In this document: positions 1 to 64,000 of the stretch, one piece after another
Numbering within the stretch: position 1 is the first letter of the stretch
Layout: each line of letters begins with the position of its first letter
Origin: a virus
DNA length: 64,000 nt
Strand: one strand, 5' to 3'
Virus record (IMG/VR): IMGVR_UViG_3300022602_002721
Location: 1-64,000 of that record
Position numbers and translations under genes: made by a program
The notes under the pieces: model-generated
Told to the model about the DNA's origin: nothing
Database searches by the model: none
What the model saw: only the letters and a program-made list of their open reading frames with translations

Positions 1-130
1 ACTAGTCCAGTTTAGCAACCTGTTTGCTTCCGTCCTTCCGGGCGGCCGGGAGTTGAACCCGTTTACCTTCTACTACCTCGGCCCTTCGAAGAAGCCTTAT
101 TAGCATGACATTCTCTTGCTGACACTGACA
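1..130 (-). other. possible degenerate tRNA sequence(s)
   Basis: A T-arm-like stretch (GGG-UUCAACU-CCC) and two loops resembling anticodon loops (CUUCGAA, UUGCUAA) occur on the minus strand, continuing the tRNA array. I could not fold a complete cloverleaf: the T-stem outer pair is mismatched and no encoded CCA follows, although the other tRNAs here encode CCA. It may be one or two decayed tRNAs, and the second is cut by the window edge. Confidence 0.3.
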
Positions 131-135
131 AAACT

Positions 136-209
136 TGGAAGCGGGTGAACGATTTGAACGTCCGATGGTCCGAGCTTATGAGACTGGACTGGTGGCCTCC
201 CTACCCGCT
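136..209 (-). tRNA. tRNA with CAU anticodon (Met or Ile2)
   Basis: The acceptor stem AGCGGGU/ACCCGCU is perfect, followed by discriminator U and an encoded CCA. The T-arm is GGACG-UUCAAAU-CGUUC. The anticodon loop CUCAUAA gives CAU. The D-arm is poorly formed and the anticodon stem has one C-C mismatch, so this may be an unusual or decaying tRNA. CAU could be elongator Met or lysidine-modified Ile. Confidence 0.55.
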
Positions 210-217
210 ATAAAACT

Positions 218-291
218 TGGTACCTCGTGACAGGATCGAACTGCCGTCTCTGCCGTGTAAAAGCAGGGCCCTACCATTAGACGAACGAGGC
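218..291 (-). tRNA. tRNA-Val (UAC)
   Basis: The acceptor GCCUCGU/ACGAGGU (one G-U pair) is followed by ACCA. The anticodon stem CUGCU/GGCAG closes the loop UUUACAC, giving anticodon UAC. D- and T-arms are present. Confidence 0.8.
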
Positions 292-299
292 AAAAAACT

Positions 300-344
300 T
301 GGTGCTACCTCCAGGGATCGAACCTGGTTCAACGGTTGCATATT
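300..344 (-). pseudogene. 3' half of an interrupted tRNA
   Basis: This contains only the 3' side of an anticodon stem (ACCGU), a T-arm CCAGG-UUCGAUC-CCUGG, and an acceptor strand AGGUAGC followed by ACCA. No 5' half lies directly upstream, because the tRNA-Phe CCA is only 8 nt away. The acceptor and anticodon strands pair with the half at 1033-1064, so the two pieces look like one tRNA split in the anticodon loop. Confidence 0.7.
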
Positions 345-423
345 TGGTAGGAGGTCTAGGAATCGAACCTAGTTCTACTGCTCTTCAGACAGTCGCTGAA
401 ATCACCAGACTAGCTCACCCCCC
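345..423 (-). tRNA. tRNA-Phe (GAA)
   Basis: The loop CUGAAGA gives anticodon GAA. The T-arm is CUAGG-UUCGAUU-CCUAG. The acceptor GGGGGGU/ACCUCCU has two G-U pairs, followed by ACCA. The 5' part overlaps the 3' end of the homing endonuclease gene by 22 nt, so that gene's last codons are tRNA sequence. Confidence 0.8.
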
Positions 424-1013
424 AAAAACTTTTCGTATTGTTCTTTTTCAACAATAACAATATTTTTGTCTGGATATGTCTTAAGAACAATATCCATCTT
501 TTCTCTATCTCTACCCCACCAATGTCCCTTAACTTCTAAGAATACATTGTATGCTGGTAGAAAGAAATCTGGAGTATAGCAACGGACTTTATTATCCATT
601 ACATACTCTAATACATCTCTGTTAGTTTTAAGTTTCTTCCACTCTATTCCTAACTCCTCAAACTTTAAGGCAACATTTCTTTCCCAAGTGCCTTGAACTT
701 TTTGTCCGGCAACTTCATACCATTTAGATCTACCACCTTTATTATTGATAGATAACTTTTGACTAATCTTACGTTTAGTCTCTTCGGTATGTTTTTTGCC
801 CTTGAATGTTCCTGGCAATCCTATGTTCCAAGGAACCTGAACACCTGTTAGTCCTTTGTTCCAAGCGGGCTTTCCTACTTGGTGCCCTCCAAAGGATACT
901 CCGGGATTTGTATGCGTTCTGTAGATATGCGAAGTAGTTGCTTGCCTGCTGTTAAACTCACGCTGACATTCTTTACATATCCATTTATTGTTTAGTTGAT
1001 AGTATTGTTCCAT
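402..1013 (-). CDS. homing endonuclease (C2H2 finger, NUMOD3, PD-(D/E)XK)
   Basis: Predicted site-specific DNA endonuclease of about 203 residues. It has an N-terminal C2H2-type finger (CKEC ... HIYRTH), NUMOD3-like DNA-binding repeats (PAWNKGL, GKKHTEETKRKIS) and a C-terminal nuclease core with TPDF...FLEVKG, the D...ExK pattern of PD-(D/E)XK homing enzymes. I chose the ATG at 1013, 5 nt after a T4-like late motif TATAAATA (1019-1026). A longer reading from 1049 would start inside a tRNA half. The gene lies between the halves of a split tRNA and ends (TGA) inside tRNA-Phe, which fits a mobile insertion in a tRNA array. The family is inferred from motifs; the target site is unknown. Confidence 0.8.
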   Translation of the reverse strand: MEQYYQLNNKWICKECQREFNSRQATTSHIYRTHTNPGVSFGGHQVGKPAWNKGLTGVQVPWNIGLPGTFKGKKHTEETKRKISQKLSINNKGGRSKWYEVAGQKVQGTWERNVALKFEELGIEWKKLKTNRDVLEYVMDNKVRCYTPDFFLPAYNVFLEVKGHWWGRDREKMDIVLKTYPDKNIVIVEKEQYEKFLGGELVW

Positions 1014-1018
1014 ATACT

Positions 1019-1026
1019 TATTTATA
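1019..1026 (-). promoter_or_regulatory. T4-type late promoter motif before homing endonuclease
   Basis: Exact TATAAATA on the minus strand, 5 nt before the ATG at 1013. With T4 geometry transcription would start at or next to the start codon. No Shine-Dalgarno is visible. Confidence 0.5.
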
Positions 1027-1032
1027 CAAAAC

Positions 1033-1064
1033 ACCGCCGCTATGACCACATCAGCTAAAGTAGC
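1033..1064 (-). pseudogene. 5' half of an interrupted tRNA
   Basis: It starts 1 nt after the CCA of tRNA-Gln with acceptor strand GCUACUU, then UA, a D-arm GCU...AGC and the 5' anticodon strand GCGGU. GCUACUU pairs with AGGUAGC, and GCGGU with ACCGU, of the fragment at 300-344. The intervening roughly 690 nt hold a homing endonuclease and tRNA-Phe. The original anticodon cannot be read because the break is in the loop. Confidence 0.7.
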
Positions 1065-1065
1065 A

Positions 1066-1143
1066 TGGCAGGGGAAATGGGATTCGAACCCATGATGACG
1101 ATTTCAAAGACCGTTGCCTTAGACCGGACTAGGCGATTCCCCA
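1066..1143 (-). tRNA. tRNA-Gln (UUG)
   Basis: The loop CUUUGAA gives anticodon UUG. D-stem GCCU/AGGC, T-arm AUGGG-UUCGAAU-CCCAU, discriminator G and encoded CCA are present. Position 1-72 is an unpaired U-U; a weak first pair is a known feature of glutamine tRNAs. Confidence 0.85.
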
Positions 1144-1151
1144 ATAGAACT

Positions 1152-1226
1152 TGGTGCCCCAGGAAGGAATCGAACCTCCACACCCTGATTACAAAACAGG
1201 ACCTCTACCACTAAGGATACAAGGGC
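1152..1226 (-). tRNA. tRNA-Thr (UGU)
   Basis: The loop UUUGUAA gives UGU. The T-arm is GGAGG-UUCGAUU-CCUUC and ends in ACCA. The acceptor has one U-U mismatch and the anticodon stem a U-U at 31-39. Confidence 0.75.
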
Positions 1227-1230
1227 GAAT

Positions 1231-1308
1231 TGGTCTGCGTGGTAGGATTTGAACCTACAGCCTCCTAGTTCCAAACCAGGCCGTCTACCAGATTAACATT
1301 ACACACAG
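1231..1308 (-). tRNA. tRNA-Pro (UGG)
   Basis: The acceptor CUGUGUG/CACGCAG is followed by ACCA. Anticodon stem CCUGG/CUAGG closes the loop UUUGGAA, giving UGG. The T-arm is GUAGG-UUCAAAU-CCUAC. Confidence 0.85.
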
Positions 1309-1314
1309 ATTGTT

Positions 1315-1389
1315 TGGTATGGCGTACGGGAATCGAACCCGTCTCTTTGGCTTGAAGGGCCAAGGACCTACCCAGAAGTCCAACGCCAT
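1315..1389 (-). tRNA. tRNA-Glu (UUC), with C33
   Basis: The acceptor AUGGCGU/ACGCCAU is perfect, with ACCA. Anticodon stem UUGGC/GCCAA closes the loop CCUUCAA. Anticodon UUC indicates glutamate, but position 33, almost always U, is C. Confidence 0.75.
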
Positions 1390-1396
1390 ATAAATT

Positions 1397-1471
1397 TGGT
1401 GGAGACCGAGGGAGTTGAACCCTTCTAGACATCCTCCTTGCAAGGGAGAACCGTAGCCCGCTACTGCCCCC
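1397..1471 (-). tRNA. tRNA-Ala (UGC)
   Basis: The loop CUUGCAA gives UGC. The acceptor pairs GGGGGC with the 3' strand and includes the G3-U70 wobble, the known alanine identity element, followed by ACCA. The 7-66 and 49-65 pairs are mismatched. Confidence 0.8.
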
Positions 1472-1479
1472 AAATTGTT

Positions 1480-1558
1480 TGGCTCCGCATCAGAGAATCG
1501 AACTCTGCTAACCAGTGATTAACAGTCACGCCCATGCACCTTGCTCGGGTTCTGCGGA
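1480..1558 (-). tRNA. tRNA-Asn (GUU)
   Basis: The acceptor UCCGCA/UGCGGA is followed by GCCA. Stem GUGA/UCAC closes the loop CUGUUAA, giving GUU. The T-arm is CAGAG-UUCGAUU-CUCUG. Confidence 0.85.
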
Positions 1559-1568
1559 ATAGAAACTT

Positions 1569-1643
1569 TGGTGCCTGTTCGTGGGAACGATCCACGGGCC
1601 TACCGCTTATCAAGCGATTGCTCTACCACTGAGCTAAACAGGC
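1569..1643 (-). tRNA. tRNA-Ile (GAU)
   Basis: The acceptor GCCUGUU/AACAGGC is perfect, with ACCA. D-arm GCUC...GAGC. The loop UUGAUAA gives GAU. The T-arm is CGUGG-AUCGUUC-CCACG. Confidence 0.88.
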
Positions 1644-1649
1644 AAAAAT

Positions 1650-1724
1650 TGGCGCCTCGTAGGGGAATCGAACCCCTATGTCCCGGTAGACAGCCGAGCA
1701 TAATAACCACTATATGAACGAGGC
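1650..1724 (-). tRNA. tRNA-Asp (GUC)
   Basis: The acceptor GCCUCGU/ACGAGGC is perfect, with discriminator G and CCA. The loop CUGUCUA gives GUC. The T-arm is AGGGG-UUCGAUU-CCCCU. Confidence 0.87.
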
Positions 1725-1729
1725 AAATT

Positions 1730-1813
1730 TGGTGGAGCATCTAGGGATCGAACCTAGCGTGCCAGAGGCGCGGAATTTACAGTCCCGGGCATCACCATTG
1801 ATGCTTCTGCTCC
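1730..1813 (-). tRNA. tRNA-Tyr (GUA)
   Basis: A class II tRNA with a long variable arm. Acceptor GGAGCA/UGCUCC with ACCA, loop CUGUAAA (GUA), T-arm CUAGG-UUCGAUC-CCUAG. It is the first tRNA of the array in the direction of transcription. A TATAAT-like box lies just upstream. Confidence 0.85.
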
Positions 1814-1822
1814 ATGTATTAT

Positions 1823-1886
1823 AAAACATACTACTATCTATGATTCGCCCATTGCCGTCTAGTGGCAGTCGTGCGTAGTATGTTTT
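1823..1886 (-). other. long hairpin upstream of the tRNA array
   Basis: A perfect 12-bp inverted repeat (AAAACATACTAC / GTAGTATGTTTT) encloses about 40 nt with an inner hairpin TGCC...GGCA. It sits directly upstream of tRNA-Tyr and could be a processing signal or a transcription-control structure. Apart from short open frames without good starts, nothing else is visible between 1814 and 2035. Confidence 0.5.
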
Positions 1887-2035
1887 AGAATACCCTTTCT
1901 TGCGAAAGGATATGTTGGGGTTATACCCCAACCAGTAGTTTTACTTGCGTGTTATCGCCAACGCTTTCATCATACTGTCCGCCCGTTTAGCCTTTTTAAG
2001 TGATGCTAGGACCTCGTTTCCTATAGCACTAAATG

Positions 2036-2063
2036 AAAAACCCCAGGGTTTTTAATCCTGGGG
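2036..2063 (-). terminator. rho-independent terminator
   Basis: Hairpin CCCCAGG / CCTGGGG followed on the minus strand by a T5 run. It lies about 30 nt after the stop of the 49-aa ORF and upstream of the tRNA array. Confidence 0.7.
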
Positions 2064-2092
2064 TCCTTTAAAGTTGCTTGTGTATTTTATGT

Positions 2093-2242
2093 TTACACTA
2101 ACATCTCCATGGACCCCTGGGTATTATAACCCTCTGGTGTGCGATCAAATGATAGACTTCCAATCGCTAACCAAGAAGCGGGCATCACGCCTGCCTGTTT
2201 GGCTATCGTATTATGTTGTCTAAAGTTTGATACGTTACACAT
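2093..2242 (-). CDS. small protein, 49 aa, unknown
   Basis: ATG at 2242, TAA at 2093-2095. The protein begins MCNVSNFRQHNTIAKQAG and ends SMEMLV. It is framed by a perfect-consensus promoter (2301-2329) and a terminator (2036-2063), so it forms a complete transcription unit. A purine-rich AAAAGG lies upstream but is not ideally spaced. No family recognised. The leading Met-Cys is reminiscent of N-terminal-nucleophile hydrolases but too little to assign. Confidence 0.55.
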   Translation of the reverse strand: MCNVSNFRQHNTIAKQAGVMPASWLAIGSLSFDRTPEGYNTQGSMEMLV

Positions 2243-2300
2243 TTTGTTTTCTCATTAACCTTTTCTGTTTTAACAAAGACATTTTACTGTCTATGCTTTA

Positions 2301-2329
2301 ATTATACGTTTATTTATCCCTGTTGTCAA
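2301..2329 (-). promoter_or_regulatory. sigma70-type promoter, perfect consensus
   Basis: TTGACA, 17-nt spacer, TATAAT on the minus strand. It would transcribe the 49-aa ORF and, if the terminator leaks, the tRNA array. Confidence 0.8.
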
Positions 2330-2396
2330 CCACTTTTTGCATTTTGACTAAAAATTTTTAATCTTTTTGCATTTAATTTCTTAACAACAAGTCTAT

Positions 2397-2425
2397 AGTG
2401 TACTAGCTTTTCCATCGCGTGTCAA
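2397..2425 (-). promoter_or_regulatory. sigma70-type promoter
   Basis: TTGACA, 17-nt spacer, TACACT. It overlaps the 3' end of the zinc-ribbon gene, whose TAG stop abuts the -10 box. It is in tandem with the promoter about 95 nt downstream. Confidence 0.7.
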
Positions 2426-2558
2426 GATCTTTTTGATCTTTTTTTGGATCTTGTTCCAATCCACACTTCCAGCATCTCCAATTGGTGTTGTGATTCCACA
2501 ACGGCATCAATGGGCTACCGCAACTCTTACACTTTGGATCTCTAATTGCTACAGTCAT
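2403..2558 (-). CDS. zinc-ribbon small protein, 51 aa
   Basis: ATG at 2558, TAG at 2403-2405. The four cysteines CKSC...CWKC form a rubredoxin/zinc-ribbon knuckle pair, followed by a lysine- and aspartate-rich tail. Upstream is TTGACA and a purine-rich AAGAGAA. The gene is divergent from the sugar cluster. It may be a small nucleic-acid-binding or transcription-modulating protein; the function is not known. It is one of the few genes ending in TAG. Confidence 0.65.
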   Translation of the reverse strand: MTVAIRDPKCKSCGSPLMPLWNHNTNWRCWKCGLEQDPKKDQKDLDTRWKS

Positions 2559-2612
2559 TATTATGTATTCTCTTTGTCTATTTGTCTATTTGTCAACCAA
2601 AGCTGTTGTGAT

Positions 2613-2642
2613 TTGACAACGCTTCAAGATTTGTGTTATACT
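2613..2642 (+). promoter_or_regulatory. sigma70-type promoter of the surface-sugar cluster
   Basis: TTGACA, 18-nt spacer, TATACT. The predicted 5' leader holds an inverted repeat GCGTA...TACGC (2653-2672) before the SD and ATG at 2693. A divergent TTGACA at 2591-2596 serves the minus strand, followed by 8-nt direct repeats (ACAAATAG). Confidence 0.75.
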
Positions 2643-2692
2643 TTTCTGTAATGCGTAAATATTTATCTACGCATATAATTATAAGGTCATTA

Positions 2693-3490
2693 ATGAGCAA
2701 AAACAACTTTTTTACAGTAGGGTCGTTTGGAGACACTATATATAGCCTAAATTTAGTTAAGATCTTAGGTGGCGGCAATATGTATGTAAAACTTAATGCT
2801 ATGGACGACTTTGCTCAAAGAGTGTTAGGTTGGAAAGATGCAGGACCTGCTAAGGGCCGTTATACACAGCAAGACTATGACGTACTAGAACCTTTGCTCA
2901 AAGCACAGGATTATTTGGATACCGTAGCTGTTTGGAATGGCGAACAGTTAGACTACAACTTTGAAGATCACTACAAGTATCACATGATCAAAGGTTGGCA
3001 GGGAAATCAAACAGAGTGCTATGCTCTTACACAAGGTATGGACATACACAGCCCAGATCTAAGAAAAAAACTTCTTTTAGAGCCTTGGTTAACTCCTGTT
3101 ACACCTACTGTGATACCAGGAAAGCCTATCGTAGTTAACCGTACAGTTCGTTATTTGTATGGCGCACCTAGCGAAGAATGGACTACTTGGGTAGAAAACG
3201 GGCTAGGAGATTACGGTGTGTTCGTTGGATCAGAGAAAGAACACGCAGACTTTGAAGATATGTTCAAGGTCAAAATTGAATACTACAAAACAAAAGACTT
3301 ACTAGAGCTAGCACAGGTCATACAAGGCTGTGAACAGTTCATTGGCAATCAATCTGTAGCACTTAGTATTGCTATTGGACTAGGCAAATCATATCAATGT
3401 GAAGTTCGCAAAGATTATGAAAACACACGAACACCACATGGGGGGTACGGTGATACCTGGTTCCCAAGAATAAACGGATTTTATTTCTAA
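2693..3490 (+). CDS. heptosyltransferase-like glycosyltransferase (GT9-like)
   Basis: About 265 residues from the ATG at 2693, preceded by AAGG; a longer frame opens at 2633 but would begin at the promoter. The N-terminus (TVGSFGDTIYSLNLVKIL) and the C-terminal half (FVGSEKEHADFE ... FIGNQSVALSIAIGLGK) resemble the nucleotide-sugar-binding half of ADP-heptose:LPS heptosyltransferases. It is first in a plus-strand run with TAATG overlap to the next gene. It probably transfers a sugar to a host or virion surface glycan; substrate unknown. Confidence 0.6.
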   Translation: MSKNNFFTVGSFGDTIYSLNLVKILGGGNMYVKLNAMDDFAQRVLGWKDAGPAKGRYTQQDYDVLEPLLKAQDYLDTVAVWNGEQLDYNFEDHYKYHMIKGWQGNQTECYALTQGMDIHSPDLRKKLLLEPWLTPVTPTVIPGKPIVVNRTVRYLYGAPSEEWTTWVENGLGDYGVFVGSEKEHADFEDMFKVKIEYYKTKDLLELAQVIQGCEQFIGNQSVALSIAIGLGKSYQCEVRKDYENTRTPHGGYGDTWFPRINGFYF

Positions 3491-4209
3491 TGTACGCACT
3501 CATAACACATCATGACATTGGCTATAAGCCATTGGCAGACTTAACTTGGGATGGCAACAAGTTATTATATGCACAGCAACACGGATATGCTACTCATGCT
3601 AGAACAGGCGATTGGGTTACAATGCAACCAAATGGTCTAATGACTGGCTTTGAAAAGATATATTTGGCAAAACAAACACTAGAAGAACATCCAGAGTACG
3701 AATGGATTTGGTGGACAGGTACTGATACCATGATTACTAATTTTTCTACAAGAATAGAAGATCGAGTAAACAATGCTTATCACTTTATAGTATGTGTTGA
3801 CATCAATGGTATAAATGCAGATAGCTTCTTAGTACGCAACACACTAGAAGGTCGTGGATTCCTAGACGAGATAATTGCTTGTGAAAAAGAATACATGAAG
3901 TTTTGGGATACAGAACAGCGAGCAATCGCAAACTTATTAGGATTGCCAGGCACAGGAGATCCGGGTTGGCCTATGCCAGGACATGTTAAGGTAAATGAAC
4001 GTTACCGTGATATCGTTAAAGTAATGCCACAGCGATACATGAATTCGTTTAACTATCAGATATATGGTAATACCTATAGTCACAGCAGAGATAAACTAGG
4101 CTATGACGGTAATTGGCAGTTCGGTGATTGGCTAATTCATTGGCCAGGAACACAGTTACCTCTCAGAAAAGACTTGGCAAACGCTTATAAACAATATATA
4201 ATACTATAA
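3490..4209 (+). CDS. glycosyltransferase, GT34/MNN10-like
   Basis: 239 residues. WIWWTGTDTMITN resembles the acidic nucleotide-sugar metal-binding motif of the galactosyl/mannosyltransferase GMA12/MNN10 family, and VCVDINGINADSFLVRNT the acceptor-side segment of that family. The start overlaps the stop of the upstream gene and the stop overlaps the next start, so translation is coupled. No membrane segment or signal peptide is visible, so it is probably cytosolic. Linkage unknown. Confidence 0.6.
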   Translation: MYALITHHDIGYKPLADLTWDGNKLLYAQQHGYATHARTGDWVTMQPNGLMTGFEKIYLAKQTLEEHPEYEWIWWTGTDTMITNFSTRIEDRVNNAYHFIVCVDINGINADSFLVRNTLEGRGFLDEIIACEKEYMKFWDTEQRAIANLLGLPGTGDPGWPMPGHVKVNERYRDIVKVMPQRYMNSFNYQIYGNTYSHSRDKLGYDGNWQFGDWLIHWPGTQLPLRKDLANAYKQYIIL

Positions 4210-5528
4210 TGAAAAAAATATTAGACGACATCAAACAATACATAGACGCTAAACAAGCTGACAAGACTTGGGTAGCTGGCAAGGACTTTGTTAACTACGC
4301 AGGTCCATACTTTAACTCAGACGAATATGTAGCGGCAGCAGAAACGCTACTTAACGGATGGTTGGTTATGGGTAATAAGAGTTTGCGTTTTGAACAAAAG
4401 TTTCCAAAGCTATTTGGTAAGGACTACGGCATCTTAACTAATTCAGGGTCATCTAGTAATTTGTTAATGATGACTTCGCTAATGAGTAAGCGTGGACACA
4501 ATTTACCACGTGGTACTAAAGTCCTTATGCCAATCGCAGGCTTTCCTACGACGCTCAATCCAACATTACAGATAGGTTTCACACCTGTGTTTGTTGACAT
4601 TGAACTAGATACATTGAACTTAGACTTAGACAAAGTTGAACGTACTCTAGAAGCTGTTCCAGATATTAAAGTAATTACATTCGCACACGTATTAGGTAAT
4701 CCTCCAGATATGGATCGCCTAATGGAGATCGTGAAAAAATACGATCTTATCTTATTAGAAGATTGTTGTGATGCCCTTGGTACAACATACGATGGCAAGC
4801 CGTTAGGTAGCTTTGGTGAGATGGCAAGTTGTTCATTTTATCCAGCACATCATATGACTATGGGCGAAGGCGGCTTTGTTGCAGCCAATACTAAAGAACA
4901 AGAAGTTATCCTACGTTCATTCCGTGAATGGGGACGTGGATGCTATTGTGTTGGACCAGAAGCAAATAAATTAAAATGCGGAACTTGTGGTACTAGATTT
5001 AAAGAATGGATTCCAGAAATGCCAGGAGAAATCTTTGATCACAAATACGTATATGACGAAATTGGTTACAATTTAAAACCAATTGAAATCCAAAGTGCTA
5101 TGGGCTTAGTTCAGCTAGGTAAACTAGATGAAATTCATGCTCTACGCAGACGCAATTATCAGTTGTTGTTTGACATCTACAGCAAGTACGAAGAATTTTT
5201 CGTATTGCCAAGAGCTCAAGACAAGGCTGATCCTAGTTGGTTCGCTTTTCCTTTGACTATTAAGGAAGGTGCACCGTTCACACGTAATGATATAGTAGAT
5301 TATCTTGAAGAGAATCTAATTCAGACTCGTCCATATTTTGCAGGAAACATTATGCTACAACCAGCATATAGCCACATCATGGATCCTGCAGATGCACGTA
5401 AGTACTTTCCAGTTGCTACACACGTAATGACACACACTTATTTCCACGGTACTAGCCCCGTTATAACTCCAGAGCAGATCGCTTATATTGGAGAAAAGGT
5501 AGATGGCTTCATGAGCCTGTTCATATAA
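4209..5528 (+). CDS. DegT/RfbH-like PMP-dependent sugar 3-dehydrase
   Basis: 439 residues of the DegT/DnrJ/EryC1 fold. At the usual PLP-lysine it has SFYPAHHMTMGEGG: histidine replaces lysine, as in RfbH/E1 and ColD, which dehydrate rather than transaminate. A cysteine group CYC...CGTC (about residues 236-260) matches the iron-sulfur region of CDP-4-keto-6-deoxyglucose 3-dehydrase. It would make a 3,6-dideoxy keto sugar as precursor for the TPP and reductase genes nearby. Family confident, substrate inferred. Confidence 0.8.
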   Translation: MKKILDDIKQYIDAKQADKTWVAGKDFVNYAGPYFNSDEYVAAAETLLNGWLVMGNKSLRFEQKFPKLFGKDYGILTNSGSSSNLLMMTSLMSKRGHNLPRGTKVLMPIAGFPTTLNPTLQIGFTPVFVDIELDTLNLDLDKVERTLEAVPDIKVITFAHVLGNPPDMDRLMEIVKKYDLILLEDCCDALGTTYDGKPLGSFGEMASCSFYPAHHMTMGEGGFVAANTKEQEVILRSFREWGRGCYCVGPEANKLKCGTCGTRFKEWIPEMPGEIFDHKYVYDEIGYNLKPIEIQSAMGLVQLGKLDEIHALRRRNYQLLFDIYSKYEEFFVLPRAQDKADPSWFAFPLTIKEGAPFTRNDIVDYLEENLIQTRPYFAGNIMLQPAYSHIMDPADARKYFPVATHVMTHTYFHGTSPVITPEQIAYIGEKVDGFMSLFI

Positions 5529-5543
5529 AATAAAGGAGAAATT

Positions 5544-6347
5544 ATGAACCTAAAAGAAAGACAGATGCTTGACATCCTAAAAAGGGGCAAGCAAGAATTC
5601 GGATACACTGCGGTTAAGGCAGAGTTCGAAGCAGAAGGTACTCGTGTAGACGAGCTACTACGCCTTATTGAGATCGCTCGTAAGGCAGACTTAGGCATTG
5701 GCCTTAAGATTGGTGGTTGCGAAGCCATGCGTGATTTGATGGAAGTTAAACAATTTGGTGTTGACTATATCATTGCTCCTATGGTAGAAACAGGATACGC
5801 CTTGTCTAAATTCATCGACAGCAAAAACAAGATTTACGATGCAGACGAACAAGAATCAATCAAGTTCTTGACAAACCTAGAAACTATTACTGGCTATGAA
5901 AATCGTCATGACATGGTTCAAAAGGCTACAGTTGAAAACGGCTTAGACGGTATCGTTTTTGGTCGTGTTGACTTTGTTATGAGCCGTGGTGGCAATGGTC
6001 GCTTAGACATCAACAATGATGATGTTACAGAAATGGTTTGTGACGTTGCTCAATTAACTAAGGACGCAGGTCTTGAGTTAGTTATGGGTGGTGGTATTAG
6101 CCGCGATGCTATTCCAGCGATACGTGAAGTTCAAGCGATCCACTTGAGCCGTTATGAAACACGTAAGATTATTTTCAGCGGTGATGCGATTACATTGCCA
6201 ACAGCAGACAAAGCACTTGTTGCCGCTGTTGAGTTTGAATTGCTATGGTTGAAGAACAAGCGTGACTACTATGGTAGCATCTTTACAGAAGATGACAAGC
6301 GTATTGATATGCTTGAATCACGCTGGAAGGCTATGATCGGGTCTTAA
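5544..6347 (+). CDS. HpcH/HpaI-type aldolase
   Basis: 267 residues with SD AAAGGAG before ATG 5544. Segments LGIGLKIGGCEAMRDL, YIIAPMVETGYAL and GIVFGRVDFVMS match the TIM-barrel HpcH/HpaI aldolase-citrate lyase family (metal-dependent class II pyruvate aldolases). Members of this family occur in surface-polysaccharide loci. It converges on the minus-strand DHQ-synthase-like gene, with the 3' ends overlapping by 17 nt. Confidence 0.75.
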   Translation: MNLKERQMLDILKRGKQEFGYTAVKAEFEAEGTRVDELLRLIEIARKADLGIGLKIGGCEAMRDLMEVKQFGVDYIIAPMVETGYALSKFIDSKNKIYDADEQESIKFLTNLETITGYENRHDMVQKATVENGLDGIVFGRVDFVMSRGGNGRLDINNDDVTEMVCDVAQLTKDAGLELVMGGGISRDAIPAIREVQAIHLSRYETRKIIFSGDAITLPTADKALVAAVEFELLWLKNKRDYYGSIFTEDDKRIDMLESRWKAMIGS

Positions 6348-7359
6348 TTGGTGTTTGAGCAAGTGCTGAATGCACTTGCAACCAAAAGGCATTAGTTGGT
6401 TCAAAGCCTCGTTTAACAATAGAACCATTTACAGGTAGCACAAAGTTAATTTTGCTACCTGTATTCTTTTTGTCTTTAGTTAGTGCATCAGATACTTTAT
6501 CAACATCGATGTACTCGCCGCTAAAGTCTTTGTAATTTTCAAATAGAACTTTGTGTACATTTTCGTACCATTCCAAATCAACGAGTCCTTCTAAGTACGC
6601 AAAACGATTAACAACATCCATACCCATAGTAATCGCGATTCCATGAGGAATGGCAAAGTTAGTAGCTGATTCAATACCATGTCCAATACAGTGACCATAG
6701 TTAAGTATCTGTCTAATGTCTTGATCAAACTCGTCTGCTTCAATAAAGCGTTTCTTAATAATCAAAGCTCTACGGATATACTCTTTAACATTAGCTCTAG
6801 TAATTTCTTTTGGTTGTATTGGTGTGCTTGCTACTAAAAACAATTTAATTATTTCTCCAATACCACTCTTAAAGTCTTTATCTTCTAGTGTGTCTAAGAA
6901 TTGTGTAGAAATATAAACTTCATTAGGCGGAGTAAACGACCCTAGAAGGTTTTTATAGTTGTTAAAGTTAATACTACTTTTGCTACCAATACAGCTATCA
7001 GCTTGAGCTAACAATGTAGTAGGAACAAAAGACCATTTGATTCCTCGCATAAAGGTTGTAGCGATAAAGCAAGCGATGTCTTGTGTGATGCCGCCGCCAA
7101 TAGCAATCAAAACGCTATCACGTTTTAATTTCATTCCTAGTAGTTCAGTAATAAACGGTTCGATACCTTTGTAACTCTTAGTTTCTTCAGTAGCATCAAC
7201 TAGCACAACATTAGGTAATGTTACTCCTAACAGCGGATATACGTTCCGATCAATTAGATAATGCGTACCTAGTTTAGGAATGATATCGCTATTAAGAATA
7301 TTGTCTACGAAAGTTACGTAGTATGGTCCTGAGTGAGACCGAATTTTAAAATCATGCAC
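6331..7359 (-). CDS. 3-dehydroquinate synthase-like sugar cyclase
   Basis: AroB/sugar-phosphate cyclase fold: NAD-binding region VLIAIGGGITQDIACFIATTFMRG, PTTLLAQADSCIGSKSSINF, and metal histidines in ILNYGHCIGHGIE and IPHGIAI. I favour the GTG at 7359, 7 nt after GGAGG, giving about 342 residues; ATG at 7374 is the alternative. It overlaps the SDR gene end by 8 nt. In a sugar cluster it is more likely a cyclitol/keto-sugar enzyme than a shikimate enzyme. Ends in TAG. Confidence 0.75.
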   Translation of the reverse strand: MHDFKIRSHSGPYYVTFVDNILNSDIIPKLGTHYLIDRNVYPLLGVTLPNVVLVDATEETKSYKGIEPFITELLGMKLKRDSVLIAIGGGITQDIACFIATTFMRGIKWSFVPTTLLAQADSCIGSKSSINFNNYKNLLGSFTPPNEVYISTQFLDTLEDKDFKSGIGEIIKLFLVASTPIQPKEITRANVKEYIRRALIIKKRFIEADEFDQDIRQILNYGHCIGHGIESATNFAIPHGIAITMGMDVVNRFAYLEGLVDLEWYENVHKVLFENYKDFSGEYIDVDKVSDALTKDKKNTGSKINFVLPVNGSIVKRGFEPTNAFWLQVHSALAQTPIKTRS

Positions 7360-8056
7360 GGGTAAATCCTCCATCAATGGCAATATTTTGCCCTGAGATA
7401 TATGTGTTCTCATCGCTACCTAGTGTATATATTAGTTTAGCGACTTCATCAACATTTGCCAAACGCTTAATAGGTACATTTTCTAGTATCTTATTAACGC
7501 CAGCTTCGCCTAAGTTCTTCCAAGTCATTTCAGTATCAATGAATCCCGGAGCGACTGAATTACAAAGTATACCCATGCTAGCAAATTCGTTCGCTAGGGC
7601 TACAGTCATTCCATCAATACCAAACTTGCTAGCAGAGTAACTGGCACGACCTTGTTTACTAATCTTACCCCAAACTGAACTTACATTAACAATTCGTCCC
7701 CATTTGCGTTTAATCATGCTAGGTAGTGCGGCCTGACTAAGTCTAAACGGAGCATATAGGTTCACTTGCTGTACTTTGATAAAGTCTAATGGATCAACTT
7801 CACAAAAATTATCAATGATATTAATGCCAGCGTTGTTAACTAGTACAGTAAGCCTGCGATTCATAATATCTTCGCAGAGCATATCAATGCTTTCAAGATT
7901 GGTAAAATCACAACTGATGTATTCGTCTAGGTAATCAGGACAGTCTTTTTCATTAGTGCCTGTGCCTATTACATAATAGCCTTCTGCTTTATATTTCCTT
8001 GCTACTGATTCGCCAATGCCTCTAGTGGCACCAGTTACTAAAACTCTGTTATCCAT
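7352..8056 (-). CDS. short-chain dehydrogenase/reductase
   Basis: About 234 residues from ATG 8056 (SD AAGAGGA). Motifs: TGATRGIG (Rossmann TGxxxGIG), NNAG, catalytic Ser with YSASK (YxxxK), and C-terminal GGF. FabG-like classical SDR, presumably reducing a keto sugar made by the neighbouring enzymes. It forms a two-gene minus-strand unit with the DHQ-synthase-like gene, divergent from the TPP enzyme. Confidence 0.8.
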   Translation of the reverse strand: MDNRVLVTGATRGIGESVARKYKAEGYYVIGTGTNEKDCPDYLDEYISCDFTNLESIDMLCEDIMNRRLTVLVNNAGINIIDNFCEVDPLDFIKVQQVNLYAPFRLSQAALPSMIKRKWGRIVNVSSVWGKISKQGRASYSASKFGIDGMTVALANEFASMGILCNSVAPGFIDTEMTWKNLGEAGVNKILENVPIKRLANVDEVAKLIYTLGSDENTYISGQNIAIDGGFTRA

Positions 8057-8105
8057 TATTAGTCCTCTTGGATTATTTACACTCATTATATTAGCACATA
8101 AATAT

Positions 8106-8134
8106 TTGCAAATCAAGTGATTAGAGTGTATAAT
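8106..8134 (+). promoter_or_regulatory. promoter of the TPP-enzyme operon
   Basis: TTGCAA, 17-nt spacer, TATAAT, then AGAGG before a TTG start at 8161. A TATAAT on the opposite strand (about 8089-8094) could serve the SDR gene; both share the palindrome ATTTGCAAAT. Confidence 0.7.
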
Positions 8135-8160
8135 CATACTATAACTATAAGAGGTCATTC

Positions 8161-9939
8161 TTGAAAGTAAACGATTACATAGCCAAGCGATTAAACGAAG
8201 TTGGCATTACCAAAGTATACGGGCTAGTAGGCGGAAGCACAGCAGGATTAAATGATGGTTTTATCAATAATCCAAACATTGAATTTATTGCATTCCATCA
8301 CGAACAAGGCGCAGGACATGCGGCCGTTGGTTCAGCAAGAACAAATAACAAACTAAGTGTATGCAACGTCACAGCAGGTTGTGGGGTTACAAATGCTACT
8401 ACTAGTTTGCTCAACGCTTACGAAGAAAGTGCTCCTGTATTATTCCTTAGTGGTAATACAGCAATGGCCAATCAAGCCAAGTACATTAATCGTAATAAAA
8501 ATATCCATATTAGAAAATATGGCATCCAAGACCTTGATGCTATTCGCACAGTTGAACACATTAGTAAGTATGCTGTTGCTATTGAACGTGCAGAAGATGT
8601 ACCTTACGAATTAGACAAGGCTATTGATATTGCCTTATCTGGTCGCCCGGGCCCTGTATGGATTGACGTTCCAGGTAATTTACAATCCGCAGAAATTCCA
8701 GAAGGATATAAGCAATACGTCCCAGAAGATCTTAATCGTAGTTTTGCTTATCAACCATACCTTGATGCACTAGAAGTAATTTATAAATCAAAGCGTCCTT
8801 TGATCGTTGCAGGTAACGGTATTAATTTAGGTAATGCTAGAAGCCAACTTAGAGAATTTGTTGACTTACATCAAATTCCTTTTATTACTACATTCCTATC
8901 ACGTGACCTAATTGAATATGAGCATCCTCAGAACCTAGGTATGATGGGTATTAAAGGTGCCCGTGCCGCAAACTTTGCTATGCAGAACGCAGACTGTTTG
9001 ATCATTTTAGGCTGTTCAATGAACGTAACACATATTGGTTACGATTCAAAATCATTTAGTCCTGCAAGTACAAAAATTATGATTGACATTGATGTCAATG
9101 AACTTGGTAAGGACATATTCAAAGTTGATATGCCAATCAACGGTGATGTTAAAGACTTCTTCCATACAGCAAAGTCATATCCTAATGACTATGTTGCTAC
9201 AGACTGGGCAGAAAAATGTCAATACTGGAAAGCTAAATGGCCTATCTATAATCCAGAAGTACATCGTCCAGACACAGGCGGAGTGAACTTGTACGAAATC
9301 GTAGAAAGCATTAATCGCAATATGCAACCAAATGATTGTTTTATTGTTGATGCTGGTCAACCTTGTTACATTCTAAGCACTAACGGCAAGTACAAAGAAA
9401 ACTGTCGCTATATGGCACAGGCCGCACAAGGTGATATGGGCTATGCTATTCCTGCATCAGTAGGTGCGTACTTCGCTGATCCAACAATGAATATTACTAT
9501 TGTTATCGGTGAAGGTAGCTTCTATACTAATATGCAAGAGTTGGCGGTGATCCGTCAGCATCGTATTCCTGTAAAAATATTTGTTATCAACAATGACGGT
9601 TACATGAGTATTAAACAAACACAAGACAAGTTCTTTGGTGGACGCCAATGGGGTGTAAGTAGCTCTACTGGAGTATTCTTTGCTGATATAGCCAAGGTAG
9701 CAGATTCATTTGAAATACCTTACATGAAGATTACTAATAATGAAGACCTTGATAGATATATGGCACCACTAATGTCATATAAAGATGGTCCTCAGATCGT
9801 AGAATTCGTAAGCCAGAATACACTTGATGTATTACCAGCACAGGCAATCAAACCAGACGGTACCCAAGGAGGCTTGCACGATATGGCTCCGTTCCTTCCT
9901 GCTGAAGAACTTGCTAGCGAGATGATAGTTAAGATATGA
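8161..9939 (+). CDS. thiamine-diphosphate-dependent acetolactate-synthase-like enzyme
   Basis: 592 residues starting at TTG 8161 (SD AGAGG). It has the three-domain ThDP architecture: N-terminal Pyr domain with catalytic glutamate in FHHEQGAGHAA, central domain, and C-terminal PP domain with GEGSFYTNMQELAVIRQH and metal-binding NNDGYMSI (about residues 475-500). With an RfbH-like dehydrase in the cluster it could attach a two-carbon branch to a keto sugar, as YerE does in yersiniose synthesis; that role is inference. Its stop overlaps the next start (ATGA). Confidence 0.8.
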   Translation: MKVNDYIAKRLNEVGITKVYGLVGGSTAGLNDGFINNPNIEFIAFHHEQGAGHAAVGSARTNNKLSVCNVTAGCGVTNATTSLLNAYEESAPVLFLSGNTAMANQAKYINRNKNIHIRKYGIQDLDAIRTVEHISKYAVAIERAEDVPYELDKAIDIALSGRPGPVWIDVPGNLQSAEIPEGYKQYVPEDLNRSFAYQPYLDALEVIYKSKRPLIVAGNGINLGNARSQLREFVDLHQIPFITTFLSRDLIEYEHPQNLGMMGIKGARAANFAMQNADCLIILGCSMNVTHIGYDSKSFSPASTKIMIDIDVNELGKDIFKVDMPINGDVKDFFHTAKSYPNDYVATDWAEKCQYWKAKWPIYNPEVHRPDTGGVNLYEIVESINRNMQPNDCFIVDAGQPCYILSTNGKYKENCRYMAQAAQGDMGYAIPASVGAYFADPTMNITIVIGEGSFYTNMQELAVIRQHRIPVKIFVINNDGYMSIKQTQDKFFGGRQWGVSSSTGVFFADIAKVADSFEIPYMKITNNEDLDRYMAPLMSYKDGPQIVEFVSQNTLDVLPAQAIKPDGTQGGLHDMAPFLPAEELASEMIVKI

Positions 9940-10739
9940 AGATAGCTGTTATAGGTGCTAATGGATTTGTTGGACGTAATCTAGTTACGTTCTTAGGAAA
10001 ACAACACACAGTTGTTCCTGTAACTAGGTCTACACTAGACCTTTTAGATCCTATTGCTGTAACAGAGTATCTAAAAGAACAGCGATTTGATATCGTTATA
10101 AATGCCGCGGCATCAATGACGGATAATCAAGCACTAGCAGATGCTAGAAATAATCTCGGACTGTTCATGAACTTTTATGAAAACTCAGACTTATTCTTAA
10201 AGTTCATTAACCTAGCATCTGGTGCAGAATATGATCGCGAACTTGATATCGATCAAGCGCCAGAAGGATTGATATTCAGTCGTATGCCCAAAGACAGTTA
10301 TGGTTGGGGACAAAATATTAAGAGCCGCTTATGTCAAGATCGTCATAACTTTTATACCATACGCATCTTTAATTGTTTTGGTAAAGGTGAAGCTGCTACT
10401 CGCATATTCCCACGTTACTTAAATCGTGGAAATGATCGCTTTGAAATATCTAACGACAGATATTTTGATTACTTTACGATTGAAGACCTATGTACAGTTG
10501 TTGCCCATTGTATAGATAATAATTGGCTAGTTAGAGATGTTAATGCTGTATATCCAAACAAGTTTAAGATAAGTGAAGTGTTAGCTCAGTTCTGTGACCT
10601 AAATGACATTGAGCCTAATTTCACAGTTGTGTCTACTAGTAAGAATAATTATACTGGTAGCGGTGATAATTTACAGTCACTAGGAATCAAGTTAAGCGGA
10701 TTAGACGCTGGCCTAGTTAGATATTTAGATAAGGAATGA
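9936..10739 (+). CDS. NAD-dependent epimerase/reductase (SDR extended)
   Basis: 267 residues. IGANGFVGRNL is the extended-SDR nucleotide-binding motif, INAAASM follows, and DSYGWGQNIKSRL carries the Tyr-x3-Lys region in a weakened form (YGWGQNIK). Short for the family. Probably the reductase or epimerase following the TPP enzyme; the ATGA overlap shows coupling. Confidence 0.65.
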   Translation: MKIAVIGANGFVGRNLVTFLGKQHTVVPVTRSTLDLLDPIAVTEYLKEQRFDIVINAAASMTDNQALADARNNLGLFMNFYENSDLFLKFINLASGAEYDRELDIDQAPEGLIFSRMPKDSYGWGQNIKSRLCQDRHNFYTIRIFNCFGKGEAATRIFPRYLNRGNDRFEISNDRYFDYFTIEDLCTVVAHCIDNNWLVRDVNAVYPNKFKISEVLAQFCDLNDIEPNFTVVSTSKNNYTGSGDNLQSLGIKLSGLDAGLVRYLDKE

Positions 10740-10740
10740 A

Positions 10741-11616
10741 ATGACAGTTTTTGATTGTTGTATGTTTTTCAACGAAAACGATCTTTATGAGATTCGTTTA
10801 AAAACACATTGGGACTTTGTAGATAAGTTTATTGTTGTTGAAGCTGGACAAACACATACAGGTGATGATAAGCCTTTTAATTTTGATCAAGAACGGTTTA
10901 AACCATACGCTGAAAAATTAGTGTATGTTAAGTTCGATGATTTCCAAGAAGAAATTAATAAGTTTCCAGAGTTACTAGATGACGACTGTGTTCGTGATCG
11001 CGGAGTTGGCATGGAAACAGATGATTGGATACGTGATCACTTCCAAGCAAACTATCTTTATAAAGTAATGACAGACTTAGGTGCTCAAGATAACGACCTG
11101 GTGTATATTAGTTGCTTAGACGAAATTATCAAACCAGAAGCGTTTGAAGAAGCAAAGACAAGATTTCAAGGTACAGAACTATATCAAGACCTACGTCCAA
11201 TCTTTGGATTCCATTACAATCTATTTGTTTACAAATTCAATCTATTACACAAACGCTGGCAGGATCATGTTGCTGGTATGATTACAGAATTTGGAAACTT
11301 TAAGAAGATATTACCTACTACTATCCGCGATCGTGGCATGTCAACACATCCACATATACAGAATGGCGGATATCATTTTACTTTCTTAGATGACACAGAA
11401 GGTGAAAAAGTTCTAGCCAAACAAAAAGCATGGGCGCACAGCCGTGATAGATACCCTGGCCAAAAAGTCAAATACGATAATATAACCATTGAAGAAGCTC
11501 TTGAGCGTATGTTCAATGATTATCCGCATACTATTGTTCCTATCACAGCAGAAACACATCCTAAGTGCGTAGTAGAAAATTTAGATCAATATCAGAAATT
11601 TATATATAAGAGTTAA
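10741..11616 (+). CDS. glycosyltransferase, GT17-like
   Basis: 291 residues. MTVFDCCMFFNENDLYEIRL and FIVVEAGQTHTG match the family named after beta-1,4-mannosyl-glycoprotein N-acetylglucosaminyltransferase (GT17), common in phage and polysaccharide loci. LVYISCLDEIIKPEA holds the acidic motif. Followed after 1 nt by the dehydratase gene. Confidence 0.65.
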   Translation: MTVFDCCMFFNENDLYEIRLKTHWDFVDKFIVVEAGQTHTGDDKPFNFDQERFKPYAEKLVYVKFDDFQEEINKFPELLDDDCVRDRGVGMETDDWIRDHFQANYLYKVMTDLGAQDNDLVYISCLDEIIKPEAFEEAKTRFQGTELYQDLRPIFGFHYNLFVYKFNLLHKRWQDHVAGMITEFGNFKKILPTTIRDRGMSTHPHIQNGGYHFTFLDDTEGEKVLAKQKAWAHSRDRYPGQKVKYDNITIEEALERMFNDYPHTIVPITAETHPKCVVENLDQYQKFIYKS

Positions 11617-11617
11617 T

Positions 11618-12559
11618 ATGAAAAAGATAGTATATGTTACAGGTTGTTTAGGGTTTATTGGAAGTCACGTTACTCGTCAGTGCCTTGACTTAGGATGGTA
11701 TGTTATTGGTGTAGACAAATGTACCTATGCTAGCAACCAACAGTTCTTACCAGAGTTTGAAGCATATCCAAACTTTAAATTCATCAACAAAGACATTAAC
11801 GACTTAGACAAGTTATACGATTGCGACTATGTTATTAACACAGCCGCAGAAACTCACGTAGATAATTCAATCGCATCAAGCGATGTATTCCTAAAATCAA
11901 ATGTAAACGGCGTCCATCACTTGTTGAAACTGATGCGTGAAAAGTCAAATTTCAATATGCCTGTTCTATTACACTTCTCAACAGATGAAGTTTATGGCGA
12001 TATTGAAGAAGGCGCACATACAGAAGAAGATTTACTAAAGCCAAGTAACCCATACTCAGCAACTAAAGCGGCTGCAGATATGTTAGTATTAGCTTGGGCA
12101 CGTACTTACAAAGTGCCATACATCATGATCCGTCCAACTAACAACTACGGTATTGGTCAGTATGTAGAGAAACTAGTACCAAAGACTGTTAAGTATCTAA
12201 GCATTGGACGTAAGATTGATCTGCATGATAAGGGTCGTCCCCGCCGTACTTGGTTACATGCTAGCGATACAGCAAATGCTGTGATTACTATTATTAATGC
12301 AGGAGTAGTAAATGAGATTTACAATATCTCTGGCAACTATGAAACTGATAACTTAACAGTGGTAACCAAAATCCTCAACCTAATGGGCCTAACAGAGCCA
12401 GTTGAAAACTATACAATAGACCTAGTACGTCCTGGACAGGATGTCCGCTATGCTATTGATGACAGCAAACTTAAAGCACTTGGATGGTCATGCCGAGCTG
12501 ACTTCGACACAGAACTTGCAAAAATTGTAGACTACTATAAAACCAACTTTGTTTGGTAA
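11618..12559 (+). CDS. dTDP-glucose 4,6-dehydratase-like protein
   Basis: 313 residues. GCLGFIGSHV (GxxGxxG), AAETHVDNSIASSDVF, LLHFSTDEVYGD and PSNPYSATKAAADML (YxxxK) are hallmark RmlB segments. It would generate a 4-keto-6-deoxy sugar nucleotide, the substrate type used by RfbH-like dehydrases, so it logically feeds the cluster although encoded last. Confidence 0.85.
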   Translation: MKKIVYVTGCLGFIGSHVTRQCLDLGWYVIGVDKCTYASNQQFLPEFEAYPNFKFINKDINDLDKLYDCDYVINTAAETHVDNSIASSDVFLKSNVNGVHHLLKLMREKSNFNMPVLLHFSTDEVYGDIEEGAHTEEDLLKPSNPYSATKAAADMLVLAWARTYKVPYIMIRPTNNYGIGQYVEKLVPKTVKYLSIGRKIDLHDKGRPRRTWLHASDTANAVITIINAGVVNEIYNISGNYETDNLTVVTKILNLMGLTEPVENYTIDLVRPGQDVRYAIDDSKLKALGWSCRADFDTELAKIVDYYKTNFVW

Positions 12560-12621
12560 TTAAGTATGTAGTTTAAATTAGTTATCTACCCAGTAAATAC
12601 CTGTACACAACAGGAGCGAAC

Positions 12622-12903
12622 ATGGGTGATATTTTTAAAATAATTGGCGATCTTGGCATGCCAGTTGCCGCCGCACTAGCTGGCGGATACTTCGTTTATC
12701 TCACAATCAAACTATTACTTCAAGGGGTTCTCGGGTCTATCAACGGCATGAAGGGCATTATTATTGCTCTTGATAATCGTGTAAAGACTATGAACCACGA
12801 TGTTGTACGTATTGATACCATTGTCTCAAATGCACTAGGTTTGAGACCAGATGTAGATCGTATTGCCCGTGCTGATGGAAAAACAGATGCAAGAAGAGAT
12901 TAA
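12622..12903 (+). CDS. small membrane protein, holin-like paralogue A
   Basis: 93 residues with SD CAGGAG before ATG 12622. One N-terminal hydrophobic helix (GMPVAAALAGGYFVYLTIKL) is followed by a charged helix with heptad character (NRVKTMNHDVVRIDTIV). The same architecture recurs at 13391-13732, so the two are probably duplicates. A single N-terminal helix plus charged tail is seen in BhlA-type holins and tail chaperones; function not proven. Confidence 0.6.
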   Translation: MGDIFKIIGDLGMPVAAALAGGYFVYLTIKLLLQGVLGSINGMKGIIIALDNRVKTMNHDVVRIDTIVSNALGLRPDVDRIARADGKTDARRD

Positions 12904-13054
12904 CCAAATTGAACTAGCTATGCTAGATGAAGATGTAATGCAATTACATAACATCGCAAGACACATTGAAAAGTATATTGGCAGAGGTGCGTTAAGTGAA
13001 GATGTACGGAACGCCGCAGATAAACTACACGAACTAATTAACAAAAGACACTAA
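12887..13054 (+). CDS. small helical protein, unknown
   Basis: 55 residues from ATG 12887, overlapping the upstream gene's end; an alternative ATG lies at 12875. Acidic, amphipathic and helical (EEINQIELAMLDEDVMQL ... AADKLHELIN). The stop TAA overlaps the next ATG. No family recognised. Confidence 0.55.
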   Translation: MQEEINQIELAMLDEDVMQLHNIARHIEKYIGRGALSEDVRNAADKLHELINKRH

Positions 13055-13276
13055 ATGTTACATTTTGATTATACTTGGGATATATACCCAAACTATATTA
13101 TATTAGATGACGAACTTAACACAGATCGACTAGGCTGGAAAGCAGGCGATTTATTTGAGTTCGTAAATGTCAACGGTAAACAAATGCTTAAAAAAGTAGA
13201 TCCGTTGGTTAAATTTTTACACCAAGGAGCAACAGCACGTGAACAAATGGGACGCATGGTGGAACAGTCTACCTAA
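13055..13276 (+). CDS. small phage protein, unknown
   Basis: 73 residues. It has a beta-rich centre (LGWKAGDLFEFVNVNGKQMLKKV), resembling the GD-containing small phage proteins that follow tail or lysis genes. Coupled to both neighbours by overlap. No function assigned. Confidence 0.55.
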   Translation: MLHFDYTWDIYPNYIILDDELNTDRLGWKAGDLFEFVNVNGKQMLKKVDPLVKFLHQGATAREQMGRMVEQST

Positions 13277-13391
13277 ACATACACAAGAATACTTAAACAA
13301 TCAGCCTCTATGGCATGATAAAGACGTTGCTCTGTTTGTAAGCATAGCATTAGTTGTAGGATTTTTCTTTGGTTACATCTGGAGCAAATAA
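13239..13391 (+). CDS. small membrane protein, 50 aa
   Basis: GTG at 13239, 9 nt after AAGGAG, stop TAA 13389-13391 overlapping the next ATG. A hydrophilic N-terminus (KWDAWWNSLPKHTQEYLNN) precedes one transmembrane helix (VALFVSIALVVGFFFGYIW). It lies between two holin-like genes and may be part of the same membrane or lysis set. Confidence 0.65.
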   Translation: MNKWDAWWNSLPKHTQEYLNNQPLWHDKDVALFVSIALVVGFFFGYIWSK

Positions 13392-13732
13392 TGGATATTG
13401 TAGAATTAGTTAATAAGTACGGCTTTCCGATCGTTATGGCCGTAGGTATGGGATTTATTATTAAGTATGTATGGACATGGGCCACTACTGAAGTTAAGCC
13501 TGTGATCAGTGAAGCAAACACAGTTCTTATTGCTCTTATTGATCGTATCCGTATGTTAGATAACGATTTAATTCGCCTAAATCAAAAGGTTAATACTGTA
13601 CTACACCTACGTGGTAAAACAATTGAACATGAGCGTGTAGAAGCAGAAAGAGATATTAATCAAAAAATACACACTAAAGTAGATAAAAATACCACATCCG
13701 AAGAACAAGAGGCAGCTGGTGGTAACGGCTAA
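13391..13732 (+). CDS. small membrane protein, holin-like paralogue B
   Basis: 113 residues. Helix VNKYGFPIVMAVGMGFIIKYVW is followed by a coiled-coil-like stretch (DRIRMLDNDLIRLNQKVNTV) matching paralogue A in layout, then a charged Glu/Lys-rich tail. Translationally coupled to the 50-aa gene before it. Confidence 0.6.
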   Translation: MDIVELVNKYGFPIVMAVGMGFIIKYVWTWATTEVKPVISEANTVLIALIDRIRMLDNDLIRLNQKVNTVLHLRGKTIEHERVEAERDINQKIHTKVDKNTTSEEQEAAGGNG

Positions 13733-13740
13733 GTATATTA

Positions 13741-14445
13741 ATGAATATACTATTATCTACCCTAGTGATGGTTCAAATCACTATCGCATGTGTTACCTTA
13801 TATCTACATCGTAGCCAAGCACACCGCGCTGTAACTTTCCACCCTATTATATCACATTTTATGCGTTGCTGGCTTTGGCTAACGACTGGCATGAATACTC
13901 GTGAATGGGTAGCGGTGCATCGTAAACATCATCAGGCAAGTGATACAGAAACGGATCCTCATAGCCCGCGAATATATGGCATATGGCGTGTGTTATTTGG
14001 TGGCGCATTATTATATGTTAAAGCAAAGCAAGATCCAGAAGTAATGAAATTAGGCGTTGGCACACCAGATGATTGGATTGAGCGTCGAGTTTATACACCG
14101 CACCCATTTGGGGGCATAGTAATTATGTTGGTCATAGACCTTGTTCTTTTCGGACCCATAGGACTAATAGTATGGGGCGTACAAATGCTATGGATTCCAT
14201 TTTGGGCTGCGGGTGTAATTAACGGACTAGCACACTGGGTCGGGTATCGTAACTATGATGTAAAAGATACTAGTCGTAACTTATGGCCATTAGGTATATG
14301 GATTGGCGGAGAAGAACTACACAACAATCATCACGGTGAAGGTGCTAGTGCTAAGTTTAGCAAGAAATGGTGGGAGTTTGATATTGGTTGGTTTTATATT
14401 AAAGTTCTAACAATGCTAGGTCTAGCAAAAGTTAGAAGTTCATAG
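13741..14445 (+). CDS. fatty acid desaturase (delta-9 acyl type)
   Basis: 234 residues with the three membrane-desaturase histidine boxes in order: HRSQAH, HRKHH, HNNHH (residues roughly 23, 60 and 200), and several hydrophobic helices. These ligate a di-iron centre that introduces a double bond into acyl chains in the inner membrane. Somewhat shorter than bacterial DesC. It would change host membrane fluidity. Ends in TAG; the 3' end overlaps the converging endopeptidase by 14 nt. Confidence 0.85.
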   Translation: MNILLSTLVMVQITIACVTLYLHRSQAHRAVTFHPIISHFMRCWLWLTTGMNTREWVAVHRKHHQASDTETDPHSPRIYGIWRVLFGGALLYVKAKQDPEVMKLGVGTPDDWIERRVYTPHPFGGIVIMLVIDLVLFGPIGLIVWGVQMLWIPFWAAGVINGLAHWVGYRNYDVKDTSRNLWPLGIWIGGEELHNNHHGEGASAKFSKKWWEFDIGWFYIKVLTMLGLAKVRSS

Positions 14446-15163
14446 CAAGATAATCTGCTTCAGGAATACGTGTATGCGTATTTTTACTATTCAATAGGAC
14501 AACAATGCGTTGTCCTATTTTTGTATTCAACATCATTACAATACATCCACCTGCAGCATGTATATAACCTGTTTTACTAACAATAAAGTTTTGAGAAGCA
14601 ACTAGTGGATTTGTGTTTCTAAAAACAAATAAACGTTTTTTCTTTTTAATTGTACCTCTGGCTGTATGTGCCGCTTCTACAATTTCTGGATAATTTTTTG
14701 CCGCTAGTACGATTTGAATAAGCTCGTTAGCTGTACTCACATTCATCATATTAAGACCTGATGGATCTACATAACGAGTATTTGTGAGACCTAACAAGTG
14801 TGCCTTCCAATTCATAGCAGATATACAGCTACTACGCCCTGTAGGATAATTTTCACAAAGTATTTCTGCAGCATGATTGTCTGATTTTACTAACATTAAC
14901 TGTATTAGCTCACGTCTAGTAAAATTATTGATACGCTCATCTAGATCTTGATGTGCATCTAGTACGACCATTGCGGTCATTAGTTTAGTAATGCTGGCTA
15001 TGCTACGTTGCTCATCGGCATTCTTACTTTCAATAACTCTTCCAGACTCATCGGCCACCAACCAGGAACTTGCGGTGATAGACATAGGTTTGGCATCGGC
15101 ATAGACTTCTCGCCAATTAAAAAGTAAGGAGCATAATACAACTGTAAAAACGAGTATACGCAT
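14432..15163 (-). CDS. pbpG: D-alanyl-D-alanine endopeptidase (peptidase S11)
   Basis: 243 residues with a signal peptide (MRILVFTVVLCSLLFNW, cleavage near VYADA). Penicillin-binding motifs: SITK (SxxK, in RSIASITKLMTA), SDN (SxN) and KTG (SKTGYIHAAGG). PBP7-like enzymes cut peptide cross-bridges in peptidoglycan, so the phage copy could act in lysis or wall remodelling in the periplasm. It is last in the curli/cyclase run. Confidence 0.85.
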   Translation of the reverse strand: MRILVFTVVLCSLLFNWREVYADAKPMSITASSWLVADESGRVIESKNADEQRSIASITKLMTAMVVLDAHQDLDERINNFTRRELIQLMLVKSDNHAAEILCENYPTGRSSCISAMNWKAHLLGLTNTRYVDPSGLNMMNVSTANELIQIVLAAKNYPEIVEAAHTARGTIKKKKRLFVFRNTNPLVASQNFIVSKTGYIHAAGGCIVMMLNTKIGQRIVVLLNSKNTHTRIPEADYLAMNF

Positions 15164-15199
15164 AAGTCTATTGTAGCAGCTAAAAATGGATTTGTCAAA

Positions 15200-17242
15200 T
15201 TACTTTTCATGAGCTATGAATTCTCCCTGCCAGTTATCTGGTAGGTCTTGTTGTTTCATAAAGTCGCAACGTTCAATCCATATCTTGTAGTACTTGTCCA
15301 TCTGTCCGCCAAAGTTACCAATTAGCTTTTTACACATAGCGGCCGCTTCGTCAAACTTTTTCTGTTTGTACAAGGCATGCATCAATTCGTGTTGTACTTT
15401 ATCTTTGGTATAATCAGCACCTTTAGTACGTAGTGCTGTGTAAATTAAATCTGCTACAGTTTTACCTTTTGGTTGTAAGTTATCTAATAGCAAGTAAAAG
15501 AAGTTATCTTTGGTACGGTTGTAAGTTTCAGCACCAATGATACATAGCACACCATAAGCCTTACAACGAGCTTCTAAACGAGCAGCGGTTGAAACCATAT
15601 CACCTAAGATGTCATAGCTGTGTCGTTCTGTTGAACCCATCTCACCGATAAATCCAATACCTGAATTACAGCCCCAGCCCATAGCGGCAGGAGGTAATCC
15701 TTGTGCTTCCATTATCTTAGTATACTCGTCTACCTTGTCTAGCATCTCTAAACCTACTTTAACGATAGTGTGAGCGTGGTTAGGATCTTCAATAGGAGCA
15801 CCGTGTATGTGCATTGACGCATCGCCTACGTACTTGATAATCATACCCTTGTTATCTAGCATTGGCTGACTGATAGCATCCATATAACCGTTCATGTACT
15901 TGCCTAGGCCAGCGACGTCATCGCCATAGTGTTCGCCAATAGGTGTAAAGCCACGCAGGTCACTGAACATAACTGATACGTCTTTACGTACACCACGCTT
16001 GATTAGGTCTGGATCTTTTTGTAATAGCTCTACAACTTCTTTACTACAGTAACCTGCAAACTGTTTCTTAATTGCTTGTTTCTGTAAGAACTCGCTTATA
16101 AACTTAACACCATAAGCGTGAAGCATGACCAAAACAAGACCGCCGACCGGAAGAGTCGCATCCACGAGTTGGAGGCCACTGCTATATGCGTATCCACATA
16201 AAGGAATAATAGAGCCAATGATAACAACACCCGATACAATACCAACATAAGTCCACCTTGTTAAAAATAATAATACGAGACCTGCTACCAATAGTCCCAA
16301 TATCTCTGCACCATCTGCCCAGTCAGGACGTTGTATAACCACACCGTTCATCATAGTTCCCACAGTTGCGGCAACTACATCCTGTGGCCATACTGCACCC
16401 TTGCTAGTTGGAATAGGATTACCTATACCTGCGGCAGTTGTTCCTAGGATAACAACAGCACCCTCTAGATCTTTAGGCAAATCGATTAGGCTAACTTGTT
16501 TGTTTTGTTGACTCCAGTCAATCCATATCCTACCCAAGCTGTCCGTGCTTATAGCTCCAAACTTGGGGATACGCATTTTCTCAACACCATTTTCGTTGAG
16601 CTTGACTTGAAAAGTTGAATCGCCGGCCGCAACTCTGAGTGTCTCTAGAGCTATGCTCGGATATAATTTTCCATCGATAGTGGCTATTAATGGTAGACGG
16701 CGATTCACCCCGTCAATCTCTGGCAGTGTGTTAGTTGTTCCAATACCCGCAGCTGGATTTTCTAACGCAGGTATGTTAGCGATCAATCCGGGATATTGAA
16801 GTATAGTATCTAAATAGTTTGCCCCTATTACAGCAGATCCTGGCTGTCTAGGTGTATTCTTTGTTTTCTGCGAAGGAGTATTTGCTAGGACTACAGGGTA
16901 CTTACTTAGAGCTTGACCCAGCGTAGTATCTCCACCAGAGCGATCTTGTTCGGGCATGAGTATATCAAATACAACAAGTCCCGCTCCCCTCTTATATAGA
17001 TCTCGTATAATTTTGGCATATTCAGCTCTCGGTAAAGGCCATTGACCGTATTTGTCTAGTGTTGCTTCATCAATATTTACAGTTACGATATTATTGAATG
17101 TAGGTGCCTTGGATGTAATAAGTGTGTCAAAATAACGTAGTCTTACGCTTTCAACAAATGAGGGATCTGCGATTCGTATGCCCACTACCAACGCTAGAGT
17201 TAATAGAGCAGTCCATGGGCTCAAAAGGATTTTTTTCAGCAT
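15200..17242 (-). CDS. CHASE2 sensor-adenylate/guanylate cyclase, membrane-bound
   Basis: 680 residues. N-terminal helix, periplasmic CHASE2 sensor (VTVNIDEATLDKYGQWPLPR ... GLVVFDILMPEQDR), three transmembrane helices near residues 310-390, then a class III cyclase domain (DVSVMFSDLRGFTPIGE; GMIIKYVGDASMHIHGAP with a metal aspartate; YDILGDMVSTAARLE). It should make cAMP or cGMP in the cytosol in response to a periplasmic signal. TATAAATA lies 4 nt before the ATG. It follows a FecR protein and a curlin gene, so the signal may concern the envelope or amyloid. Confidence 0.85.
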   Translation of the reverse strand: MLKKILLSPWTALLTLALVVGIRIADPSFVESVRLRYFDTLITSKAPTFNNIVTVNIDEATLDKYGQWPLPRAEYAKIIRDLYKRGAGLVVFDILMPEQDRSGGDTTLGQALSKYPVVLANTPSQKTKNTPRQPGSAVIGANYLDTILQYPGLIANIPALENPAAGIGTTNTLPEIDGVNRRLPLIATIDGKLYPSIALETLRVAAGDSTFQVKLNENGVEKMRIPKFGAISTDSLGRIWIDWSQQNKQVSLIDLPKDLEGAVVILGTTAAGIGNPIPTSKGAVWPQDVVAATVGTMMNGVVIQRPDWADGAEILGLLVAGLVLLFLTRWTYVGIVSGVVIIGSIIPLCGYAYSSGLQLVDATLPVGGLVLVMLHAYGVKFISEFLQKQAIKKQFAGYCSKEVVELLQKDPDLIKRGVRKDVSVMFSDLRGFTPIGEHYGDDVAGLGKYMNGYMDAISQPMLDNKGMIIKYVGDASMHIHGAPIEDPNHAHTIVKVGLEMLDKVDEYTKIMEAQGLPPAAMGWGCNSGIGFIGEMGSTERHSYDILGDMVSTAARLEARCKAYGVLCIIGAETYNRTKDNFFYLLLDNLQPKGKTVADLIYTALRTKGADYTKDKVQHELMHALYKQKKFDEAAAMCKKLIGNFGGQMDKYYKIWIERCDFMKQQDLPDNWQGEFIAHEK

Positions 17243-17246
17243 GAAA

Positions 17247-17254
17247 TATTTATA
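17247..17254 (-). promoter_or_regulatory. T4-type late promoter motif before cyclase gene
   Basis: TATAAATA, 4 nt before the ATG at 17242 with no SD between; suggests a leaderless or near-leaderless late transcript. Confidence 0.5.
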
Positions 17255-17257
17255 CTG

Positions 17258-17899
17258 TTAATTACGTATGTAACTGTAGTTACCGCAGGCACCGCTTACA
17301 CAGCTAATACTCATGCTTCCGCTGTTTGGTTGTGTGGGATTAGTCTGTTGTACGGTTACATTAGCACCTGTAGTTCCATTCATATTGAGTACAAAGGATT
17401 TATCCGCACCAACACCGCCATTTTGTGTAGCGTTTATAACATTAGCATTATTACCTGTACCAGCACCGCCGATAACACTGAAAGAATTATTTGAGGCGCC
17501 AGTTTGAGAAATAGATATTGAATTGGCCGACCCTGTGTAATTTTGTACAGTCGCACTATGCTGACCGTTACCATCTTGATTAATAGTTACAGAGTTGCTG
17601 TAGCCATTGGTAAGTTCTACGTTTGCTGTTTTAGAACCTATTCCTTGCTGTGTGATACTGATACTGCTATTATCAACACTTCCATTCGCTCCAGTTTTAA
17701 TTGTAGCAGATTGGCCATTTCCGTCCTGGTTAACTTTAAAATTATTATTGGTTCCTATTTGTTCAATGTATATTGAATTAGACATAGGCGCTAATACAAC
17801 TGTACCAGGGATAACATAATTTGGATTGAGGGCCTGTGCATGTAGTTTACCACAGTTGGCCAATCCGGCGACAAGAAATAAAGCAACGATTAATTTCAT
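17258..17899 (-). CDS. curlin-repeat protein (CsgA/CsgB-like)
   Basis: 213 residues with signal peptide (MKLIVALFLVAGLANCGKLHAQA). It contains Asn/Gln/Gly/Ser-rich repeats such as SIYIEQIGTNNNFKVNQDGNG, SISITQQGIGS and SVTINQDGNGQHSATV, the SxxxxxQxGxxNxxxxxQ pattern of amyloid curli subunits. Presumably secreted through the CsgG pore encoded upstream. Its start overlaps the FecR stop (ATGA). Confidence 0.75.
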   Translation of the reverse strand: MKLIVALFLVAGLANCGKLHAQALNPNYVIPGTVVLAPMSNSIYIEQIGTNNNFKVNQDGNGQSATIKTGANGSVDNSSISITQQGIGSKTANVELTNGYSNSVTINQDGNGQHSATVQNYTGSANSISISQTGASNNSFSVIGGAGTGNNANVINATQNGGVGADKSFVLNMNGTTGANVTVQQTNPTQPNSGSMSISCVSGACGNYSYIRN

Positions 17900-19023
17900 T
17901 TTTGTGTCACAGTGATGTAGGTATTGCCGCCTGCATTAACACGATTCTTAGTTATTGATGAACCTTGTGTTTCAATGATTAAAGAGTTTTGATGTTTAGG
18001 AACCATAACACTTTCTACATCACTGCCGTTGTCTTTAGTTAGCGTTACAGTATCTACAGTTTTTACAACAGTGATACGCATGGCCTTATTGTAATCTGGT
18101 AATATTGGATCAGCTTGTAGTACGTTTCCTAATAAGGCCTGTGTCTCTGCTTGTAACTGTTCACTTAAAATATTAAAAATGTTTTCAAGGAAATATTGTT
18201 GTAACAAGGGTCTGGTTAAGGGATCATCACCCCAAGGATTATCACTGGCTAATTCGCTCTTTAAAAAATCTTGTTTAAGAAAGTCCTGCTGTAACATATT
18301 ACCTGCTTGTATAACGATGGTACTTTTGCTGACTTCTTTTTCTTTAGATAATTCTTTAGGAGGACTTAGTATTAACAAGTTGTTAATTGTATCTGAGTTA
18401 AGACTTAATATTGCCGGTTTCATTGGCATACTTCCGCGAGTGGCAACCTTAGTACCTTCAAACGGCCTAGTAAGACTAACCATCCCTGCATCATTTATAA
18501 CATCAATAGCACCAGTCTTACAATCTCGATCTATGTCAACCCAACCTTTAGGGCAACTGGGCAACAAGATAATAGTTGATTCGCCTAGTTCATCCACAGT
18601 AGCAGTAAAATCAGTACCGCGAACAGCAATGGTAGCACTAGGAGTGTTAAGAGCCACCTTGCTAGGATTGTTATGAGCAATCGCACCTGAGGCATAGCGA
18701 ACAGTTCCACCAGCCATGTTAAGAGCCAGCTTGCCAGCTGACGGTTTTTTAGGGTCGTATACGAAATCATCGATGACCAGTTTGGAGTTTTCATTGACTT
18801 CTACCTTAGTGTCGTCTTGGAATGTGATTCCAACTTTACCTTTGGTCGTGTTGACTAGGTCGTTCATCTCGACCCCCGTCCCCTTCGCTACTGTCAGTGC
18901 TTTGCCCGATCGTTGTATCGAACCCGGAGTATTGATCTGTTCTGTTACAGTCCCCACCGCGGCGCTTGCATTCAACGATGTATTCAGCAAGAGTACGGAT
19001 AATATGACCTTCCATGATTTCAT
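17896..19023 (-). CDS. FecR-domain periplasmic protein
   Basis: About 375 residues from ATG 19023 (GGGGGG upstream), with signal peptide ending near ASAAVG. The FecR fold is seen in GVEMNDLVNTTKGKVGITFQ, KVEVNENSKLVIDDFVYDP and TPSATIAVRGTDFTATVDE. FecR-domain proteins act in periplasmic signalling. The position between curlin genes and a CHASE2 cyclase suggests a shared sensory role. A cysteine pair (SCPKGWVDIDRDC) may form a disulfide. Confidence 0.75.
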   Translation of the reverse strand: MKSWKVILSVLLLNTSLNASAAVGTVTEQINTPGSIQRSGKALTVAKGTGVEMNDLVNTTKGKVGITFQDDTKVEVNENSKLVIDDFVYDPKKPSAGKLALNMAGGTVRYASGAIAHNNPSKVALNTPSATIAVRGTDFTATVDELGESTIILLPSCPKGWVDIDRDCKTGAIDVINDAGMVSLTRPFEGTKVATRGSMPMKPAILSLNSDTINNLLILSPPKELSKEKEVSKSTIVIQAGNMLQQDFLKQDFLKSELASDNPWGDDPLTRPLLQQYFLENIFNILSEQLQAETQALLGNVLQADPILPDYNKAMRITVVKTVDTVTLTKDNGSDVESVMVPKHQNSLIIETQGSSITKNRVNAGGNTYITVTQK

Positions 19024-19196
19024 TTGTCCCCCCACTCGAACCAATAGTGTTTTTGCAGTTCACGCATCATAGCATCTGCGTCTACGCCATTTGTTTTGGC
19101 AGCAAGTTCTACAAAATCTGCCCAACGGTAACGGGCAGCATCGGCTTGCCCATTACACCATTGTTGGTACATACTTTGAAGAAATCTACTGTCCAT
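19020..19196 (-). CDS. small protein, 58 aa, unknown
   Basis: ATG 19196 to TGA 19020, coupled to the upstream curlin stop and overlapping the FecR start. Sequence is amphipathic with aromatic residues (FLQSMYQQWCNGQADAARYR, LQKHYWFEWGDK) and no signal peptide. Its conserved-looking frame in an otherwise tightly packed operon supports a real gene; function unknown. Confidence 0.6.
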   Translation of the reverse strand: MDSRFLQSMYQQWCNGQADAARYRWADFVELAAKTNGVDADAMMRELQKHYWFEWGDK

Positions 19197-19197
19197 A

Positions 19198-20232
19198 TTA
19201 GCGTGATTTTTGGACTATACTAAACGTGTTTCCACTACCACTACCGCCTGCATTACTCTTGATATCGATCATGCCTGCAACACCGCCTGTACTTGATTGG
19301 GTAATATTCAATAAGTTACCACTGCCATTCATGGCTACTGTAGTAGTATCATTAGCACCAGACTGAGTGATACTTAAACCGTTATTAGTACCTGTTAAAT
19401 TGATGCTTGCTGTTTCACTTGTACCAACTTGTCCGACATTAACTATGTTATTGCCTCCAGTAATAGTGATACCAACTTTACCGTTATCACTTGTTGTTCC
19501 ACCTGTGACAATGCTATCTAAACCAAGTAAATTGGCATAGGTGGAATCAGTAGGAGCAGCAGGAGTGTTGGTATTAAGACCTGTACCCATGCCCTGATAC
19601 GCATTAAGAGTATTGCCGCCACCGCCAGTGATATTAACTGTCTGTTGGTTGTTTGAACCATTAGTTACGCTGTTAAATGTATTGCTGTTAGAATTGGCAT
19701 TACTTTGACCAATATTAGCAACTGTGGTATTAGATACGCCTAGTACATTAACAGCCGCTCTATTGCTGCTACCTACGATATCAAGACCAATATTGTTGCT
19801 ATCGCTTCCGCCGCTTGTACCGGCGCTATTGCTGTCAATGTTAGCAAAGTTATTACTACCAACAGCACTATAGACAAAGTTGTTGCCGTTAGTATTGGTA
19901 AATCTCGCATCATTGTTAGCATTTGTATTACCGGAACTGGAAATAGTTCTAACATCTAATTGTAACGCATTATTAGCACCAACCTGATTGATGTTAATAG
20001 TCTGACCATCACCGTACATAGTTGCACGATTCTGGTCTCCGGGGGCACCAGTCAATCCACCGATCTTGTTACCTGCACCATCTTGGTTAATTGTGATTGA
20101 GCTGTTACTACCTGTCTGATCAATATAGATACTATTGTCAGCTGCCATACCCGATGTTGCCATCGCAGACAACATTAGAATTGTAAGTAATTTTCTCGAC
20201 AACTTACCAACGCCTTTTATACTTTCATTCAT
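19198..20232 (-). CDS. curlin-repeat protein, long
   Basis: 344 residues with signal peptide (LSRKLLTILMLSAMATSGMA). Many degenerate curlin repeats: SIYIDQTGSNSSITINQDG, TININQVGANNALQ,  ITITGGNNIVNVGQVG, GLSITQSGANDTTTV. It shares the opening NSIYI(D/E)Q with the second curlin gene. Likely the amyloid subunit or nucleator secreted by CsgG/CsgF; alternatively an extracellular adhesive virion-related fibre. Confidence 0.75.
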   Translation of the reverse strand: MNESIKGVGKLSRKLLTILMLSAMATSGMAADNSIYIDQTGSNSSITINQDGAGNKIGGLTGAPGDQNRATMYGDGQTININQVGANNALQLDVRTISSSGNTNANNDARFTNTNGNNFVYSAVGSNNFANIDSNSAGTSGGSDSNNIGLDIVGSSNRAAVNVLGVSNTTVANIGQSNANSNSNTFNSVTNGSNNQQTVNITGGGGNTLNAYQGMGTGLNTNTPAAPTDSTYANLLGLDSIVTGGTTSDNGKVGITITGGNNIVNVGQVGTSETASINLTGTNNGLSITQSGANDTTTVAMNGSGNLLNITQSSTGGVAGMIDIKSNAGGSGSGNTFSIVQKSR

Positions 20233-20300
20233 ACATCTCAGAATTGAGTTTCAACGTAGTGTTCTACCCCAATTCATCTCCTTGGCCGTAGCCGTTAGTG

Positions 20301-21464
20301 TTATTTTTTATTATTTCCTTGTGATACTTCCGTTAAATCGCTCTCTCGGACATACCCTCCATGCCCGTACTCATCTTTCGCAAACCACCATCCATTTTCT
20401 TTTTTCTTAACTGCTAGTTTAGTACCTTGTGTTAGTTGCCAACGTTTTGTTGAACCCTCGTCAGCGTGTGCATATAAAAATGCTAAATTTTTAAGATACT
20501 TGACTTCTTCTTGAGGTAGTGGATCATTCTTAGCTTCTGTCTTAATTTCTTCTTTTTTAACTTCTGCTGTAATTTCTTCTTTTTTAACTTCTACTTCTTT
20601 TATTTCAGCCTTCGGTGTTACTGTGACTGGTTGAGGTAGAGTCGGAGTCATTACCACAGGTGGAGCTTTTCTAAATTCCCATACTCCTTTACTTTCACCT
20701 TCCTTAATTAATTCAACTACCGCTGCTTCAATAGTTGTTTTAACCGCCAGTGTCCCTGGCTCATTTATAGTCAATCCAGTTTCAGCTTCAAACGCCTGTG
20801 TACCATCACTAAAGAATTTCAACATGGCAAAACTATCTGCTGTTGAGTAAACCGTTTTAGTAACATGAACTGCCGCCACCACCTTGCCTGTGTTAACACT
20901 AATCGCTCTCAAGCTAACTGTTACGATATCTTTAGAGTATTGTGTTTGTGGACCGATACCTAACCAACGGTATGCTGCGCCTCCGCTTTCACTTGAACTG
21001 TCATAACCAATAATACCCCCTTCCATAATGATCCCTGCAAATTGCAAAGGCATTAACGGAGTTGAGTCCTTTCCTTCATAGGCGTCACGCATCTGTTTAA
21101 TGATGGTGCGCTCTTTAACCAAATTATCAATACCCACACGTTCAACAACGTCAAACCATTGCCCGTGTCCTACATCCTGAAGTGCCTTGATAAGAAACAC
21201 TTCTGCACCCTGTGTAACAGCCATACTAAAACTTGCTACACCTGTTTGAGTTTTACGCTGTCCAGTTTTATCAGCGAACCCGTATACCGCAACAGATACT
21301 CGTCTTGCATTAGCAGGAGCGGGAATAGTATCAAATTCTTTCTGCATTTTGTTTATAGCTAGTTCTGGAGTATGCTCAATGCCAGCAAGCTGTCCACCTT
21401 TCTGCATTATGGCGCAGCCAGGCAACAATAGAGTCAGCAATAATAAACATATTATTCTTTTCAT
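20301..21464 (-). CDS. csgG: CsgG-like curli secretion lipoprotein with SH3-like tail
   Basis: 387 residues. Lipobox LLLPGC directs lipidation. The core (VSVAVYGFADKTGQRK, SMAVTQGAEVFLIKAL, FDVVERVGIDNLVKER, RAISVNTGKVV) matches CsgG, which forms a nonameric outer-membrane pore exporting curlin. A Lys/Glu-rich linker and an extra C-terminal SH3-like domain (FLYAHADEGSTKRWQLTQGT) go beyond the usual length of about 280 residues. Follows csgF by 1 nt. Confidence 0.85.
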   Translation of the reverse strand: MKRIICLLLLTLLLPGCAIMQKGGQLAGIEHTPELAINKMQKEFDTIPAPANARRVSVAVYGFADKTGQRKTQTGVASFSMAVTQGAEVFLIKALQDVGHGQWFDVVERVGIDNLVKERTIIKQMRDAYEGKDSTPLMPLQFAGIIMEGGIIGYDSSSESGGAAYRWLGIGPQTQYSKDIVTVSLRAISVNTGKVVAAVHVTKTVYSTADSFAMLKFFSDGTQAFEAETGLTINEPGTLAVKTTIEAAVVELIKEGESKGVWEFRKAPPVVMTPTLPQPVTVTPKAEIKEVEVKKEEITAEVKKEEIKTEAKNDPLPQEEVKYLKNLAFLYAHADEGSTKRWQLTQGTKLAVKKKENGWWFAKDEYGHGGYVRESDLTEVSQGNNKK

Positions 21465-21465
21465 A

Positions 21466-21915
21466 TTAATGGGTAAACGTAAAAGTTCCTAATGGCACAG
21501 AAACATTGGTTATATTGCCTAGGTTATCTGTAATTTGTAAATTAATAGCGCCGCCGCTATTTTGCCAAAATATTGTATTACCTTGGAAGTTCATACTTCC
21601 GCTGGTAGCTGCACCTGGTGCAAACATTGCCGTAGCCAAGTTTTGACTTATCTGTGCATAGATTCTTGATTCTAAGTTGGTCAAGAATTGATTAATTGGT
21701 TGGTTAGCTTGATCAGCTTTGGCCTGTTGCTGTGCCTGCAATAGGGCCTGTTCTATAGCCTGTTTACGTGTGTATTCTTCGTTCTGTATGGTCAACACAT
21801 AAGTGCCATACCCATTGCCGTTGAAAGCTGGACTTTTAAAAGTAAAGTCGTTTAGAGGTGCGGCTGTCGCGATAAGTGGCAATAGTAGTGTTATTGCCAG
21901 TAGTTTGTATTTCAT
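21466..21915 (-). CDS. csgF: CsgF-like curli assembly factor
   Basis: 149 residues with signal peptide (MKYKLLAITLLLPLIATAAP). The mature start DFTFKSPAFNGNGYGTYVL resembles the N-terminal region of CsgF that plugs the CsgG pore and couples secretion to nucleation. First gene of the curli run; its SD lies in a strong hairpin. Confidence 0.75.
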   Translation of the reverse strand: MKYKLLAITLLLPLIATAAPLNDFTFKSPAFNGNGYGTYVLTIQNEEYTRKQAIEQALLQAQQQAKADQANQPINQFLTNLESRIYAQISQNLATAMFAPGAATSGSMNFQGNTIFWQNSGGAINLQITDNLGNITNVSVPLGTFTFTH

Positions 21916-21919
21916 TACT

Positions 21920-21961
21920 GAGCTCCCAAGTTCCTGTGTTATTATTTACAGGTGGGAGCTC
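21920..21961 (-). promoter_or_regulatory. SD-sequestering hairpin upstream of csgF
   Basis: On the minus strand GAGCTCCC...GGGAGCTC pairs perfectly, with an inner CCTGT/ACAGG stem. The GGGAG that serves as SD (7 nt before the csgF ATG) is inside the 3' arm, so folding would hide it. This may be an RNA thermometer or a translational operator. Confidence 0.6.
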
Positions 21962-21994
21962 GAGAATTTTGTATGTAGTTAAGTTTGCTCTAGA

Positions 21995-23335
21995 TTAAGA
22001 AAACTTGGGAGGATTTGTAGGAGGAACTTTAGGTTCTGCAGCTGGTTTTGCAGTCTTAATTATCAGTTCAGGGAACTTTTGTCTTACTAACGCTGGAATC
22101 TTTTTATGATTAGTTTTTTGGTTAGCTAACTGTTCAATATACTGAGATACTTGTTGTTGTAATGCAGGATCTCTTAAATCTAAATTTCGTGGCCAACGTT
22201 GTTGTGCTTGACGAATCATCATTTCTGCGGTTTGACCGTAGAATGCTTTTAACGATGCTGGAGTTATCTTTTTAGGAGGTTCAACTCCTGCGATAGGTTC
22301 TCTACGCAAATTAACGCTAGGTGCAATTAATTTTCCACCCCATCCTGCATTTGGGTGAGATATTGAAAATGTTACAGTATCTACGTCATTGTATAATTCT
22401 TCAGGATCATCAAAATATCTTAATTCTTGATTTTCAAAATTAATAAGCATCATAGCATCAAACTTCTTTGATTGATCTTTCTTTTGTTTGTATGCACTAT
22501 AAGATGCTGTTAGATAACCTTTTCTAATTGGAGTAATTGAATCGTGATCTACGCTAATTGTTTTGATAGCTTGTTTTAAAGGAGTTGTATTAGCCCAAGG
22601 CTGGCCTTTAAAAATATAATCTGCTAATTCATCTGCTAGGCCAGATAAAGATTGAGCATTTAAAGTACCCTGTTGCTGTGCAGCGACTACACCCTTAACC
22701 AATTTAGTAGCATCAACAGCTCTTGTTACATCCATGTTTGGCAAATACTTTTGTAGGATTACGCCTACTTTTTGATGCTGGAACATACTAGTATCACCTA
22801 CAGTTCCAGACCCTGCTTTTACTTCAATGATTTGATCATCAATCTTTAGATCCCCAGGACCAAAAACAGAGATTTTTGGGCTCATAATAGCCAACGCAAA
22901 TTCACCTGGACCCTTTTTGGCTTTGCCGCCCAAGTCCTTCATTTCGTTAAACATTTCAAATAAAAACTTTAACGGAACTTTATCAGTAGGAACTAGTAAG
23001 TCTGAGAAGTGGTGGCGAGCGCCGTCTAGCATTTTATCAACATCTATATACCCAGCATGTAGCCCGGATACAAAGTTCATTTTTTCATCAAATGTTCCAG
23101 GAGCATTGATAATAGCGTTAGCAATATCAGTATGAAATCTTCTAATATCTACGTCTGGTAACTGTTCTAATTCACCAGTTAGGCGTTTAGTAATACTACC
23201 GCTGTTTAAGGTAGTATAAATCTTATTCAAAAGGTTTTCGTCGTTAGACTGATCAATACCTTTTTTTACTTTATTTTTTAGTAAAGTTAACGAATGGTTA
23301 CCAATTTTTTCAGAAATGAAGTCAAATGCTCGCAT
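21995..23335 (-). CDS. phage protein, possible PD-(D/E)XK nuclease fold
   Basis: 446 residues, no signal peptide. GPGEFALAIMSPK followed by DLKIDDQIIEVKAGSG resembles a restriction-like nuclease core (D...ExK). The rest is helical, with a C-terminal Pro/Lys-rich tail (PAAEPKVPPTNPPKF). Similar long proteins occur in large T4-like phages without known function. The nuclease assignment rests on one motif only. Confidence 0.45.
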   Translation of the reverse strand: MRAFDFISEKIGNHSLTLLKNKVKKGIDQSNDENLLNKIYTTLNSGSITKRLTGELEQLPDVDIRRFHTDIANAIINAPGTFDEKMNFVSGLHAGYIDVDKMLDGARHHFSDLLVPTDKVPLKFLFEMFNEMKDLGGKAKKGPGEFALAIMSPKISVFGPGDLKIDDQIIEVKAGSGTVGDTSMFQHQKVGVILQKYLPNMDVTRAVDATKLVKGVVAAQQQGTLNAQSLSGLADELADYIFKGQPWANTTPLKQAIKTISVDHDSITPIRKGYLTASYSAYKQKKDQSKKFDAMMLINFENQELRYFDDPEELYNDVDTVTFSISHPNAGWGGKLIAPSVNLRREPIAGVEPPKKITPASLKAFYGQTAEMMIRQAQQRWPRNLDLRDPALQQQVSQYIEQLANQKTNHKKIPALVRQKFPELIIKTAKPAAEPKVPPTNPPKFS

Positions 23336-23345
23336 AATAAACTAT

Positions 23346-24011
23346 TTAGTGAATTTCCGGAAATAGGTTATTTGCTACGAAATCAAATGCTTCTTGCTCT
23401 GTAAAGCCTAAATGCTGTAGGCTAGCGGGTGTACGTGGATTTTGCTTTTGATAGTGACAATAGCGATTCTGTGCCATTTCGTAGGTAGCAACATCCTGCT
23501 GATCTTTGCCTACATTAGCTAGATAAAAATCCAAGTTTTCTAGTCCTAATTTAATAAAAGCATCTAGTTCTTCTTCTCCTACAGCGCCAATAGCAACCAT
23601 AGCAGGGCTGAATATTGCTTTGCCCCAATCGGGTAGTTCTCTAGGTTTATTCCACTCTAGTCCAGCAACTTTGGCTTTGTACCAAAGATACATGAAACTT
23701 GTGGGATCTCCACTGATACTAAAATCATGGAACGCACCACTTACTTTTGTAGGTCCACAAACAATATCAAAGCCAAAAATAGGGCTAGGATCATTAGTGT
23801 GGGGGAATACAGTAACATGAAGTAGATAAAGTTTTTTAGTTTCTCTCGCATCTACAATACTAATATGAGCTCTGCGATAACGCATAGAGCTATATTCCTT
23901 ATCAGCTAGTATATCTGTCCTTTGGACTTTTCCTAATGCGCCTGTAGTAACAAACCGTTTGTTTATTTCTTCAGCACAGGCTTGTACACGTTCAAATAAG
24001 TTCTGCGTCAT
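23346..24011 (-). CDS. pcyX: ferredoxin-dependent bilin reductase (PcyX/PcyA family)
   Basis: About 221 residues from ATG 24011; a GTG at 24062 would add 17. Family segments: YSSMRYRRAHISIVDARE, LYLLHVTVFPHTNDPSPIFGFDIVCGPTKVSGAFHDFS, MAQNRYCHYQKQN. These enzymes reduce biliverdin with ferredoxin electrons to phycobilins. Phage PcyX makes phycoerythrobilin and has been reported next to heme oxygenase in aquatic phage sequences. Here it directly follows heme oxygenase, overlapping its end by 20 nt. Confidence 0.85.
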   Translation of the reverse strand: MTQNLFERVQACAEEINKRFVTTGALGKVQRTDILADKEYSSMRYRRAHISIVDARETKKLYLLHVTVFPHTNDPSPIFGFDIVCGPTKVSGAFHDFSISGDPTSFMYLWYKAKVAGLEWNKPRELPDWGKAIFSPAMVAIGAVGEEELDAFIKLGLENLDFYLANVGKDQQDVATYEMAQNRYCHYQKQNPRTPASLQHLGFTEQEAFDFVANNLFPEIH

Positions 24012-24522
24012 AGGTGTGCATAATTTTAATGGCCCAGTCAAAGGCTTTATTTGCTTCGTCACCTAAGTCATCACTTAGTTTACTACGAATTGCTACTTTT
24101 AATCCATCCACATCTTTAAACTCTAGATTGCGGTGTGGAACATAATCTAGGATCTTTTTAATCATCTGCCCGCCAAACAGGTCACCCATGTGCCATACGT
24201 ACAAGTGAGCGGCAACTAGCCCTTCTGGCAAGTCTAGGATATAGCGATGATAGTCAATCGTTTCTTGACGGAACTTTGGAAAGTTTCCATCCAACATTTC
24301 TTTAGCATCTAGATATAGAGCATGAGCACGGTCAATGCCTGGAAGATCATCTAGTAAGCCTTCTGCACGAGCTTTAGTTTCAATAGCACCATACCATAGC
24401 ATTTTGTTGTATGAGTAGTCTGCCCAAATTTCTTTAGGAATCTTGCCGCGGATAGTTGCGGCCATAAACGGTGTATGTTCCGCTTCTGTGTGTTTGTCTT
24501 TGGTAATTTCTTTTAGGCTCAT
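23992..24522 (-). CDS. hemO: heme oxygenase
   Basis: 176 residues, smaller than cyanobacterial HO1. The proximal-histidine region is DKHTEAEHTPFM and the distal helix GDLFGGQMIKKIL carries the glycine-rich heme-contact motif. It opens heme to biliverdin, iron and CO in the cytosol; the next gene encodes the bilin reductase that would use the biliverdin. ATGA overlap with clpS. Confidence 0.87.
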   Translation of the reverse strand: MSLKEITKDKHTEAEHTPFMAATIRGKIPKEIWADYSYNKMLWYGAIETKARAEGLLDDLPGIDRAHALYLDAKEMLDGNFPKFRQETIDYHRYILDLPEGLVAAHLYVWHMGDLFGGQMIKKILDYVPHRNLEFKDVDGLKVAIRSKLSDDLGDEANKAFDWAIKIMHTYDAELI

Positions 24523-24821
24523 TCTGCCTCCACTTTAATAACTAATGGGAAACCTTCTTTACGTGCCATGTCAGTTGCTTCTAGGCACTTTTGTTCTGCG
24601 ATTTCATAACTGTAGATACCTGCGATAGCAGATCCTTCTTCGTGGACCTTTAACATAACGGTAGCAGAATCCATTTCGTTAAAACGGAACACCTTCATCA
24701 GCATGGCAATAACAAACTCCATGGGTGTTACGTTGTCGTTATAAATTACAACTTTATATCTGGTAGGTTCAGCAATTTCTGTATTAGTCTTTTGTCTGAC
24801 CTTAGTTAATGTTTCCGCCAT
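24519..24821 (-). CDS. clpS: ClpS adaptor
   Basis: 100 residues. YKVVIYNDNVTPMEFVIAML contains the N-end-recognition Asn-Asp; HEEG includes the conserved histidine. ClpS delivers N-degron substrates to ClpA/ClpP. A phage copy could redirect host proteolysis. Its own stop overlaps heme oxygenase, so the proteolysis and bilin genes share a transcript. Confidence 0.87.
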   Translation of the reverse strand: MAETLTKVRQKTNTEIAEPTRYKVVIYNDNVTPMEFVIAMLMKVFRFNEMDSATVMLKVHEEGSAIAGIYSYEIAEQKCLEATDMARKEGFPLVIKVEAE

Positions 24822-24851
24822 TATGTGTCCTATTGTTCTGTGTTATTTAAA

Positions 24852-24871
24852 ATGGGGGACGGAGCCCCCAT
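24852..24871 (-). terminator. hairpin terminator after hsp20
   Basis: ATGGGGG / CCCCCAT hairpin just downstream of the hsp20 stop on the minus strand, followed by TTTTAAAT. It would partly separate hsp20 from clpS. Confidence 0.6.
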
Positions 24872-24876
24872 ACTGA

Positions 24877-25317
24877 TTAAGAAGACTGAATATCAATCTT
24901 TCTTGGCTTTTTCTCTTCTGGAACATTACGTTCTAGTTTAATGATTAAAAGACCATCTTTGATTTCAGCACTTGCTACTTCAATAAATTGACCTAGCGTA
25001 AAGTACTTTTCAAAGTTACGAGCAGCTAGACCTTTGTAAAGGTATTCTGCGGTATCAGCTTCTTCAAATTTTGTACCCTTAATTTGAAGCTCTTGATTCT
25101 CTAAGACCACGTCAATCTCATCGCGACGGAATCCTGCTACGGCCAATTGGACTTCGTAGTGATCTTCGTCACGCTTAATTACATTGTGTGGTGGGTAGTT
25201 GTTTTGGATTTGTCCAGCAAGTCTATGTTCAAAATCATTGAACATCGTGTCAAATCCTACAAGTGCTCTGTTTAATGACTGTAGAGCATTAGTGTCAAAT
25301 CGTACTAATTGATTCAT
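24877..25317 (-). CDS. small heat-shock protein Hsp20/IbpA
   Basis: 146 residues, SD AAAGGAG. Alpha-crystallin domain with YEVQLAVAGFRRDEIDVVLE, GLAARNFEKYFTL and the A-x-x-x-GLL signature in ASAEIKDGLLIIKLE. ATP-independent holdase. Small Hsp20 genes are common in T4-like marine phages. Preceded by an exact TATAAATA late motif with a 57-nt leader. Confidence 0.9.
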   Translation of the reverse strand: MNQLVRFDTNALQSLNRALVGFDTMFNDFEHRLAGQIQNNYPPHNVIKRDEDHYEVQLAVAGFRRDEIDVVLENQELQIKGTKFEEADTAEYLYKGLAARNFEKYFTLGQFIEVASAEIKDGLLIIKLERNVPEEKKPRKIDIQSS

Positions 25318-25374
25318 AGTTTTCTCCTTTGTTAAGCAAGAATCATGTAAAACCCTATCGGCGTCTTACATATA

Positions 25375-25382
25375 TATTTATA
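25375..25382 (-). promoter_or_regulatory. T4-type late promoter of hsp20
   Basis: TATAAATA on the minus strand, 57 nt upstream of the hsp20 ATG, with a normal SD between. Confidence 0.65.
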
Positions 25383-25406
25383 CACGATTTTTTGGCATTT
25401 GTCAAA

Positions 25407-25643
25407 TTATGACCACTTTAATGTCCAAAAAGTCTTAAACTGCTCTGCATCTTTCCTACGATTAAAATACCACATGTCATAGGACATGCGCCTTACGTGC
25501 TTTTGGTTAGCCAGCTGTTCTGCTGTCCAATCAATGCTTTGCCCCCAACGATCAGCATTAAACGTAGCATCAGTGTCTTCAGTTATATCTACTAAATGAA
25601 AACACCAGCTACGATTACGCTTATAGATATTAACCTGTAACAC
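25407..25643 (-). CDS. small phage protein of the LRWS-tail family
   Basis: About 78 residues from GTG 25643, overlapping the nucleotidase stop; a longer frame to 25748 lies inside that gene and is less likely. The C-terminus MWYFNRRKDAEQFKTFWTLKWS matches the shared tail F....DA..F.L+WS found in four other genes of this operon. Last gene of the run. Function unknown. Confidence 0.55.
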   Translation of the reverse strand: MLQVNIYKRNRSWCFHLVDITEDTDATFNADRWGQSIDWTAEQLANQKHVRRMSYDMWYFNRRKDAEQFKTFWTLKWS

Positions 25644-26127
25644 CGAGAGTCTGTTCCAACCAAACTTTACAAGCAGGCCATTCTTTATAGATATGCGCCC
25701 GTCCACCTGCACGTTCCCATTCTTCACAGTTACTACGGCGATCGTCAATTAGAATATCGCTCTCTTTGCAGTGCATAAACTTTTGGTGACTGTAAGGTCC
25801 TAGGAATACGGGAATATCTGGAAAATACTCTTGTCCCCAAAATACCTTGTCCTGTACGGCCCAGGGCATATCATTACCGTGCGGAATAGCACTTAAGAAG
25901 TAAAGTCCTGTTCCTGTATCCTTACAGTAGTTTCTGCACCAATCAACTAGATCGTAAGCACCCTCTTTAAGTTCAAGTTTGCTGTACATACGTTGATCAT
26001 CTTTAAGACGACTCCATTCCTGATCGGGTAACATAGTACCTTCTTCCCACTTTGGTCGCTTGAGTAGTTTACGGGCATAGCCCATCCAGTCTGCAACCAC
26101 ATCGTCCATATCTAAATAAATGTTCAC
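25630..26127 (-). CDS. HAD-type 5' nucleotidase-like phosphatase
   Basis: 165 residues from GTG 26127. MNIYLDMDDVVADW is the HAD motif I (DxDxV), YFLSAIP supplies motif II, and HCKESDILIDDRRSNCEEW motif IV (DD). Resembles 5'(3')-deoxyribonucleotidases and phage polynucleotide phosphatases, so nucleotide recycling is likely. Overlaps the gene before it by 4 nt. Confidence 0.75.
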   Translation of the reverse strand: MNIYLDMDDVVADWMGYARKLLKRPKWEEGTMLPDQEWSRLKDDQRMYSKLELKEGAYDLVDWCRNYCKDTGTGLYFLSAIPHGNDMPWAVQDKVFWGQEYFPDIPVFLGPYSHQKFMHCKESDILIDDRRSNCEEWERAGGRAHIYKEWPACKVWLEQTLGVTG

Positions 26128-26435
26128 ATTGTATCCTTTAACACATCAAAATCATCACCGTACTGATAATGTACTCCTCCGGGACCAACCCGTTCCCTAC
26201 GATATACAGTAGCACCCTTCCAATACCATTTACCTTTTATACGTTTAGGAAACAGTTTAATTGTATAGGGTTCCCATGCTCCCCACGTAAGGTTAGATTT
26301 CATCTTACGTACCTGTTCTAGCAAATCCTGAGAGTCCTTACGCAGATCATCCATCTGTTTATTCATGTCTGTAATCATCTGATTATATTCTTTATTCAGA
26401 TCCTGATAAACCTTATTTGGGTCAAAGTATGCCAT
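26124..26435 (-). CDS. small coiled-coil protein, unknown
   Basis: About 103 residues from ATG 26435 (TAATG overlap). The N-terminal helix (NKEYNQMITDMNKQMDDLRK) is coiled-coil-like; a basic beta segment follows (PYTIKLFPKRIKGKWYWKG). No family recognised. Confidence 0.55.
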   Translation of the reverse strand: MAYFDPNKVYQDLNKEYNQMITDMNKQMDDLRKDSQDLLEQVRKMKSNLTWGAWEPYTIKLFPKRIKGKWYWKGATVYRRERVGPGGVHYQYGDDFDVLKDTM

Positions 26436-26749
26436 TAAGTCCACCTCAATACAAACATTGTAAAGTCTTTTTCATTTTCAAACAAGAAGTCCCTGCCATT
26501 TCTTTCATAAGAACCTTGGCAATTTTCTTCTAACCAAATTGTAATATCAATAGCATGTTTGTTATCGATAAGTGTAGGAAGGATTAATCTTTTCCAACCC
26601 ATGCCCTGCAGCATACCCCAAAGGATTTCTCGATCTATTTCCTCGGCTATTTCTTTGGCTTTGGATTCTATTATTTCTTGTTCTAACATAACTGTTTGTT
26701 CATCCACCCACTTGCCCATTGCGGCTAATACTTTTGGACTATACTTCAT
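26435..26749 (-). CDS. phage protein with LRW-type C-terminus
   Basis: About 104 residues from ATG 26749 (ATGA overlap). Helical first half (DEQTVMLEQEIIESKAKEIA), C-terminus FLFENEKDFTMFVLRWT, the motif shared with its neighbours. Function unknown. Confidence 0.6.
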   Translation of the reverse strand: MKYSPKVLAAMGKWVDEQTVMLEQEIIESKAKEIAEEIDREILWGMLQGMGWKRLILPTLIDNKHAIDITIWLEENCQGSYERNGRDFLFENEKDFTMFVLRWT

Positions 26750-26985
26750 GACCACCTCAATGCAAATATTACAGCATCAGCACTATTTTCAAAACGAAAA
26801 GCAAATCCTTCAGTGCTTTTCCACCCATGCACATGATACCTTCCAGAGCTAGCGTGTTCATCGCACCACTCATATATCTTTTGTGGAGGCTTAAATTCAG
26901 GAGTGTGAATGATCTTATTCCAAGTTATAACAACCTCAGTCCAATCTGGAGGCGGCCATGCTTGGAATTGTATCACTGTCCCCAC
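26746..26985 (-). CDS. phage protein with LRWS C-terminus
   Basis: About 79 residues, probably starting at GTG 26985. PPPDWTEVVITWNKI, then the C-terminal FAFRFENSADAVIFALRWS. Overlaps both neighbours. Function unknown. Confidence 0.6.
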   Translation of the reverse strand: MGTVIQFQAWPPPDWTEVVITWNKIIHTPEFKPPQKIYEWCDEHASSGRYHVHGWKSTEGFAFRFENSADAVIFALRWS

Positions 26986-27149
26986 CGCAACAAAAACATC
27001 ATATGGTCTCCTGCGGATTCAAAATACAGCGACCCGCTTTTATAAAACCAGCGATCTGGAAAATTTTCATTCAACCAATCTATTACATGTACAGGAATTA
27101 GACTTGCTATCTCAACTACATGATAATCATGATCTAATTTAAGTTCCAT
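26973..27149 (-). CDS. small LRW-family protein, 58 aa
   Basis: ATG 27149 (TAATG overlap) to TGA 26973. Begins MELKLDHDYHVVEIAS and ends LYFESAGDHMMFLLRWGQ, clearly the same C-terminal motif. It fills an otherwise unexplained gap in the operon. Confidence 0.65.
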   Translation of the reverse strand: MELKLDHDYHVVEIASLIPVHVIDWLNENFPDRWFYKSGSLYFESAGDHMMFLLRWGQ

Positions 27150-27358
27150 TACGAAAACCTCATTGCCATAATCATAGCGTCATATGGATCGAAGAAATTA
27201 AATTCCATCCAATCTGATGTAAGTTCAGTTGTAAACTTTTCACCAGGAAGCCCAAAACGTTCTATCGCCCACGCACAAGCATCGTTCCAATTTTCATTAT
27301 TGTCCTTTAATTCCCAAGTAAGGCGAACAACATTTGGTGGAGCGATCGTTGCTTTCAT
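27149..27358 (-). CDS. small LRW-family protein
   Basis: 69 residues; ATGA overlap upstream. NVVRLTWELKDNNENWNDA, then FNFFDPYDAMIMAMRFS, a divergent copy of the shared tail. Function unknown. Confidence 0.6.
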   Translation of the reverse strand: MKATIAPPNVVRLTWELKDNNENWNDACAWAIERFGLPGEKFTTELTSDWMEFNFFDPYDAMIMAMRFS

Positions 27359-27663
27359 TTCCAGAGCTTTAGCAAATTAACAAATTCTGGCCACTCATTA
27401 TCATGACGTGGAGCAAGTACAATAGCTAGTTCAGCATTGTCCATGCGGCTTTCAGTTACAATCTCAATTCCTTCAAGTTCTTTAAGCATAGCAAACTCTG
27501 CATCAGTTACAGCACAAGTTACTTTTTTAAAGCTCTTGCTTAACCACTCTTTCATAGAAGCACGTTCTTGGTACTTAAGATAGCACATAAGGCCGGCATG
27601 TGCTGCGGCATTCATTGCCATACCAACAGGAGTATCCTGCTTAATACAAATATACATTTTCAT
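27355..27663 (-). CDS. PTH2/DUF2000-like protein
   Basis: 102 residues. YICIKQDTPVGMAMNAAAHAGLMCYLKYQ resembles the N-terminal motif of the peptidyl-tRNA hydrolase 2 fold (K-D-----G---AQ--HA), and the rest fits that small alpha/beta fold (FAMLKELEGIEIVTESRMDNAE). Such proteins are frequent in phages; catalytic role uncertain. Confidence 0.6.
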   Translation of the reverse strand: MKMYICIKQDTPVGMAMNAAAHAGLMCYLKYQERASMKEWLSKSFKKVTCAVTDAEFAMLKELEGIEIVTESRMDNAELAIVLAPRHDNEWPEFVNLLKLWK

Positions 27664-27866
27664 TCTTTACCGTCCACTTTATCTAAAGTTTGTTTAGCAT
27701 ACCACCCCATACGACCTTCAGCATCCATACGTTGAATATCTTCTAGGGCTACCCGCATTATTTCATTCTTTTCTTGTAAGGCGTACATTTGATTCCGCAA
27801 GTTGCCAGCCTGGAGCCACGACAGCAACATGCTGGCAAATCTTGCAAGGATCAAATGCCATTCCAT
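27660..27866 (-). CDS. small protein with N-terminal helix, unknown
   Basis: 68 residues. Hydrophobic N-terminus (LILARFASMLLSWLQ) then a coiled-coil-like helix (RNQMYALQEKNEIMRVALED). Could be membrane-associated. Overlaps both neighbours by 4 nt or less. Confidence 0.55.
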   Translation of the reverse strand: MEWHLILARFASMLLSWLQAGNLRNQMYALQEKNEIMRVALEDIQRMDAEGRMGWYAKQTLDKVDGKE

Positions 27867-28696
27867 CAGACCTCAAAGTAGAAGCCAGGGTCAAACGCAT
27901 CGGCTTGTTCTTCCCAACCTGCGTACCCACGTGGGTTACTTAACACACGAGTACCTTCAATCATGTAATCTACAGGATCGTGCATGTGTCCATGTACCCA
28001 ATATTTGATCTGTGGATGATCCATAATGAACTCTGTCAAGTTACTCATATAACCAAAGTTCATGTGGAAGTCATCTTTGTACTTTTCGTTAATGCTCAAA
28101 GGACTTGGGGCATGATGGCTAACCACAACTACCTTATCATCCTTGTGCTCATCAAGAAAGTCTTTCAACTTGCCCACAGTTTCACGGAACACATCTGCAA
28201 CATACGCAGGATTAAACTTGTTGGTGTAATAAGCATCGCCGTACATTGTTTGTACTTTGATACTATCACCGTGTTTAATCACTGAGAAGTCTGCCATGCT
28301 TTGTTTCACAACCTGCATAGTCATAGGATCCTTCTTGTTCATGTCTGTCCAAAAAGTTCCGCCAAAGAAATGCACGTCATCAATCGTGATACCTTCTGCT
28401 TCTAAGAAGTGTACGTTAGCTGGCAACTCTCGTCTCAAGCGAGGGAATGTATCTTCATAGCCGTTATGATAATGTTCGTGATTACCACAAACATAGATAA
28501 CATGACGGTACTTAGGCATTTCCTCATTAAGGAACCTACGATAGCGATCTGCCAAAAATACATTTTGTTTAGCATTATCTGCTTTGCGTAGATGACCTGC
28601 TTCCATGATGTCGCCAGCCATAATCAACACATCGCCACCGGGCATAACAATGTCCTCAAAGTTGATGTGCATATCGCTGACTAAATTAATCTTCAT
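27866..28696 (-). CDS. calcineurin-like metallophosphoesterase
   Basis: 276 residues with all metallophosphoesterase motifs: SDMHIN, AGDIM, CGNHEHYH, VVSHHAPS, HGHMHD. Similar phage enzymes hydrolyse phosphodiesters in nucleotides or nucleic acids. Cytosolic. Substrate unknown. Confidence 0.8.
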   Translation of the reverse strand: MKINLVSDMHINFEDIVMPGGDVLIMAGDIMEAGHLRKADNAKQNVFLADRYRRFLNEEMPKYRHVIYVCGNHEHYHNGYEDTFPRLRRELPANVHFLEAEGITIDDVHFFGGTFWTDMNKKDPMTMQVVKQSMADFSVIKHGDSIKVQTMYGDAYYTNKFNPAYVADVFRETVGKLKDFLDEHKDDKVVVVSHHAPSPLSINEKYKDDFHMNFGYMSNLTEFIMDHPQIKYWVHGHMHDPVDYMIEGTRVLSNPRGYAGWEEQADAFDPGFYFEV

Positions 28697-29112
28697 TGTG
28701 CTTCCTTGTCTAAATCTACATTAGTAAGTCCTGCTATTACCTGAAATTGATCCCAGGCTTTTTTAGCAGTAGGATTCGATTCTAATTCACTGCTTGGTAG
28801 TACTGTTTCTAACCAAATATATGGCATACGGCGAGGATGAGCACCAAACTTACGTGGCTGATGCATCTTACCTGTACTGTATAGTTCAATGCTGATATCT
28901 CGAAACTTTTGTTCGTCCTCATCTGCATAGTTGACCCATTCTGGATTGCTCCAAGGACTGTATCCGTGATACCCGTCCCAAATGCCCGCCCATTCTTCAT
29001 CAACGTTTGGGTTAAAATCTGTACGAGTAATAATAACAAGTACATCGTTGATGTCTACAACGCCGTCTACGATATCGCGAACGCAACGGCTATAACTTAG
29101 TCCAATTTTCAT
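28693..29112 (-). CDS. conserved phage protein, operon leader
   Basis: About 139 residues from ATG 29112 (CAGGA upstream); the 19 codons before it overlap the promoter region. Sequence MKIGLSYSRCVRDIVDGVVD ... YIWLETVLPSS. It matches hypothetical proteins of large phages by feel but no function is recognised. First gene of the long minus-strand operon ending at 25407. Confidence 0.6.
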   Translation of the reverse strand: MKIGLSYSRCVRDIVDGVVDINDVLVIITRTDFNPNVDEEWAGIWDGYHGYSPWSNPEWVNYADEDEQKFRDISIELYSTGKMHQPRKFGAHPRRMPYIWLETVLPSSELESNPTAKKAWDQFQVIAGLTNVDLDKEAQ

Positions 29113-29140
29113 AGTAGTATTTTCCTGGAGAATATAACTT

Positions 29141-29169
29141 ATTATAAGCTCAGATGGTAAAAATGTCAA
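29141..29169 (-). promoter_or_regulatory. sigma70-type promoter, perfect consensus
   Basis: TTGACA, 17-nt spacer, TATAAT on the minus strand, driving the operon from 29112 downward. It is divergent from the 5-aminolevulinate synthase gene, whose GATAAATA late-like motif lies at 29180-29187. Confidence 0.8.
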
Positions 29170-29179
29170 TATGTGCGTA

Positions 29180-29187
29180 GATAAATA
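29180..29187 (+). promoter_or_regulatory. late-promoter-like motif before ALAS
   Basis: GATAAATA (one mismatch to TATAAATA), 5 nt before the ATG at 29193; no SD is visible. Confidence 0.4.
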
Positions 29188-29192
29188 TTACT

Positions 29193-30404
29193 ATGATTAA
29201 GCCAAAAACACAAGATGCGATAGCCAAAAGCCTAGAGAAACTACGCTCAGACGGCAACTACAGAGTGTTTACAGACATACTAAGACAGCGTGGAGATTTT
29301 CCAAAAGCCATTTGGTATGGACGTTACAACATTAAACAAATTACCAATTGGTGCTCAAATGACTATTTGGGCATGGGCCAACACAAAGTAGTATTAGATG
29401 CTATGCACACCGTACTAGATACAGCAGGCGCCGGGTCTGGCGGTACTCGTAACATTAGCGGTACAACACACTATCACGTGGCATTAGAGCGTGAGCTTGC
29501 TACCCTACACGATAAAACAGCCGCACTTACTTTTACCAGCGGATATGTAGCTAACCAAAGTACGCTAAGTGTGCTAGGTAAAGTTTTACCAAACGTACAT
29601 TATATCAGTGATGCCCATAATCATAATTCAATGATCGTTGGAATTAAGTCTAGCCAAACGCCTCGTACTGTTTGGCGACATAACGATCTAAAACATCTTA
29701 AAGAAATACTTCAAAGTTTGGACAGTGACGTTCAACCTATCATCGCTATGGAAGGTGTTTACTCCATGGATGGCGATAAAGGATTAATCAGTGATGTATG
29801 CGAAATCGCTCGCATGTACGGCGCAATGGTCTATGTTGACGAAGTTCATGCTGTTGGGCTATATGGTGCTCGAGGTGCAGGTGTAGCTGAAGAACAGTTC
29901 TGTGTAGACGGTGTGGATGTAATACAAGGCACACTAGCCAAAGCATTTGGTGTGCAAGGCGGTTATATCGCTGCAGGCCGTGATCTAGTTGATATGATCC
30001 GTAGCTATGCACAGGGCTTAATCTTTAGTACATCGATGGCTCCTGTGCTGTGTGCTGGTGCATTAGCCAGTGTTAAGTATGTACAAGACCATCCAGAGCT
30101 ACGCACAAAGATTATGACTGTTGCAGAAATGACCAGACAGCATTTAAAAGCTGCTGGCTTAGAAGTTAACCCACTATCAGAAGGCGGACATATTGTTCCT
30201 GTAATGGTACGTGATGCTAAGAAGTGTAAAGCGATCTCAGATTGGTTGCTAGAGCAATACGGGATTTACCTTCAGCCAATAAATTCTCCAACGGTCTCCT
30301 GGGGCACTGAAAGATTACGGGCCTGCCCAACTCCTAATCATACAGAAGCAGATATATACTTGTTGGCCGAAGCATTAAAAGATGCTTTTGAAAAATATAA
30401 ATAA
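29193..30404 (+). CDS. hemA: 5-aminolevulinate synthase (Shemin pathway)
   Basis: 403 residues, typical length. Fold-type I PLP enzyme of the alpha-oxoamine synthase family: WCSNDYLGMGQH, SGGTRNISGTTHYH, VYVDEVHAVGLYG, and the PLP-lysine motif GTLAKAFGVQGGYIA. ALAS condenses glycine and succinyl-CoA to 5-aminolevulinate, the committed step of heme synthesis in alphaproteobacteria. Along with heme oxygenase and PcyX 5 kb away, it would supply heme for bilin production. Phage-borne ALAS has been reported from aquatic sequences. Confidence 0.9.
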   Translation: MIKPKTQDAIAKSLEKLRSDGNYRVFTDILRQRGDFPKAIWYGRYNIKQITNWCSNDYLGMGQHKVVLDAMHTVLDTAGAGSGGTRNISGTTHYHVALERELATLHDKTAALTFTSGYVANQSTLSVLGKVLPNVHYISDAHNHNSMIVGIKSSQTPRTVWRHNDLKHLKEILQSLDSDVQPIIAMEGVYSMDGDKGLISDVCEIARMYGAMVYVDEVHAVGLYGARGAGVAEEQFCVDGVDVIQGTLAKAFGVQGGYIAAGRDLVDMIRSYAQGLIFSTSMAPVLCAGALASVKYVQDHPELRTKIMTVAEMTRQHLKAAGLEVNPLSEGGHIVPVMVRDAKKCKAISDWLLEQYGIYLQPINSPTVSWGTERLRACPTPNHTEADIYLLAEALKDAFEKYK

Positions 30405-30459
30405 AGGTGTAGTTCGCGGAATTGGCGTTATCATTTTACAAATTGCAAGGAGGCATTCA

Positions 30460-30888
30460 ATGTCATTGGCAATCAAAATTAAAAAAGCATTATGGTTTAC
30501 AGCAGGTATACTATTCTTAGGAGTAGCATACTTAGGAACGTTTGTTCCAGGATTACCTTGGTCAACACCTGCACTATTAGCCGCATGGTGTTTTAGTAAG
30601 AGTAGCGAAAAGTTTCACAACTACATGTTGAATCATAAGTTGTTTGGACCAGTCATCCGTAATTGGAGTGAAGGTCGTGTGTTTCCAACTATTGCAAAAT
30701 GGTTAATGTTTGCCAGTATGGATTTTAGTTTGATCTTAATCTATTGGCGCACAGGCAATTGGAAACTGTGTTTAGGCCTAGGCATATTCTTTGCCCTAAT
30801 CATTCTTTGGGCAAGTAGACTACCTGGTAGTAGAGCTGAAGCGGAACGCAGAAAGGCCGCTGGTGAAAAACTAGGTTGGTTTAAGTAA
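30460..30888 (+). CDS. YbaN-like inner-membrane protein (DUF454)
   Basis: 142 residues from ATG 30460 with a perfect SD AAGGAGG; upstream in-frame codons overlap ALAS. GVAYLGTFVPGLPWSTPALLAAWCFSKSSEKFHNY is the DUF454 signature, and further hydrophobic helices indicate an inner-membrane protein. In bacteria ybaN-like genes often neighbour heme/iron genes; its role here is unknown. Confidence 0.75.
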   Translation: MSLAIKIKKALWFTAGILFLGVAYLGTFVPGLPWSTPALLAAWCFSKSSEKFHNYMLNHKLFGPVIRNWSEGRVFPTIAKWLMFASMDFSLILIYWRTGNWKLCLGLGIFFALIILWASRLPGSRAEAERRKAAGEKLGWFK

Positions 30889-31014
30889 TCAACGTCTTTT
30901 AGCACACTTAGCCGCAGGACGGCGAGGTTGTTTAGGAGTCATCAAATCCCGCAAACGCTCAAGTTCTTTTTGGCGCTTGCGGTTTTTTACGGACTCAGTT
31001 ATCTTCTTAAGCAC
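30889..31014 (-). CDS. small basic protein, 41 aa
   Basis: GTG 31014 overlapping the stop of the exoribonuclease gene, TGA 30889. Very basic (KNRKRQKELERLRDLMTPK, PRRPAAKCAKRR), suggesting nucleic-acid binding. SD weak; translation likely coupled. Confidence 0.5.
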   Translation of the reverse strand: MLKKITESVKNRKRQKELERLRDLMTPKQPRRPAAKCAKRR

Positions 31015-31537
31015 TCTTACCTAGTTTACGATATACAGTCTGTACACCTTTGGCTTGACGAATAGCATCGAACAAGGCATTGTGTTGCTGTTCTTTATCT
31101 ACAGTCATTTCTGGATCTTCTAAGTCAAACAATGTGCGTGTATCACGACAGCGCCAGAATTCCCAAGCGATAGGTTTTCCAATTTGACGATAGATATCTT
31201 CAAGGATGATGATGTCAAACACAGCACCATGTGACCAAATCTTATCACAACCCCAAGCAAACTTGTGGAATGCCGCCATACCATCAACTACACTAATACG
31301 ACCATCCGAGCTAAAAGCTTCTTCCATTACCTTAGGATCTTGCTTTGCCCACCAATCTAGTGTGTTAGGATCAATTTCGCGATTGAGTTTATCTTGGTCA
31401 TCTAGATCAAACTTTAGATAAAGCTCATCGTAAATCTCATCAGTAAACGGATCGAATTGAACAGCACCCAAAGTTAGCACTACAGCACGTGGAGTAACGG
31501 CCATAGTTTCTAAGTCTACCATCACATGTTTTGCCAT
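31007..31537 (-). CDS. 3'-5' exoribonuclease, DnaQ-like fold
   Basis: 176 residues. MVDLETMAVTPRAVVLTLGAVQFD carries DEDD motif I (DxE), WSHGAVFDIIILEDIY motif II, and QHNALFDAIRQAK motif III. Matches the family of phage and mycobacterial 3'-5' exoribonucleases rather than a polymerase proofreader. Could trim RNA during infection. Confidence 0.82.
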   Translation of the reverse strand: MAKHVMVDLETMAVTPRAVVLTLGAVQFDPFTDEIYDELYLKFDLDDQDKLNREIDPNTLDWWAKQDPKVMEEAFSSDGRISVVDGMAAFHKFAWGCDKIWSHGAVFDIIILEDIYRQIGKPIAWEFWRCRDTRTLFDLEDPEMTVDKEQQHNALFDAIRQAKGVQTVYRKLGKSA

Positions 31538-31695
31538 TACTTCTCTTTTCTAAATAAGTTTTTAATTGACTGAAGTAAATTATAATATCGTTTTTGGTAA
31601 AGGTCAAGGTTTATTAGTGGTTCGCGATGCGGACAACGACCCTGACGCCAATCACAATTTGGTTTAATTTCGTTACCGCAATGATCGCAAGCCAT
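31537..31695 (-). CDS. zinc-binding small protein, 52 aa
   Basis: ATG 31695, TAA 31537, overlapping both neighbours as TAATG. MACDHCGNEIKPNCDWRQGR followed by CPH provides four cysteines and a histidine spaced like a zinc ribbon; the C-terminal half is basic and helical. Missed by length cut-offs but fully embedded in the operon. Confidence 0.65.
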   Translation of the reverse strand: MACDHCGNEIKPNCDWRQGRCPHREPLINLDLYQKRYYNLLQSIKNLFRKEK

Positions 31696-32198
31696 TATTC
31701 GTCCACAAAGTCAATTACGTTGCCGTCAGCATCTGCACAGATAATACGCACAGTTTCGCCGTCTTCGTTTTTAATTTCAATTGGACCCCAGATCCACCAT
31801 TCAGTGTCACCTTGGTACCAAGGATCTTCTTCACGTTCTTCTAATTCGTACGGACTATTTTCTTCAAGGAATTCGCGGAGTTCTTCTTCTGCGTCCTCAT
31901 CAAGCCCTTCAATTTCTACATCGTACCAGCAACCGCCATCAAACATTTCAACAAGCTCAACGCTTTCGATGTTGTTGACTTCGCAGTCTAGCATATTGAT
32001 GCTATCCTTTTTGCCGTCACCGCCAGGTACTTCTGTAAACTCAAACTCAGGTGGATTGTCGTCTGTAGTTTCTACAGTCCATTCGCCGTAGCGAAAACCG
32101 TTAACTACAGTTACCTTACCGTCACCGTTGCTTTGGTTGTATGTTTCAACTTCTTGACAAGATTTTTTGTAATAGGTACTAACAGTCCACTGAGCCAT
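31695..32198 (-). CDS. acidic phage protein, unknown
   Basis: About 167 residues from ATG 32198 (SD AAGGAG). Extremely acidic (VEIEGLDEDAEEELREFLEE, EEREEDPWYQGDTEWW). The acidity and aromatic pairs suggest a DNA-mimic or protein-binding role, but this is inference; no family recognised. Confidence 0.6.
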   Translation of the reverse strand: MAQWTVSTYYKKSCQEVETYNQSNGDGKVTVVNGFRYGEWTVETTDDNPPEFEFTEVPGGDGKKDSINMLDCEVNNIESVELVEMFDGGCWYDVEIEGLDEDAEEELREFLEENSPYELEEREEDPWYQGDTEWWIWGPIEIKNEDGETVRIICADADGNVIDFVDE

Positions 32199-32208
32199 GA
32201 GTTTCTCC

Positions 32209-32403
32209 TTAGTTGTCAATAGGCATTGAATTCCACTCTTTGACTACAGCAAGCATTTCATCTTCTGTATTGCAAAGAATCTTAGCGGTCTTCCATTCGC
32301 TGTCGTCATCACGACCGCCTACTTCAACCATCCAACCGTTATCGTAACGGTTAATGTTGATATTTTCATTTACTTTTGCAAGTTTACCTAATTGTTTAGC
32401 CAT
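32209..32403 (-). CDS. small conserved phage protein
   Basis: 64 residues, SD AAGGAG. INRYDNGWMVEVGGRDDDSE, then LCNTEDEMLAVVKEWNSMP: a compact beta-hairpin plus helix. Driven by its own promoter at 32430-32458. Function unknown. Confidence 0.6.
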   Translation of the reverse strand: MAKQLGKLAKVNENININRYDNGWMVEVGGRDDDSEWKTAKILCNTEDEMLAVVKEWNSMPIDN

Positions 32404-32429
32404 CCGACTTCTCCTTGTTTGATAGTAAT

Positions 32430-32458
32430 ATTATACTATCAGGTTAGGATAAAGTCAA
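32430..32458 (-). promoter_or_regulatory. sigma70-type promoter with palindromic -10
   Basis: TTGACT, 17-nt spacer, TATAAT. The -10 lies inside an inverted repeat GATAGTA...TACTATC, a possible operator. Confidence 0.7.
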
Positions 32459-32462
32459 ATGA

Positions 32463-32708
32463 TTAATAGAGTTTTGGTGGAAGTTGTTGTGAACGTAGTT
32501 GCTTGCGCCAACGTGCTTTTGCGGCACCTTTTTTACGCTTGCGTTCTGTGGTTGGTTTTTCGTATTGCTGACGTTTAAGTACTTCCATAAGAAGTCCAGA
32601 ATCGTCCACTTTCTTTTTAAATTTACGAAGTGCAGAGTTGAAGTTGTCCCCAACTTCTACACGTAAACCAGTTAGATTTTTAGTTTGATTGTTGTAATTC
32701 TTTGCCAT
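32463..32708 (-). CDS. rpsU: ribosomal protein bS21
   Basis: About 81 residues from ATG 32708. VEVGDNFNSALRKFKKKVDD, GLLMEVLKRQQYEKPTTERK and the Arg/Lys-rich end (KKGAAKARWRKQL) match bS21, which sits near the 16S anti-SD at the 30S platform. Phage bS21 copies are known and are thought to bias translation toward phage mRNAs. It begins inside the 3' end of clpX in another frame (29-nt overlap). Confidence 0.88.
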   Translation of the reverse strand: MAKNYNNQTKNLTGLRVEVGDNFNSALRKFKKKVDDSGLLMEVLKRQQYEKPTTERKRKKGAAKARWRKQLRSQQLPPKLY

Positions 32709-33930
32709 TATCTTTATCAAAAATTAGTACCGCTTTGCCTCCTTCGGCTGTATCTTTACTTATCACTATTGTAGTCAAACCACGCTCCGCTAGGTCCACA
32801 CTTTCAAACTGATATTGCATTAACATCTTTTCAATAATCTGTTTTAGGCCACGAGCGTTAGTTTTTTGTTCTTTAGCACGTTCAGCAATAACACGTAATG
32901 CGTCATCTTCAAACTTTAGTTCAATACCATCTAGTTTAAAGATATATTGGTATTGTTTAACGATACTGTTTTTTGGTTCCTTAAGAATACTAACCAACTC
33001 ATCAACAGTAAGTTCGTTTACGTTAACGGTTAAACCAAAACGTCCAATAAACTCTGGTATAAGTCCATAGGTAATAAGATCCTTGGTACTAAAGTTTTCG
33101 TAGTGGTTTGTATCTTCTGATTTGCTAACAACTTTGCTGTTAAATCCAATTGAACTCTTTTCGGATCTAGCACTAATAACCTTGTCTATGCCCACAAACG
33201 CACCACCACAAATAAACAAGATATTTGAAGTATCGATTTCAATCATATCACCCTTAGGGTGTTTACGCTTACTACCTGAGGGTACACGTACTACAGAGCC
33301 TTCAATAATCTTTAATAGTGCTTGCTGTACACCTTCGCCGCTTACGTCACGGGTAATACTAACATTTTCACCTTTGCGGGCGATCTTGTCAATTTCATCA
33401 ATATAAACAATGCCGTGTTCTGCTTTTTTGATATCGTCATCTGCAACACTTAACAAACGAGTCAAGATGCTTTCTACGTCATCACCTACATAACCTGCTT
33501 CAGTAAGTCCTGTAGCATCACATACAGCGAATGGCAAATCCAAGAACTCTGCAATCTTTTTGGCCATCATAGTTTTACCACAGCCTGTAGGGCCTAGCAT
33601 AAGCACGTTAGTTTTTTCTAACTTGATATCTTTGCTTGGACTATTGATACGCTTGTAGTGTTGTGATACTCCAACTGATAAAGCGATTTTAGCCTGATCC
33701 TGTCCAATTACATATTGATCAAGATAGTCTTTAATCTTAGTTGGATTAAACTTTTGTTTTTCTTCTGCTTCAGGAAAGTCTTTTACTTTTTCTTCATGCA
33801 GGATATTAGAGCATAGATCGATACATTCATTACAAATGCCAATGTTATCGCCCCCTACAATTAACTTTTCAACATCCTCTTTGCTCTTACCGCAAAAACT
33901 ACAGGAATGTAAATCTTTATCACTTGACAT
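32680..33930 (-). CDS. clpX: ClpX unfoldase
   Basis: About 416 residues. N-terminal zinc domain [11 protein letters not shown]...CNECIDLC, Walker A GPTGCGKT, Walker [11 protein letters not shown], sensor and pore motifs (GYVGDD), and an IGF loop (SSIGFNSK) needed to dock ClpP. It should therefore work with host ClpP, possibly on phage-chosen substrates such as tmRNA-tagged or regulatory proteins. SD AAAGGG; start overlaps the upstream gene. Confidence 0.92.
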
Positions 33931-34312
33931 CAAATGCCCTTTCTAGAAATTGTTCAATACTTAAAACACGGTTATTATTAACGTGGCTTATAAGAGAAGC
34001 CAAACTTTCGTTCTTGGTCATATAGTATACGTTTGGGCGACTAGCAATATAGCTGGCCATAATATTAATTATAGCATGTTCGCAGTCAAGGTTCAAGAAT
34101 TTGGCATCCGCTCTGTTAGTCGCATACAATAACCAACTAGGATTATTCTCGCCTTGGTAGTAGTAAAAATTTACATCTGGATAGCTAGGTTGGCTAGCTA
34201 ACCAGTTGCTGGTTTTTTCTTGATCTTCAGTAGTCATGCCCAAGAACAAGACACTGAAGTTTGAGTTTTCGTATATGTCTGGTGGTGTTATTAAAGTTAT
34301 TTTACTTGACAT
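33920..34312 (-). CDS. conserved phage protein, unknown
   Basis: 130 residues. SVLFLGMTTEDQEKTSNWLA, then VYYMTKNESLASLISHVNN: alternating strands and helices of a response-regulator-like size, but without the acidic triad. It overlaps clpX and the membrane protein gene. Function unknown. Confidence 0.55.
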   Translation of the reverse strand: MSSKITLITPPDIYENSNFSVLFLGMTTEDQEKTSNWLASQPSYPDVNFYYYQGENNPSWLLYATNRADAKFLNLDCEHAIINIMASYIASRPNVYYMTKNESLASLISHVNNNRVLSIEQFLERAFDVK

Positions 34313-35663
34313 CTTTTCGCTTTTTAGCTTCTTCTAGATATTCTTCTTCTGTTATAGTCTTGTTAGCGATCTTAGTCCAAACATTACTTTCTGCTTGTTC
34401 TTCATTTTGAATGTAGGTAGCATCTGAAATATAGTCACCAGGTCTTTCGTCCATAGTAATTTCTTGTGTACCTGCAGAATCTTCAATTATTATTCCATGC
34501 GGAGTATGTGTAATCTCTACAGGAATAACTTCCTCATCTTGGACATCCTCAAGAAAGCTGTAGTTAATTGGAGCCGGTGGAGTAGTATCTAATGTTTTAG
34601 CAACAGCTTTACCTTTGGCAAAGAATTCTTTTACATCATCGCTTTCTTCTTCAAATGTCTTGCTAGGTTTAGCTTTTGGATAAAACTTGATTACTTCTTC
34701 TTTAGGGAAGTCGATCGGGTTACTGGTATTGGTCATATGGATTGGTTCTGGCCAGTCCATCACTGGTTCCTCAATTTCGTATTCTTCAAGAGGAACTTGA
34801 TATTCAAATGACGGGCCTGTTTGTACCCATTCTCCAGTGTCAGCATCTCGCACACCTTCAAACTCTGTTTTAGTTTGAACAGGCTCAGCTACAGGTTCTT
34901 CTTCCTTTTTCTTTGCCCATTCAAAACTATATTGGCTAGCAAGCAACAATACAATCGCTAAAGGATCTAGAACGATAACGATTAATACAGTTACCCAATT
35001 AACAGCACGTTCTAATAGATTAGCATCTGGGTTAGAGCCAAACAAGAAACTTGCGATGTATTTTATCGGCCCAACTTCCGCTTCAACTTTGCGTACTTCA
35101 GCACGAATAGGTGCGGCTTCGTCGTTAAGTTGACTAATGATTTTCTGGTTGGTTTCAATGTCTTTGGCAAGACTAATGCGGTCGCGTTGCTGACTTTTAC
35201 GTATAGCATTGGATTTGTCCGCACCTTTTTCGTCCTGGGATCGTGCCATAACTTGATCCACAGCATCATCCATCTGTTTAAGTTGCTTGCGGTCACTTTC
35301 AATATTTTCTTTTGCGGTTTTAATTTTCTCATCATAAATTGCTATTTTACTTTGAACATCACCACTTACTAGTGTTTGGTCTGAGTGTGCTTTTGATAAG
35401 AACCCAAACACACCAGTTGATGTGATTAACATCAAAACTACAATCGCAGGTACAGCATAATACTTAAGAAGCCCTGTTGGACGACTCCAGTTTTGTTTAA
35501 GCCATACAGTGATAGCCAACTTACCAAACTCAATAACAACACCCATGCAAATGATAGGTACGATTGATGCAGGATAAATGGCCATCAAACCAGCTACTGA
35601 ATAGTAGATGGCTACGACACTGATTAATAAACCTGATATAAGAGTTAGATAAGCTGTCAGCAT
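34302..35663 (-). CDS. large phage membrane protein with coiled coil
   Basis: 453 residues. Four hydrophobic segments (LISGLLISVVAIYYSVAGLM; PIICMGVVIEFGKLAI; VPAIVVLMLITSTGVFGFL; near residues 235-255, VLIVIVLDPLAIVLLLAS), a long coiled coil between the third and fourth (IAIYDEKIKTAKENIESDRK), and an acidic cytoplasmic tail. Related proteins are common in large T4-like marine phages. It is in frame with the gene upstream, from which it is separated by a single TAG. TATAAATA lies 7 nt before the ATG. Confidence 0.7.
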   Translation of the reverse strand: MLTAYLTLISGLLISVVAIYYSVAGLMAIYPASIVPIICMGVVIEFGKLAITVWLKQNWSRPTGLLKYYAVPAIVVLMLITSTGVFGFLSKAHSDQTLVSGDVQSKIAIYDEKIKTAKENIESDRKQLKQMDDAVDQVMARSQDEKGADKSNAIRKSQQRDRISLAKDIETNQKIISQLNDEAAPIRAEVRKVEAEVGPIKYIASFLFGSNPDANLLERAVNWVTVLIVIVLDPLAIVLLLASQYSFEWAKKKEEEPVAEPVQTKTEFEGVRDADTGEWVQTGPSFEYQVPLEEYEIEEPVMDWPEPIHMTNTSNPIDFPKEEVIKFYPKAKPSKTFEEESDDVKEFFAKGKAVAKTLDTTPPAPINYSFLEDVQDEEVIPVEITHTPHGIIIEDSAGTQEITMDERPGDYISDATYIQNEEQAESNVWTKIANKTITEEEYLEEAKKRKDVK

Positions 35664-35669
35664 AAGTTT

Positions 35670-36113
35670 CTATTTATAGTTAAATTCCCACCTAGGATTA
35701 TCATCGCTACGGCATGCTTCTTCTTGCCATTCTTTGACATTCCCACCTTTAGATACCTGTGATTGGTATGTACGGCAATAACCATTGCTGGTCTGATATC
35801 CATACACTACTCGCATACGACCAGAAACATCTGCGTTACGATCGCTGTACCATTCTACAGTTTGACCCATTGGAACATTTTCCAACATGATCATAAGACT
35901 ACGTTGATACACCTGCTTGTCCTGCCGGTCCAACAAGCCACCATTCCAGTGTGCGTAATTAACTATAAAGTCAATAAACCCGCTTACTGGTCTTAGTGGA
36001 CCTGTTACACTATCACCTGCGTTCAGAGGATCTGCAAACGCAAGTGTAGGTACTAGCAAACTAGTTATAAGTGTAGTTTGGAAGAATTTCCCAAGCACCG
36101 TTAAACTTTTCAC
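35670..36113 (-). CDS. surface-antigen-like secreted protein
   Basis: 147 residues with signal peptide (LGKFFQTTLITSLLVPTLAFA). The C-terminal half (GQTVEWYSDRN, GRMRVVYGYQTSNGYCRTYQ, GGNVKEWQEEACR) resembles the 17-kDa surface antigen / RT0821-type domain with two cysteines. Periplasmic or outer-membrane associated. Ends in TAG; reading through would continue in frame into the membrane protein at 34302. Confidence 0.65.
   Translation of the reverse strand: MKSLTVLGKFFQTTLITSLLVPTLAFADPLNAGDSVTGPLRPVSGFIDFIVNYAHWNGGLLDRQDKQVYQRSLMIMLENVPMGQTVEWYSDRNADVSGRMRVVYGYQTSNGYCRTYQSQVSKGGNVKEWQEEACRSDDNPRWEFNYK
35671..35678 (-). promoter_or_regulatory. T4-type late promoter motif
   Basis: TATAAATA overlapping the last codons and TAG stop of the gene before it, 7 nt upstream of the next ATG (35663). 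Confidence 0.5.
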
Positions 36114-36420
36114 AAGCCATTCCTCTTTGTTGTACAGGTAAGTTGTTTAGGGTTACCCAATAAGTATACTCTTTACAGTTACTAGCAATACCAGCCTGCT
36201 TGATTACAACACGTTCAACTGGATCATCGTTACACTTAACTAGTGTTTCGCTTGATACTCGACTTCCATCCTTAGAACGTATTTCTTGGCTAGTATGACA
36301 GTACTGACGAGCCGTCATTTGTGTTGGAGCAGAACTACAACCTGTTAGTGCCGCGATCATAATGAATAACAAAATGATCACAGCCCACATTAGTTCTTTC
36401 ACTCTATAGGGATGCATCAT
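36061..36420 (-). CDS. lipoprotein, unknown
   Basis: 119 residues. Hydrophobic leader ending in lipobox ALTGC, then a secreted domain with several cysteines (YCHTSQ, KCNDD, SNCKEY, ACEKF). Ends in TAG inside the start of the surface-antigen-like gene. No family recognised. Confidence 0.65.
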   Translation of the reverse strand: MMHPYRVKELMWAVIILLFIMIAALTGCSSAPTQMTARQYCHTSQEIRSKDGSRVSSETLVKCNDDPVERVVIKQAGIASNCKEYTYWVTLNNLPVQQRGMACEKFNGAWEILPNYTYN

Positions 36421-36893
36421 TGCACCTTTGACTTTGCTTCAGCAATCAGCTGGTCGAAAGTAGCCTTAGGCATCTTTAGACGAACAAAGGTATAGTGATG
36501 ACCATCCATTGTAAAGTGTCCAACATCACGTTGTACATGTTCACGGATAGCTGTGTCAGTTACAGAATACTTAATTACAGTATGTGTAGACTTTTTGTCA
36601 TCAACAAACTTAATTTCAGTTTCTGAGTTTACTTTACCATTAATACGTTTGGCAAAGTTGTTCATAGCGATAGCATACATCTGCTCTTCTGCGGCTTGAG
36701 CGTAAACGCTTTCACCTGCACCACAAGCATACGCATACTCTTTTTCCCACCAGAACCAACCTTCAGTACCTGATTGGGCGCAATCTTTATACCAGCTAGG
36801 TTCTGCATAAGTCTTGCGGTCTTCAACTTCTTTCATGCCAGCACAAGCGGTAAGCAGAGCAATGATAGGAATAAGCAATAGTGCCTTTTTCAT
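36417..36893 (-). CDS. LPP20-like lipoprotein
   Basis: 158 residues. Lipobox LLTAC, then ESVYAQAAEEQMYAIAMNNFAKRI and the C-terminal half resemble the LPP20 lipoprotein family. Likely in the outer membrane's inner leaflet. ATGA overlap with the next lipoprotein. Confidence 0.65.
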   Translation of the reverse strand: MKKALLLIPIIALLTACAGMKEVEDRKTYAEPSWYKDCAQSGTEGWFWWEKEYAYACGAGESVYAQAAEEQMYAIAMNNFAKRINGKVNSETEIKFVDDKKSTHTVIKYSVTDTAIREHVQRDVGHFTMDGHHYTFVRLKMPKATFDQLIAEAKSKVQ

Positions 36894-37015
36894 TTTGCGG
36901 CCTCCTTACTAAGTTCTTGTACCTTAGAAACACCGTTATCAAAAATTTTGGCGATACCTTGAAACCCTACGGTAACAATTAGAATACCAAAAATAACTCC
37001 TACAATAAATTTCAT
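36890..37015 (-). CDS. small membrane peptide, 41 aa
   Basis: ATG 37015 with SD AGGAGG, TGA 36890 overlapping the next start. One transmembrane helix (MKFIVGVIFGILIVTVGFQG) followed by an amphipathic charged tail. Immediately downstream of a perfect-consensus promoter, so it is the first gene of the envelope-lipoprotein operon. Confidence 0.7.
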   Translation of the reverse strand: MKFIVGVIFGILIVTVGFQGIAKIFDNGVSKVQELSKEAAK

Positions 37016-37043
37016 ACTACCTCCTGTGTGTGACTGTGTTAAT

Positions 37044-37072
37044 ATTATAACTTGATTTTACCATGATGTCAA
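37044..37072 (-). promoter_or_regulatory. sigma70-type promoter, perfect consensus
   Basis: TTGACA, 17-nt spacer, TATAAT, about 30 nt before the small membrane peptide gene. Confidence 0.82.
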
Positions 37073-37089
37073 TCATTGATATTACCAAA

Positions 37090-37482
37090 TTATCTCCGCA
37101 TCTTAGAAATATCAACTGCTTCTTGATCGGAAAAAATTGGAACAGCATTAGACTTGTGCATAGTACCAATACCTTTGATTTTATCTCCAGTATATACCTT
37201 GTCTGGTGCTTTAAGGCACGGACCAGCGGTAAACGGTAAACTAGCATGATGCTCAGTCTGTCTGCGATATGGTTCGCTTTTTGGATCTGGCTTCCATACC
37301 TCAGAACTCAAAGCACGTTTGCGTTTACGTTCTTCCTGTTCAATGCCGTGTCGTTTGAGCATTTCTTTCCACGAACGTTCTGCTTCTTCAGCTTTGCGTT
37401 TGTGTTCAGCACTTGCCCATTTCTTTGGACCTTTTTTCTTGCCCGTAGTGCTGAGCCACGGACCTTCAAGATGCATAGTCAT
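37090..37482 (-). CDS. basic phage protein, unknown
   Basis: 130 residues, strongly Lys/Arg/Glu-rich with a long helix (SAEHKRKAEEAERSWKEML). May bind nucleic acid or be an internal structural protein. No family recognised. Confidence 0.55.
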   Translation of the reverse strand: MTMHLEGPWLSTTGKKKGPKKWASAEHKRKAEEAERSWKEMLKRHGIEQEERKRKRALSSEVWKPDPKSEPYRRQTEHHASLPFTAGPCLKAPDKVYTGDKIKGIGTMHKSNAVPIFSDQEAVDISKMRR

Positions 37483-37486
37483 AAGA

Positions 37487-37816
37487 TTACGCTGTTACAG
37501 TAACATCACTTGTAGAAGGAACTGTTACAGTCTCTGTAGCCAAATCTAGACCAGTTTGGAATTTCTTTGGAAGACCTGTAAAGCGAGCGATAGTGCCATC
37601 TGGCATGATCTTAAATGAACCAGCTACTACCCAAATCTGTTCACCTGTGGCTGTAATACCTGCCAATTTACGTACAACACCGTTCATAATACCTTGGCTA
37701 GTAATCTTGCCAATGTTCCAGTGATACGTGCTTTTATTACCGGACCAAATTTGCTCATCGCCACTATTGGCCTTGCAAAACTTCTTAACTGCTAAAATTG
37801 TTGAATCTACATTCAT
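37487..37816 (-). CDS. conserved phage protein, unknown
   Basis: 109 residues, SD AGGAG. Beta-rich (WNIGKITSQGIMNGVVRKLA, IWVVAGSFKIMPDGTIARF). Own promoter at 37863-37891. Function unknown. Confidence 0.55.
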   Translation of the reverse strand: MNVDSTILAVKKFCKANSGDEQIWSGNKSTYHWNIGKITSQGIMNGVVRKLAGITATGEQIWVVAGSFKIMPDGTIARFTGLPKKFQTGLDLATETVTVPSTSDVTVTA

Positions 37817-37862
37817 GGTACTTCTCCTGTGTGTTTAGGTTGTTGCTACAACTACAGTTACT

Positions 37863-37891
37863 ATTATACGGCAAAACCTATTCAAACGCAA
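37863..37891 (-). promoter_or_regulatory. sigma70-type promoter
   Basis: TTGCGT, 17-nt spacer, TATAAT, upstream of the 37816 start. Confidence 0.6.
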
Positions 37892-37951
37892 GAATTTTTT
37901 TTACCAAAACAGATCTGGGTAAATAAGTGAACTGATCCAATAGGAGATTAT

Positions 37952-38227
37952 ATGGCAGATATCGATCCAAATGTTACAGCGGCATTAGCCACTATGACTA
38001 CCCTAACAACTAGTACTGATGCTACAGTAGCCAGCATCGCTACACAGGCTTTGGCCATTGCCCAAGAAAGACAAAATGGCACAATTACAGCTGAAGAGGG
38101 TGCGGCCCAAATGGTTGCACTACGCCAAGAAAACGAAGCAGATATGGCTGTGGTTGCTGATGAAGACCAAATTACTTTGGAACAAGCATTGGCATTCCTG
38201 TGCGGTGTATTTCCAATGATGCAATAA
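37952..38227 (+). CDS. small alanine/threonine-rich protein, unknown
   Basis: 91 residues, SD AGGAG. Helical, acidic, with ATMTTLTTSTDATVASIATQ and a hydrophobic end (LEQALAFLCGVFPMMQ). A lone plus-strand gene ending at a bidirectional terminator. Function unknown. Confidence 0.55.
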   Translation: MADIDPNVTAALATMTTLTTSTDATVASIATQALAIAQERQNGTITAEEGAAQMVALRQENEADMAVVADEDQITLEQALAFLCGVFPMMQ

Positions 38228-38247
38228 TTGGTAAAACTTTAGCCAAA

Positions 38248-38277
38248 GAAAAAGCCCTAATTGCTAGGGCTTTTTTG
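38248..38277. terminator. bidirectional rho-independent terminator
   Basis: AGCCCTA / TAGGGCT hairpin with T-run on the plus side and a matching A-run on the other; it ends both the plus-strand 91-aa gene and the minus-strand pqqA. Confidence 0.85.
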
Positions 38278-38285
38278 TTTTTGAA

Positions 38286-38357
38286 TTAACGATTCATTAC
38301 ATACATTGTAACTTCAAAACCGTAACGCATTTCTGTTGCTTCTGGTTTGGTCCACAT
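38286..38357 (-). CDS. pqqA: PqqA, precursor peptide of pyrroloquinoline quinone
   Basis: A 23-codon ORF: ATG 38357, TAA 38286, SD AAAGGAG. The peptide begins MWTKPEATEM and ends RYGFEVTMYVMNR. It has the diagnostic Glu-x3-Tyr (E15, Y19) that PqqE cross-links and that become the PQQ skeleton, in the family context (F/L)EVT(M/L)Y...NR, and the family's usual length. It has its own promoter, a leader hairpin and a terminator. No pqqB-E is in the window, so the host enzymes would have to process it. The motif match and the complete transcription unit make chance unlikely. Confidence 0.88.
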   Translation of the reverse strand: MWTKPEATEMRYGFEVTMYVMNR

Positions 38358-38383
38358 AGTAATTCTCCTTTGTTAACAAAATT

Positions 38384-38442
38384 AAGTACTCTATTGCTTT
38401 AGTACTTATATCTATTATACACAGGAAACCCCACGTTTTACA
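38384..38442 (-). promoter_or_regulatory. pqqA promoter and leader hairpin
   Basis: TATAAT (38414-38419) with a weak -35 TGTAAA (38437-38442) at 17 nt. The leader contains a perfect 7-bp inverted repeat AAGTACT / AGTACTT (38384-38407), possibly regulatory. Confidence 0.6.
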
Positions 38443-38465
38443 TAGTGAAAATCATTAAATGACTA

Positions 38466-38972
38466 TCAGCTATTCAACACCTTGGCAACACTATTCATTA
38501 CAGCGGCAATACGTCCAATGTCACGAAGTTGTTCTACTGTGTATCCTTCCTTCTTCAATGTTTCGTAGTGCGCCTTGACGCAGAAATGACACTTGCCAAC
38601 AATACTTGCGGCAAGACTGAACGCTTCAAAGTTGCTCTTTGTAGTTCCGCCATGACTTGCGATTGCGTTCATGCGTAACTGTGCTGGCAAACCTTTTAGC
38701 TGTTCATCATCAGCCATTTCAACGTAAGGATACCAAATGTTGTTTTGGGCCATGAGGCTTGCGGCAGTCATCGCTGACTCTGCGTGTACTGGCGCATCTG
38801 CTAATAGGATACTTAATACCTTACCGTTACCAGTTGCGGCCAATGCGGCTACAGCACAACCCCTGGCCACATCTGTATCTAAGGTACTACGCAAAAGGAC
38901 AGCGTCAAGATTTAACTTGGTGTCCTTTGCGTAGCCTGGCAACGCTTCTTTGATAGTGTCGTTGAATGCCAT
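38466..38972 (-). CDS. ahpD: AhpD-like alkylhydroperoxidase
   Basis: 168 residues. GKCHFCVKAHYETLKKEGY contains the CxxC-x3-H active-site motif of the carboxymuconolactone decarboxylase/AhpD family. AhpD reduces oxidised AhpC. Its start overlaps the ahpC stop (TAATG), so they form one peroxide-defence operon. Confidence 0.87.
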   Translation of the reverse strand: MAFNDTIKEALPGYAKDTKLNLDAVLLRSTLDTDVARGCAVAALAATGNGKVLSILLADAPVHAESAMTAASLMAQNNIWYPYVEMADDEQLKGLPAQLRMNAIASHGGTTKSNFEAFSLAASIVGKCHFCVKAHYETLKKEGYTVEQLRDIGRIAAVMNSVAKVLNS

Positions 38973-39511
38973 TATAGTGTCTCTCCGCCTACTGTACGGT
39001 TACATGCACATAGCTCGCCTGTTTGAAGAGCATCAAGGATACGCAAAGTTTCTTCTGGGCTACGGCCAACATTCAAATTGTTTACTGTAACATGTTGGAT
39101 AACATTGTCTGGATCAACGATGAATGTAGCACGAAGTGCCGCACCTGCTGGAGCATAGAATACTCCCAACTGCTCGATCAATGATAACTCACCACGCTGT
39201 GTGTCTGCAAATTGATTGTGACGAATGTTCTTTAAATCTGGATGTGCATTTTGCCATGCTAGTTTACAAAACTCGTTATCTGTGCTACCTGTTAGTAGAA
39301 CAGCATCACGATCGTCAAAGTCTGCGGCCAATTTATCATAAGCAACAATTTCTGTAGGGCAAACAAATGTAAAGTCCTTTGGGTAGTAAACGATTACTTT
39401 CCACTTGCCAGCAAAGCTCTCATCTGTAATGTCAAAGAACGCATCTTCTGGCTGACCAAACTTAACGCCTGTTACAGCAAATTTTTCTAATTTATGTCCA
39501 ACTGTTTTCAT
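38972..39511 (-). CDS. ahpC: peroxiredoxin AhpC
   Basis: 179 residues. YPKDFTFVCPTEI holds the peroxidatic cysteine; the C-terminal ELCACNRTVGG holds resolving cysteines in the AhpD-partner (mycobacterial) style. Reduces H2O2 and organic peroxides. SD AAGGAG; promoter at 39567-39595. Confidence 0.9.
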   Translation of the reverse strand: MKTVGHKLEKFAVTGVKFGQPEDAFFDITDESFAGKWKVIVYYPKDFTFVCPTEIVAYDKLAADFDDRDAVLLTGSTDNEFCKLAWQNAHPDLKNIRHNQFADTQRGELSLIEQLGVFYAPAGAALRATFIVDPDNVIQHVTVNNLNVGRSPEETLRILDALQTGELCACNRTVGGETL

Positions 39512-39566
39512 AATATCTCCTTGTGTGTGTTCGAAAACTAAAACTCAGTATTTCTACTAATGTTTT

Positions 39567-39595
39567 ATTGTAATAGTATTTAATAATAAGATCAA
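39567..39595 (-). promoter_or_regulatory. ahpCD promoter
   Basis: TTGATC, 17-nt spacer, TACAAT in an AT-rich stretch. No gene is visible between 39512 and 39657. Confidence 0.6.
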
Positions 39596-39657
39596 CCGTT
39601 TTAATTGATTTTTTCAATAATTATTTTAATAACGCTTATTAGAAAAATCAATAACGA

Positions 39658-40233
39658 TCAGCTGTATTCATATGGTGTGCTAGGGTGCCCATAATCCACA
39701 GGAATGTTATCACTCTTAACATTGTCGTAATTTTGGTAGTAGCTTTCATTTGGTTTAAGTATCCTAAAGTCTTTAGTATATTTCAAACTAGCCAAAGTTA
39801 CTTCGGACTTGTTTAACAAATCACATACCACGTACGAAGTGCTACATGCCGCACTGATATACTTAAATGGGCTATGCTTGTATTCATTTTGAATTAGTCC
39901 TTTATGTATAGGTGAGTGAGGCAAGAACATGATACGAGTAATACCTAACTTTTGGTTACGTAATCGTAATTTGTCTAAAAATGTTAATTCGGTGAGTGTA
40001 GCTTCGTTGTCGTCACTAACTCTTAATAAAGCGTTCTTGACTTTGATGCTACCTTTTGTGTGATTGTTATCAGGCGTTTCCTTAGTACTCCAAGGTAGCT
40101 GACAATCCACATGATTTACATACAATGTTTCCCCATGAAATTTTAAGACCCACATAGGAATGGTCTGATCTTCTAAGTGTTTTTTATTAAAATGGAAGAC
40201 GATATCGCGGCATGCGTACTCTATCTATTTCAT
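39658..40233 (-). CDS. phage protein with in-frame amber codon at position 3
   Basis: The best start is ATG 40233, 8-9 nt after AAAGGAA, reading ATG-AAA-TAG and then an open frame through IEYACRDIVFHFNKK into MWVLKFHGETLYVNHVDC, down to TGA 39658 (191 codons). Without readthrough the first usable ATG is 40155, which has no clear SD. The body (STKETPDNNHTKGSIKVKN, DKLRLRNQKLGITRIMFLP) looks like a conserved phage protein of unknown function. A tRNA with a CUA anticodon is encoded 315 nt upstream. Confidence 0.6.
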
Positions 40234-40309
40234 TTTGTTTTCCTTTAGTTAAGTGCAGGGCTTCCACCTACTTCCACCTCGTTTTAAAGTCCGCGTGTCC
40301 AGGACTTTT

Positions 40310-40317
40310 TATTTATA
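40310..40317 (-). promoter_or_regulatory. T4-type late promoter motif
   Basis: TATAAATA at the 3' end of the 40313 gene, about 77 nt upstream of ATG 40233. Confidence 0.55.
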
Positions 40318-40534
40318 CTGGTACTTCGATCAGTTGAAAAATTCGCCAATCTCTACGATCGGCTCGCTTTTCTTTCTTATCCTGCTCTTGTACATACTTC
40401 AAGAAGTTTTGAGCTTGCTCCATAGTACCATAGAAGTGTTCATTGCCATAAGCATAGCAACCTACTGAGCCGCTTTCGCCTTCCCAGTAGTGTCCTACAG
40501 CATAGTTGAATTGTTTAGATTGTTTCTTTGGCAT
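40313..40534 (-). CDS. small phage protein, unknown
   Basis: About 73 residues from ATG 40534; the open frame extends to 40621 but would run through the amber tRNA. Sequence YAVGHYWEGESGSVGCYAYG, then EQAQNFLKYVQEQDKKEKRA. Its stop overlaps the late motif. Function unknown. Confidence 0.5.
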   Translation of the reverse strand: MPKKQSKQFNYAVGHYWEGESGSVGCYAYGNEHFYGTMEQAQNFLKYVQEQDKKEKRADRRDWRIFQLIEVPV

Positions 40535-40547
40535 GTGATACTTCAAT

Positions 40548-40624
40548 TGGTGCGTTGGATGGGAATCGAACCCACTACATGATGATTTAGAGTCACCTGC
40601 CCTTACCTTACGGGCTACCAACGC
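40548..40624 (-). tRNA. amber-reading tRNA (CUA anticodon)
   Basis: Complete cloverleaf: acceptor GCGUUGG/CCAACGC, discriminator A, encoded CCA; D-stem GCCC/GGGC; anticodon stem GGUGA/UCAUC around loop CUCUAAA, giving CUA; T-arm GUGGG-UUCGAUU-CCCAU. CUA pairs with UAG. It lies alone, 39 kb from the array. The charged amino acid cannot be told from sequence; the anticodon arm looks lysine-like. Confidence 0.88.
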
Positions 40625-40631
40625 AGTTTAA

Positions 40632-40991
40632 TTAAATTGACTTGTACAATGCTGTACTTGCTGTAAAGGCATGTTTCCATTGCCATTCGTCAAGTACCAA
40701 TTGATTGAAGATTTGTTCTTCCAACTCAATTACATCATCGATGCTAAGTTCCAACATGCGGATAGCACGAGTGTAACTATCCTCATAGCTTACTGGGCGA
40801 CTAGGCATAGCACGAATTTTAGCAATTTGTTCAAGGTCGCCTGTCTTAGCAAGTTCAACATGCTCTTTGGCTACTTTGATTGCGGCCTTTTTATAGTCCT
40901 TAACTGATTCGTCAAATTCTTTAACGTGCTTGATTTTGTTCTTGTTTACAATCTCTAGCAATTCTGCTTTGTTTACTTTTACTGATCTCAT
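40632..40991 (-). CDS. helical phage protein, unknown
   Basis: About 119 residues from ATG 40991 (SD AAGGA). Charged and helical (ELLEIVNKNKIKHVKEFDES, RAIRMLELSIDDVIELEEQI). Sits between the AAA+ ATPase gene and the amber tRNA, so it may be an ATPase partner. Function unknown. Confidence 0.55.
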   Translation of the reverse strand: MRSVKVNKAELLEIVNKNKIKHVKEFDESVKDYKKAAIKVAKEHVELAKTGDLEQIAKIRAMPSRPVSYEDSYTRAIRMLELSIDDVIELEEQIFNQLVLDEWQWKHAFTASTALYKSI

Positions 40992-41024
40992 AACATTCCT
41001 TGTTTCGTCTCTCATAGATCCCTC

Positions 41025-42116
41025 TTAAAACGCATCGTAGTAAGAGTAAGACCGCTCTTGTACCTTGCTCAACACAAGTTGAACACCATCTGGGTTAGCG
41101 AACACAAACTTACCTGCCTGGCTATCAATTTTCTTGATGTCGGCAGGATTAAACTTAATAGTGCTCCAATCCCAATCAAAGTCGCCGTCCTCATCCTTTG
41201 TATCATCGTATTCCTTGATGTGGACTTGTACTTGTCCTTGAAGCGGGTTACCGCTCCATTCACTACGTTCCAGATCATCTGCCTTAACTTCTTCACCGTC
41301 TTTGATAACCTTCATAGTGAACTTGTTACCAGAATCAAATTCTGGCTTAACGTTCAACATACGCAGAGCATCTTGAGGTTCTTCATCGTAGCGATTCATT
41401 TCTTCAACAGTTGCTTTCAACATGTCGAAGTTAAATTGATTGAACAAGCTAGCAATTTGGCACAACTTTTCAGCATGATGCAAAAGTGTTGATTTCAAAT
41501 TGTCGTTACAGTATTCCATGATAAAGTTAGTATCAAGGCCCTTGTAATCAATCATATAGAACAAGCGACCAGGACGGTTACGCATGTGTTGGTCGATGCG
41601 CCACTTGTCATTACAAGTCAATACAAACAGCTTCTTGCTAGGGAATACACCGTCCAACAGAGTAAGAGCTTGTTCTTGACTATCGCTATCGTAGACCTTT
41701 TCAAACTCGTCAAACAGAACCATGCAAGGTTGTTCGATCATTTGCATAAAGGCATTGAACTTGTCGCCAACCCAAGGAGCATTGATAACAATGCAAGGAA
41801 TACCCAAACGCTTTGCGCCTTCGATGGCCAAATTCTTAGCAAGCAGACTCTTACCAGAACCTTTTTCTCCTGCCAACATAACACCGGTAGACGCTGTACG
41901 ATCCATGAAGGTATTCAAGATACGATCAGTGTTCTTGTCCAAGTCGCCGTAACGCTTGCCTTTAATTTCAAATGACTCAATGTGTTCAAGGTAAAGAGGA
42001 CCATCCATTGGCATCTCTTTAACCACGTAATTACCCGCAGGCAACTTTTCGTGGAGATCCATCGCTTCTTTAGTAGAAACTCGGAAAGTGTTACCTGACT
42101 TCAAAAAGTATGACAT
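41025..42116 (-). CDS. AAA+ ATPase
   Basis: 363 residues. Walker A GEKGSGKSLLAKNL, Walker B MVLFDEFEKVY, sensor 1 LFVLTCNDKW, and arginine finger region RNRPGRLFY. Similar single-domain ATPases occur in large T4-like phages. The acidic C-terminal domain (DEDGDFDWDWSTIKF) is unusual. It likely remodels a protein complex; target unknown. Confidence 0.82.
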   Translation of the reverse strand: MSYFLKSGNTFRVSTKEAMDLHEKLPAGNYVVKEMPMDGPLYLEHIESFEIKGKRYGDLDKNTDRILNTFMDRTASTGVMLAGEKGSGKSLLAKNLAIEGAKRLGIPCIVINAPWVGDKFNAFMQMIEQPCMVLFDEFEKVYDSDSQEQALTLLDGVFPSKKLFVLTCNDKWRIDQHMRNRPGRLFYMIDYKGLDTNFIMEYCNDNLKSTLLHHAEKLCQIASLFNQFNFDMLKATVEEMNRYDEEPQDALRMLNVKPEFDSGNKFTMKVIKDGEEVKADDLERSEWSGNPLQGQVQVHIKEYDDTKDEDGDFDWDWSTIKFNPADIKKIDSQAGKFVFANPDGVQLVLSKVQERSYSYYDAF

Positions 42117-42152
42117 TGTTTAAATCTTTCAGTGTAGTGTGTTAATGTGTTT

Positions 42153-42186
42153 ATTATACAGTGGTAGACAGTTTGTGTCTACCACT
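42153..42186 (-). promoter_or_regulatory. promoter with 11-bp palindromic operator
   Basis: TAGACA, 17-nt spacer, TATAAT on the minus strand for the AAA+ gene. A perfect inverted repeat AGTGGTAGACA / TGTCTACCACT (42160-42186, 5-nt loop) covers the -35 and spacer: operator or attenuator. Confidence 0.65.
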
Positions 42187-42193
42187 ATATGGG

Positions 42194-43591
42194 TCAGCTG
42201 TTACTATTTTGGCGAACTTCGTCAAAAGTAATTTCTTTAACAAGTTTACCATCACGGTATACTTCTTCAAGCATTTCAGTAAATGGACCAAAGCCCTTGT
42301 CAAACCAACCCTTTGGCTGATCAACTGCGCTTACCCATTCGTTGCCGCCCTTCCAAAGTGATACACGACCTGCTTTAGATTTCTTACCACTATCAGTAAT
42401 TGGATCTTTTTGTACATCAATCCATTCACCATTAATGCAAGCACTGGAGCATTTCATCGCAAACTTTTGAGTATCGCGATCTAGTTGTTGCAACAATGCA
42501 CCACCCATACCAAATGCGATGTTATCTGCACTCCAACCATATGCTTGGAAGCTACCAAGTATATTACGGATAGTACGTTCGTTTACACCGTCACCTTGGA
42601 TAAGGCGAACGTTGTTAAGGACTTTATAGCCTTTGTCGTTAGTAGTATATCCAAACTTGTCGCCAAGTATCTGGACTAGTTTACGACACACGACATCGGG
42701 ATCACCGCTGTCAGGACGTATAACAATAGTAGCGCCACTAGCAACCACTTGCTCTTTGAGTTCTTCTCCCCAAAGACGACTAGCGGCATTATAAACATCA
42801 TAGCTATCAGATACAACAGCAACGATACTGCCAGGTTTGGCGAATTGAGTGAGCATATTTCTGTAAGCATCTACTTCACCGTCACGGCCCCAGCTAGTAA
42901 TTGTGCTATGCTCTGCGGCAGGGATTGAGAAGCCAGCAATCCCAGCGTTATAGTACTCACGAGCAAACAACAGACCGGTAACAGTATCGGTGCCCATGAA
43001 ATTAACGAGGTGTGCCGCCCCTCCAATTCCAGCACTTTCCATGCTAGAGACACCACGAGCACCAAAATCGTGCAACTTAAAATCAATAGTAGTAGGATCA
43101 CCTGTTTTCTCCAAATAGTCTAAGATAATTTTCTTAATTGTTTTGCTTTGAGTAGCAACTGTAGTAGGATACCAAATTGCACGAAGCAAGGCTGTTTCCA
43201 ACCATGTAGTTAACCAGAAACATTCTGGATCTGTGTTTTCAATTGTTGCCAAAACGTTCTTAACAGGAACTACTGTACCTTCAGGTACTGCCCTGATAAC
43301 CACAGGCAAGTAACCGCCGTGTGTATCAAGAATGTACTGCCAACCTTCTTTGTTAAAAGGTTCACCGTGCGCTGTCCAAATTTCATTTGCGATATCGATA
43401 TCAGCTTGTGTAATTGGATCGAGCAAGTACTCTTTGATAAAAGCCTGTAGTCCGAAGAATACAGTTTCGTCATAGCGTCCGCCACGTGATTCAATGTAAC
43501 TATAAACACCTGTGGTGCCCATAGGATATTGTTTGAACATACTAGCTTTGTAGCTGTCTGTGTTGAGAATGATGTTTTTTGCGAGTTTCAT
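42194..43591 (-). CDS. nadV: nicotinamide phosphoribosyltransferase
   Basis: 465 residues, typical NAMPT length. LHDFGARGVSSMESAGIGGAAHL, DSYDVYNAASRLWGEEL and IRPDSGDP are NAMPT/NadV signatures. Makes NMN from nicotinamide and PRPP. Directly downstream of the NMN adenylyltransferase gene: a two-step NAD salvage route known in phages such as KVP40 and shown to counter NAD-depleting immunity. Confidence 0.92.
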   Translation of the reverse strand: MKLAKNIILNTDSYKASMFKQYPMGTTGVYSYIESRGGRYDETVFFGLQAFIKEYLLDPITQADIDIANEIWTAHGEPFNKEGWQYILDTHGGYLPVVIRAVPEGTVVPVKNVLATIENTDPECFWLTTWLETALLRAIWYPTTVATQSKTIKKIILDYLEKTGDPTTIDFKLHDFGARGVSSMESAGIGGAAHLVNFMGTDTVTGLLFAREYYNAGIAGFSIPAAEHSTITSWGRDGEVDAYRNMLTQFAKPGSIVAVVSDSYDVYNAASRLWGEELKEQVVASGATIVIRPDSGDPDVVCRKLVQILGDKFGYTTNDKGYKVLNNVRLIQGDGVNERTIRNILGSFQAYGWSADNIAFGMGGALLQQLDRDTQKFAMKCSSACINGEWIDVQKDPITDSGKKSKAGRVSLWKGGNEWVSAVDQPKGWFDKGFGPFTEMLEEVYRDGKLVKEITFDEVRQNSNS

Positions 43592-43631
43592 TTTAAGTTC
43601 CTTAAAAGTTAAAAGCCTTTGCGTCTATCGC

Positions 43632-44657
43632 TTAGGCACCTACGAAGTGTTGTAGGATTTCGTAGTGGTCTTCAAAGCAGTCTTCCGACTTCACTTCAGC
43701 TATAGGCACCCACCGAGCCTTTTCAGCGTCATCACTTCCTTTTACCTTAGGTAGTTCGCCGTCTGGTAATTGAATGTGAAACGCATGAGTAATAATGCGA
43801 CCACGTGGACTACGGTCAATCGCATCAAAAACCTTACTGCGTACAATGCTACCTTTCAATACAGGAGCAGGTACTTTAATCTGTGTTTCTTCACGTAGTT
43901 CACGCAACATAGCATCTTCTACTGTGCGGTCTGTAGTAGCGTTTACATAACCTCCTGGCAATGCCCAAAGGCCTCGTCCTGGCTCTGCTCTACGCTTAAT
44001 CAACAACACGTGACCTGATTGGATAACAACAGCATCTGCTGTGCTAAAGATTGGAGGATACTTTAGGCCAGCGTATTGCTTTTTGTATTCAACTACAAAT
44101 TCACGCTCACGAATTACTTGTTCGTATTCTGGGGTATCCTTAAATTTATCAAGGAAGTCGTATGTAGTTTGTGGTACTACACCTTTAATAAACTTCATGT
44201 TGACATCACGCTTGAAGTATAGTTCACGGATGTCTGTAGCGTCTAAAGGCTCAAGCAATTCTACTTCTTCAAATCCCCATTGTGGGAACATGTCTAAGTA
44301 GAATGAGCTAGGATCTTTACGGTGTCCAATAATACCAATCTTGTCGCCTGGCTTGGTGTGTTTGGCAACCAATGCCTGTACACGAACAGCCCACGCTTGG
44401 TCGTTGTAAATGGTATCTGGGTTAGGTTCGATGCTAACAGTAAGTACTCCGCCATAACCACGAGTAGCTTCGTAAATCATATCACGACGTTCCTGGAACG
44501 TAAACGGGTTCTTGTAAGTGCGTGGCTGATTAGCAGAGCCGCAGATAAAAACTAATTTGTCAGCGTGTGCTGTAGCACGTTGCGCCAATAGTAAATGGGC
44601 ATTATGAAATGGTTGAAAACGTCCAATGAGGACTAGGGTGTCATATTTCTTAGGCAT
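43632..44657 (-). CDS. nadM: bifunctional NMN adenylyltransferase / Nudix hydrolase
   Basis: About 341 residues from ATG 44657 (SD AAAGGA); codons upstream overlap the promoter. N-terminal nucleotidyltransferase: GRFQPFHNAH (HxGH-like) and ISxxS-like region. C-terminal Nudix domain: LWALPGGYVNATTDRTVEDA then LRELREET. Converts NMN to NAD; the Nudix half may clear ADP-ribose. Confidence 0.9.
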   Translation of the reverse strand: MPKKYDTLVLIGRFQPFHNAHLLLAQRATAHADKLVFICGSANQPRTYKNPFTFQERRDMIYEATRGYGGVLTVSIEPNPDTIYNDQAWAVRVQALVAKHTKPGDKIGIIGHRKDPSSFYLDMFPQWGFEEVELLEPLDATDIRELYFKRDVNMKFIKGVVPQTTYDFLDKFKDTPEYEQVIREREFVVEYKKQYAGLKYPPIFSTADAVVIQSGHVLLIKRRAEPGRGLWALPGGYVNATTDRTVEDAMLRELREETQIKVPAPVLKGSIVRSKVFDAIDRSPRGRIITHAFHIQLPDGELPKVKGSDDAEKARWVPIAEVKSEDCFEDHYEILQHFVGA

Positions 44658-44723
44658 ACAAAAATCCTTTGTATAGTTTGTTGCGCTGGGTCTATCCCGT
44701 TGCATGATTTTATTTATGTATAT

Positions 44724-44752
44724 AGTGTAACACCATATACAATTTAGGTCAA
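44724..44752 (-). promoter_or_regulatory. nadM-nadV promoter
   Basis: TTGACC, 17-nt spacer, TACACT; an ATAAATA late-like motif follows at about 44711-44717. Confidence 0.6.
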
Positions 44753-44762
44753 CTACTTTTGG

Positions 44763-45755
44763 TTATTCTACCAAATTATCTTTGAATATTTGCCAAGCCC
44801 GTTCCCAGGTCCAACGTAAACTGCCTTTATACACACGATCTCTATCCAATTGTAAACAAGCATCTACAGCAGATTTTAGATCTTCATTCATGAATCCTGT
44901 AACACCCTGTTCTATAACATCTTCTGGGCCTTGGCACGGGTAAGAAGCTACAGGAGTTCCGCAGGCCATTGCTTCAATCATAACAATGCCAAATGTTTCC
45001 CATTGGCTAGGGAACACAAATACTTCTGCATTGGCATAATAACGTGCTAGATCTACTCCTGTCTTAAATCCTGTAAAATGTACGTCAGGATACTTTTTCT
45101 TATAAGTTTCTAGCATAGGTCCATCACCGACCATGATTTTTAAATAGCCAGGGTAATCTAATTCAAAGAATTGTTCAAGATTTTTTTCTTTGCTCACACG
45201 GCTAACGCACAATAGATATTTGCTAGGTAAATCTTCTCTAAGATCGGGAGTAAAGATTGAACGGTCAACACCACGTGTCCAAGGAATAACTTCTGTATCA
45301 AAACCGTGAGCTTGTAATTCAGCGACCATGCTGTCTGTAGTGGTTAGAACTTTGCCGCTATGTTTATGGAACCAGCGAACAAACCGCCAAGTTAAAGATT
45401 CAGGAATACCAAAAAGTTTTTTAAGACCTTCAGGGAATTTAGTATGATAAGCAGTATTGTACTTCCTACCAACCAGTGAAAGATATTTTCTACTCCACAG
45501 ACCAATAGGACCCTCTGTGGCGATATGGATATGATCCGGACTGAGCGCCGCAATCTTCTTGCCCACCGCCCTGGGATAGCTAATCTTAACTTCAGAGTAG
45601 CCAGGGCAATCAATGTAGCTGAAGCTCCTGGGATCAAGGTAAACAACGTTATAACCGTCCAGAACCGCACATGCTTCAATGTTCTTGTAAGTAGTGACAA
45701 CGCCATTTATCTGGTCCGGTAAATTATCTGTTATTATCAGTATTGTCTTTGTCAT
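44763..45755 (-). CDS. agt: glycosyltransferase GT4, Agt-like
   Basis: 330 residues. N-terminal GINGVVTTY-like PDQINGVVTTYKNIE, PDHIHIATEGPIGLW, and C-terminal ETFGIVMIEAMACGTPVASY (E-x7-E of retaining GT4). Family includes diacylglycerol glycosyltransferases. It overlaps the plcP-like gene by 32 nt on the same transcript, the arrangement used by bacteria to replace phospholipids with glycolipids under phosphate starvation. Substrate inferred from this pairing. Confidence 0.72.
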   Translation of the reverse strand: MTKTILIITDNLPDQINGVVTTYKNIEACAVLDGYNVVYLDPRSFSYIDCPGYSEVKISYPRAVGKKIAALSPDHIHIATEGPIGLWSRKYLSLVGRKYNTAYHTKFPEGLKKLFGIPESLTWRFVRWFHKHSGKVLTTTDSMVAELQAHGFDTEVIPWTRGVDRSIFTPDLREDLPSKYLLCVSRVSKEKNLEQFFELDYPGYLKIMVGDGPMLETYKKKYPDVHFTGFKTGVDLARYYANAEVFVFPSQWETFGIVMIEAMACGTPVASYPCQGPEDVIEQGVTGFMNEDLKSAVDACLQLDRDRVYKGSLRWTWERAWQIFKDNLVE

Positions 45756-46503
45756 TCGCCTGCATCCATGTTACTATTTCCCAACGACCATCGTGATGTT
45801 CTACTAAGGCTGTCATTGACTCGACCCAATCACCATCATTCATATAAGTGATGCCATCAATGTCCTTAATTTCAGCGTGATGGATGTGTCCACAGATAAC
45901 ACCATCAAAACCACGCTTACGACAATAGCGAACAAGATTAAGCTCAAACTGAAACATAAAGTCAGCGGCCTTCTTAACCTTATGCTTGAGAAACTTAGAT
46001 AAGCTCCAATAACCAAACCCCATACGGTGACGGAGCCAATTGAACTTACTGTTAACAGAGAGTACAAAGTCATACAGTCTATCCCCTAAAAATGATAACC
46101 ACGGTGCTAGTCTAGTGATACCATCAAATAGGTCACCGTGTGTAACCAAGTAATGTTTTCCATCTATACCTATGTGTTCAGTTTGGTTCGCTACTTCAAT
46201 TAAGCCAAAGCCAATACCATACGGCATTAGGGGTCTTAAGAATTCATCATGATTGCCAGCGATATAAACAACACGGGTGCCACGTTTGGCATGTCCCATA
46301 ATACGTCTAACCACATTAGTATGTGATTGTTTCCATCGCCACTTGTTTTGTTGTATGCGCCATGCGTCAATTATGTCCCCTACCATGTAGAGTGTTTCGC
46401 ATGTGTTGTGTTTGAGAAAGTTATTGAGTTGTTCCGCTTTACAATCGCGGGTCCCAAGATGTACGTCTGAAATAAAAATGCTGCGATAAGTTTTGAGCGT
46501 CAT
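45724..46503 (-). CDS. plcP: PlcP-like phospholipase C (metallophosphoesterase)
   Basis: About 259 residues. Motifs TYRSIFISDVHLGTRDCKAE, LYMVGDIIDAWRI, YIAGNHDEFLRP, THGDLFD and CGHIHH. The N-terminal SIFISDVHLGTR and the GDWVES end fit the PlcP branch better than true LpxH. PlcP cleaves phospholipid headgroups to give diacylglycerol. A GATAAATA late-like motif lies 5 nt before ATG 46503, without SD. Confidence 0.78.
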   Translation of the reverse strand: MTLKTYRSIFISDVHLGTRDCKAEQLNNFLKHNTCETLYMVGDIIDAWRIQQNKWRWKQSHTNVVRRIMGHAKRGTRVVYIAGNHDEFLRPLMPYGIGFGLIEVANQTEHIGIDGKHYLVTHGDLFDGITRLAPWLSFLGDRLYDFVLSVNSKFNWLRHRMGFGYWSLSKFLKHKVKKAADFMFQFELNLVRYCRKRGFDGVICGHIHHAEIKDIDGITYMNDGDWVESMTALVEHHDGRWEIVTWMQANDKDNTDNNR

Positions 46504-46554
46504 GCCCATATTTATCGCAGCATAGTGATACTAAGATTAAAGTTTTGTTACGAC

Positions 46555-46713
46555 TTAGATCCTTACCACGGTCCATTTAGTATCAAATGGTTTGCCTTCG
46601 GCGCGGTGCTTTAGTATCTTACGGAATTCTTCTTTGCGAAGTTCCATAATTGCATCTTCATCGTGTCGGAAGCAAGCCTTATACAACTTACGAACTAATT
46701 TCGCTTGTTTCAT
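46555..46713 (-). CDS. small basic protein, 52 aa
   Basis: ATG 46713 with perfect SD AAGGAGG, TAA 46555. [19 protein letters not shown], then [19 protein letters not shown]: helical and charged. Preceded by CATAAATA (46735-46742). Function unknown. Confidence 0.65.
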
Positions 46714-46734
46714 AGTCTTGTCCTCCTTGAAAAA

Positions 46735-46742
46735 TATTTATG
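46735..46742 (-). promoter_or_regulatory. late-promoter-like motif
   Basis: CATAAATA overlapping the stop of the zinc-ribbon protein gene, 21 nt before ATG 46713, followed by AAGGAGG. Confidence 0.45.
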
Positions 46743-47598
46743 CAAAAATTTCTAATGCTGTACCACATTCTGCACAGAACTTGCTTGTGGCTTTGTTCTG
46801 TTTCCCGCATGTAACACATTTTGGTTTGGCTTTAACAGTAACAGCCTTTTCAACAGGTTTGTTATGTCCTAGGTCACCAACAATCTTTAATACGATATTA
46901 TGTACTGTAGATTCTAATGCACCTACTGTAGTGCTTTGGAAACTCTGTGTACTTTTGCTACCCGGAACAGTAATACCGACATCGTTAAATAAGCAATCCA
47001 TCGTAGCCATACCATCATGGGCACTAGCAGATGTTTGGATATTGTTTATAGCACAATAATCGTTCACAGCACTGGTTGCCTGTGCCTTAACACTTTCACC
47101 TTTGCTAAAGTCTGCGCCACGTAGTACGCCACCTACATTAAATGAAGTAGTTGATCCAGAGGCTGTGATATTACTATACTTAACATCGTTCCAAAACTGT
47201 TGTTTTTGCCAATCAGGTAATTGATTAACTTGGAACACAGGGCGTGGTAGTTCAAACTGATATTCAACACGGATAAGACCGTCTTCTAATTTGATACCAC
47301 GTGGACCATCTTCAATAGCCTGTGTACGTTCGATGAACTTAAACTTGTTACCTTCAGAGAGATTGCCGTTTTTAATCCAACGCTCTAAGTCGACACTACG
47401 ACCCGGGTCTATGACCAATCCGCCAGGAACAGCATTCTCTCCGTCGATAAACACATTTACGACAGCACGTACAGTATTGAGATTTTTGAGTAAGATGCTA
47501 TATTCGCTAGCAAATGGAATATAGACTGTATCCTTAAATTCACGAAGGATCTTGCCTTTTGACTTAATAGAGGCGACTAGTTTTTGATTATACATCAT
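46738..47598 (-). CDS. phage protein with C-terminal zinc ribbon
   Basis: 286 residues, SD AAGGAAG. Beta-rich body (GGLVIDPGRSVDLERWIKNG) and a C-terminal zinc ribbon CVTCGKQNKATSKFCAECG. Possibly a virion or replisome-associated protein. Late TATAAATA upstream at 47676-47683. Function unknown. Confidence 0.65.
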   Translation of the reverse strand: MMYNQKLVASIKSKGKILREFKDTVYIPFASEYSILLKNLNTVRAVVNVFIDGENAVPGGLVIDPGRSVDLERWIKNGNLSEGNKFKFIERTQAIEDGPRGIKLEDGLIRVEYQFELPRPVFQVNQLPDWQKQQFWNDVKYSNITASGSTTSFNVGGVLRGADFSKGESVKAQATSAVNDYCAINNIQTSASAHDGMATMDCLFNDVGITVPGSKSTQSFQSTTVGALESTVHNIVLKIVGDLGHNKPVEKAVTVKAKPKCVTCGKQNKATSKFCAECGTALEIFA

Positions 47599-47675
47599 GG
47601 TTCTTCCTTTTTAAGGTACACACTCTAAGTACCTAGTTATTAAAGAGTGTTAGTTGTAGCACCATGCTACAAATT

Positions 47676-47683
47676 TATTTATA
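47676..47683 (-). promoter_or_regulatory. T4-type late promoter
   Basis: TATAAATA just after the groES TAG stop, about 78 nt before ATG 47598, with a normal SD between. Confidence 0.65.
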
Positions 47684-47685
47684 TG

Positions 47686-47970
47686 CTAGCGTACAATGCC
47701 AAAAATTTCACTTTCAACTAGCATGAATAATTCTTCACCGTCAACTTTTACAGGAAGCCCTGCACCTTTGGTAAAGACGATTTCATCACCTGATTTAACT
47801 GTAGTTTCAACAAACTTGTTGCCAACTTGTTTACCAGGACCTACAGCAACTACTGTACCTTGGTTTGTCTTTTCTAATGCAGATGGTGCAAATACAATAC
47901 CGCTTTCTGTTTCTTTTGCAGCGGCTTCACGTCTTACTAGGACTCTGTCATGTAACGGTAAAAAACTCAT
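47686..47970 (-). CDS. groS: GroES co-chaperonin
   Basis: 94 residues, full GroES length. PLHDRVLVRREAAAKETESG, GTVVAVGPGK and the mobile-loop region (ETESGIVFAPSALEKTN) are present. Replaces or supplements host GroES for capsid-protein folding, as gp31 does in T4. Ends in TAG. Confidence 0.92.
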   Translation of the reverse strand: MSFLPLHDRVLVRREAAAKETESGIVFAPSALEKTNQGTVVAVGPGKQVGNKFVETTVKSGDEIVFTKGAGLPVKVDGEELFMLVESEIFGIVR

Positions 47971-48049
47971 ATTATTCCTTTAACAAGATTAATAAAATTC
48001 AAATGTTCTGCACACTTGACACAAATTGCATTGTAACGTGGTCCGCCAG

Positions 48050-48283
48050 TTACACTGATAGCCCACCAGAGTTGGGGCCACTACCCATCGCAGCCACAGC
48101 CGCACTTGTTGGCATGTCCAAATCAAGTTCATGAAACTCAAGATCGGGATCTGCGGCACTCAGTGCTTGCTTACGAGCATCACGATCTGCCTCACTTGCA
48201 AATGCCTCGCACGGAGTATAAAAGGTGTTCCATTCTCCACGAGTGCCGTTGTGATCATAAAACAAGATATAGACTTTAGACAT
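48050..48283 (-). CDS. small phage protein, unknown
   Basis: 77 residues, SD AAAGGAA. VYILFYDHNGTRGEWNTFYT, then EFHELDLDMPTSAAVA and a Gly/Ser tail. No family recognised. Confidence 0.55.
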   Translation of the reverse strand: MSKVYILFYDHNGTRGEWNTFYTPCEAFASEADRDARKQALSAADPDLEFHELDLDMPTSAAVAAMGSGPNSGGLSV

Positions 48284-48294
48284 TTCAGTTTCCT

Positions 48295-48447
48295 TTAGTC
48301 TGCTAATTTAATATTTAAAACTACTAGTGCGCCATTAATAGCGGCCCATACATAATCGCCTTTGGCCAAATTATCCAAGCAGGCCAACGCACACCAACCT
48401 GCGATAAAAAAACTTATTTCTCTTTGATGATATTTAAACCAGTTCAT
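48295..48447 (-). CDS. small membrane protein, 50 aa
   Basis: ATG 48447, TAA 48295 followed by the next gene's SD. One long hydrophobic stretch (ISFFIAGWCALACLDNLAKG, then WAAINGALVVLNIKL) may form two helices. ATGA overlap with the upstream gene. Confidence 0.6.
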   Translation of the reverse strand: MNWFKYHQREISFFIAGWCALACLDNLAKGDYVWAAINGALVVLNIKLAD

Positions 48448-48914
48448 TCTTCTTCCTCGTAAAGTTGACTTTGGAAAAAAGTCAGTTGATCAATCATTTG
48501 CTGGCAACCAGCCTTGTTCATGGTGATTTCTGTATAACCCATGTTAAACGAAACACGGTTGTTATCAGTTAATCCCAAACGATAATAAATTTTTGCAGGT
48601 TTTTCTTTTTCAGGTGCAGGTGTAGGTTCTGGATCTACAAGTTTAGGTTTTGGAAATTCTACCAATTTAGGATCCTTTTTCTTAAAAAAATCAAACATAG
48701 TATTCTCTTTCATGTTAAGCCGGCGAGCCAGCGGATTACATACTAACGGTAAAGCAATTATACACAACCATCCAAATTGAATCAACTCAATTGGCGCAAA
48801 TTTTTCAACAAAAATTGAATACATTGCCACATTAAAGTAAATGGCACTACAGTAAAAGAGCCAATATCCACCGCTAGGTTGCCAGATAATCTTTTTAACT
48901 ATTTGCCAATTCAT
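48444..48914 (-). CDS. membrane protein with cytosolic tail
   Basis: 156 residues. Two helices (GGYWLFYCSAIYFNVAMYSI; ELIQFGWLCIIALPLVCNPL) then a Pro/Lys linker (PKPKLVDPEPTPAPEKEKP) and a small domain (INxNxGYTEITMNKAG-like). Starts MNWQ, like its downstream neighbour's MNWF. Unknown. Confidence 0.55.
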   Translation of the reverse strand: MNWQIVKKIIWQPSGGYWLFYCSAIYFNVAMYSIFVEKFAPIELIQFGWLCIIALPLVCNPLARRLNMKENTMFDFFKKKDPKLVEFPKPKLVDPEPTPAPEKEKPAKIYYRLGLTDNNRVSFNMGYTEITMNKAGCQQMIDQLTFFQSQLYEEEE

Positions 48915-49015
48915 GCTATCGCCAACATAAAGATAATGACTGCCGCAATAGGATGGCCAAACAATAAGGCCATCATTGCGAGTATAGTTCCAAAGAATGT
49001 CTTATCGCTTGACAT
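48911..49015 (-). CDS. small membrane peptide, 34 aa
   Basis: ATG 49015, TGA 48911 (ATGA overlap). Almost wholly one helix: FFGTILAMMALLFGHPIAA, then VIIFMLAIA. Unknown. Confidence 0.55.
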   Translation of the reverse strand: MSSDKTFFGTILAMMALLFGHPIAAVIIFMLAIA

Positions 49016-49016
49016 A

Positions 49017-49466
49017 TTACTTGTCTAACGGATAAGTCATTACGATAACACGTGGTTCAATGTACTGTGGTTCGACCTTCTTGTTATGAGGGTTTAAACA
49101 AAGTACCCAAGTACCATCTGCACTCGCAGGAGTATACAAGCCGTTTGGATCAGCCAACGATGGGTTGGTGTATTGTGTAGCATATGGCAAGCCATAGCCA
49201 ACGCTATCGCACAGCTTAGTGAGTTGATTGTTCATACCAACGAGGTAAGTGTATGTAGGTTGCATCTTATCACGCAACTCCAACACATCCTTCATCATAC
49301 GCTTTTCAGCGAAGTTAGTGATAGCTGGCATACCAATACTTTGAGCCATAATCTTAAGTGACTTCTCTTGGTTGTCACGTTCAATTTGCTGGCTGTTACG
49401 GTAATCCTTGCCATCGCAACCTGCTAGCAAAGCAATAAGTGAAACTACAAATAGAATCTTTTTCAT
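49017..49466 (-). CDS. lipoprotein, tandem paralogue 2
   Basis: 149 residues. Lipobox LLAGC. GMPAITNFAEKRMMKDVLEL and LCDSVGYGLPYATQYTNPS are shared with the gene at 49468, so this is a tandem duplication; SADGTWVLC is also common to both. The target cysteine pair is conserved. Envelope protein of unknown role. Confidence 0.65.
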   Translation of the reverse strand: MKKILFVVSLIALLAGCDGKDYRNSQQIERDNQEKSLKIMAQSIGMPAITNFAEKRMMKDVLELRDKMQPTYTYLVGMNNQLTKLCDSVGYGLPYATQYTNPSLADPNGLYTPASADGTWVLCLNPHNKKVEPQYIEPRVIVMTYPLDK

Positions 49467-49467
49467 A

Positions 49468-49950
49468 TTATTCGCCTAATGGAATTGGTGAAACGATTAC
49501 ACGTGGTTCAATGTAAACTGGTTTTGGTTTACCACTCTTAGTGTCCACACACAATACCCAAGTACCATCTGCTGATGCTGGTGAGTACAATCCATTTGGA
49601 TCTGCTTGTGGAATAGTACCATAGCCGTGAGCATCACTGAATGTGCGTTGTGGGTTAGTGTACTGTGTAGCATATGGCAAGCCGTAGCCAACTGAATTAC
49701 ACACCTTATGCAATTTACCGTTCATATCAGCGATGTAGGTTGTAGTAGCTACGTTTTGATCACGCAACTCTAGAATATCTTTCATCATACGCTTTTCAGC
49801 AAAGTTAGTGATAGCTGGCATACCAACTTGTTGAACAGCTTGAAGACTCATTTCTTCCTGCTTCTTACGTTCAATTTGAGTTGAGTTAGGAGCCTGATCA
49901 CATGCGGCCAATGCAAATACAAAGGGCAATACCAATAGAAACTTTTTCAT
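49468..49950 (-). CDS. lipoprotein, tandem paralogue 1
   Basis: 160 residues. Lipobox ALAAC, then the same core as its neighbour (GMPAITNFAEKRMMKDILEL; SVGYGLPYATQYTNPQ) with an 11-residue insertion before PNGLYSPASADGTW. Envelope protein. Confidence 0.65.
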   Translation of the reverse strand: MKKFLLVLPFVFALAACDQAPNSTQIERKKQEEMSLQAVQQVGMPAITNFAEKRMMKDILELRDQNVATTTYIADMNGKLHKVCNSVGYGLPYATQYTNPQRTFSDAHGYGTIPQADPNGLYSPASADGTWVLCVDTKSGKPKPVYIEPRVIVSPIPLGE

Positions 49951-50102
49951 TTACAATCCTTAATTGAGTTTTGTTGAATTTGTTGTTCGGCTACGGTCTT
50001 ATGTTGCCAAAATAAAGTATCATGTCCGTTGTTGTACAAGTAAGCTTCACAGATCACATACACGGACAAGAAGATCCAAAAGCCGAACCATTCCATTTTC
50101 AT
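49947..50102 (-). CDS. small membrane protein, 51 aa
   Basis: ATG 50102, TGA 49947; overlaps both neighbours by 4 nt. One helix (WFGFWIFLSVYVICEAYLY) and a polar Gln-rich tail (KTVAEQQIQQNSIK). Unknown. Confidence 0.6.
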   Translation of the reverse strand: MKMEWFGFWIFLSVYVICEAYLYNNGHDTLFWQHKTVAEQQIQQNSIKDCK

Positions 50103-50425
50103 TTCCCTGCTTTCAAGTCGTTATAAAAGTTACGAAGGTTAGGTGGAAGTTTATCTTCTGGATAAACTGAAAAGCGATGCAACACAATAGCACGGAGTGA
50201 CTGTTTGCCTTCTGGAGTAGCGTTAATGTACTCTAGTTGCAGGTTTTCCAAATCACGTACCATACCTTCATTGTACTGTTCACTTTCGTGATAAACAGCA
50301 TTATCTACAGCACGATACTTTGGTGCAAAGAAACTATAACTGGCCAGACCAAACAAGTTAAGTCCAAAACATACCGCCAGGAACAATACCAACGCACCAA
50401 TACCTGCCAAAATTGCCTTAAACAT
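50099..50425 (-). CDS. membrane-anchored protein, unknown
   Basis: 108 residues. N-terminal helix (LAGIGALVLFLAVCFGLNLF) and a charged helical domain (NEGMVRDLENLQLEYINATP). First gene of the lipoprotein run. Confidence 0.6.
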   Translation of the reverse strand: MFKAILAGIGALVLFLAVCFGLNLFGLASYSFFAPKYRAVDNAVYHESEQYNEGMVRDLENLQLEYINATPEGKQSLRAIVLHRFSVYPEDKLPPNLRNFYNDLKAGK

Positions 50426-50452
50426 ACTTACTTCCTTTCTTTGGGTTAAAAA

Positions 50453-50704
50453 TCATGCTCCGTAGAGCTTCTTACGTTTGTCAAGATTTTCTTGACAGGT
50501 TATACAAGTTTTACATCCTGAAACAGCAATCCTGCGAGCTTCGGGAATTTCTTCACCGCACTCTTCACAATGCGTTAGACTTGGACCTTTTCCAATTTTC
50601 TTACGCACCTCAGCAATAGCGTTCATATGTAAATGGATAGAATGAAGCTGAGCCATTTCGGCTTCTTCTTCATTGTCATAGGTAAAATCGTCTTTTTCAT
50701 TCAT
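50453..50704 (-). CDS. TraR/DksA-type zinc-finger protein
   Basis: About 83 residues from ATG 50704; codons upstream overlap the -10 box. CEECGEEIPEAR...CKTCITCQ is the DksA/TraR C4 zinc finger, preceded by a helical coil. Such proteins bind RNA polymerase's secondary channel and reset transcription. The predicted start of transcription coincides with the ATG. Confidence 0.85.
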   Translation of the reverse strand: MNEKDDFTYDNEEEAEMAQLHSIHLHMNAIAEVRKKIGKGPSLTHCEECGEEIPEARRIAVSGCKTCITCQENLDKRKKLYGA

Positions 50705-50710
50705 GTGTAT

Positions 50711-50739
50711 ATTATACATAAAAGAAAAGGGCCCGTCAA
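50711..50739 (-). promoter_or_regulatory. sigma70-type promoter of the TraR gene
   Basis: TTGACG, 17-nt spacer, TATAAT. The -35 lies in the loop of the hairpin AAAGGGCC...GGGCCCTTT, which is also the terminator of the outer-membrane protein gene. Confidence 0.7.
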
Positions 50740-50748
50740 GGCCCTTTG
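50726..50748 (-). terminator. terminator of outer-membrane protein gene
   Basis: Hairpin AAAGGGCC / GGGCCC followed by TTTTCTTTT on the minus strand, about 20 nt after the stop at 50768. Confidence 0.7.
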
Positions 50749-50767
50749 GTAAAGATTCTAAATTAAA

Positions 50768-51229
50768 TTAGAAACTATACTTAGCACCGACCAAAACTGT
50801 GTTGCCTTGGAATTTCTTCGCGGCGTCATCAGTAGCTTGGAAACGATAATCCACAGTTGCGGTTACTTTGGTTGTAACTGGAAGGCTTGCACCTAAACCA
50901 ACTACGCCTGCATAACGATCGCTTGAATTCAATGTGCCATTATCGATATATGCTACACCAGCTTTGGCTGTGAAAGTAGCTGTACCAAACTTAGCAAAGT
51001 CATAACCACCTAGTAGGTTGAACTTGTTGGTGTTGCCTTTGACTTCACGTAGTGCTTCTGCTGCTACACTCCATGGGCCAAAATGTTCGCCAACTGTAAG
51101 ACCGGCTGTACCATGGTTGGCTCCACCGTTCAAAAAGTCTGTACCACCTACTACACCAACTTCAACTGCTTGAGCTGTAGTTGCTACTGCGGCTAATGCC
51201 AATAATGTTGCTAATGCAATTTTCTTCAT
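50768..51229 (-). CDS. outer-membrane beta-barrel protein
   Basis: 153 residues with signal peptide (LATLLALAAVATTAQA). Alternating strands and a C-terminal aromatic (VGAKYSF) are typical of small outer-membrane barrels. Might alter the infected cell's surface. SD AAAGGAAG; promoter TTGACA-18-TATACT just upstream. Confidence 0.75.
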   Translation of the reverse strand: MKKIALATLLALAAVATTAQAVEVGVVGGTDFLNGGANHGTAGLTVGEHFGPWSVAAEALREVKGNTNKFNLLGGYDFAKFGTATFTAKAGVAYIDNGTLNSSDRYAGVVGLGASLPVTTKVTATVDYRFQATDDAAKKFQGNTVLVGAKYSF

Positions 51230-51272
51230 GTTTTAACTTCCTTTTTAATATAGTGACTATAATCACTCATAT

Positions 51273-51302
51273 AGTATATATCCAGGATACTACTGATGTC
51301 AA
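51273..51302 (-). promoter_or_regulatory. promoter of outer-membrane protein gene
   Basis: TTGACA, 18-nt spacer, TATACT, directly after the tmRNA terminator. Confidence 0.7.
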
Positions 51303-51314
51303 GTAAATTTGGGT

Positions 51315-51625
51315 CAAAGAAAAAGCACCCGAAGGTGCTTTTTGGTATTTTCTGTTACGAGGTATTTCCTACCCTAGTCAGCTGTTAAGCTGCCAATGCG
51401 TAAACGTTGTCGTTTGCGTTTATAGGTTTTGCTTGATTTACAGTCATCGCCTACTGTGTTGCCGTCTTCACTATCTCACCATGTCGAAACCAGGTCATCC
51501 CCATCAAAAACACATTCTGTTACATGTCACCGTTTCGCGCCTACGGTCGAATATGTTTTTGGTGGAGATGGGCGGAATCGAACCGCCGTCCACAGCGCCT
51601 TTGATCCAAAGGAATTACAACAATT
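51315..51625 (-). ncRNA. ssrA: circularly permuted two-piece tmRNA
   Basis: On the minus strand the acceptor half comes first: T-arm GGCGG-UUCGAUU-CCGCC and CAUCUCC-ACCA ending at 51560. After a 57-nt spacer the coding half begins at 51502 with GGGGAUG, which pairs perfectly with CAUCUCC. The tag ORF (51417-51385) reads ANDNVYALAA then TAA. A terminator hairpin (AAAAAGCACC...GGUGCUUUUU) ends it near 51315. The promoter is a perfect consensus. tmRNA tags stalled proteins for proteolysis; permuted genes are known from alphaproteobacteria, some betaproteobacteria and cyanobacteria. Confidence 0.92.
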
Positions 51626-51631
51626 ACTGCT

Positions 51632-51660
51632 ATTATACATTTATTTTAATAGTCTGTCAA
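51632..51660 (-). promoter_or_regulatory. tmRNA promoter, perfect consensus
   Basis: TTGACA, 17-nt spacer, TATAAT; the predicted start is near 51625. Confidence 0.85.
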
Positions 51661-51759
51661 CTATGAGAGATCCATTCGCTTATCCATGTCTCTCGCAATA
51701 CGATGAGCCTCTCACGCACCCAAATTACTACGTAATTATACAGCGAACAGCACTTGTAT

Positions 51760-52788
51760 TTAATACAATTGGAGTCCGGGACCCTTCCACACATCGTTGT
51801 ATAAAGAGCCAACGTGATCCCCTGCACTAGCAGGACGATTGCCTGTAGGGCCACCAGTACCGCTTAGGCGATAAATGCCCTGACCTACAAAGCTGATATG
51901 TACCCAATTTTGGATATAGGGTTTGCCGTTAGCTACAGCATCACGGTATTCTATTAGTATTTGATCGTAAGGTAAATTATCACGCATCCATTGAGCACGT
52001 TGATAAGTTAATGGGCGGGCACGATCAGCAAATATAACATCTGCAGCCTGTCCATTACCGTGTTGTGCTTGTCCAGCCCCTTCACGGAATGTGTTTGTAA
52101 CTCTAAAGTCAGGATACTGATCGCGAAGTGGATCTAGTACGTTTTGGGCTAGCAAAGATAAGTTACAAACGATTTCATCTATCCTCCAACCTTTGTTTGC
52201 TGTTGGGCGATGTCCATTAAACTGTATCAGCTGTCCATCTGTCCATTTTCGTAACAAATTATCTAGAGTGAAATATTTGCTGACACGCAGATCCAAAGGA
52301 AACGTAGACATGCTGTGTATCTGGCCACAGTTTTGTATAGCACCTTGTAGTGTAGAACCGGGTTTATTATCAACTGCGGTTGACTGTGCTGATTCTGTTC
52401 TTTGTACGATACCAGGATCTAGATGTCCTTTGGCTACTTGTTGTTTTAAGAATGTTATCGCTGTGCCGTGTGTTTTTGGATCAGCACTTTCAAGTTCGTC
52501 ATTTTGAACGATAATCACATCAGCATGAACATCAGCATTGCCAACGAATACATCTTGGCTAGCATGGCCAACCGCTTGTCCTCTAGCTGTTCTTGCACCT
52601 TCCATGGCCATACGTTTATTGTTTACATATACGTTAGTTTGGCTTGAAGTAATAACATCACCGTTTTTAAGAGTGCTTCCTTCAGTAGCTGATGGAAAGT
52701 TATCTAGGTAAACGTTTGTAGAGCCTGCACTGATTAATGCACCTGCTTTGTCTTTGTTTACTCTCGCGGCTGAATAATCTGCGGCCAT
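51760..52788 (-). CDS. PAAR spike tip fused to M15-type peptidase
   Basis: 342 residues. The N-terminal PAAR-like domain (SAGSTNVYLDNFPSATEGST, SQTNVYVNNKRMAMEGARTA) would cap the tail spike; the C-terminal domain has HGNGQAADVIF and NWVHISF, the zinc-peptidase M15 (VanY-like) pattern that cuts D-Ala bonds. It plays the role of T4 gp5 lysozyme: piercing and digesting the wall at injection. Confidence 0.8.
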   Translation of the reverse strand: MAADYSAARVNKDKAGALISAGSTNVYLDNFPSATEGSTLKNGDVITSSQTNVYVNNKRMAMEGARTARGQAVGHASQDVFVGNADVHADVIIVQNDELESADPKTHGTAITFLKQQVAKGHLDPGIVQRTESAQSTAVDNKPGSTLQGAIQNCGQIHSMSTFPLDLRVSKYFTLDNLLRKWTDGQLIQFNGHRPTANKGWRIDEIVCNLSLLAQNVLDPLRDQYPDFRVTNTFREGAGQAQHGNGQAADVIFADRARPLTYQRAQWMRDNLPYDQILIEYRDAVANGKPYIQNWVHISFVGQGIYRLSGTGGPTGNRPASAGDHVGSLYNDVWKGPGLQLY

Positions 52789-52789
52789 A

Positions 52790-53464
52790 TTATTTCTCCG
52801 GAGTCGCTGTTTGCGAAGATGTTTTCTTTAACGCGGTATATACGCTCGATGGAAGGATCGCTTTTTCAATTACATCAACAGCATTACTAAACCACGATGC
52901 TATAGTTTTGTATATAGAAGTGTCTGCGATCGCACTACCTGCGCCAGTTATCACTGAATTAATTGATCCTGTTATCGCACCTTCTACTTTAGCTATACCG
53001 GAATGCAGAGTGCCTTCTGAAATAGCATTTCGTTGTTGTATAAATGTTGATGGTACTGTAGGTTTCTCATCACTTAGTGCTAGGGTAAATTCATTAGTCT
53101 TTACTGTAGTTGCGGTTTTCATTGCAAGCAGTTGATTGGTATATTGTATTGCTGATGTGTATGCTATTACAGCTACTTGAAGATCTTGACAGGCCTTGGT
53201 CAACATCTTAGCACGAACAGTAATACCAGCTGTAAAGTCAGTACAATTTGCGATGGTGTTATTAATTGCCCATAGAGAATTTGGCTTACCTGGACCTCCA
53301 CAAATTAATAAAGTATTTGCATTAATTTGGCCAACAATGGCTGTACTAGCTTTTGCAATCTGAGCAGCGATATCTGTTGTTACTGTAAACGTTTCAGGAA
53401 AGGGTTGACCAGTCCATCCAGGAGGTGGATTCCAAACAAAAGTCTGAATCTGGCCGTATGCCAT
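52790..53464 (-). CDS. phage structural protein, paralogue A
   Basis: 224 residues, Ala/Thr-rich helical. The end SVYKTIASWFSNAVDVIEKA ... TALKKTSSQTATPEK matches its neighbour at 53466, so the genes are tandem duplicates. Lying before the spike gene suggests a baseplate or tail role. Function unknown. Confidence 0.6.
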   Translation of the reverse strand: MAYGQIQTFVWNPPPGWTGQPFPETFTVTTDIAAQIAKASTAIVGQINANTLLICGGPGKPNSLWAINNTIANCTDFTAGITVRAKMLTKACQDLQVAVIAYTSAIQYTNQLLAMKTATTVKTNEFTLALSDEKPTVPSTFIQQRNAISEGTLHSGIAKVEGAITGSINSVITGAGSAIADTSIYKTIASWFSNAVDVIEKAILPSSVYTALKKTSSQTATPEK

Positions 53465-53465
53465 G

Positions 53466-54122
53466 TTATTTGCTCGGAGTTGCTGTCTGAGAAGACGTTT
53501 TACCTAATGCTGTTTGCACACTAGGTGGTAAGATTGACACTACTGATTCTTTTGCTGTTTCTAACCAACCTGCAATAGTTTTGTATACAGAAGTAGCAGC
53601 AATCATATCGCCAGTAGTTGCTGCAGTAGCGGCGACCTGCGTAGTGATCGCACCAGTTACAACCGCTGTTTCAGTTAAGGTAATGCTGTCTTTAACATTT
53701 TCTATAATTTGATCTTTTATAGGAGGTTCTACCGGAACTGGTTGTCCTGTACGTTCAAGAGCTTCTTTAGTTGCCTGTACTTGGAAGTTATTAGTTTTGA
53801 TCTGGTTAGCTACCAAAGTAGCTTGCAAACTATTTTGTACAGCTAATGCCGAAGTCATTGCCATTAGTGAAGCGTCAAGATCTTTTAGTGCTTTTGAAAG
53901 AGATTTAGCAACGTCACTAGCATCGCCTGTATTACCTGTGATGTTTGCTAGAGAATTATTAATTGCGTACAGTGAATTCTGAATTTCAGGTCCACCAGTA
54001 ATAGCTGTTGTTTGAGCGGCAAGAGCGGCGGTAATTGCAGTACTCATTGCGGTGATGGCCGCAGCTGCATCATCAGTTATTGTTGCGGTTCCTGGTCCTG
54101 TTAGTGTTACTTCACTTGGCAT
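53466..54122 (-). CDS. phage structural protein, paralogue B
   Basis: 218 residues. Shares SVYKTIAGWLETAKESV and TALGKTSSQTATPSK with paralogue A and has a Thr/Ala-rich helical body. SD AAAGGAG. Function unknown. Confidence 0.6.
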   Translation of the reverse strand: MPSEVTLTGPGTATITDDAAAAITAMSTAITAALAAQTTAITGGPEIQNSLYAINNSLANITGNTGDASDVAKSLSKALKDLDASLMAMTSALAVQNSLQATLVANQIKTNNFQVQATKEALERTGQPVPVEPPIKDQIIENVKDSITLTETAVVTGAITTQVAATAATTGDMIAATSVYKTIAGWLETAKESVVSILPPSVQTALGKTSSQTATPSK

Positions 54123-54143
54123 AATAATTCTCCTTTATGCTAT

Positions 54144-54440
54144 TTAAGCTGAGGCAAGAGCTATACCGCTAGTTTGAGAAAGATAGCTATCGCTCATTTC
54201 TTTAATAGTATTAGCAATTACCATAACTTTATCTTTCGGTAGTTTGATAGGTTTTGAATCACTAACAGTAAACAACCATGGTTGCATCACTAGACCTTTA
54301 GCACTTACAGCTAAAGTTAGGGGTCTATCTAAACTGTAATGTGTATCAGTTTCTGCAACTAGTTTTCCAATTAGTTCTTCGCTGGTCAGTAGTTTTAAAG
54401 TAACTACATCACCAATATCTGGGCCTTTTTCAATTAACAT
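54144..54440 (-). CDS. Sm-like (LSm/Hfq-like) phage protein
   Basis: 98 residues. GDVVTLKLLTSEELIGKLVAETDTHYSLDRPLTL follows the Sm1/Sm2 strand pattern with GK and D/R positions. Sm-like proteins of T4-like cyanophages are common; they may bind RNA. A real chaperone role is unproven. Confidence 0.7.
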   Translation of the reverse strand: MLIEKGPDIGDVVTLKLLTSEELIGKLVAETDTHYSLDRPLTLAVSAKGLVMQPWLFTVSDSKPIKLPKDKVMVIANTIKEMSDSYLSQTSGIALASA

Positions 54441-54451
54441 ATTTTTCCTTT

Positions 54452-55132
54452 TTATTTTACTAAATCATTTACCATTGGGAACACCGTAGCGATTACTTTA
54501 GCACAGGCCTTAGCAACTTCCTGGTGTTCTTTTTGGGTACCGTTCGCTGAACGTAATTCTATAAAGTGTACCCAAGAACGAAGTGTTCCGTTCATATAAA
54601 TTCTGCTTTCAATTAAGCCTTCTGGTAGCACAGCACGAGCTTGCTCTTTTGCTATACCACGACTGATAGCCCACTCGTAGATTTCTCTTGATTTAGCAAC
54701 GAGATCTCTTTGTAGGTTTTCCCACTGATATGCGATCTGGCGGTGCATGTCGTCTTCAAGGTCGAGGTCTCTTGAGTTTTGTCTGTTGGTTGTGTCTTGC
54801 AAGCGAGCTTCTCTTGTAACGAAGTTAAGATCTTTCGTTGGGTCAGCATAGCGTTGAGAAAATTCTTGGAAGCTAAAACTTCTGTGTCTAAGGATTTGTC
54901 TTGCGATATCTCTTGTTGTGGTAATTTCGATACAGGCTGAGACCATTTCAAGAGGTGACCAGTGCTGGTGCTTGATAAGGTACTTGATAAGTTTTTCTGA
55001 TGTTTCAGTGTTAAGTTGATTGCTTGGATTGGACACACGGGCGCAATACGCAATGAGTTCCTGTGCATCATCGATGCCCAAATTTGTAAATTCTTCTGTT
55101 GGTTGGCTGTAACTGAGTAATCGAACATTCAT
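54452..55132 (-). CDS. thyX: flavin-dependent thymidylate synthase ThyX
   Basis: 226 residues. Contains the ThyX motif RHRSFSFQEFSQRY and the C-terminal RSWVHFIELR with ARAVLPEGLIESRIYMNG. Makes dTMP with FAD and methylenetetrahydrofolate. Followed upstream by glutaredoxin and ribonucleotide reductase genes: the dNTP module. Confidence 0.93.
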   Translation of the reverse strand: MNVRLLSYSQPTEEFTNLGIDDAQELIAYCARVSNPSNQLNTETSEKLIKYLIKHQHWSPLEMVSACIEITTTRDIARQILRHRSFSFQEFSQRYADPTKDLNFVTREARLQDTTNRQNSRDLDLEDDMHRQIAYQWENLQRDLVAKSREIYEWAISRGIAKEQARAVLPEGLIESRIYMNGTLRSWVHFIELRSANGTQKEHQEVAKACAKVIATVFPMVNDLVK

Positions 55133-55133
55133 A

Positions 55134-55337
55134 TTATTTCTTTCTTAGGTGATTGGTTATTTGAGTTATTTCGGATTTGTGGCGAGCATTTTCTCTTTCA
55201 AGATACTGCACCTTTTCTTTTAATTCAACATTTTGCGTGTTTAATCTGCCAAGCTCGTCTTCAAGCATTTTTAACTTTTGTGCAACAGCATCTGGCTTAT
55301 TAACAACTACTGTGTCTTTATACTGATCCATCTTCAT
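55134..55337 (-). CDS. small coiled-coil protein
   Basis: 67 residues. Almost entirely heptad helix (AQKLKMLEDELGRLNTQNVE, LKEKVQYLERENARHKSEI). Overlaps the 55318 gene's end. Unknown. Confidence 0.6.
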   Translation of the reverse strand: MKMDQYKDTVVVNKPDAVAQKLKMLEDELGRLNTQNVELKEKVQYLERENARHKSEITQITNHLRKK

Positions 55338-55794
55338 CCTTTGAAGGAAGCTCGCATAGGGCTTCTAAAGTTTTGTAGTGAGCGTAGGCTTTTTGTAGTG
55401 CTTCAAAATGTTCTAATTTCTTAGGATCAGGCACAAGTATAGCAAGACGCTTTTCCATGGTCTTCATCCAGTCAGCTAGACTTTTTCCCTGCACTTTGAT
55501 ATCACCATCAAATGTTGCATCACCTGTAACTTGTAGTGAAGGATGACTAGTATCCCAAGTGTTGTAACTTGAACCACCACTGCTTATAGTAACATTACCG
55601 TAATTGTAATTACTGCCAAGTACGGTACTATAATAATTACTGGCTGTACTAGATATAGTGATATTGTTCATATCGATACTGTAGTCTTGGACAGCATAGC
55701 CACCGGCAGTTACATCAATAGTGTAAGGACCGCCACTGGCTGAGTAATCAAATTCACTTACTGGTAAGGTAACTTTTGAGTTCGGTAAATCCAC
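55318..55794 (-). CDS. conserved T4-like phage protein, beta-rich
   Basis: 158 residues from GTG 55794 (GGAG 7 nt upstream), overlapping glutaredoxin by 41 nt. Ser/Tyr/Asn-rich strands (STASNYYSTVLGSNYNYGNV) precede a helix with LADWMKTMEKRLAILVPDPK, a motif I associate with T4-like structural proteins. Function unknown. Confidence 0.6.
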   Translation of the reverse strand: MDLPNSKVTLPVSEFDYSASGGPYTIDVTAGGYAVQDYSIDMNNITISSTASNYYSTVLGSNYNYGNVTISSGGSSYNTWDTSHPSLQVTGDATFDGDIKVQGKSLADWMKTMEKRLAILVPDPKKLEHFEALQKAYAHYKTLEALCELPSKDEDGSV

Positions 55795-55981
55795 CTATTA
55801 ACTCCTCGTTTAAAAATATCTGAGGAACTGTACGTGCTGTTGGAACAGCTTCTAATAGATCCTCTTTGGTATATCCGTCACCAATTTTCTTTTCTTCAAA
55901 TACGATACCTTTCTGCTTTAGCAAGGCTTTTGCCTGCTCGCAATAAGGACAATTATATTTGCTCCATACGACTGCTTTCAT
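55754..55981 (-). CDS. glutaredoxin
   Basis: About 75 residues from ATG 55981 (SD AAGGAAA); the 11 codons before overlap nrdB. YNCPYCEQAK (CPYC active site), TVPQIFLNEELIGG (cis-proline). Reduces ribonucleotide reductase, whose genes lie directly upstream. Confidence 0.9.
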   Translation of the reverse strand: MKAVVWSKYNCPYCEQAKALLKQKGIVFEEKKIGDGYTKEDLLEAVPTARTVPQIFLNEELIGGFTELKSYLTSK

Positions 55982-55991
55982 TTTTGTTTCC

Positions 55992-57092
55992 TTATAGATC
56001 TGGTAATTCTTCAAACGTTACAGCATCACTCATCACACCAATAACATAGTTGGTGCTTTCATTTTCTTGTAACGCAGTTTGTTTCTTGTTAATATTCACA
56101 TGTTTATTAAACCATGGAATAGGACTAGACTTCGGATGCTCGCCGTGATACTTGATACCGATTTCTTTTAAGCGAGTAAATGCTGTGTAGTCTACAAAGT
56201 CTTTAAGAATAGTAGCATTAAGTCCAATAACTGGTCCTAGTTTGAATAGATATTCGGCCCATGCTTTTTCTTCTTCAATCACATCCATGTACATTTGATA
56301 CACTTCTGCTTCACACTCTTCTTTGGCTTTGATAAAACGCTCATCATCTTTGACCACGTTATTGATTAGCCAAGCAGTCCACTCAGTGTGTAGTAGTTCA
56401 TCCTGTAGGATCAAACTAATAATATTCCCATTCCCAATGTAAATTTTATTCTCAACCATTGCTAGGCTAGTGGCAAATGATACCATAAAGCGAAGTGCTT
56501 CTAATGCGTAACTTGCGTGGAGTGCTAGGTAGATAGCCTTAATATGATCGTGTTCGCTAACTTCGCTATTACATTCTTTCTTACAATTTAATTGATGTAG
56601 GTCCTCGTAGTACTTGCCTATGTTAGCAGCCATTTCTACGATTTCTTTGGTGTCGTGGATCTTGTTAAACTCTTCCTTAGGCACACCGTAGACATTACGA
56701 ATAATGTGTGAATAGCTCTTGCTGTGAATATTGGTTTCAAAGAAACTCCAGTTGCTGACTAGGGCTTCGAGCTCTGGAATTGAGATTACAGGACTAAACA
56801 CTTGATTAGGAGCGCGACCTTGGATACTGTCTAGTGCTGTTTGACGCAACAGATTACTAGTGAAGATGTGTTTAACAGCATCGCTAGCATCCTTATGATC
56901 CATCTTATCTTTAGTCAAACTAATTTCTTCTGGAACCCAAAAGAAGCCACGAGCCAGTTCTTCAAACTTAGCGATCTTAGGATATTTTACTTCTTCAAAC
57001 CGTTGTACTGTAACTGGACCTTCTGGATCCAAGAACATCTTTCTTTTAAGGTAGTTAGTCTGACGACTAATGTCGTATTGTGCTTTGCTCAT
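55992..57092 (-). CDS. nrdB: ribonucleotide reductase beta subunit (NrdB)
   Basis: 366 residues. DSIQGRAPNQVFSP, WSFFETNIHSKSYSHIIRNV (radical tyrosine in KSYSH), ALEALRFMVSFATSLA, QDELLHTEW (metal ligands). The helix with the first Glu reads ETNIH, one residue longer than ETIH in E. coli NrdB, so metal-ligand spacing may differ. Works with NrdA. Confidence 0.92.
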   Translation of the reverse strand: MSKAQYDISRQTNYLKRKMFLDPEGPVTVQRFEEVKYPKIAKFEELARGFFWVPEEISLTKDKMDHKDASDAVKHIFTSNLLRQTALDSIQGRAPNQVFSPVISIPELEALVSNWSFFETNIHSKSYSHIIRNVYGVPKEEFNKIHDTKEIVEMAANIGKYYEDLHQLNCKKECNSEVSEHDHIKAIYLALHASYALEALRFMVSFATSLAMVENKIYIGNGNIISLILQDELLHTEWTAWLINNVVKDDERFIKAKEECEAEVYQMYMDVIEEEKAWAEYLFKLGPVIGLNATILKDFVDYTAFTRLKEIGIKYHGEHPKSSPIPWFNKHVNINKKQTALQENESTNYVIGVMSDAVTFEELPDL

Positions 57093-57104
57093 ATTGTTCT
57101 TATT

Positions 57105-59432
57105 TTAAAGTTTACAGGCTACGCAGTCTTCTTCGTCTGCGTATATAGTTATAGGTTCTCCATTAAGGATAGGCAAACTTTGAGTCGATGTTACGCTGAC
57201 TTTAGATCCTACCTTATTAATAAGGCTGTAATAGATGGTTTTCAATCCCCATTTGTAAGCCAACATTAAGTTTTTGGCAATTAACGTTCCTGGGATTTTA
57301 CCACCATCAAAAAATGCTGGATTATAGAATGTATTAGTTGATAGACTTTGATCTATGTATGCGGCTAATACGGCCGCTGTTTTTAAATATGCCGCACAAT
57401 CTTGCTGTTCCCACATTAGTTGGTAACGATTTTTTAAACGGCGATATTCTGGTACAACCTGTACAAATGAACCTGCTTTAGATTCTTTGACACTGATCAG
57501 TTCCATTGGCATTTCAATACCGTTAGTACTGTTTAATACTACCGAACTAGATTCAACTGGAGCAACAGCCATTAGAGTAGCATTACGGATACCAAACTCT
57601 TTTAGTTTTGCTCTTAGTCCTTCCCAATCCATGCTAGGAGTAAAGTCAGTTAATTCATCTACACCTTTACTGCGGCGTTCCCAAGGAAACACTCCCTTAC
57701 CGTAGTAAGTGTATTGGCTACGCTGACATGGGCCTCTTTCTTGGGCAAGTTCAACACTTGCTTCAGTAAGGAAGTATGCTTGATGTTCCATCCAACGCTT
57801 GACTTCTGCTAGAGCATCTGCATCACCGTATTTTAAACTACGTTTAGCATGCCAGTAGGCCAAGTTGGTAATGCCAACACCTAACGGTTCAAAATCTGTA
57901 TTTGCCAGTTTGCTTTGAATACTTAAGAAATCTTGGTAGCCTAGTAAATTACTTAACGAGCGAACCAGTACACGACACGCTTTACGCATCTGTTGTGGGT
58001 TATTAAATGCTCCCCAATTAATTGAACCCAGCGTACATAGGGCAATACGTCCCTCTGGATCTTCTATACGCTGGAAAGGCCTCGTGGGCAATAGGATTTC
58101 TTGGCACAAATTACTTTGGTAGATAGGATCTACAGTAGTATCAAACGGCCCTTGGTTAATAACATTATCAATGTTTACTAGATAGATACGGCCAGTGTCA
58201 GTACGTTCTTTAAGGATACCGTTTTTGAATATCTCATCTGCTGATAGCACTTTCTTTTTAATGTTCTTATCTTGCTCATACTGTGTGTATAGTCTTTCAA
58301 ATTCTGCAGAGTCGCGATAGTACGCTTCGTATAAGTCTGGAACTTCGTGCGGATCAAATAGTGTGATGTTCTGATTGTTCTTATAACGATTCCAAAACAT
58401 CTTGTTAACAACTACTGAGTAATCCATTTGACGTACACGAGTTTCTTCAGTACCTTGATTGTTCTTTAGTACAATGAAGTCTTCAAACTGTGCATGCCAG
58501 ATAGGTAGTGTAACTGTGCATGACGCATTACGGATGCCACCTTGACTGCATGAACGTAAGTCAGCAAACCATTTTTTCAAGAATGGTAGTAAGCCTGTGT
58601 GTTTGATTTCGCCATTTCTAATTGGGGCGCCGAGTGGTCGTATACGGCCGATCTCTAATCCTATGCCAGCACGTTTGCTAGCATACTTGGCCATCATTTC
58701 TCCTGCGGCAAATATTGAGTCAAGAGTATCATCACTGGAAATGAGAACACAACTGGAAAACTGCTTTGTGGGAGTGCCAAGACCAGCGAGGACAGGTGTG
58801 GCAAGAGTGAAGTGCCCGTCACTTGCACATTCATAATATTCTTTAACATATTTTAATCTCTTATCTTTTGGTTCGCTATGGAAAGCGGTAGCGGCCGCAA
58901 CAGCATAACGTACTTGCGGAGTTTCATAAATCTGCCCAGTGGCACGATTCTGTACTAGATATTTTTCTGCCAACTGTGCGATAGCCGCATAAGTGTATTC
59001 TTCGTCTTTGGCATGATCAAGGAATAGATCAATGATGTCCCATTCTTCTTTGGTATACCAATCTAATAGTTCTGGAGTGTACATACCAACTTCAACATTT
59101 CGCTTGACTATGTCATACAATGCAGGAGGGGTATACTGTCCGTAGACACTCTTACGAAGCATAGACACTTTCTGTCGTCCAGCAACGTATTGATAGTTTG
59201 TGTGATTTATTTCTGGATTTTCTGTTTCATCGATCAAGTCTACCATCGCCTTTAATAGTAGTTCATCGATTGTTTCGGTGGTCATGCCATCGTGTAATTC
59301 AATTTGTGCTTTGATCTCAATCATCGACGGGCTAACCCCATCAATGCCTTTGCAGTCAAACGCTACTTGTCTCTGTATCTTGCTAATGTCTAGAGGAACT
59401 CTTTCCCCGTTACGCTTAACGACTGTAATCAT
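57105..59432 (-). CDS. nrdA: ribonucleotide reductase alpha subunit (NrdA)
   Basis: 775 residues. N-terminal ATP-cone (VVKRNGERVPLDISKIQRQV), KQFSSCVLISSDD, NLCQEILLP, IALCTLGSINWGA (active-site Cys/Asn/Glu), the Tyr pair in GLKTIYYSLI, and a C-terminal DCVACKL redox pair. Reduces nucleoside diphosphates to deoxy forms for phage DNA. SD AGGTG. Confidence 0.94.
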   Translation of the reverse strand: MITVVKRNGERVPLDISKIQRQVAFDCKGIDGVSPSMIEIKAQIELHDGMTTETIDELLLKAMVDLIDETENPEINHTNYQYVAGRQKVSMLRKSVYGQYTPPALYDIVKRNVEVGMYTPELLDWYTKEEWDIIDLFLDHAKDEEYTYAAIAQLAEKYLVQNRATGQIYETPQVRYAVAAATAFHSEPKDKRLKYVKEYYECASDGHFTLATPVLAGLGTPTKQFSSCVLISSDDTLDSIFAAGEMMAKYASKRAGIGLEIGRIRPLGAPIRNGEIKHTGLLPFLKKWFADLRSCSQGGIRNASCTVTLPIWHAQFEDFIVLKNNQGTEETRVRQMDYSVVVNKMFWNRYKNNQNITLFDPHEVPDLYEAYYRDSAEFERLYTQYEQDKNIKKKVLSADEIFKNGILKERTDTGRIYLVNIDNVINQGPFDTTVDPIYQSNLCQEILLPTRPFQRIEDPEGRIALCTLGSINWGAFNNPQQMRKACRVLVRSLSNLLGYQDFLSIQSKLANTDFEPLGVGITNLAYWHAKRSLKYGDADALAEVKRWMEHQAYFLTEASVELAQERGPCQRSQYTYYGKGVFPWERRSKGVDELTDFTPSMDWEGLRAKLKEFGIRNATLMAVAPVESSSVVLNSTNGIEMPMELISVKESKAGSFVQVVPEYRRLKNRYQLMWEQQDCAAYLKTAAVLAAYIDQSLSTNTFYNPAFFDGGKIPGTLIAKNLMLAYKWGLKTIYYSLINKVGSKVSVTSTQSLPILNGEPITIYADEEDCVACKL

Positions 59433-59474
59433 TGTTCACCTGTATTTTCTTTTTATTATTGCTGGAGTTGATAT

Positions 59475-59909
59475 TTACCTTGGACGCTTTAACTCGACTA
59501 GATTTTCAAGTCTGTATAAACTAGGTACAGAATCAACTACAGTTGGGCGGTAGTCGTCAAAATTTAACACCCAAGTATTATCAATATAGACTACATTGTA
59601 CAGTCTATTTTGTTTACTGTCTACTAGAGTTTTGATTTCGACTAGGCTATTTTTATATCGCTCAGTTAGCAAGAGTGTGTAGCCCATCATCACAGCCTTG
59701 GTAAAATCGTCATATTGGTTTTGGACTATGATTTCCCAAGGAGTTGGCCAGCTCGCTGGATAGAATGGGTCGACTGATTTATTAAATGGAACGAACGGAA
59801 CTTTAAACCAAAAGTCTACGCAGGTTTGTAAAGGTTCATTGCTTAGGTCAATAGCCTTACGCAATTCTGACCAGGCTGTTAACCGATCGTCAGTATCAAG
59901 ATCAAACAT
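59475..59909 (-). CDS. conserved phage protein, unknown
   Basis: 144 residues. Aromatic-rich (CVDFWFKVPFVPFNKS, DPFYPASWPTPWEIIV), resembling a conserved protein of T4-like marine phages. Sits between the tail fibre gene and nrdA. Function unknown. Confidence 0.6.
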   Translation of the reverse strand: MFDLDTDDRLTAWSELRKAIDLSNEPLQTCVDFWFKVPFVPFNKSVDPFYPASWPTPWEIIVQNQYDDFTKAVMMGYTLLLTERYKNSLVEIKTLVDSKQNRLYNVVYIDNTWVLNFDDYRPTVVDSVPSLYRLENLVELKRPR

Positions 59910-59912
59910 CTT

Positions 59913-61526
59913 TTATACTTGTCTTATTGTGTATGTAAAACTCAAATTACCTTGGGTAGATTCGTAATTGTTTGCAAGTATTTTAAATGCGTTTAGTCCT
60001 GTTAATACAGCCGTTGAGAAAACTACATTACCATCGTTTGGTCCGCTGTAGGTAAATGTATCTTTAATATTTGATGCTGTGCCAATTAGAGTTACTTCCA
60101 AGGTGCCCTTTCTAACTACACTTTCATATGGTTTAATCAATGTGTAGTCTAGTTCAATTATAATACTTGCTGCACCACCGGTATCAGCAAAAGTATAATT
60201 GTATATAGGATATGTTAACACACTATTAGTACCGTTGTAAACATCAACGGTTAAAGGTAAATTTGATGTTAGTGATAATGGACCGCTAACAGCAGGTTGG
60301 TAATAAGTTACTGTGTTTGCTACAGTTACAGCATTATCATAAGTGATACGTTCAAAGTAATCATTTTTACTGTAGCAACCTAATGCTTTAAAAGTAATAA
60401 CATCGTATACTTGGCTGGCTTCGCCTAGGATTCCATTTCCGCCGTAACCTACTAGTGTATAGTAATTGTTATTGCTGACAATGTTATTAAGCACGGCAGT
60501 AGTAGTACTCAATGAGCCTACTGACAATCCTTGCTGATTAATATTAACAAACGTATTTTCTGTAATCAATACATCGCGTGGACCGTAATTAGTAGAAGTA
60601 GTTACTGTATTAATAAACGACATGCCGCGGTTTAGTGTATCAAAAAGATTATTATGGATAGTTACATCAATGATATCGTAGTTGCTGACAATGGCTGTGT
60701 TTAGATTATAAAAACGGCAATCTTTAATTGTAATGTCTGATGATTTCAAAGCACCGATGCCGCGAATGTCAATAGCGTTTGCGGCAGTACTTGTGTTAGC
60801 TGAACTGATAAATTCTACATCATGGATAGAACTATGATTGACACAGTCCAAACGTAGCATAGTATCAGCACCTTGGGTAGGAGATTTGATAGTTAGTCCG
60901 CCTAATACGATATTAGACAATGTGTTGTTGTAAGCACCAACAAATGGAAATACATCTCTTACTAGATCTTTGCTGGCGATAAATGTTGTTTGGAACGCAG
61001 CCTGAGTTGAAGTGTTGCTAACGATTGTTTTATTTTTGCCGGCACCTCTAATAGTTGTATTAGGTGGCAAGTATAAGGTACCGTGGGTGATATATGTACC
61101 TTCAGAAAAATCTAATACCTTTGCGTTTCTTGAAGTCCAATCAATCGCTTGTTGGATTGAACCTGTATCATCTGTAACACCGTCACCTTTGGCGCCAAAA
61201 TCACGCACACTAACAACATCATCTAATTTTGCTTGTAGACTACGCTGTATAGGATTATTAGGGTCAATGTAATTTGTTTGTGGAGGACTTAGTTCGCTTT
61301 CGCCATATGTATAAATGGCTTTTGAAATTAGGAATAAGTTATCGTTTTCTGTAAGTATGCGTGTATTACCAACAGCAGGCGCACCTTCTGATACTGCTCC
61401 GTTACCAATGTATAATTCTTGTTGATCGATGCTCCAACCAAATTCTCCACTGGATAGTTGTGGGAAGGTTGTTTGTGCTGTTTGGCCCCTACGGACCTGC
61501 ATTTTACTGATTTGAATAACCGCCAT
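59913..61526 (-). CDS. tail fibre/spike with pectate-lyase-like beta-helix
   Basis: 537 residues. N-terminal virion-attachment part (RRGQTAQTTFPQLSSGEFGW), then VSVRDFGAKGDGVTDDTGSI, the entry to a right-handed beta-helix of the pectate-lyase-3 type, with repeated turns (IRGIGALKSSDITIKDCRFY). C-terminal beta-sandwich may bind receptor. Likely degrades or binds a host surface polysaccharide. Confidence 0.82.
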   Translation of the reverse strand: MAVIQISKMQVRRGQTAQTTFPQLSSGEFGWSIDQQELYIGNGAVSEGAPAVGNTRILTENDNLFLISKAIYTYGESELSPPQTNYIDPNNPIQRSLQAKLDDVVSVRDFGAKGDGVTDDTGSIQQAIDWTSRNAKVLDFSEGTYITHGTLYLPPNTTIRGAGKNKTIVSNTSTQAAFQTTFIASKDLVRDVFPFVGAYNNTLSNIVLGGLTIKSPTQGADTMLRLDCVNHSSIHDVEFISSANTSTAANAIDIRGIGALKSSDITIKDCRFYNLNTAIVSNYDIIDVTIHNNLFDTLNRGMSFINTVTTSTNYGPRDVLITENTFVNINQQGLSVGSLSTTTAVLNNIVSNNNYYTLVGYGGNGILGEASQVYDVITFKALGCYSKNDYFERITYDNAVTVANTVTYYQPAVSGPLSLTSNLPLTVDVYNGTNSVLTYPIYNYTFADTGGAASIIIELDYTLIKPYESVVRKGTLEVTLIGTASNIKDTFTYSGPNDGNVVFSTAVLTGLNAFKILANNYESTQGNLSFTYTIRQV

Positions 61527-61548
61527 GAAAATATCCTCGTTGTACGGA

Positions 61549-61556
61549 TATTTATC
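61549..61556 (-). promoter_or_regulatory. late-promoter-like motif of tail fibre gene
   Basis: GATAAATA with a short leader carrying GAGG before ATG 61526; an 8-bp inverted repeat AAATATCC / GGATATTT spans the leader. Confidence 0.5.
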
Positions 61557-61579
61557 TTAATAAAGCAGTTGTTCGATCT

Positions 61580-62290
61580 CTACATTTTTGTAGTATAGTA
61601 TTCTTCTACTTTAGATAGCCACATATCCTGATATTTGTTAAAATCAGCGGGCCAAAGATCAAATTGCTGATATACTAGATCCTTAGAACACATGAAAATA
61701 TGTCCTTCACGCATGTCTGTGCCATATACTTCATTATGTGCTAATATATAGGCAACTAACTGTAAGTAGTAATCTTCTACCCATTCTGCTTTCTTGGGCT
61801 TGTTTGTTTGCTTGTAGTCAGCGATACAGGGATTATCTTTATAAACAGCAACTAAGTCAGTAGTACCTGAATATAGTCCTGGAAAGTACAAGCTCTGCTC
61901 CATCGCCCATACTTCGTTGATATCCTTTATACCGTTAGCAATAATAACGTCAGCCATTTGATGTGCTTGATCGTGTACTAGATTACCGCCCGGTTGGCGT
62001 GGTAGTCCTGCTAAGAATCGTTCAAGATTACCGTGCATACTAGTGCCGCGATTAGCAGCTTCTGTGGTAATTTGCTGTGCTTTAGCGTGTCCAACACGAT
62101 CTCGCCATTCATTAATAGCTGTCATGTCTTTGGTAGCACTTAAGATTGTAGTAACGCTAGGTAGTGTTTCTCCATCTGGAGTTTGATAAACACGTTTACG
62201 AGTTACTGGATCATTTACTTGTTTACAGTTTTTATACTGGAAACGTTCTACGAATGGTGGCGGTTCTATTGTTATTGTTGTAGTATCCAT
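61580..62290 (-). CDS. PD-(D/E)XK exonuclease (Cas4/YqaJ-like)
   Basis: 236 residues. ANRGTSMHGNLERFL (motif with His), SGTTDLVAVYKDNPCIADYK (D...D-x-K) and YYLQLVAYILAHNE (QLxxY) are the RecB-family nuclease core. Likely processes phage DNA ends. Ends in TAG; readthrough would extend toward the tail fibre gene. Confidence 0.8.
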   Translation of the reverse strand: MDTTTITIEPPPFVERFQYKNCKQVNDPVTRKRVYQTPDGETLPSVTTILSATKDMTAINEWRDRVGHAKAQQITTEAANRGTSMHGNLERFLAGLPRQPGGNLVHDQAHQMADVIIANGIKDINEVWAMEQSLYFPGLYSGTTDLVAVYKDNPCIADYKQTNKPKKAEWVEDYYLQLVAYILAHNEVYGTDMREGHIFMCSKDLVYQQFDLWPADFNKYQDMWLSKVEEYYTTKM

Positions 62291-62318
62291 TCCACATTAT
62301 ACTACTAATTTAGATTTA

Positions 62319-62663
62319 TTACAAGCCTTTTGACACAACATTATGTGCCATTTGGTCTATGGATTTACCGCTACGGGGATTTGAGCCGACTGAAGGATCT
62401 TGTTCTGGAGTACCAACATCAGTTTTTAAAACAATGCCTTCTGGAGTAACGTCTTGGATAACATCGTCACCGATCTTATCTTTAATTTTAGTTACTATGT
62501 CTTGATTTACTTCACCGTATCCTTGTGAAGACAACATACCATTTAGTACTGTCCAGGATACTGTTGATGGTGCTTGCTTGGTGTTGGCGCGACCTTGTAA
62601 TACTTTTAAAATATTAGCAAGGTCGTCCTGAAATTGATTTCCTGCAACTTCAAATAATCTCAT
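62319..62663 (-). CDS. conserved phage protein, unknown
   Basis: 114 residues. [20 protein letters not shown] and SWTVLNGMLSSQGYGEVN; T4-like phages carry related proteins beginning MRLFE. Possibly regulates the adjacent structural gene. Function unknown. Confidence 0.6.
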   Translation of the reverse strand: MRLFEVAGNQFQDDLANILKVLQGRANTKQAPSTVSWTVLNGMLSSQGYGEVNQDIVTKIKDKIGDDVIQDVTPEGIVLKTDVGTPEQDPSVGSNPRSGKSIDQMAHNVVSKGL

Positions 62664-63973
62664 TATGAACCAAGAATAGCCATTAAGCGATTTCCACGCT
62701 CAATTGATTCACGCTTAATGCGTCCTGTTGTTTCTGGACCACCTGCGGCTGCATCGCTAGCGGCAAATTCATCTTCGCCACCGATGTTCATGTTGTCATC
62801 TTCTGCTGGAGCAGGTAATTCTAAATTACCATCTGACATGTTATCCATGCCTGGCTCTTGACCCATTGGCTCTTCAGCTGGAGCTTCGCCTGCTAGTACA
62901 GCAACAGCATTGTTGATTTCTTCACGTGCTGTAGTTAATGCAGATAGTGCGCCTTCCAATGCTGTGGCAACAGATGCTTTGAATGCTTCTGCTTCTTGCA
63001 TACCAAAGTTAGCACGGATGTTGTCTGCCAATTCAATCATTGACTTAGTTTGGTAGTTACCAACACGTTGCATCCATGATGTAAAGTCGTTAACCATATC
63101 AGCTGCGGCTGTAATGGATTTAGCTTTACCTTCTTCGTCTTCAGCGATGTAGTAAGCAATACCTTCAGAAATATATTTCTGATAAGCACGATGGATTAAT
63201 TCACTCTTGCTTTCTTTGATTTTCTTGCCGCCGTGTACTGGACATGCTTTCTTGCCCTTAGTATCGCAACAGCATTGGCTTTCTTTAACGCCAGCTTTTT
63301 TCTTGTCAGCAACTGCTTTCTTGAAAGTTTCTTTCTTGTTGCCATCTTTGTCAAAGTCTAAGAAATCTGGTTTGGCTTTCTTAGCTTCCATTGTTTTTTT
63401 GTTCATTGTGGTTTCCTCTGTACCTTCTTTAGCTTTTTTGCTTATTACATCGCGACGATGTTTTAGGTACTTGTCTGATTTATTGACCTTACCATCATTG
63501 TTTACATCATCATCTTCTTGGCCTACTGGATCTAGACCTTCTTTTGTGTTTTTCATTGCCTTGCTCAACTGTTTAGTACCCTTGTCAGCCTTGTTAAATT
63601 CTTTAGCAACGCTTTGTTTGATACCTACCTTCTTGGCAAACTTAGGATCATGAGCGGCAGCAGCCATTGTACGTGCTTGCTTTTGGCTTACACTCTTTTC
63701 AGCTAACATCTTGCTTTCGCCTAGCATTTCTTTGATCTTAGTATTCAACACACCCAACATGTATTTGTCTTTTTGATATGTTTCGTTAGTTAACAGATCA
63801 TTGAAGCTGGCTTGAGCTTCTGTACTATGTACTTTTGTACGTAATAGGTTACGATAGTTTTCTAAGTCTTCACGTGTGTACTTGTCAAAGTTAACTCTGA
63901 CATTGAATTTCTTGAACATGCTTTCATTAAGAGCATGTGCAGATAGTGGTGTATTTAGGTCTAGGGTTCTCAT
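62663..63973 (-). CDS. structural/scaffold-like protein with EF-hand-like loops
   Basis: 436 residues. Helical and Lys-rich with two calcium-loop-like segments ([33 protein letters not shown]), a Cys-rich patch ([18 protein letters not shown]), and an acidic C-terminus ([19 protein letters not shown]). Resembles large internal or core proteins of T4-like marine phages. Start ATG 63973, near the window edge. Confidence 0.6.
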
Positions 63974-64000
63974 AATTTTGTTTCCAAAAATGCTAATTCT

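Follow-up and report, generated by a model that had tools for sequence, protein, structure and literature searches.

The window analysed here, a 64,000-nucleotide stretch of DNA, lies in a 71,687-bp IMG/VR virus record (IMGVR_UViG_3300022602_002721). ARAGORN finds a tRNA with a CUA anticodon at 40548–40624 on the minus strand, and Rfam RF00005 agrees with a score of 58.4 bits against a cut-off of 29. This amber suppressor tRNA has the acceptor stem GCGUUGG/CCAACGC, discriminator A73, and an encoded ACCA end; the label tRNA-Pyl assigned by ARAGORN reflects only the CUA anticodon. A small ORF on the same strand (40313–40534; MPKKQSKQFNYAV...) separates the tRNA from the next gene and matches no family in Pfam or PHROGs. 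The Shine-Dalgarno (SD) sequence AAAGGA (40241–40246, minus strand) is placed for an ATG at 40231–40233, 315 nt downstream of the tRNA. The ATG is followed by AAA, an in-frame TAG at codon 3 (40225–40227), and 188 open codons (ATA GAG TAC...) that end at TGA 39658–39660. A conserved coding block, IEYACRDIVFHFNKKHLEDQTIP (40156–40224), separates the TAG from the internal ATG at 40155, where the first ORF begins under the standard code. The whole gene (39658–40233, minus strand) would encode 191 amino acids if the TAG is read. A leader element, AAGTCCTGGACACGCGGACTT, lies at 40287–40307, some 50 nt before the gate. It occurs once in the window and is also found before the gate in a few relatives (viral contigs L006–L008, L014, and L129), but has no Rfam match; Rfam likewise returned no riboswitch at the leader. 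Genes of the AhpC/TSA and carboxymuconolactone-decarboxylase families lie just downstream of the gated gene (38466–39511), whereas 42194–44705 holds an NAD salvage pair consisting of NAMPT-like and cytidylyltransferase-NUDIX genes. The window also encodes a tmRNA (51294–51652), as do many relatives, in which Rfam assigns the permuted or betaproteobacterial type; in several loci, it lies near the gated gene and tRNA-CUA. TAG ends 8 of 91 raw ORFs in the window. The arrangement described in a previous sequence-only reading, an amber-decoding tRNA beside a gene with a TAG at codon 3 in a genome where TAG is a minority stop, is therefore confirmed, and it extends well beyond this one locus.

To determine whether the stop codon is conserved, we collected relatives of the gated gene, designated here the module gene. 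A protein search of viral contigs gave 80 relatives and a profile search gave 383, of which 80 were kept. Read upstream of the internal Met, nearly all show an SD, an ATG, one to five codons, TAG, and the conserved block. After removal of duplicates, 108 distinct genes from IMG/VR and one cultured phage remained, although these relatives are not independent and several contigs are fragments. TAG is present in 106 of the 108, at codon 3 in 76 of them, and none has TAA or TGA at that place, which excludes chance. The two exceptions (contigs L077 and L112) have ATG there. Residues before the TAG are variable (K, A, S, Q, TQ, SQQ), whereas those after it are conserved (IEYACKDVVFHFNKKHLEDQTIP). 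The ratio pN/pS is 0.31 for the nine codons after the TAG and 0.12 for the next fourteen, which indicates purifying selection. The nucleotide after the TAG is A in 101 genes and G in 5; a purine in this position is the context that favours amber suppression. The SD keeps its distance to the ATG while the TAG moves by up to three codons, indicating that initiation is at the ATG. In several relatives (L009, L018, L027, and L028), a hairpin-like sequence, GGGGGTGAAAGTCCCCC, directly precedes the SD. The sequence-only reading had named homologues that all start at the internal Met as the result that would count against it; this did not occur. A general scan for early-stop ORFs gave about equal raw numbers for TAG, TGA, and TAA, so only conservation distinguishes real gates.

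About 79 distinct relatives of the tRNA lie near the same gene. By ARAGORN, 123 of 163 loci hold a tRNA-CUA, one each; this association was measured around the gene without a matched sample of random phage loci. CUA is by far the commonest anticodon around the gene (123; the next has 29). The 77 distinct tRNAs-CUA in the ARAGORN set are all on the strand of the gene and 75 lie upstream, typically under 1.5 kb away, with a median distance of 745 nt. The other tRNAs in these loci are on that strand too, so strand alone is weak evidence. ARAGORN misses some tRNAs-CUA with short D arms as well as those of a whole jumbo-phage clade that seemed to lack one. In this clade (L079 at 4765, L080 at 2465, L081 at 4815, and others), the tRNA-CUA lies about 100–250 nt upstream of the gate and has an aberrant T arm (GGATCGTTACC or GGCTCGATACC). 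A tRNA with an unusual AGU anticodon is also conserved near the gated gene in a tRNA-rich jumbo clade (L079 6325–6398, L080 3318–3393, L097, L105, L107, L130, L136, and L153). The bodies of the tRNAs-CUA differ widely, but G1-C72, C2-G71, and mostly A73 are kept, and the anticodon loop is nearly always YTCTAAA. A comparison with the nearest isoacceptors revealed no consistent parent (Val, Trp, Arg, Met), so the inserted amino acid cannot be read off.

The protein encoded by the module gene resembles no established family. Neither Pfam, including PTH2 (PF01981), nor PHROGs gave a hit at E 0.1, a megablast of 20 kb against cultured phages returned nothing, and a search of bacterial genomes found no relative of the module. 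The protein, for which a structural model has a mean pLDDT of 85, comprises an N-terminal beta domain with a WW-like stretch and a C-terminal alpha/beta domain. For a WW domain, there were weak hits to NEDD4L and Itchy (E 0.02 and up) over about 18 positions. Fold searches gave no PDB match with E under 0.001, and VIA-align Z scores were at most 5.8, covering only the C-terminal domain, which is a common arrangement. Among cultured phages, Rhizobium phage RHph_I1_18 contains ATGAGTGAGTTCATG-TAG-AACGAATCG..., encoding a 76-aa version after the TAG, with tRNA-CUA immediately downstream. In Phosso and Atu_ph07, the module is the C-terminal part of a longer ORF without a TAG, in a run of genes that includes a PTH2 peptidyl-tRNA hydrolase and a kinase-phosphatase.

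A scan of whole contigs revealed a second, unrelated gated family that shares neighbourhoods with the first. In contig G021, the module gene lacks the TAG, but a PTH2-like gene about 0.7 kb upstream on the same strand begins ATG GCA TAG ATT ACT. Relatives in viral contigs (L278, L279, and L340) also carry TAG. So do genes of cultured phages: MTH-TAG-N in BF and pEa_SNUABM_19, MAQ-TAG-N in GAP32 and CBB, MAH-TAG-N in XbC2 and Kaldavass, MT-TAG-I in ME3, ML-TAG-N in Arash, MKY-TAG-V in Phosso, MK-TAG-T on an HD-like/PTH2 fusion in XacN1 and CM1, and MK-TAG-I on a PTH2-HD fusion in pT24. Of these, Cronobacter phage GAP32, CBB, Serratia phage BF, ME3, Arash, XacN1, CM1, Phosso, and pT24 are jumbo phages. 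The uncultured LR756511 and LR756501 have MTH-TAG-V and MS-TAG-I, respectively. Matches to the PTH2 profile (PF01981; cut-off 23 bits) exceed the gathering score for Phosso (60.6 bits) and XacN1 (25.3 bits). GAP32 (17.7), L279 (21.3), and G021 (15.8) fall below it and ME3 and Arash gave none, so that membership there rests on similarity of the proteins to each other. The HD-domain assignment likewise rests on motif and homology between these proteins rather than on a Pfam match. ARAGORN gives a tRNA-CUA in GAP32, Kaldavass, ME3, Arash, XbC2, LR756511, XacN1, CM1, Phosso, pT24, LR756501, L279, and L340; the tRNA of Salmonella phage Arash (4307–4381 in its locus) is annotated as tRNA-Phe in the record, but ARAGORN reads CTA. 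The BF and CBB records annotate a tRNA-CUA, and for pEa_SNUABM_19 it rests only on a hit to a widened tRNA motif, a stricter version of which missed known cases. No tRNA-CUA was found for LR745206 (which has a gated HD gene), L278, and some short contigs. PTH2 genes without an early TAG in K64-1, RCIP0023, Hallingskeid, and phiM12 come from phages in which no tRNA-CUA was found.

Some genes of this family hold further amber codons. PTH2-like genes in L278 (3160–3520), L367 (2477–2830), and L341 (4001–4330) have an additional or sole internal in-frame TAG, and LR756501 also has a gene with further internal TAGs. In the GAP32 group, the HD-domain gene just downstream, which overlaps the end of the gated PTH2 gene (3321–3884 in the GAP32 locus L281; also L280, L282, L283, L287, and L288), has a conserved internal TAG at codon 47 (ISELDTG-TAG-GDP), where ME3 and Arash have a sense codon, probably V. 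Stops inside the PTH2/HD genes of L278 and GAP32 align with A/T or V elsewhere, which is too variable to name the inserted residue.

The strongest single argument that tRNA and gate form one device comes from a comparison of Atu_ph07 and Phosso, although it is one pair. Their PTH2 proteins are 73% identical. Phosso has TAG at codon 4 and a tRNA-CUA, whereas Atu_ph07 has TGA at codon 7 and its only suppressor tRNA has the anticodon UCA according to its authors (PMC6102473), which we confirmed with ARAGORN.

Taken together, these results suggest a model in which the gene is expressed by decoding its early UAG with the phage's own suppressor tRNA; we estimate the probability of this reading at about 0.88. 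In this view, initiation at the strong SD-ATG gives a two-codon dead end unless charged tRNA-CUA outcompetes RF1, in which case the full protein is made. Because the tRNA and the gene usually lie close together on one strand, expression would probably require phage transcription twice over, an AND gate of message plus phage tRNA that forms a coherent feed-forward loop. The same arrangement would control PTH2-type peptidyl-tRNA hydrolases and an associated HD-domain protein in other phages. Sequence comparison establishes the conservation of the stop, the conserved translation of the codons behind it, the co-occurrence of tRNA and gate, the matching change of stop codon and anticodon in one pair, the presence of the gate on different genes of one neighbourhood, and the standard code elsewhere. 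Readthrough in the cell, charging by a host synthetase, co-transcription, regulatory purpose, and timing are inferred, in the absence of expression, proteomic, or charging data. Some observations fit the model less well. Contig G013 keeps tRNA-CUA although its module gene has no TAG, so there the tRNA must have another target or be a relic, and a scan of Stenotrophomonas phage DLP5, which has tRNA-CUA, found no convincing early-TAG gene. The sequence-only reading proposed conditional readthrough that switches the protein on or changes its N-terminus late in infection, and this interpretation is partly supported: the switch is strongly supported, whereas late timing and a changed N-terminus remain suggestions. 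An on/off gate fits better than two isoforms because, in the PTH2 family, the first strand of the fold, by comparison with known PTH2, lies between the TAG and the next start.

An alternative possibility, which we consider very unlikely, is that ATG-AAA-TAG is a mini upstream ORF at which ribosomes terminate, restarting at the codon just after the TAG or at the internal Met. The codon after the TAG is ATT in 83 of 106 genes, a possible rare start, and two-codon minigenes are known in phages. However, this codon is also ATC, ATA, GTA, AAA, ACT, or AAC, and AAT or ACC in PTH2 genes. Stop identity tracks the anticodon, and a reinitiation device needs neither UAG in particular nor a tRNA-CUA. Starting at the internal Met would discard conserved sequence and, in PTH2, part of the fold. 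Still less likely is that TAG is reassigned throughout (code 15), even though a tRNA-CUA is present and a few genes (in L278, LR756501, and the GAP32 group) hold further internal TAGs. In 11 contigs, reading TAG as sense changed coding density by only −0.9 to +5.5 percentage points, short of the 10% criterion of PMC13037316, and TAG still ends 2–15% of ORFs; the scan for early-TAG genes, which did not survey internal TAGs gene by gene, found about one clear case per contig. Equally improbable is a tRNA that inserts a special, pyrrolysine-like residue, for despite the ARAGORN label and the conserved acceptor end, the tRNA is an ordinary cloverleaf with a 5-bp anticodon stem and a 5-nt variable loop rather than the 6-bp stem and very short variable loop of tRNA-Pyl, the TAG shifts by 0–2 codons relative to the conserved block, and relatives without TAG simply start there with Met.

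It is tempting to speculate that these genes represent a widespread natural class of translational switch in which a phage makes a few translation-related genes (peptidyl-tRNA hydrolase, its HD partner, and the module protein) conditional on its own suppressor tRNA. The gated enzyme would act on peptidyl-tRNAs, which early termination or drop-off at codons 2–3 may itself generate, possibly closing a loop in which the gate senses the state of termination or of the tRNA pool. This connection between peptidyl-tRNA metabolism and termination near the start codon is an idea rather than a result, and we regard the reading as tentative.

Suppressor tRNAs are found in many standard-code phages. Many large phages carry a nonsense codon two or three codons into one or two particular genes together with a matching suppressor tRNA, and licensing of these genes, which could then be made only when the phage's own tRNA is present, appears to be what such tRNAs are for. 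The authors of the XacN1 and Summit studies looked for targets of their suppressor tRNAs and could not identify any (PMC5852040, PMC9022506), whereas those of the RsoM2USA and Atu_ph07 studies inferred several unnamed targets (PMC8504454, PMC6102473). A literature search that did not extend to subscription papers and preprints found no description of early-codon amber gating in phages. The present analysis finds early-stop targets for the same kind of tRNA in XacN1 and Atu_ph07, but not in DLP5. Naming specific target genes in cultured phages makes the question testable at the bench at once. It also presents a natural tRNA-based AND gate, as inferred from comparison, and shows that gene callers omit such genes (no gene is called in BF, pEa_SNUABM_19, and RHph_I1_18) or truncate them (GAP32, CBB, and Arash).

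In phages with stop-codon reassignment (code 15; crAss-like, Lak, and phAss-1; PMC9523058, PMC8346664, PMC10607447), a phage-encoded tRNA-CUA likewise decodes UAG during infection of a standard-code host. There, TAG occurs in many genes and the code is effectively changed; here, the code is standard and the TAG sits two or three codons into one or two specific genes. The bacterial gene for RF2 (prfB) also has a nonsense codon near the start of a translation-related gene that controls its expression, but prfB uses +1 frameshifting at an in-frame UGA and senses RF2, whereas here a suppressor tRNA would read the codon in frame. The same logic is seen in a synthetic feed-forward "leak dampener" in E. 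coli (PMC7969014), in which an amber-interrupted gene and a suppressor tRNA form a coherent feed-forward AND gate; that system is engineered, whereas the arrangement described here is natural and conserved.

Follow-up and report, generated by a model that had tools for sequence, protein, structure and literature searches.

A probable phage-borne PlcP-Agt lipid-remodelling operon with a Pho-box-like repeat and a start-codon hairpin

In a stretch of 64,000 nucleotides of viral DNA (hereafter the window; part of the 71,687-bp IMG/VR virus record IMGVR_UViG_3300022602_002721), a gene for a metallophosphoesterase overlaps one for a glycosyltransferase, which raises the question of what such a pair would do for a phage and under which conditions it would be switched on. 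The initial annotation had proposed a PlcP-type phosphoesterase overlapping a GT4 glycosyltransferase, and both ORFs were indeed found at that site on the minus strand (Table 1), supported by the Pfam models PF00149 Metallophos (44 bits) and PF00534 Glycos_transf_1 (88 bits), respectively. The ORFs share 32 bp, with the start codon of the glycosyltransferase gene lying within the 3' end of plcP. Downstream of the pair follow NAD salvage genes (NMN adenylyltransferase/Nudix and nicotinamide phosphoribosyltransferase); homologs of the 52-aa ORF on its other side are located upstream of plcP in other phages too, and transcripts of this small ORF could read through into plcP. The best explanation, which we consider probable, is a phage-borne PlcP-Agt operon for lipid remodelling that would be switched by PhoB and guarded by a hairpin. 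It builds on homology, gene order, purifying selection, a repeat upstream of plcP, the phasing of this repeat and the covariation of the hairpin, all of which can be read from the sequences themselves.

Table 1. Positions of the plcP-agt pair, its control elements and other features in the window.
Feature	Position	Strand	Remarks
Putative agt, GT4-type diacylglycerol glycosyltransferase (P0001)	44763-45755	minus	330 aa; homology
plcP-like ORF, metallophosphoesterase (P0002)	45724-46509	minus	261 aa; Pfam, identity, tree, motifs
Hairpin, 3' arm	46478-46489	minus	TTATCGCAGCAT; within the YRSIF codons of plcP
TAAATA promoter element (-10 / T4-late-like)	46509-46514	minus	16 bp on from where the last half-site starts
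Hairpin, 5' arm	46512-46523	minus	ATGCTGCGATAA; overlaps TAAATA
Degenerate Pho-box-like element	46525-46552	minus	CGTAAC / TTTAAT / TATCAC, 11-bp period; each 5/6 to TGT[AC]A[CT]
Small ORF directly upstream of plcP	46555-46713	minus	52 aa; strong Shine-Dalgarno
Fatty acid desaturase	13741-14445	plus	PF00487
CHASE2 sensor with class III nucleotide cyclase	15200-17242	minus	other phages have copies (83% identity) close to plcP
Second calcineurin-type phosphoesterase	27866-28696	minus	weak cAMP-phosphodiesterase (CpdA) match
tRNA, anticodon CTA (ARAGORN, labelled tRNA-Pyl)	40548-40624	minus	possibly an amber suppressor tRNA
tmRNA-like gene	51294-51652	minus	tag ANDNVYALAA

The hexamer TAAATA is depleted in the window (37 occurrences vs. 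84 expected) and yet precedes about 18 genes. Six of them, including plcP, have it 5-13 bp ahead of the start and show no Shine-Dalgarno motif, a combination that suggests leaderless mRNAs and, with them, a leaderless gene class in this phage; plcP itself, before whose ATG no Shine-Dalgarno motif was found, probably has its own short leaderless promoter. The other five such genes are at 17242, 23335, 35663 and 44705 on the minus strand and at 29193 on the plus strand, with TAAATA 10-13 bp before their starts. No enrichment of the T4 late consensus TATAAATA was seen across the window, and 22 of the 107 phage plcP upstream regions, among them those of some of the closest relatives (L005-L007, L010), have no TAAATA promoter.

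Before phage plcP genes we found the repeat TGT[AC]A[CT]-N5-TGT[AC]A[CT], with a period of 11 bp, which shares its geometry (7-N4-7, 11-bp period) with the Pho box, quoted as CTGTCATNNNNCTGTCAT (PMC8528852). An exact pair of half-sites at 11 bp occurs in 41 of the 107 distinct plcP upstream regions vs. 0.04 per shuffled set, a comparison which, like our other shuffle statistics, overstates independence because the plcP rows are interrelated; any other half-site spacing up to 40 bp occurs at most twice among these regions. The stronger controls are the pstS genes and an unbiased scan. Of 1917 other genes at the same loci only nine have the exact pair upstream: the six pstS genes without exception, plus one small gene family in three copies. 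The scan of 17 phage records, none of them chosen for having the repeat, returned five sites that were both exact and in phase. Four of them precede plcP, one of these being a second plcP copy in a 525-kb record, and the fifth precedes a member of the small gene family; as a control, the pattern was reversed and then gave no site in the same records. In fixed phase to TAAATA, the half-site pair agrees with the pattern in 10 or more of its 12 letters in 78 of 85 promoters; shuffles reach this level in 0.8% of cases, and of 443 other genes preceded by TAAATA it is reached by 22. The search for Pho boxes thus revealed a Pho-box-like repeat ahead of the plcP and pstS genes of phages, of which the window has a degenerate copy, in phase with TAAATA (P ~1e-4; 20,000 shuffles). 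When up to one mismatch is allowed, the box shows no enrichment across the whole window, so the case for this copy lies in its phasing and in its relatives. The exact E. coli Pho-box consensus, also tried as a candidate, showed merely a modest excess in phages, where the half-site is mostly TGTAAC/T.

The repeat was also seen before other types of genes. An outer-membrane beta-barrel-like protein (L110:157-711), possibly a phage phosphate porin, has an exact phased copy, and strong Pho-box-like repeats precede members of a small Ala/Val-rich protein family (L084:4198-4845, L102:6027-6719, L122:6090-6743, L129:6029-6724), the L084 member having three perfect half-sites.

Which protein would read the repeat? 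It may be bound by the host regulator PhoB, as its resemblance to the Pho box suggests, although Pho-box predictions in phage genomes have failed in experiment (PMC10976474). Alternatively, the repeats might be sites for a phage-encoded, MotA-like activator of a middle or late promoter. That TAAATA is a phage promoter element, standing before many window genes despite its overall depletion, would fit such an activator; the confinement of the repeat to plcP and pstS, besides a few small genes, does not, nor does the occurrence of the same repeat, including its TGTAAT form, in some bacterial pstS promoters. Moreover, no OmpR/PhoB-type DNA-binding domain was found in 17 phage records, which makes a host protein the likely reader, and we therefore regard a phage-encoded activator as unlikely. 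A related counterpoint is that TAAATA could be a late promoter of the phage, recognized by a sigma factor of its own, and host PhoB might have no effect there.

The same repeat bears on the purpose of the pair. A true PlcP-Agt pair could have modification of the envelope (its charge, receptor, superinfection exclusion or resistance to membrane-active agents) as its main purpose, rather than the gain of phosphate. In P. aeruginosa, lipid remodelling is known to alter membrane proteins as well as the sensitivity to polymyxin (PMC8528852; PMC9804370), and a fatty acid desaturase gene, possibly a further lipid-remodelling gene of the same phage, is present in the window and in many related phages, 26 of whose loci have one no more than 5 kb from plcP. 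However, a Pho-box-like element before both plcP and pstS ties the pair to phosphate, and a role mainly in the envelope appears to us rather improbable. PstS of the PBP type is encoded near plcP in six phage loci, which are distinct from the 17 phage records, where TIGR00975 detected no PstS; within the 71.7-kb record of the window there was no match to pstS or phoH.

Returning to the proposed PlcP-Agt operon, a second, putative control element encloses the plcP start codon. In the window an inverted repeat, perfect over 12 bp (z -4.8), surrounds it, and stems of at least 8 bp around the start occur in 47 of 85 phage plcP genes vs. about 1 of 85 after shuffling and 6 of 166 other genes with TAAATA. 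The arms belong to several unrelated sequence types (z -3.2 to -8.0). In the main type they covary, with 26 cells changed on both sides vs. 14.4 expected, a score exceeding all 500 shuffles and all slid versions. The start region is thus predicted to lie in a hairpin whose 5' arm overlaps the promoter, as in T4 late genes. This arm lies across or ahead of the promoter element, so transcripts beginning at TAAATA cannot fold the hairpin, whereas read-through transcripts can; by analogy with T4, the folded hairpin would block translation.

The reading of the first gene as plcP was examined by identity, phylogeny and motifs. The window protein is 54% identical over 233 aa to a P. aeruginosa protein (L164) and 48% identical to a S. 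meliloti protein (L162). From the neighbors azoR3, a tRNA-binding protein and cyaB we take the L164 locus to be PA3219/PA3218; likewise, the acyl-homoserine-lactone synthase and LuxR regulator (sinI/sinR) beside the L162 gene lead us to assume that it encodes the characterized S. meliloti PlcP. The two proteins are 47% identical to each other, in agreement with the 46% published for PA3219 and S. meliloti PlcP (Jones 2021, PMC8528852), which fits this identification. The L162 sequence (CP090106.1) is titled S. meliloti pSymB, at 3.7 Mb carries an apparently chromosomal sinI/sinR-plcP locus, and seems to be mislabelled. The metal-site residues D15, H17, D45, N86, H124, H208 and H210 are all retained in the window protein.

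Database annotations suggest another pair of functions, an LpxH-like UDP-diacylglucosamine hydrolase with an LPS or polysaccharide glycosyltransferase acting in serotype conversion. LpxH (UDP-2,3-diacylglucosamine diphosphatase) shares the calcineurin-like phosphoesterase fold, is the best NCBIfam model for the window protein, and gives its name to relatives in named phages and plasmids. Nevertheless, the LpxH models, the only NCBIfam matches, score 48 and 38 bits against cut-offs of 134 and 190; the characterized PlcP proteins score equally low, while E. coli LpxH reaches 389 bits and is just 23% identical to the window protein over 120 aa. In a maximum-likelihood tree of 118 proteins, in which the LpxH rows come largely from the same bacterial genomes as the PlcP rows, LpxH is split from all PlcP-type and phage proteins with 100/100 support, and the phage rows fall among the PlcP-type rows. 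Nearly all PlcP-type proteins, phage and bacterial alike, have GNHDE and CGHIH, and all LpxH have GNRDF and HGHTH; the window protein has the former two and lacks the latter two. By tree and motifs, the window phosphoesterase thus belongs to the PlcP group, apart from LpxH, as the initial annotation had assumed; the LpxH alternative is largely refuted and, in our estimate, very improbable. Homology to the characterized enzymes predicts release of the headgroup from phospholipids.

The phage PlcP lineage appears old and distinct, since none of the bacterial relatives retained from the genome scan, all of them Pseudomonadota, exceeds 57% identity to the window protein, compared with 80-91% for the best phage relatives. 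The contig L172 (NZ_JAQSCU010000013.1, titled Methylotenera sp. MAG) was considered as a bacterial plcP donor and rejected, having small, tightly packed ORFs and clustering with phages. It also holds a chromosomal pstS and may be a prophage-like region, which hints at a Methylophilaceae host or prophage.

For the glycosyltransferase, too, the nearest non-viral relatives are Agt-type enzymes whose genes directly follow bacterial plcP and not the more distant GT4 enzymes of the same genomes. The window protein is 39% identical over its full length to P. aeruginosa Agt1, which is itself 41% identical to Phaeobacter Agt (PMC8528852). Of 84 bacterial plcP loci, 52 have a relative next to plcP, usually as the gene immediately downstream, and in 8 of 12 whole bacterial genomes the best match to the window protein is the gene directly 3' of plcP. 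Since a tree with very long outgroup branches was uninformative, it was redone with fewer rows; three more distant GT4 enzymes then fell outside the phage and plcP-adjacent group (98/98), and the phage enzymes formed one clade on a long branch, forking among the Agt types (Agt1/Agt2) in an order that the tree leaves open. With this branching the sugar is not confidently predicted, and glucose, by extension from Agt1, is a guess. The enzyme would be expected to make a glycolipid (MGDG or GADG) from diacylglycerol; with 39-54% identity to characterized enzymes, the function of the pair as a whole is an inference.

Purifying selection acts on the pair, which forms a conserved cassette in phages. 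Relatives of plcP are present on at least 597 viral stretches and those of the glycosyltransferase on at least 332, which speaks against chance ORFs; 122 of 160 viral loci have plcP and GT4 together, on the same strand and in the same order, often with an overlap of 25-28 bp. Where computable, the ratio dN/dS is about 0.05 for plcP and 0.07-0.18 for the glycosyltransferase. Passive carriage of host genes without function in the phage, for which the shared gene order in bacterial relatives might speak, is disfavored by the hundreds of viral copies, the low dN/dS, the phage-specific promoter and the covarying hairpin, and is hardly credible. We describe the carriers as large freshwater-type phages. 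Their contigs reach 525 kb, some spanning 260-525 kb, and a T4-type gp23 capsid protein is encoded in 9 of 17 virus records searched. In loci without GT4, a GT2 enzyme occupies the same place directly downstream of plcP. A RimK-like ATP-grasp enzyme occurs in 19 loci, mostly between plcP and GT4 (e.g., L070:1970-2860); this ligase might attach an amino acid to the lipid or the sugar. Elsewhere in the window, the nucleotide cyclase and the CpdA-like phosphoesterase (Table 1) are possibly a phage pair for making and breaking cyclic nucleotides.

Taken as a mechanism, the preferred explanation runs as follows; the enzyme activities, PhoB binding, the translation block and the benefit to the phage are what we infer in it. 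Upon phosphate starvation, host PhoB would turn on plcP-agt from its own promoter, as the sequence pattern suggests. PlcP, judged by its homologs, would cut the phosphorylated headgroup off host phospholipids and leave diacylglycerol, to which the GT4 enzyme, again by homology, would attach a sugar (probably glucose); the product would be a glycolipid free of phosphorus, so that the membrane would stay intact and its lipid mass would be kept. The freed phosphate might then be available for phage DNA synthesis. In phosphate-rich cells the hairpin would keep read-through RNA from upstream phage genes untranslated, as covariation and the T4 precedent suggest. A more specific version, towards which we lean only slightly, is a two-input switch in which PhoB would activate the pair only in phosphate-starved cells and the hairpin would silence transcripts of the ordinary programme; together with pstS, the pair would then form a small phage Pho regulon mining host membranes.

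To our knowledge, the phage phosphate genes described so far serve the uptake or handling of phosphate. The host membrane is a large cellular store of phosphorus, and if our explanation is true, the pair takes phosphate from it and replaces the lost lipids instead of breaking the membrane; an infected cell may thus be made to yield membrane phosphate under phosphate scarcity. The paired control elements would be a direct and testable link between environmental phosphate and the membrane chemistry of infected cells, and could distort what lipids indicate about phosphorus stress in lakes. The family is present in hundreds of viral contigs; database entries for its relatives bear the LpxH annotation.

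It is already known that bacterial plcP often forms an operon with a glycosyltransferase gene and has a Pho box (PMC4796936), and that host PhoB controls cyanophage genes; a Pho-box-like repeat phased to TAAATA upstream of phage plcP is new here. No report of a phage PlcP-Agt was found in the open-access literature searched. Among phages, a close likeness is Mosig_00120 of Pelagibacter phage Mosig EXVC030M, a 47% identical PlcP-type protein encoded beside a gene annotated as phosphate ABC transporter; it is, however, annotated as LpxH-like, and no Agt relative was found in the Mosig genome. The cyanophage Pho genes (P-SSM2 pstS, S-PM2d; PMC10976474) are likewise phage genes under host PhoB, but they are other genes, with cyanobacterial hosts and a different box consensus, and the text of that study contains neither the word PlcP nor the word lipid. 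In T4 gene e and I-TevI, the promoter lies in the 5' arm of a hairpin, so that folding, and with it silencing, is limited to transcripts that start at promoters further upstream (PMC3014915; PMC2988022); the phage plcP promoter differs from these by its additional Pho-box-like repeat and by having no Shine-Dalgarno motif. S. meliloti PlcP shares the signatures of the window protein, although no agt follows directly 3' in the L162 locus. A close, characterized counterpart is plcP-agt1 (PA3219-PA3218) of P. aeruginosa, whose products make monoglucosyldiacylglycerol according to mutants, expression and enzyme assay (Jones 2021, PMC8528852). Its genes belong to the same families as the window pair (54 and 39% identity), stand in the same order, overlap, and have a reported Pho box upstream; this pair is bacterial, whereas the phage version has a TAAATA promoter, a start-codon hairpin and TGTAAC/T-rich boxes.

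What the first reader, a model, noticed from the sequence alone, without database searches (positions are those of the whole stretch)
51315..51660. Circularly permuted tmRNA in a phage, tag ANDNVYALAA
The acceptor half (T-arm plus ACCA) precedes the coding half; the two pair perfectly over 7 bp (GGGGAUG/CAUCUCC). A perfect promoter and a terminator frame it. The permuted form is lineage-restricted, so it is a clue to the host or the gene's origin. With phage clpX and clpS it suggests viral control of trans-translation and proteolysis.
Basis: partly seen in the sequence, partly recalled or inferred. Interest (0 to 1): 0.8.

Follow-up and report, generated by a model that had tools for sequence, protein, structure and literature searches.

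The report
Phage-borne two-piece tmRNA gene
A large bacterial virus carries a complete, circularly permuted copy of the bacterial ribosome-rescue RNA (tmRNA); this kind of phage gene is already known, but here it sits upstream of a phage ClpX unfoldase gene in a conserved order seen in eight related viral contigs.

Summary
On the minus strand (about 51625 to 51318) lies a complete circularly permuted tmRNA. Rfam beta_tmRNA scores 176.8 bits (E 4e-55), tmRNA_permuted scores 156.8, and ARAGORN reads the tag ANDNVYALAA. The alanine G3:U70 wobble, a consensus promoter (51660-51632) and a terminator hairpin are present. The record is a 71.7-kb IMG/VR virus fragment. The phage ClpX and ClpS are real and look intact. 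There is no SmpB, ClpP or integrase, so the RNA would use host SmpB, AlaRS and ClpP. It is not new in kind: two-piece tmRNAs are described in phage Melnitz and others (PMC9004378).

First, in 8 related viral contigs the tmRNA lies 5-10 kb upstream of a homologous clpX on the same strand (17 kb here), a conserved arrangement; tmRNAs elsewhere mostly lack clpX, so the link belongs to one clade. Second, permutation is a poor clue to host: Pseudomonas phage SM1, isolated on P. aeruginosa (one-piece tmRNA, general knowledge), carries an unannotated permuted tmRNA, and the window's nearest relatives found are viral. The mechanism is inferred, not tested.

The parts
51632..51660 (-). sigma-70 consensus promoter TTGACA-17-TATAAT driving the tmRNA
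   Evidence: exact 12/12 match; 4 such sites in the window against 0.06 expected
51318..51625 (-). permuted tmRNA transcript, predicted from about +1 to the terminator
   Evidence: RF01850 176.8 bits, RF04321 156.8 bits; ARAGORN tmRNA*; ends predicted, not mapped
51560..51625 (-). acceptor piece: T-arm GGCGG-TTCGATT-CCGCC, acceptor 3' strand CATCTCC, encoded ACCA
   Evidence: sequence and CM alignment
51503..51559 (-). 57-nt intervening segment expected to be removed by tRNA-processing enzymes
   Evidence: position between ACCA and the acceptor 5' strand; removal inferred from known two-piece tmRNAs
51318..51502 (-). coding piece, beginning with acceptor 5' strand GGGGATG (RNase P site expected before it)
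   Evidence: CM alignment; predicted dimer -73.3 kcal/mol against -62.9 for the two pieces apart
51385..51417 (-). tag reading frame GCA AAC GAC AAC GTT TAC GCA TTG GCA GCT TAA = ANDNVYALAA, resume codon GCA
51344..51377 (-). 3' pseudoknot-region motif CTAGGGTAGGAAATACCTCGTAACAGAAAATACC, nearly identical in several other phage tmRNAs with different tags
   Evidence: BLAST of the motif over fetched loci
51320..51343 (-). intrinsic terminator hairpin (GCACC-TTCG-GGTGC, T-run)
   Evidence: sequence; scan
32680..33933 (-). phage ClpX, 417 aa, with zinc-binding domain, Walker A/B, GYVG and RKH pore loops, IGF ClpP-docking tripeptide
   Evidence: PF06689 and PF07724; translation
24519..24821 (-). 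phage ClpS, 100 aa
   Evidence: PF02617 E 9.6e-29; translation
47686..47970 (-). phage GroES-like co-chaperonin, part of the proteostasis gene set
   Evidence: PF00166 E 1.4e-25

Best explanation
This is a functional phage-encoded two-piece tmRNA of the beta/permuted type. Shown by sequence: one promoter-driven, terminator-ended transcript holds the T-arm/acceptor 3' half first and the tag-coding half second; the halves form the tRNA-Ala-like acceptor stem with G3:U70; the tag has a resume codon, a stop and a C-terminal LAA. Inferred: host tRNA-processing enzymes excise the intervening segment, host AlaRS charges the RNA, host SmpB takes it to ribosomes stalled on broken or non-stop mRNA during infection (phage nucleases and host mRNA decay would make many), and the tag ANDNVYALAA is added. 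Tagged products go to ClpXP, where the phage ClpX, with its ClpP-docking loop kept, could replace or supplement the host unfoldase on host ClpP. The likely benefit is keeping ribosomes free, and recycling peptides, during infection. In this phage clade tmRNA and clpX are kept in the same order and orientation.
For: CM and ARAGORN hits. Consensus promoter. Across the 66 of 111 permuted tmRNA sequences in which both acceptor strands were found, pair 3 is G:U in 66 of 66, and pairs 4, 5 and 6 show changes on both sides (GC/CG, AT/GC/CG, TA/AT). Of 44 distinct viral tags in that set, 41 end in AA and 31 in LAA (ARAGORN's tag scoring favours this). Fourteen other viral contig stretches share the tag; 13 match permuted tmRNA models and the fourteenth (L019) is cut at its end. 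ClpX relatives found by ClpX alone, without regard to tmRNA: 7 of 9 records (own sibling contig left out) also hold a permuted tmRNA over the cut-off, and G007 is an eighth. In all eight it lies 4.6-9.5 kb upstream of clpX on the same strand (17.4 kb in the window). ClpX motifs are intact. No SmpB in 45 viral records, so the phage would depend on host SmpB.
Against: No expression, processing or charging data exist. The conserved clpX arrangement comes from related phages, so shared descent explains it without functional coupling. Most phage records with a permuted tmRNA lack clpX. The acceptor-pair survey required at least 6 of 7 pairs, which favours pairing. The record is an incomplete 71.7-kb fragment.
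Confidence: 0.75

Rival explanations
1. Decoy: the phage RNA mainly titrates host SmpB or AlaRS and so inhibits host trans-translation, as proposed for the tRNA-like-domain-only RNA of mycobacteriophage DS6A.
For: An inhibitory phage tmRNA-like RNA has precedent (DS6A, PMC11915505 and PMC4131195). No phage SmpB is encoded.
Against: The mRNA-like part is complete: resume codon, open tag with an LAA end, stop, conserved 3' pseudoknot-region motif. A decoy would not need these; DS6A has lost them.
Confidence: 0.1
2. Passenger: a host ssrA gene picked up by imprecise excision of an element integrated at ssrA, kept without function.
For: tmRNA genes are common integration sites (PMC11915505), and the Melnitz authors discuss this route (PMC9004378).
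Against: No tyrosine integrase in this record or in 18 other viral records. The gene has its own consensus promoter and terminator, is flanked by phage genes, and its nearest relatives found are viral. Structure and tag end are conserved across diverse phages.
Confidence: 0.08
3. The tmRNA and the phage ClpX/ClpS act as one phage-controlled tagging-and-degradation module that selectively degrades host proteins.
For: Same-strand tmRNA-clpX order in 9 of 9 records that hold both close homologues, the window included; ClpX keeps the motifs needed for tag recognition and ClpP docking.
Against: Most tmRNA-bearing phage records lack clpX; clpS is absent from several clpX+tmRNA records (G007, G015). 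Trans-translation tags whatever is stalled and has no known target choice.
Confidence: 0.2

Closest known systems
Two-piece tmRNA (ssrA) of Methylophilales phage Melnitz and related pelagimyophages (PMC9004378)
   Same: Complete permuted tmRNA in a large phage; thyX, nrdA/B and a csgG-like gene also occur in both genomes; no integrase found in either
   Different: Melnitz's is alpha-type and reported as controlled by a glutamine riboswitch; this one scores as beta-type, has a sigma-70 consensus promoter, and no riboswitch was found at Rfam's gathering cut-offs
Betaproteobacterial two-piece tmRNA, Rfam RF01850
   Same: Full-length model match, same order of parts, similar tag
   Different: 176.8 bits against 248-336 for nine Burkholderiales genes (five others score 157-169); the window's closest sequences are other viral ones
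Permuted tmRNA of Pseudomonas phage SM1 (KU245542), unannotated in GenBank
   Same: Permuted, beta-type match 111 bits, cultured phage
   Different: Tag ANDTSFDVRLAA; the host's own tmRNA is one-piece (general knowledge)
Sinorhizobium jumbo phage AP-J-162 (PMC11242549)
   Same: A phage reported to carry both a tmRNA and clpX
   Different: Different phage group and host class; form of its tmRNA not checked here

Membership tests
Permuted (two-piece) tmRNA, RF04321 / RF01850 | Covariance-model score above the gathering cut-off | tested here: met
   156.8 against 47 bits; 176.8 against 84 bits
Permuted (two-piece) tmRNA, RF04321 / RF01850 | Acceptor/T-arm half encoded upstream of the tag half, with pairing between them | tested here: met
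   order in the CM alignment; acceptor stem GGGGATG/CATCTCC, predicted to form in the dimer
Permuted (two-piece) tmRNA, RF04321 / RF01850 | Alanine identity G3:U70 and encoded CCA | tested here: met
   G3:U70 and ACCA visible; G:U at pair 3 in 66 of 66 sequences scored
Permuted (two-piece) tmRNA, RF04321 / RF01850 | Tag frame with resume alanine codon, hydrophobic/AA end and stop | tested here: met
   GCA..TAA, ANDNVYALAA
Permuted (two-piece) tmRNA, RF04321 / RF01850 | Processing into two RNA molecules | not testable with these tools
   needs Northern or RACE
Phage trans-translation module with its own SmpB or protease | SmpB encoded by the phage | tested here: not met
   none in the record or in 44 others; records are fragments
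Phage trans-translation module with its own SmpB or protease | ClpP encoded by the phage | tested here: not met
   none in the record; the record is a fragment
ClpX | Zinc-binding domain, AAA+ motifs, GYVG and RKH pore loops, IGF docking loop | tested here: met
   PF06689, PF07724; motifs read in the translation

The most novel reading that the evidence does not exclude
A clade of large phages keeps a linked tmRNA-clpX arrangement, so that the phage supplies both the tagging RNA and the unfoldase that reads the tag and takes over the host's ribosome-rescue-to-proteolysis route; and permuted tmRNA genes move among phages regardless of the host's own tmRNA form, possibly seeding the scattered permuted genes of Burkholderiales (15 of 399 species sampled).
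Probability: 0.2. Interest if true: 0.6.

Novelty: new member of a known kind. Interest (0 to 1): 0.33.

Why it matters
Phage tmRNAs are catalogued but, apart from work on the DS6A RNA, I found no functional test of one. This case gives a complete gene, a conserved clpX partner in one clade, and a pointer to a cultured phage (Pseudomonas phage SM1) in which a permuted phage tmRNA can be tested in a host with a one-piece tmRNA. It also warns against inferring a phage's host from the permuted form of its tmRNA.

Tried and rejected
Decayed copy or second tmRNA in the record: RF00023 gave only fragments of the same gene and tRNAs. Integration-site relic: no integrase in 19 viral records. Bacterial contamination: flanked by an endolysin-like gene, thyX and nrdA/B, with a phage-type exonuclease and a virion-protein match farther out, and a second contig (L015/L144) holds the same tmRNA beside an identical copy of the upstream gene. 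Host from the tag: only two bacterial genomes in the GTDB collection share the tag and both use one-piece genes, so the tag does not name a host. Tree of permuted tmRNAs: the window groups with viral sequences (bootstrap 77), and Burkholderiales genes fall in three places, but deep support is low and no alpha or cyanobacterial genes were included, so no origin is claimed. Permuted genes in two Burkholderiales genomes that also hold a standard tmRNA (G211, G306) were checked for prophage; the neighbouring genes tested look chromosomal. A fuzzy motif scan timed out and was replaced by BLAST. A first tree run failed on thread count.

Full report
What is there. On the minus strand of the window, a promoter with exact consensus hexamers (TTGACA-17-TATAAT, 51660-51632) is followed by a T-arm/acceptor half ending in ACCA (51625-51560), a 57-nt intervening segment (51559-51503), and a coding half starting GGGGATG (51502) that holds the tag frame GCA AAC GAC AAC GTT TAC GCA TTG GCA GCT TAA (51417-51385) and ends at a hairpin with a T-run (51343-51320). 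Rfam gives beta_tmRNA 176.8 bits (E 4e-55) and tmRNA_permuted 156.8 bits; ARAGORN calls tmRNA* with ANDNVYALAA. The two halves pair over seven positions with a G:U at position 3, the alanine identity element. The pairing is not 'perfect' Watson-Crick, and that is what a tmRNA should show.

Where it is. The window belongs to a 71,687-base IMG/VR virus record. Around the gene are an endolysin-like protein (51760-52788), thyX, nrdA/nrdB, a phage-type exonuclease, NAMPT-type and NUDIX genes and eleven tRNAs. No other tmRNA is in the record. The record is a fragment, so absence of other genes is weak evidence.

Conservation. A scan of viral contigs for the tag found 14 stretches. ARAGORN calls the permuted form in 12, the permuted covariance models match a thirteenth (L011), and L019 starts inside the gene, 11 bases before the tag. 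Over all loci held at that point, ARAGORN called 96 permuted and 16 standard genes; the motif I chose resembles the beta type, and the 96 include three loci of the window itself, the window, and at least one doubtful call, so the ratio is not a survey. Where both acceptor strands could be found (66 of 111 sequences), pair 3 is G:U in all 66, pairs 4 and 6 occur in two orientations, and pair 5 as A-U, G-C and C-G. That is covariation across the break between the two pieces; the search required at least 6 of 7 pairs, which biases it. Of 44 distinct viral tags in this set, 41 end in AA and 31 in LAA, although the middle of the tag varies widely (ARAGORN favours such ends). A 33-34 nt stretch of the 3' pseudoknot region is nearly identical in phage tmRNAs with different tags.

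ClpX and ClpS. ClpX (32680-33933) has the zinc-binding and AAA_2 domains, and the translation shows [15 protein letters not shown] and the IGF tripeptide used to dock ClpP (motif roles from general knowledge). ClpS (24519-24821) matches PF02617 at E 9.6e-29. A GroES-like gene is also present. SmpB and ClpP are not in the record, and SmpB is in none of 44 other viral records. Viral records found by ClpX alone were then searched for permuted tmRNA: leaving out the window's own sibling contig, 7 of 9 have one over the cut-off, and G007, found through the tag, is an eighth with ClpX 68% identical. Comparing coordinates, the tmRNA is upstream of clpX on the same strand in all eight, at 4.6-9.5 kb, and at 17.4 kb in the window. 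This is a conserved gene order in a clade, not proof of joint function: among 18 records picked by ThyX, 9 have a permuted tmRNA but only one has a clear clpX, and ClpS is missing from several clpX+tmRNA records.

Origin and host. A sample of 399 Burkholderiales species has 15 beta-type matches over the cut-off; 13 of these 15 genomes have no standard tmRNA over its cut-off. The window's sequence is closer to many viral permuted tmRNAs than to any of the 14 well-formed Burkholderiales genes compared, and a tree places it with viral sequences (support 77; deep branches poorly supported). Pseudomonas phage SM1, isolated on P. aeruginosa, has an unannotated permuted tmRNA with beta-type score 111 and tag ANDTSFDVRLAA. 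P. aeruginosa itself uses a one-piece tmRNA (general knowledge). The permuted form therefore does not reveal the host.

What is known. Phage Melnitz has a two-piece tmRNA, and the same paper counted 133 distinct phage tmRNA structures in 18,146 genomes, 53 of them two-piece (PMC9004378). The 2025 tmRNA database lists 79 bacteriophage sequences (PMC11915505). A Sinorhizobium jumbo phage is reported with both a tmRNA and clpX (PMC11242549). The finding is a new member of a known kind; the conserved tmRNA-clpX order in this clade I did not find described, within the papers I could search.

Most likely function. Processing, charging, SmpB binding and tagging are inferred from the family. The best-supported reading is a working tmRNA that relieves ribosome stalling during infection using host SmpB, with tagged products read by host or phage ClpX on host ClpP. 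A pure decoy or a passenger gene fits less well because the tag frame, its end and the 3' motif are kept and no integrase is present in 19 viral records.

Noticed in passing
40548-40624: ARAGORN calls a tRNA with anticodon CTA (amber suppressor type, labelled tRNA-Pyl). TAG ends only 3 of 52 main ORFs I counted, so amber read-through is possible but not shown.
   Followed up: partly
L314 3004-3303 (Pseudomonas phage SM1, KU245542): Permuted tmRNA in a stretch without annotated genes of a cultured P. aeruginosa phage; related phages UF_RH6 and vB_PaeS_FBPa45 match too.
   Followed up: partly
20301-21464: CsgG-like curli pore protein in a phage (PF03783, E 5.6e-42), as reported for Melnitz and pelagimyophages.
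   Followed up: no
15200-17242: CHASE2 plus adenylate/guanylate cyclase catalytic domain protein encoded in a viral record.
   Followed up: no
50768-51229: Small protein with a signal-peptide-like start and a weak YfaZ match directly downstream of the tmRNA, with its own near-consensus promoter at 51302-51273.
   Followed up: no
2633-12559: Cluster of sugar-metabolism genes (DegT aminotransferase, dehydroquinate-synthase-like, TPP enzyme, glycosyltransferase), perhaps for surface glycan or DNA modification.
   Followed up: no
G211 and G306 (loci L294, L296, L312, L313): Two Burkholderiales genomes hold both a standard tmRNA and a permuted-type match; neighbouring genes tested look chromosomal, and mixed assemblies cannot be excluded.
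   Followed up: partly
L023: A Rhodanobacteraceae assembly has a one-piece tmRNA with the tag ANDNVYALAA, one of only two bacterial matches to this tag.
   Followed up: no
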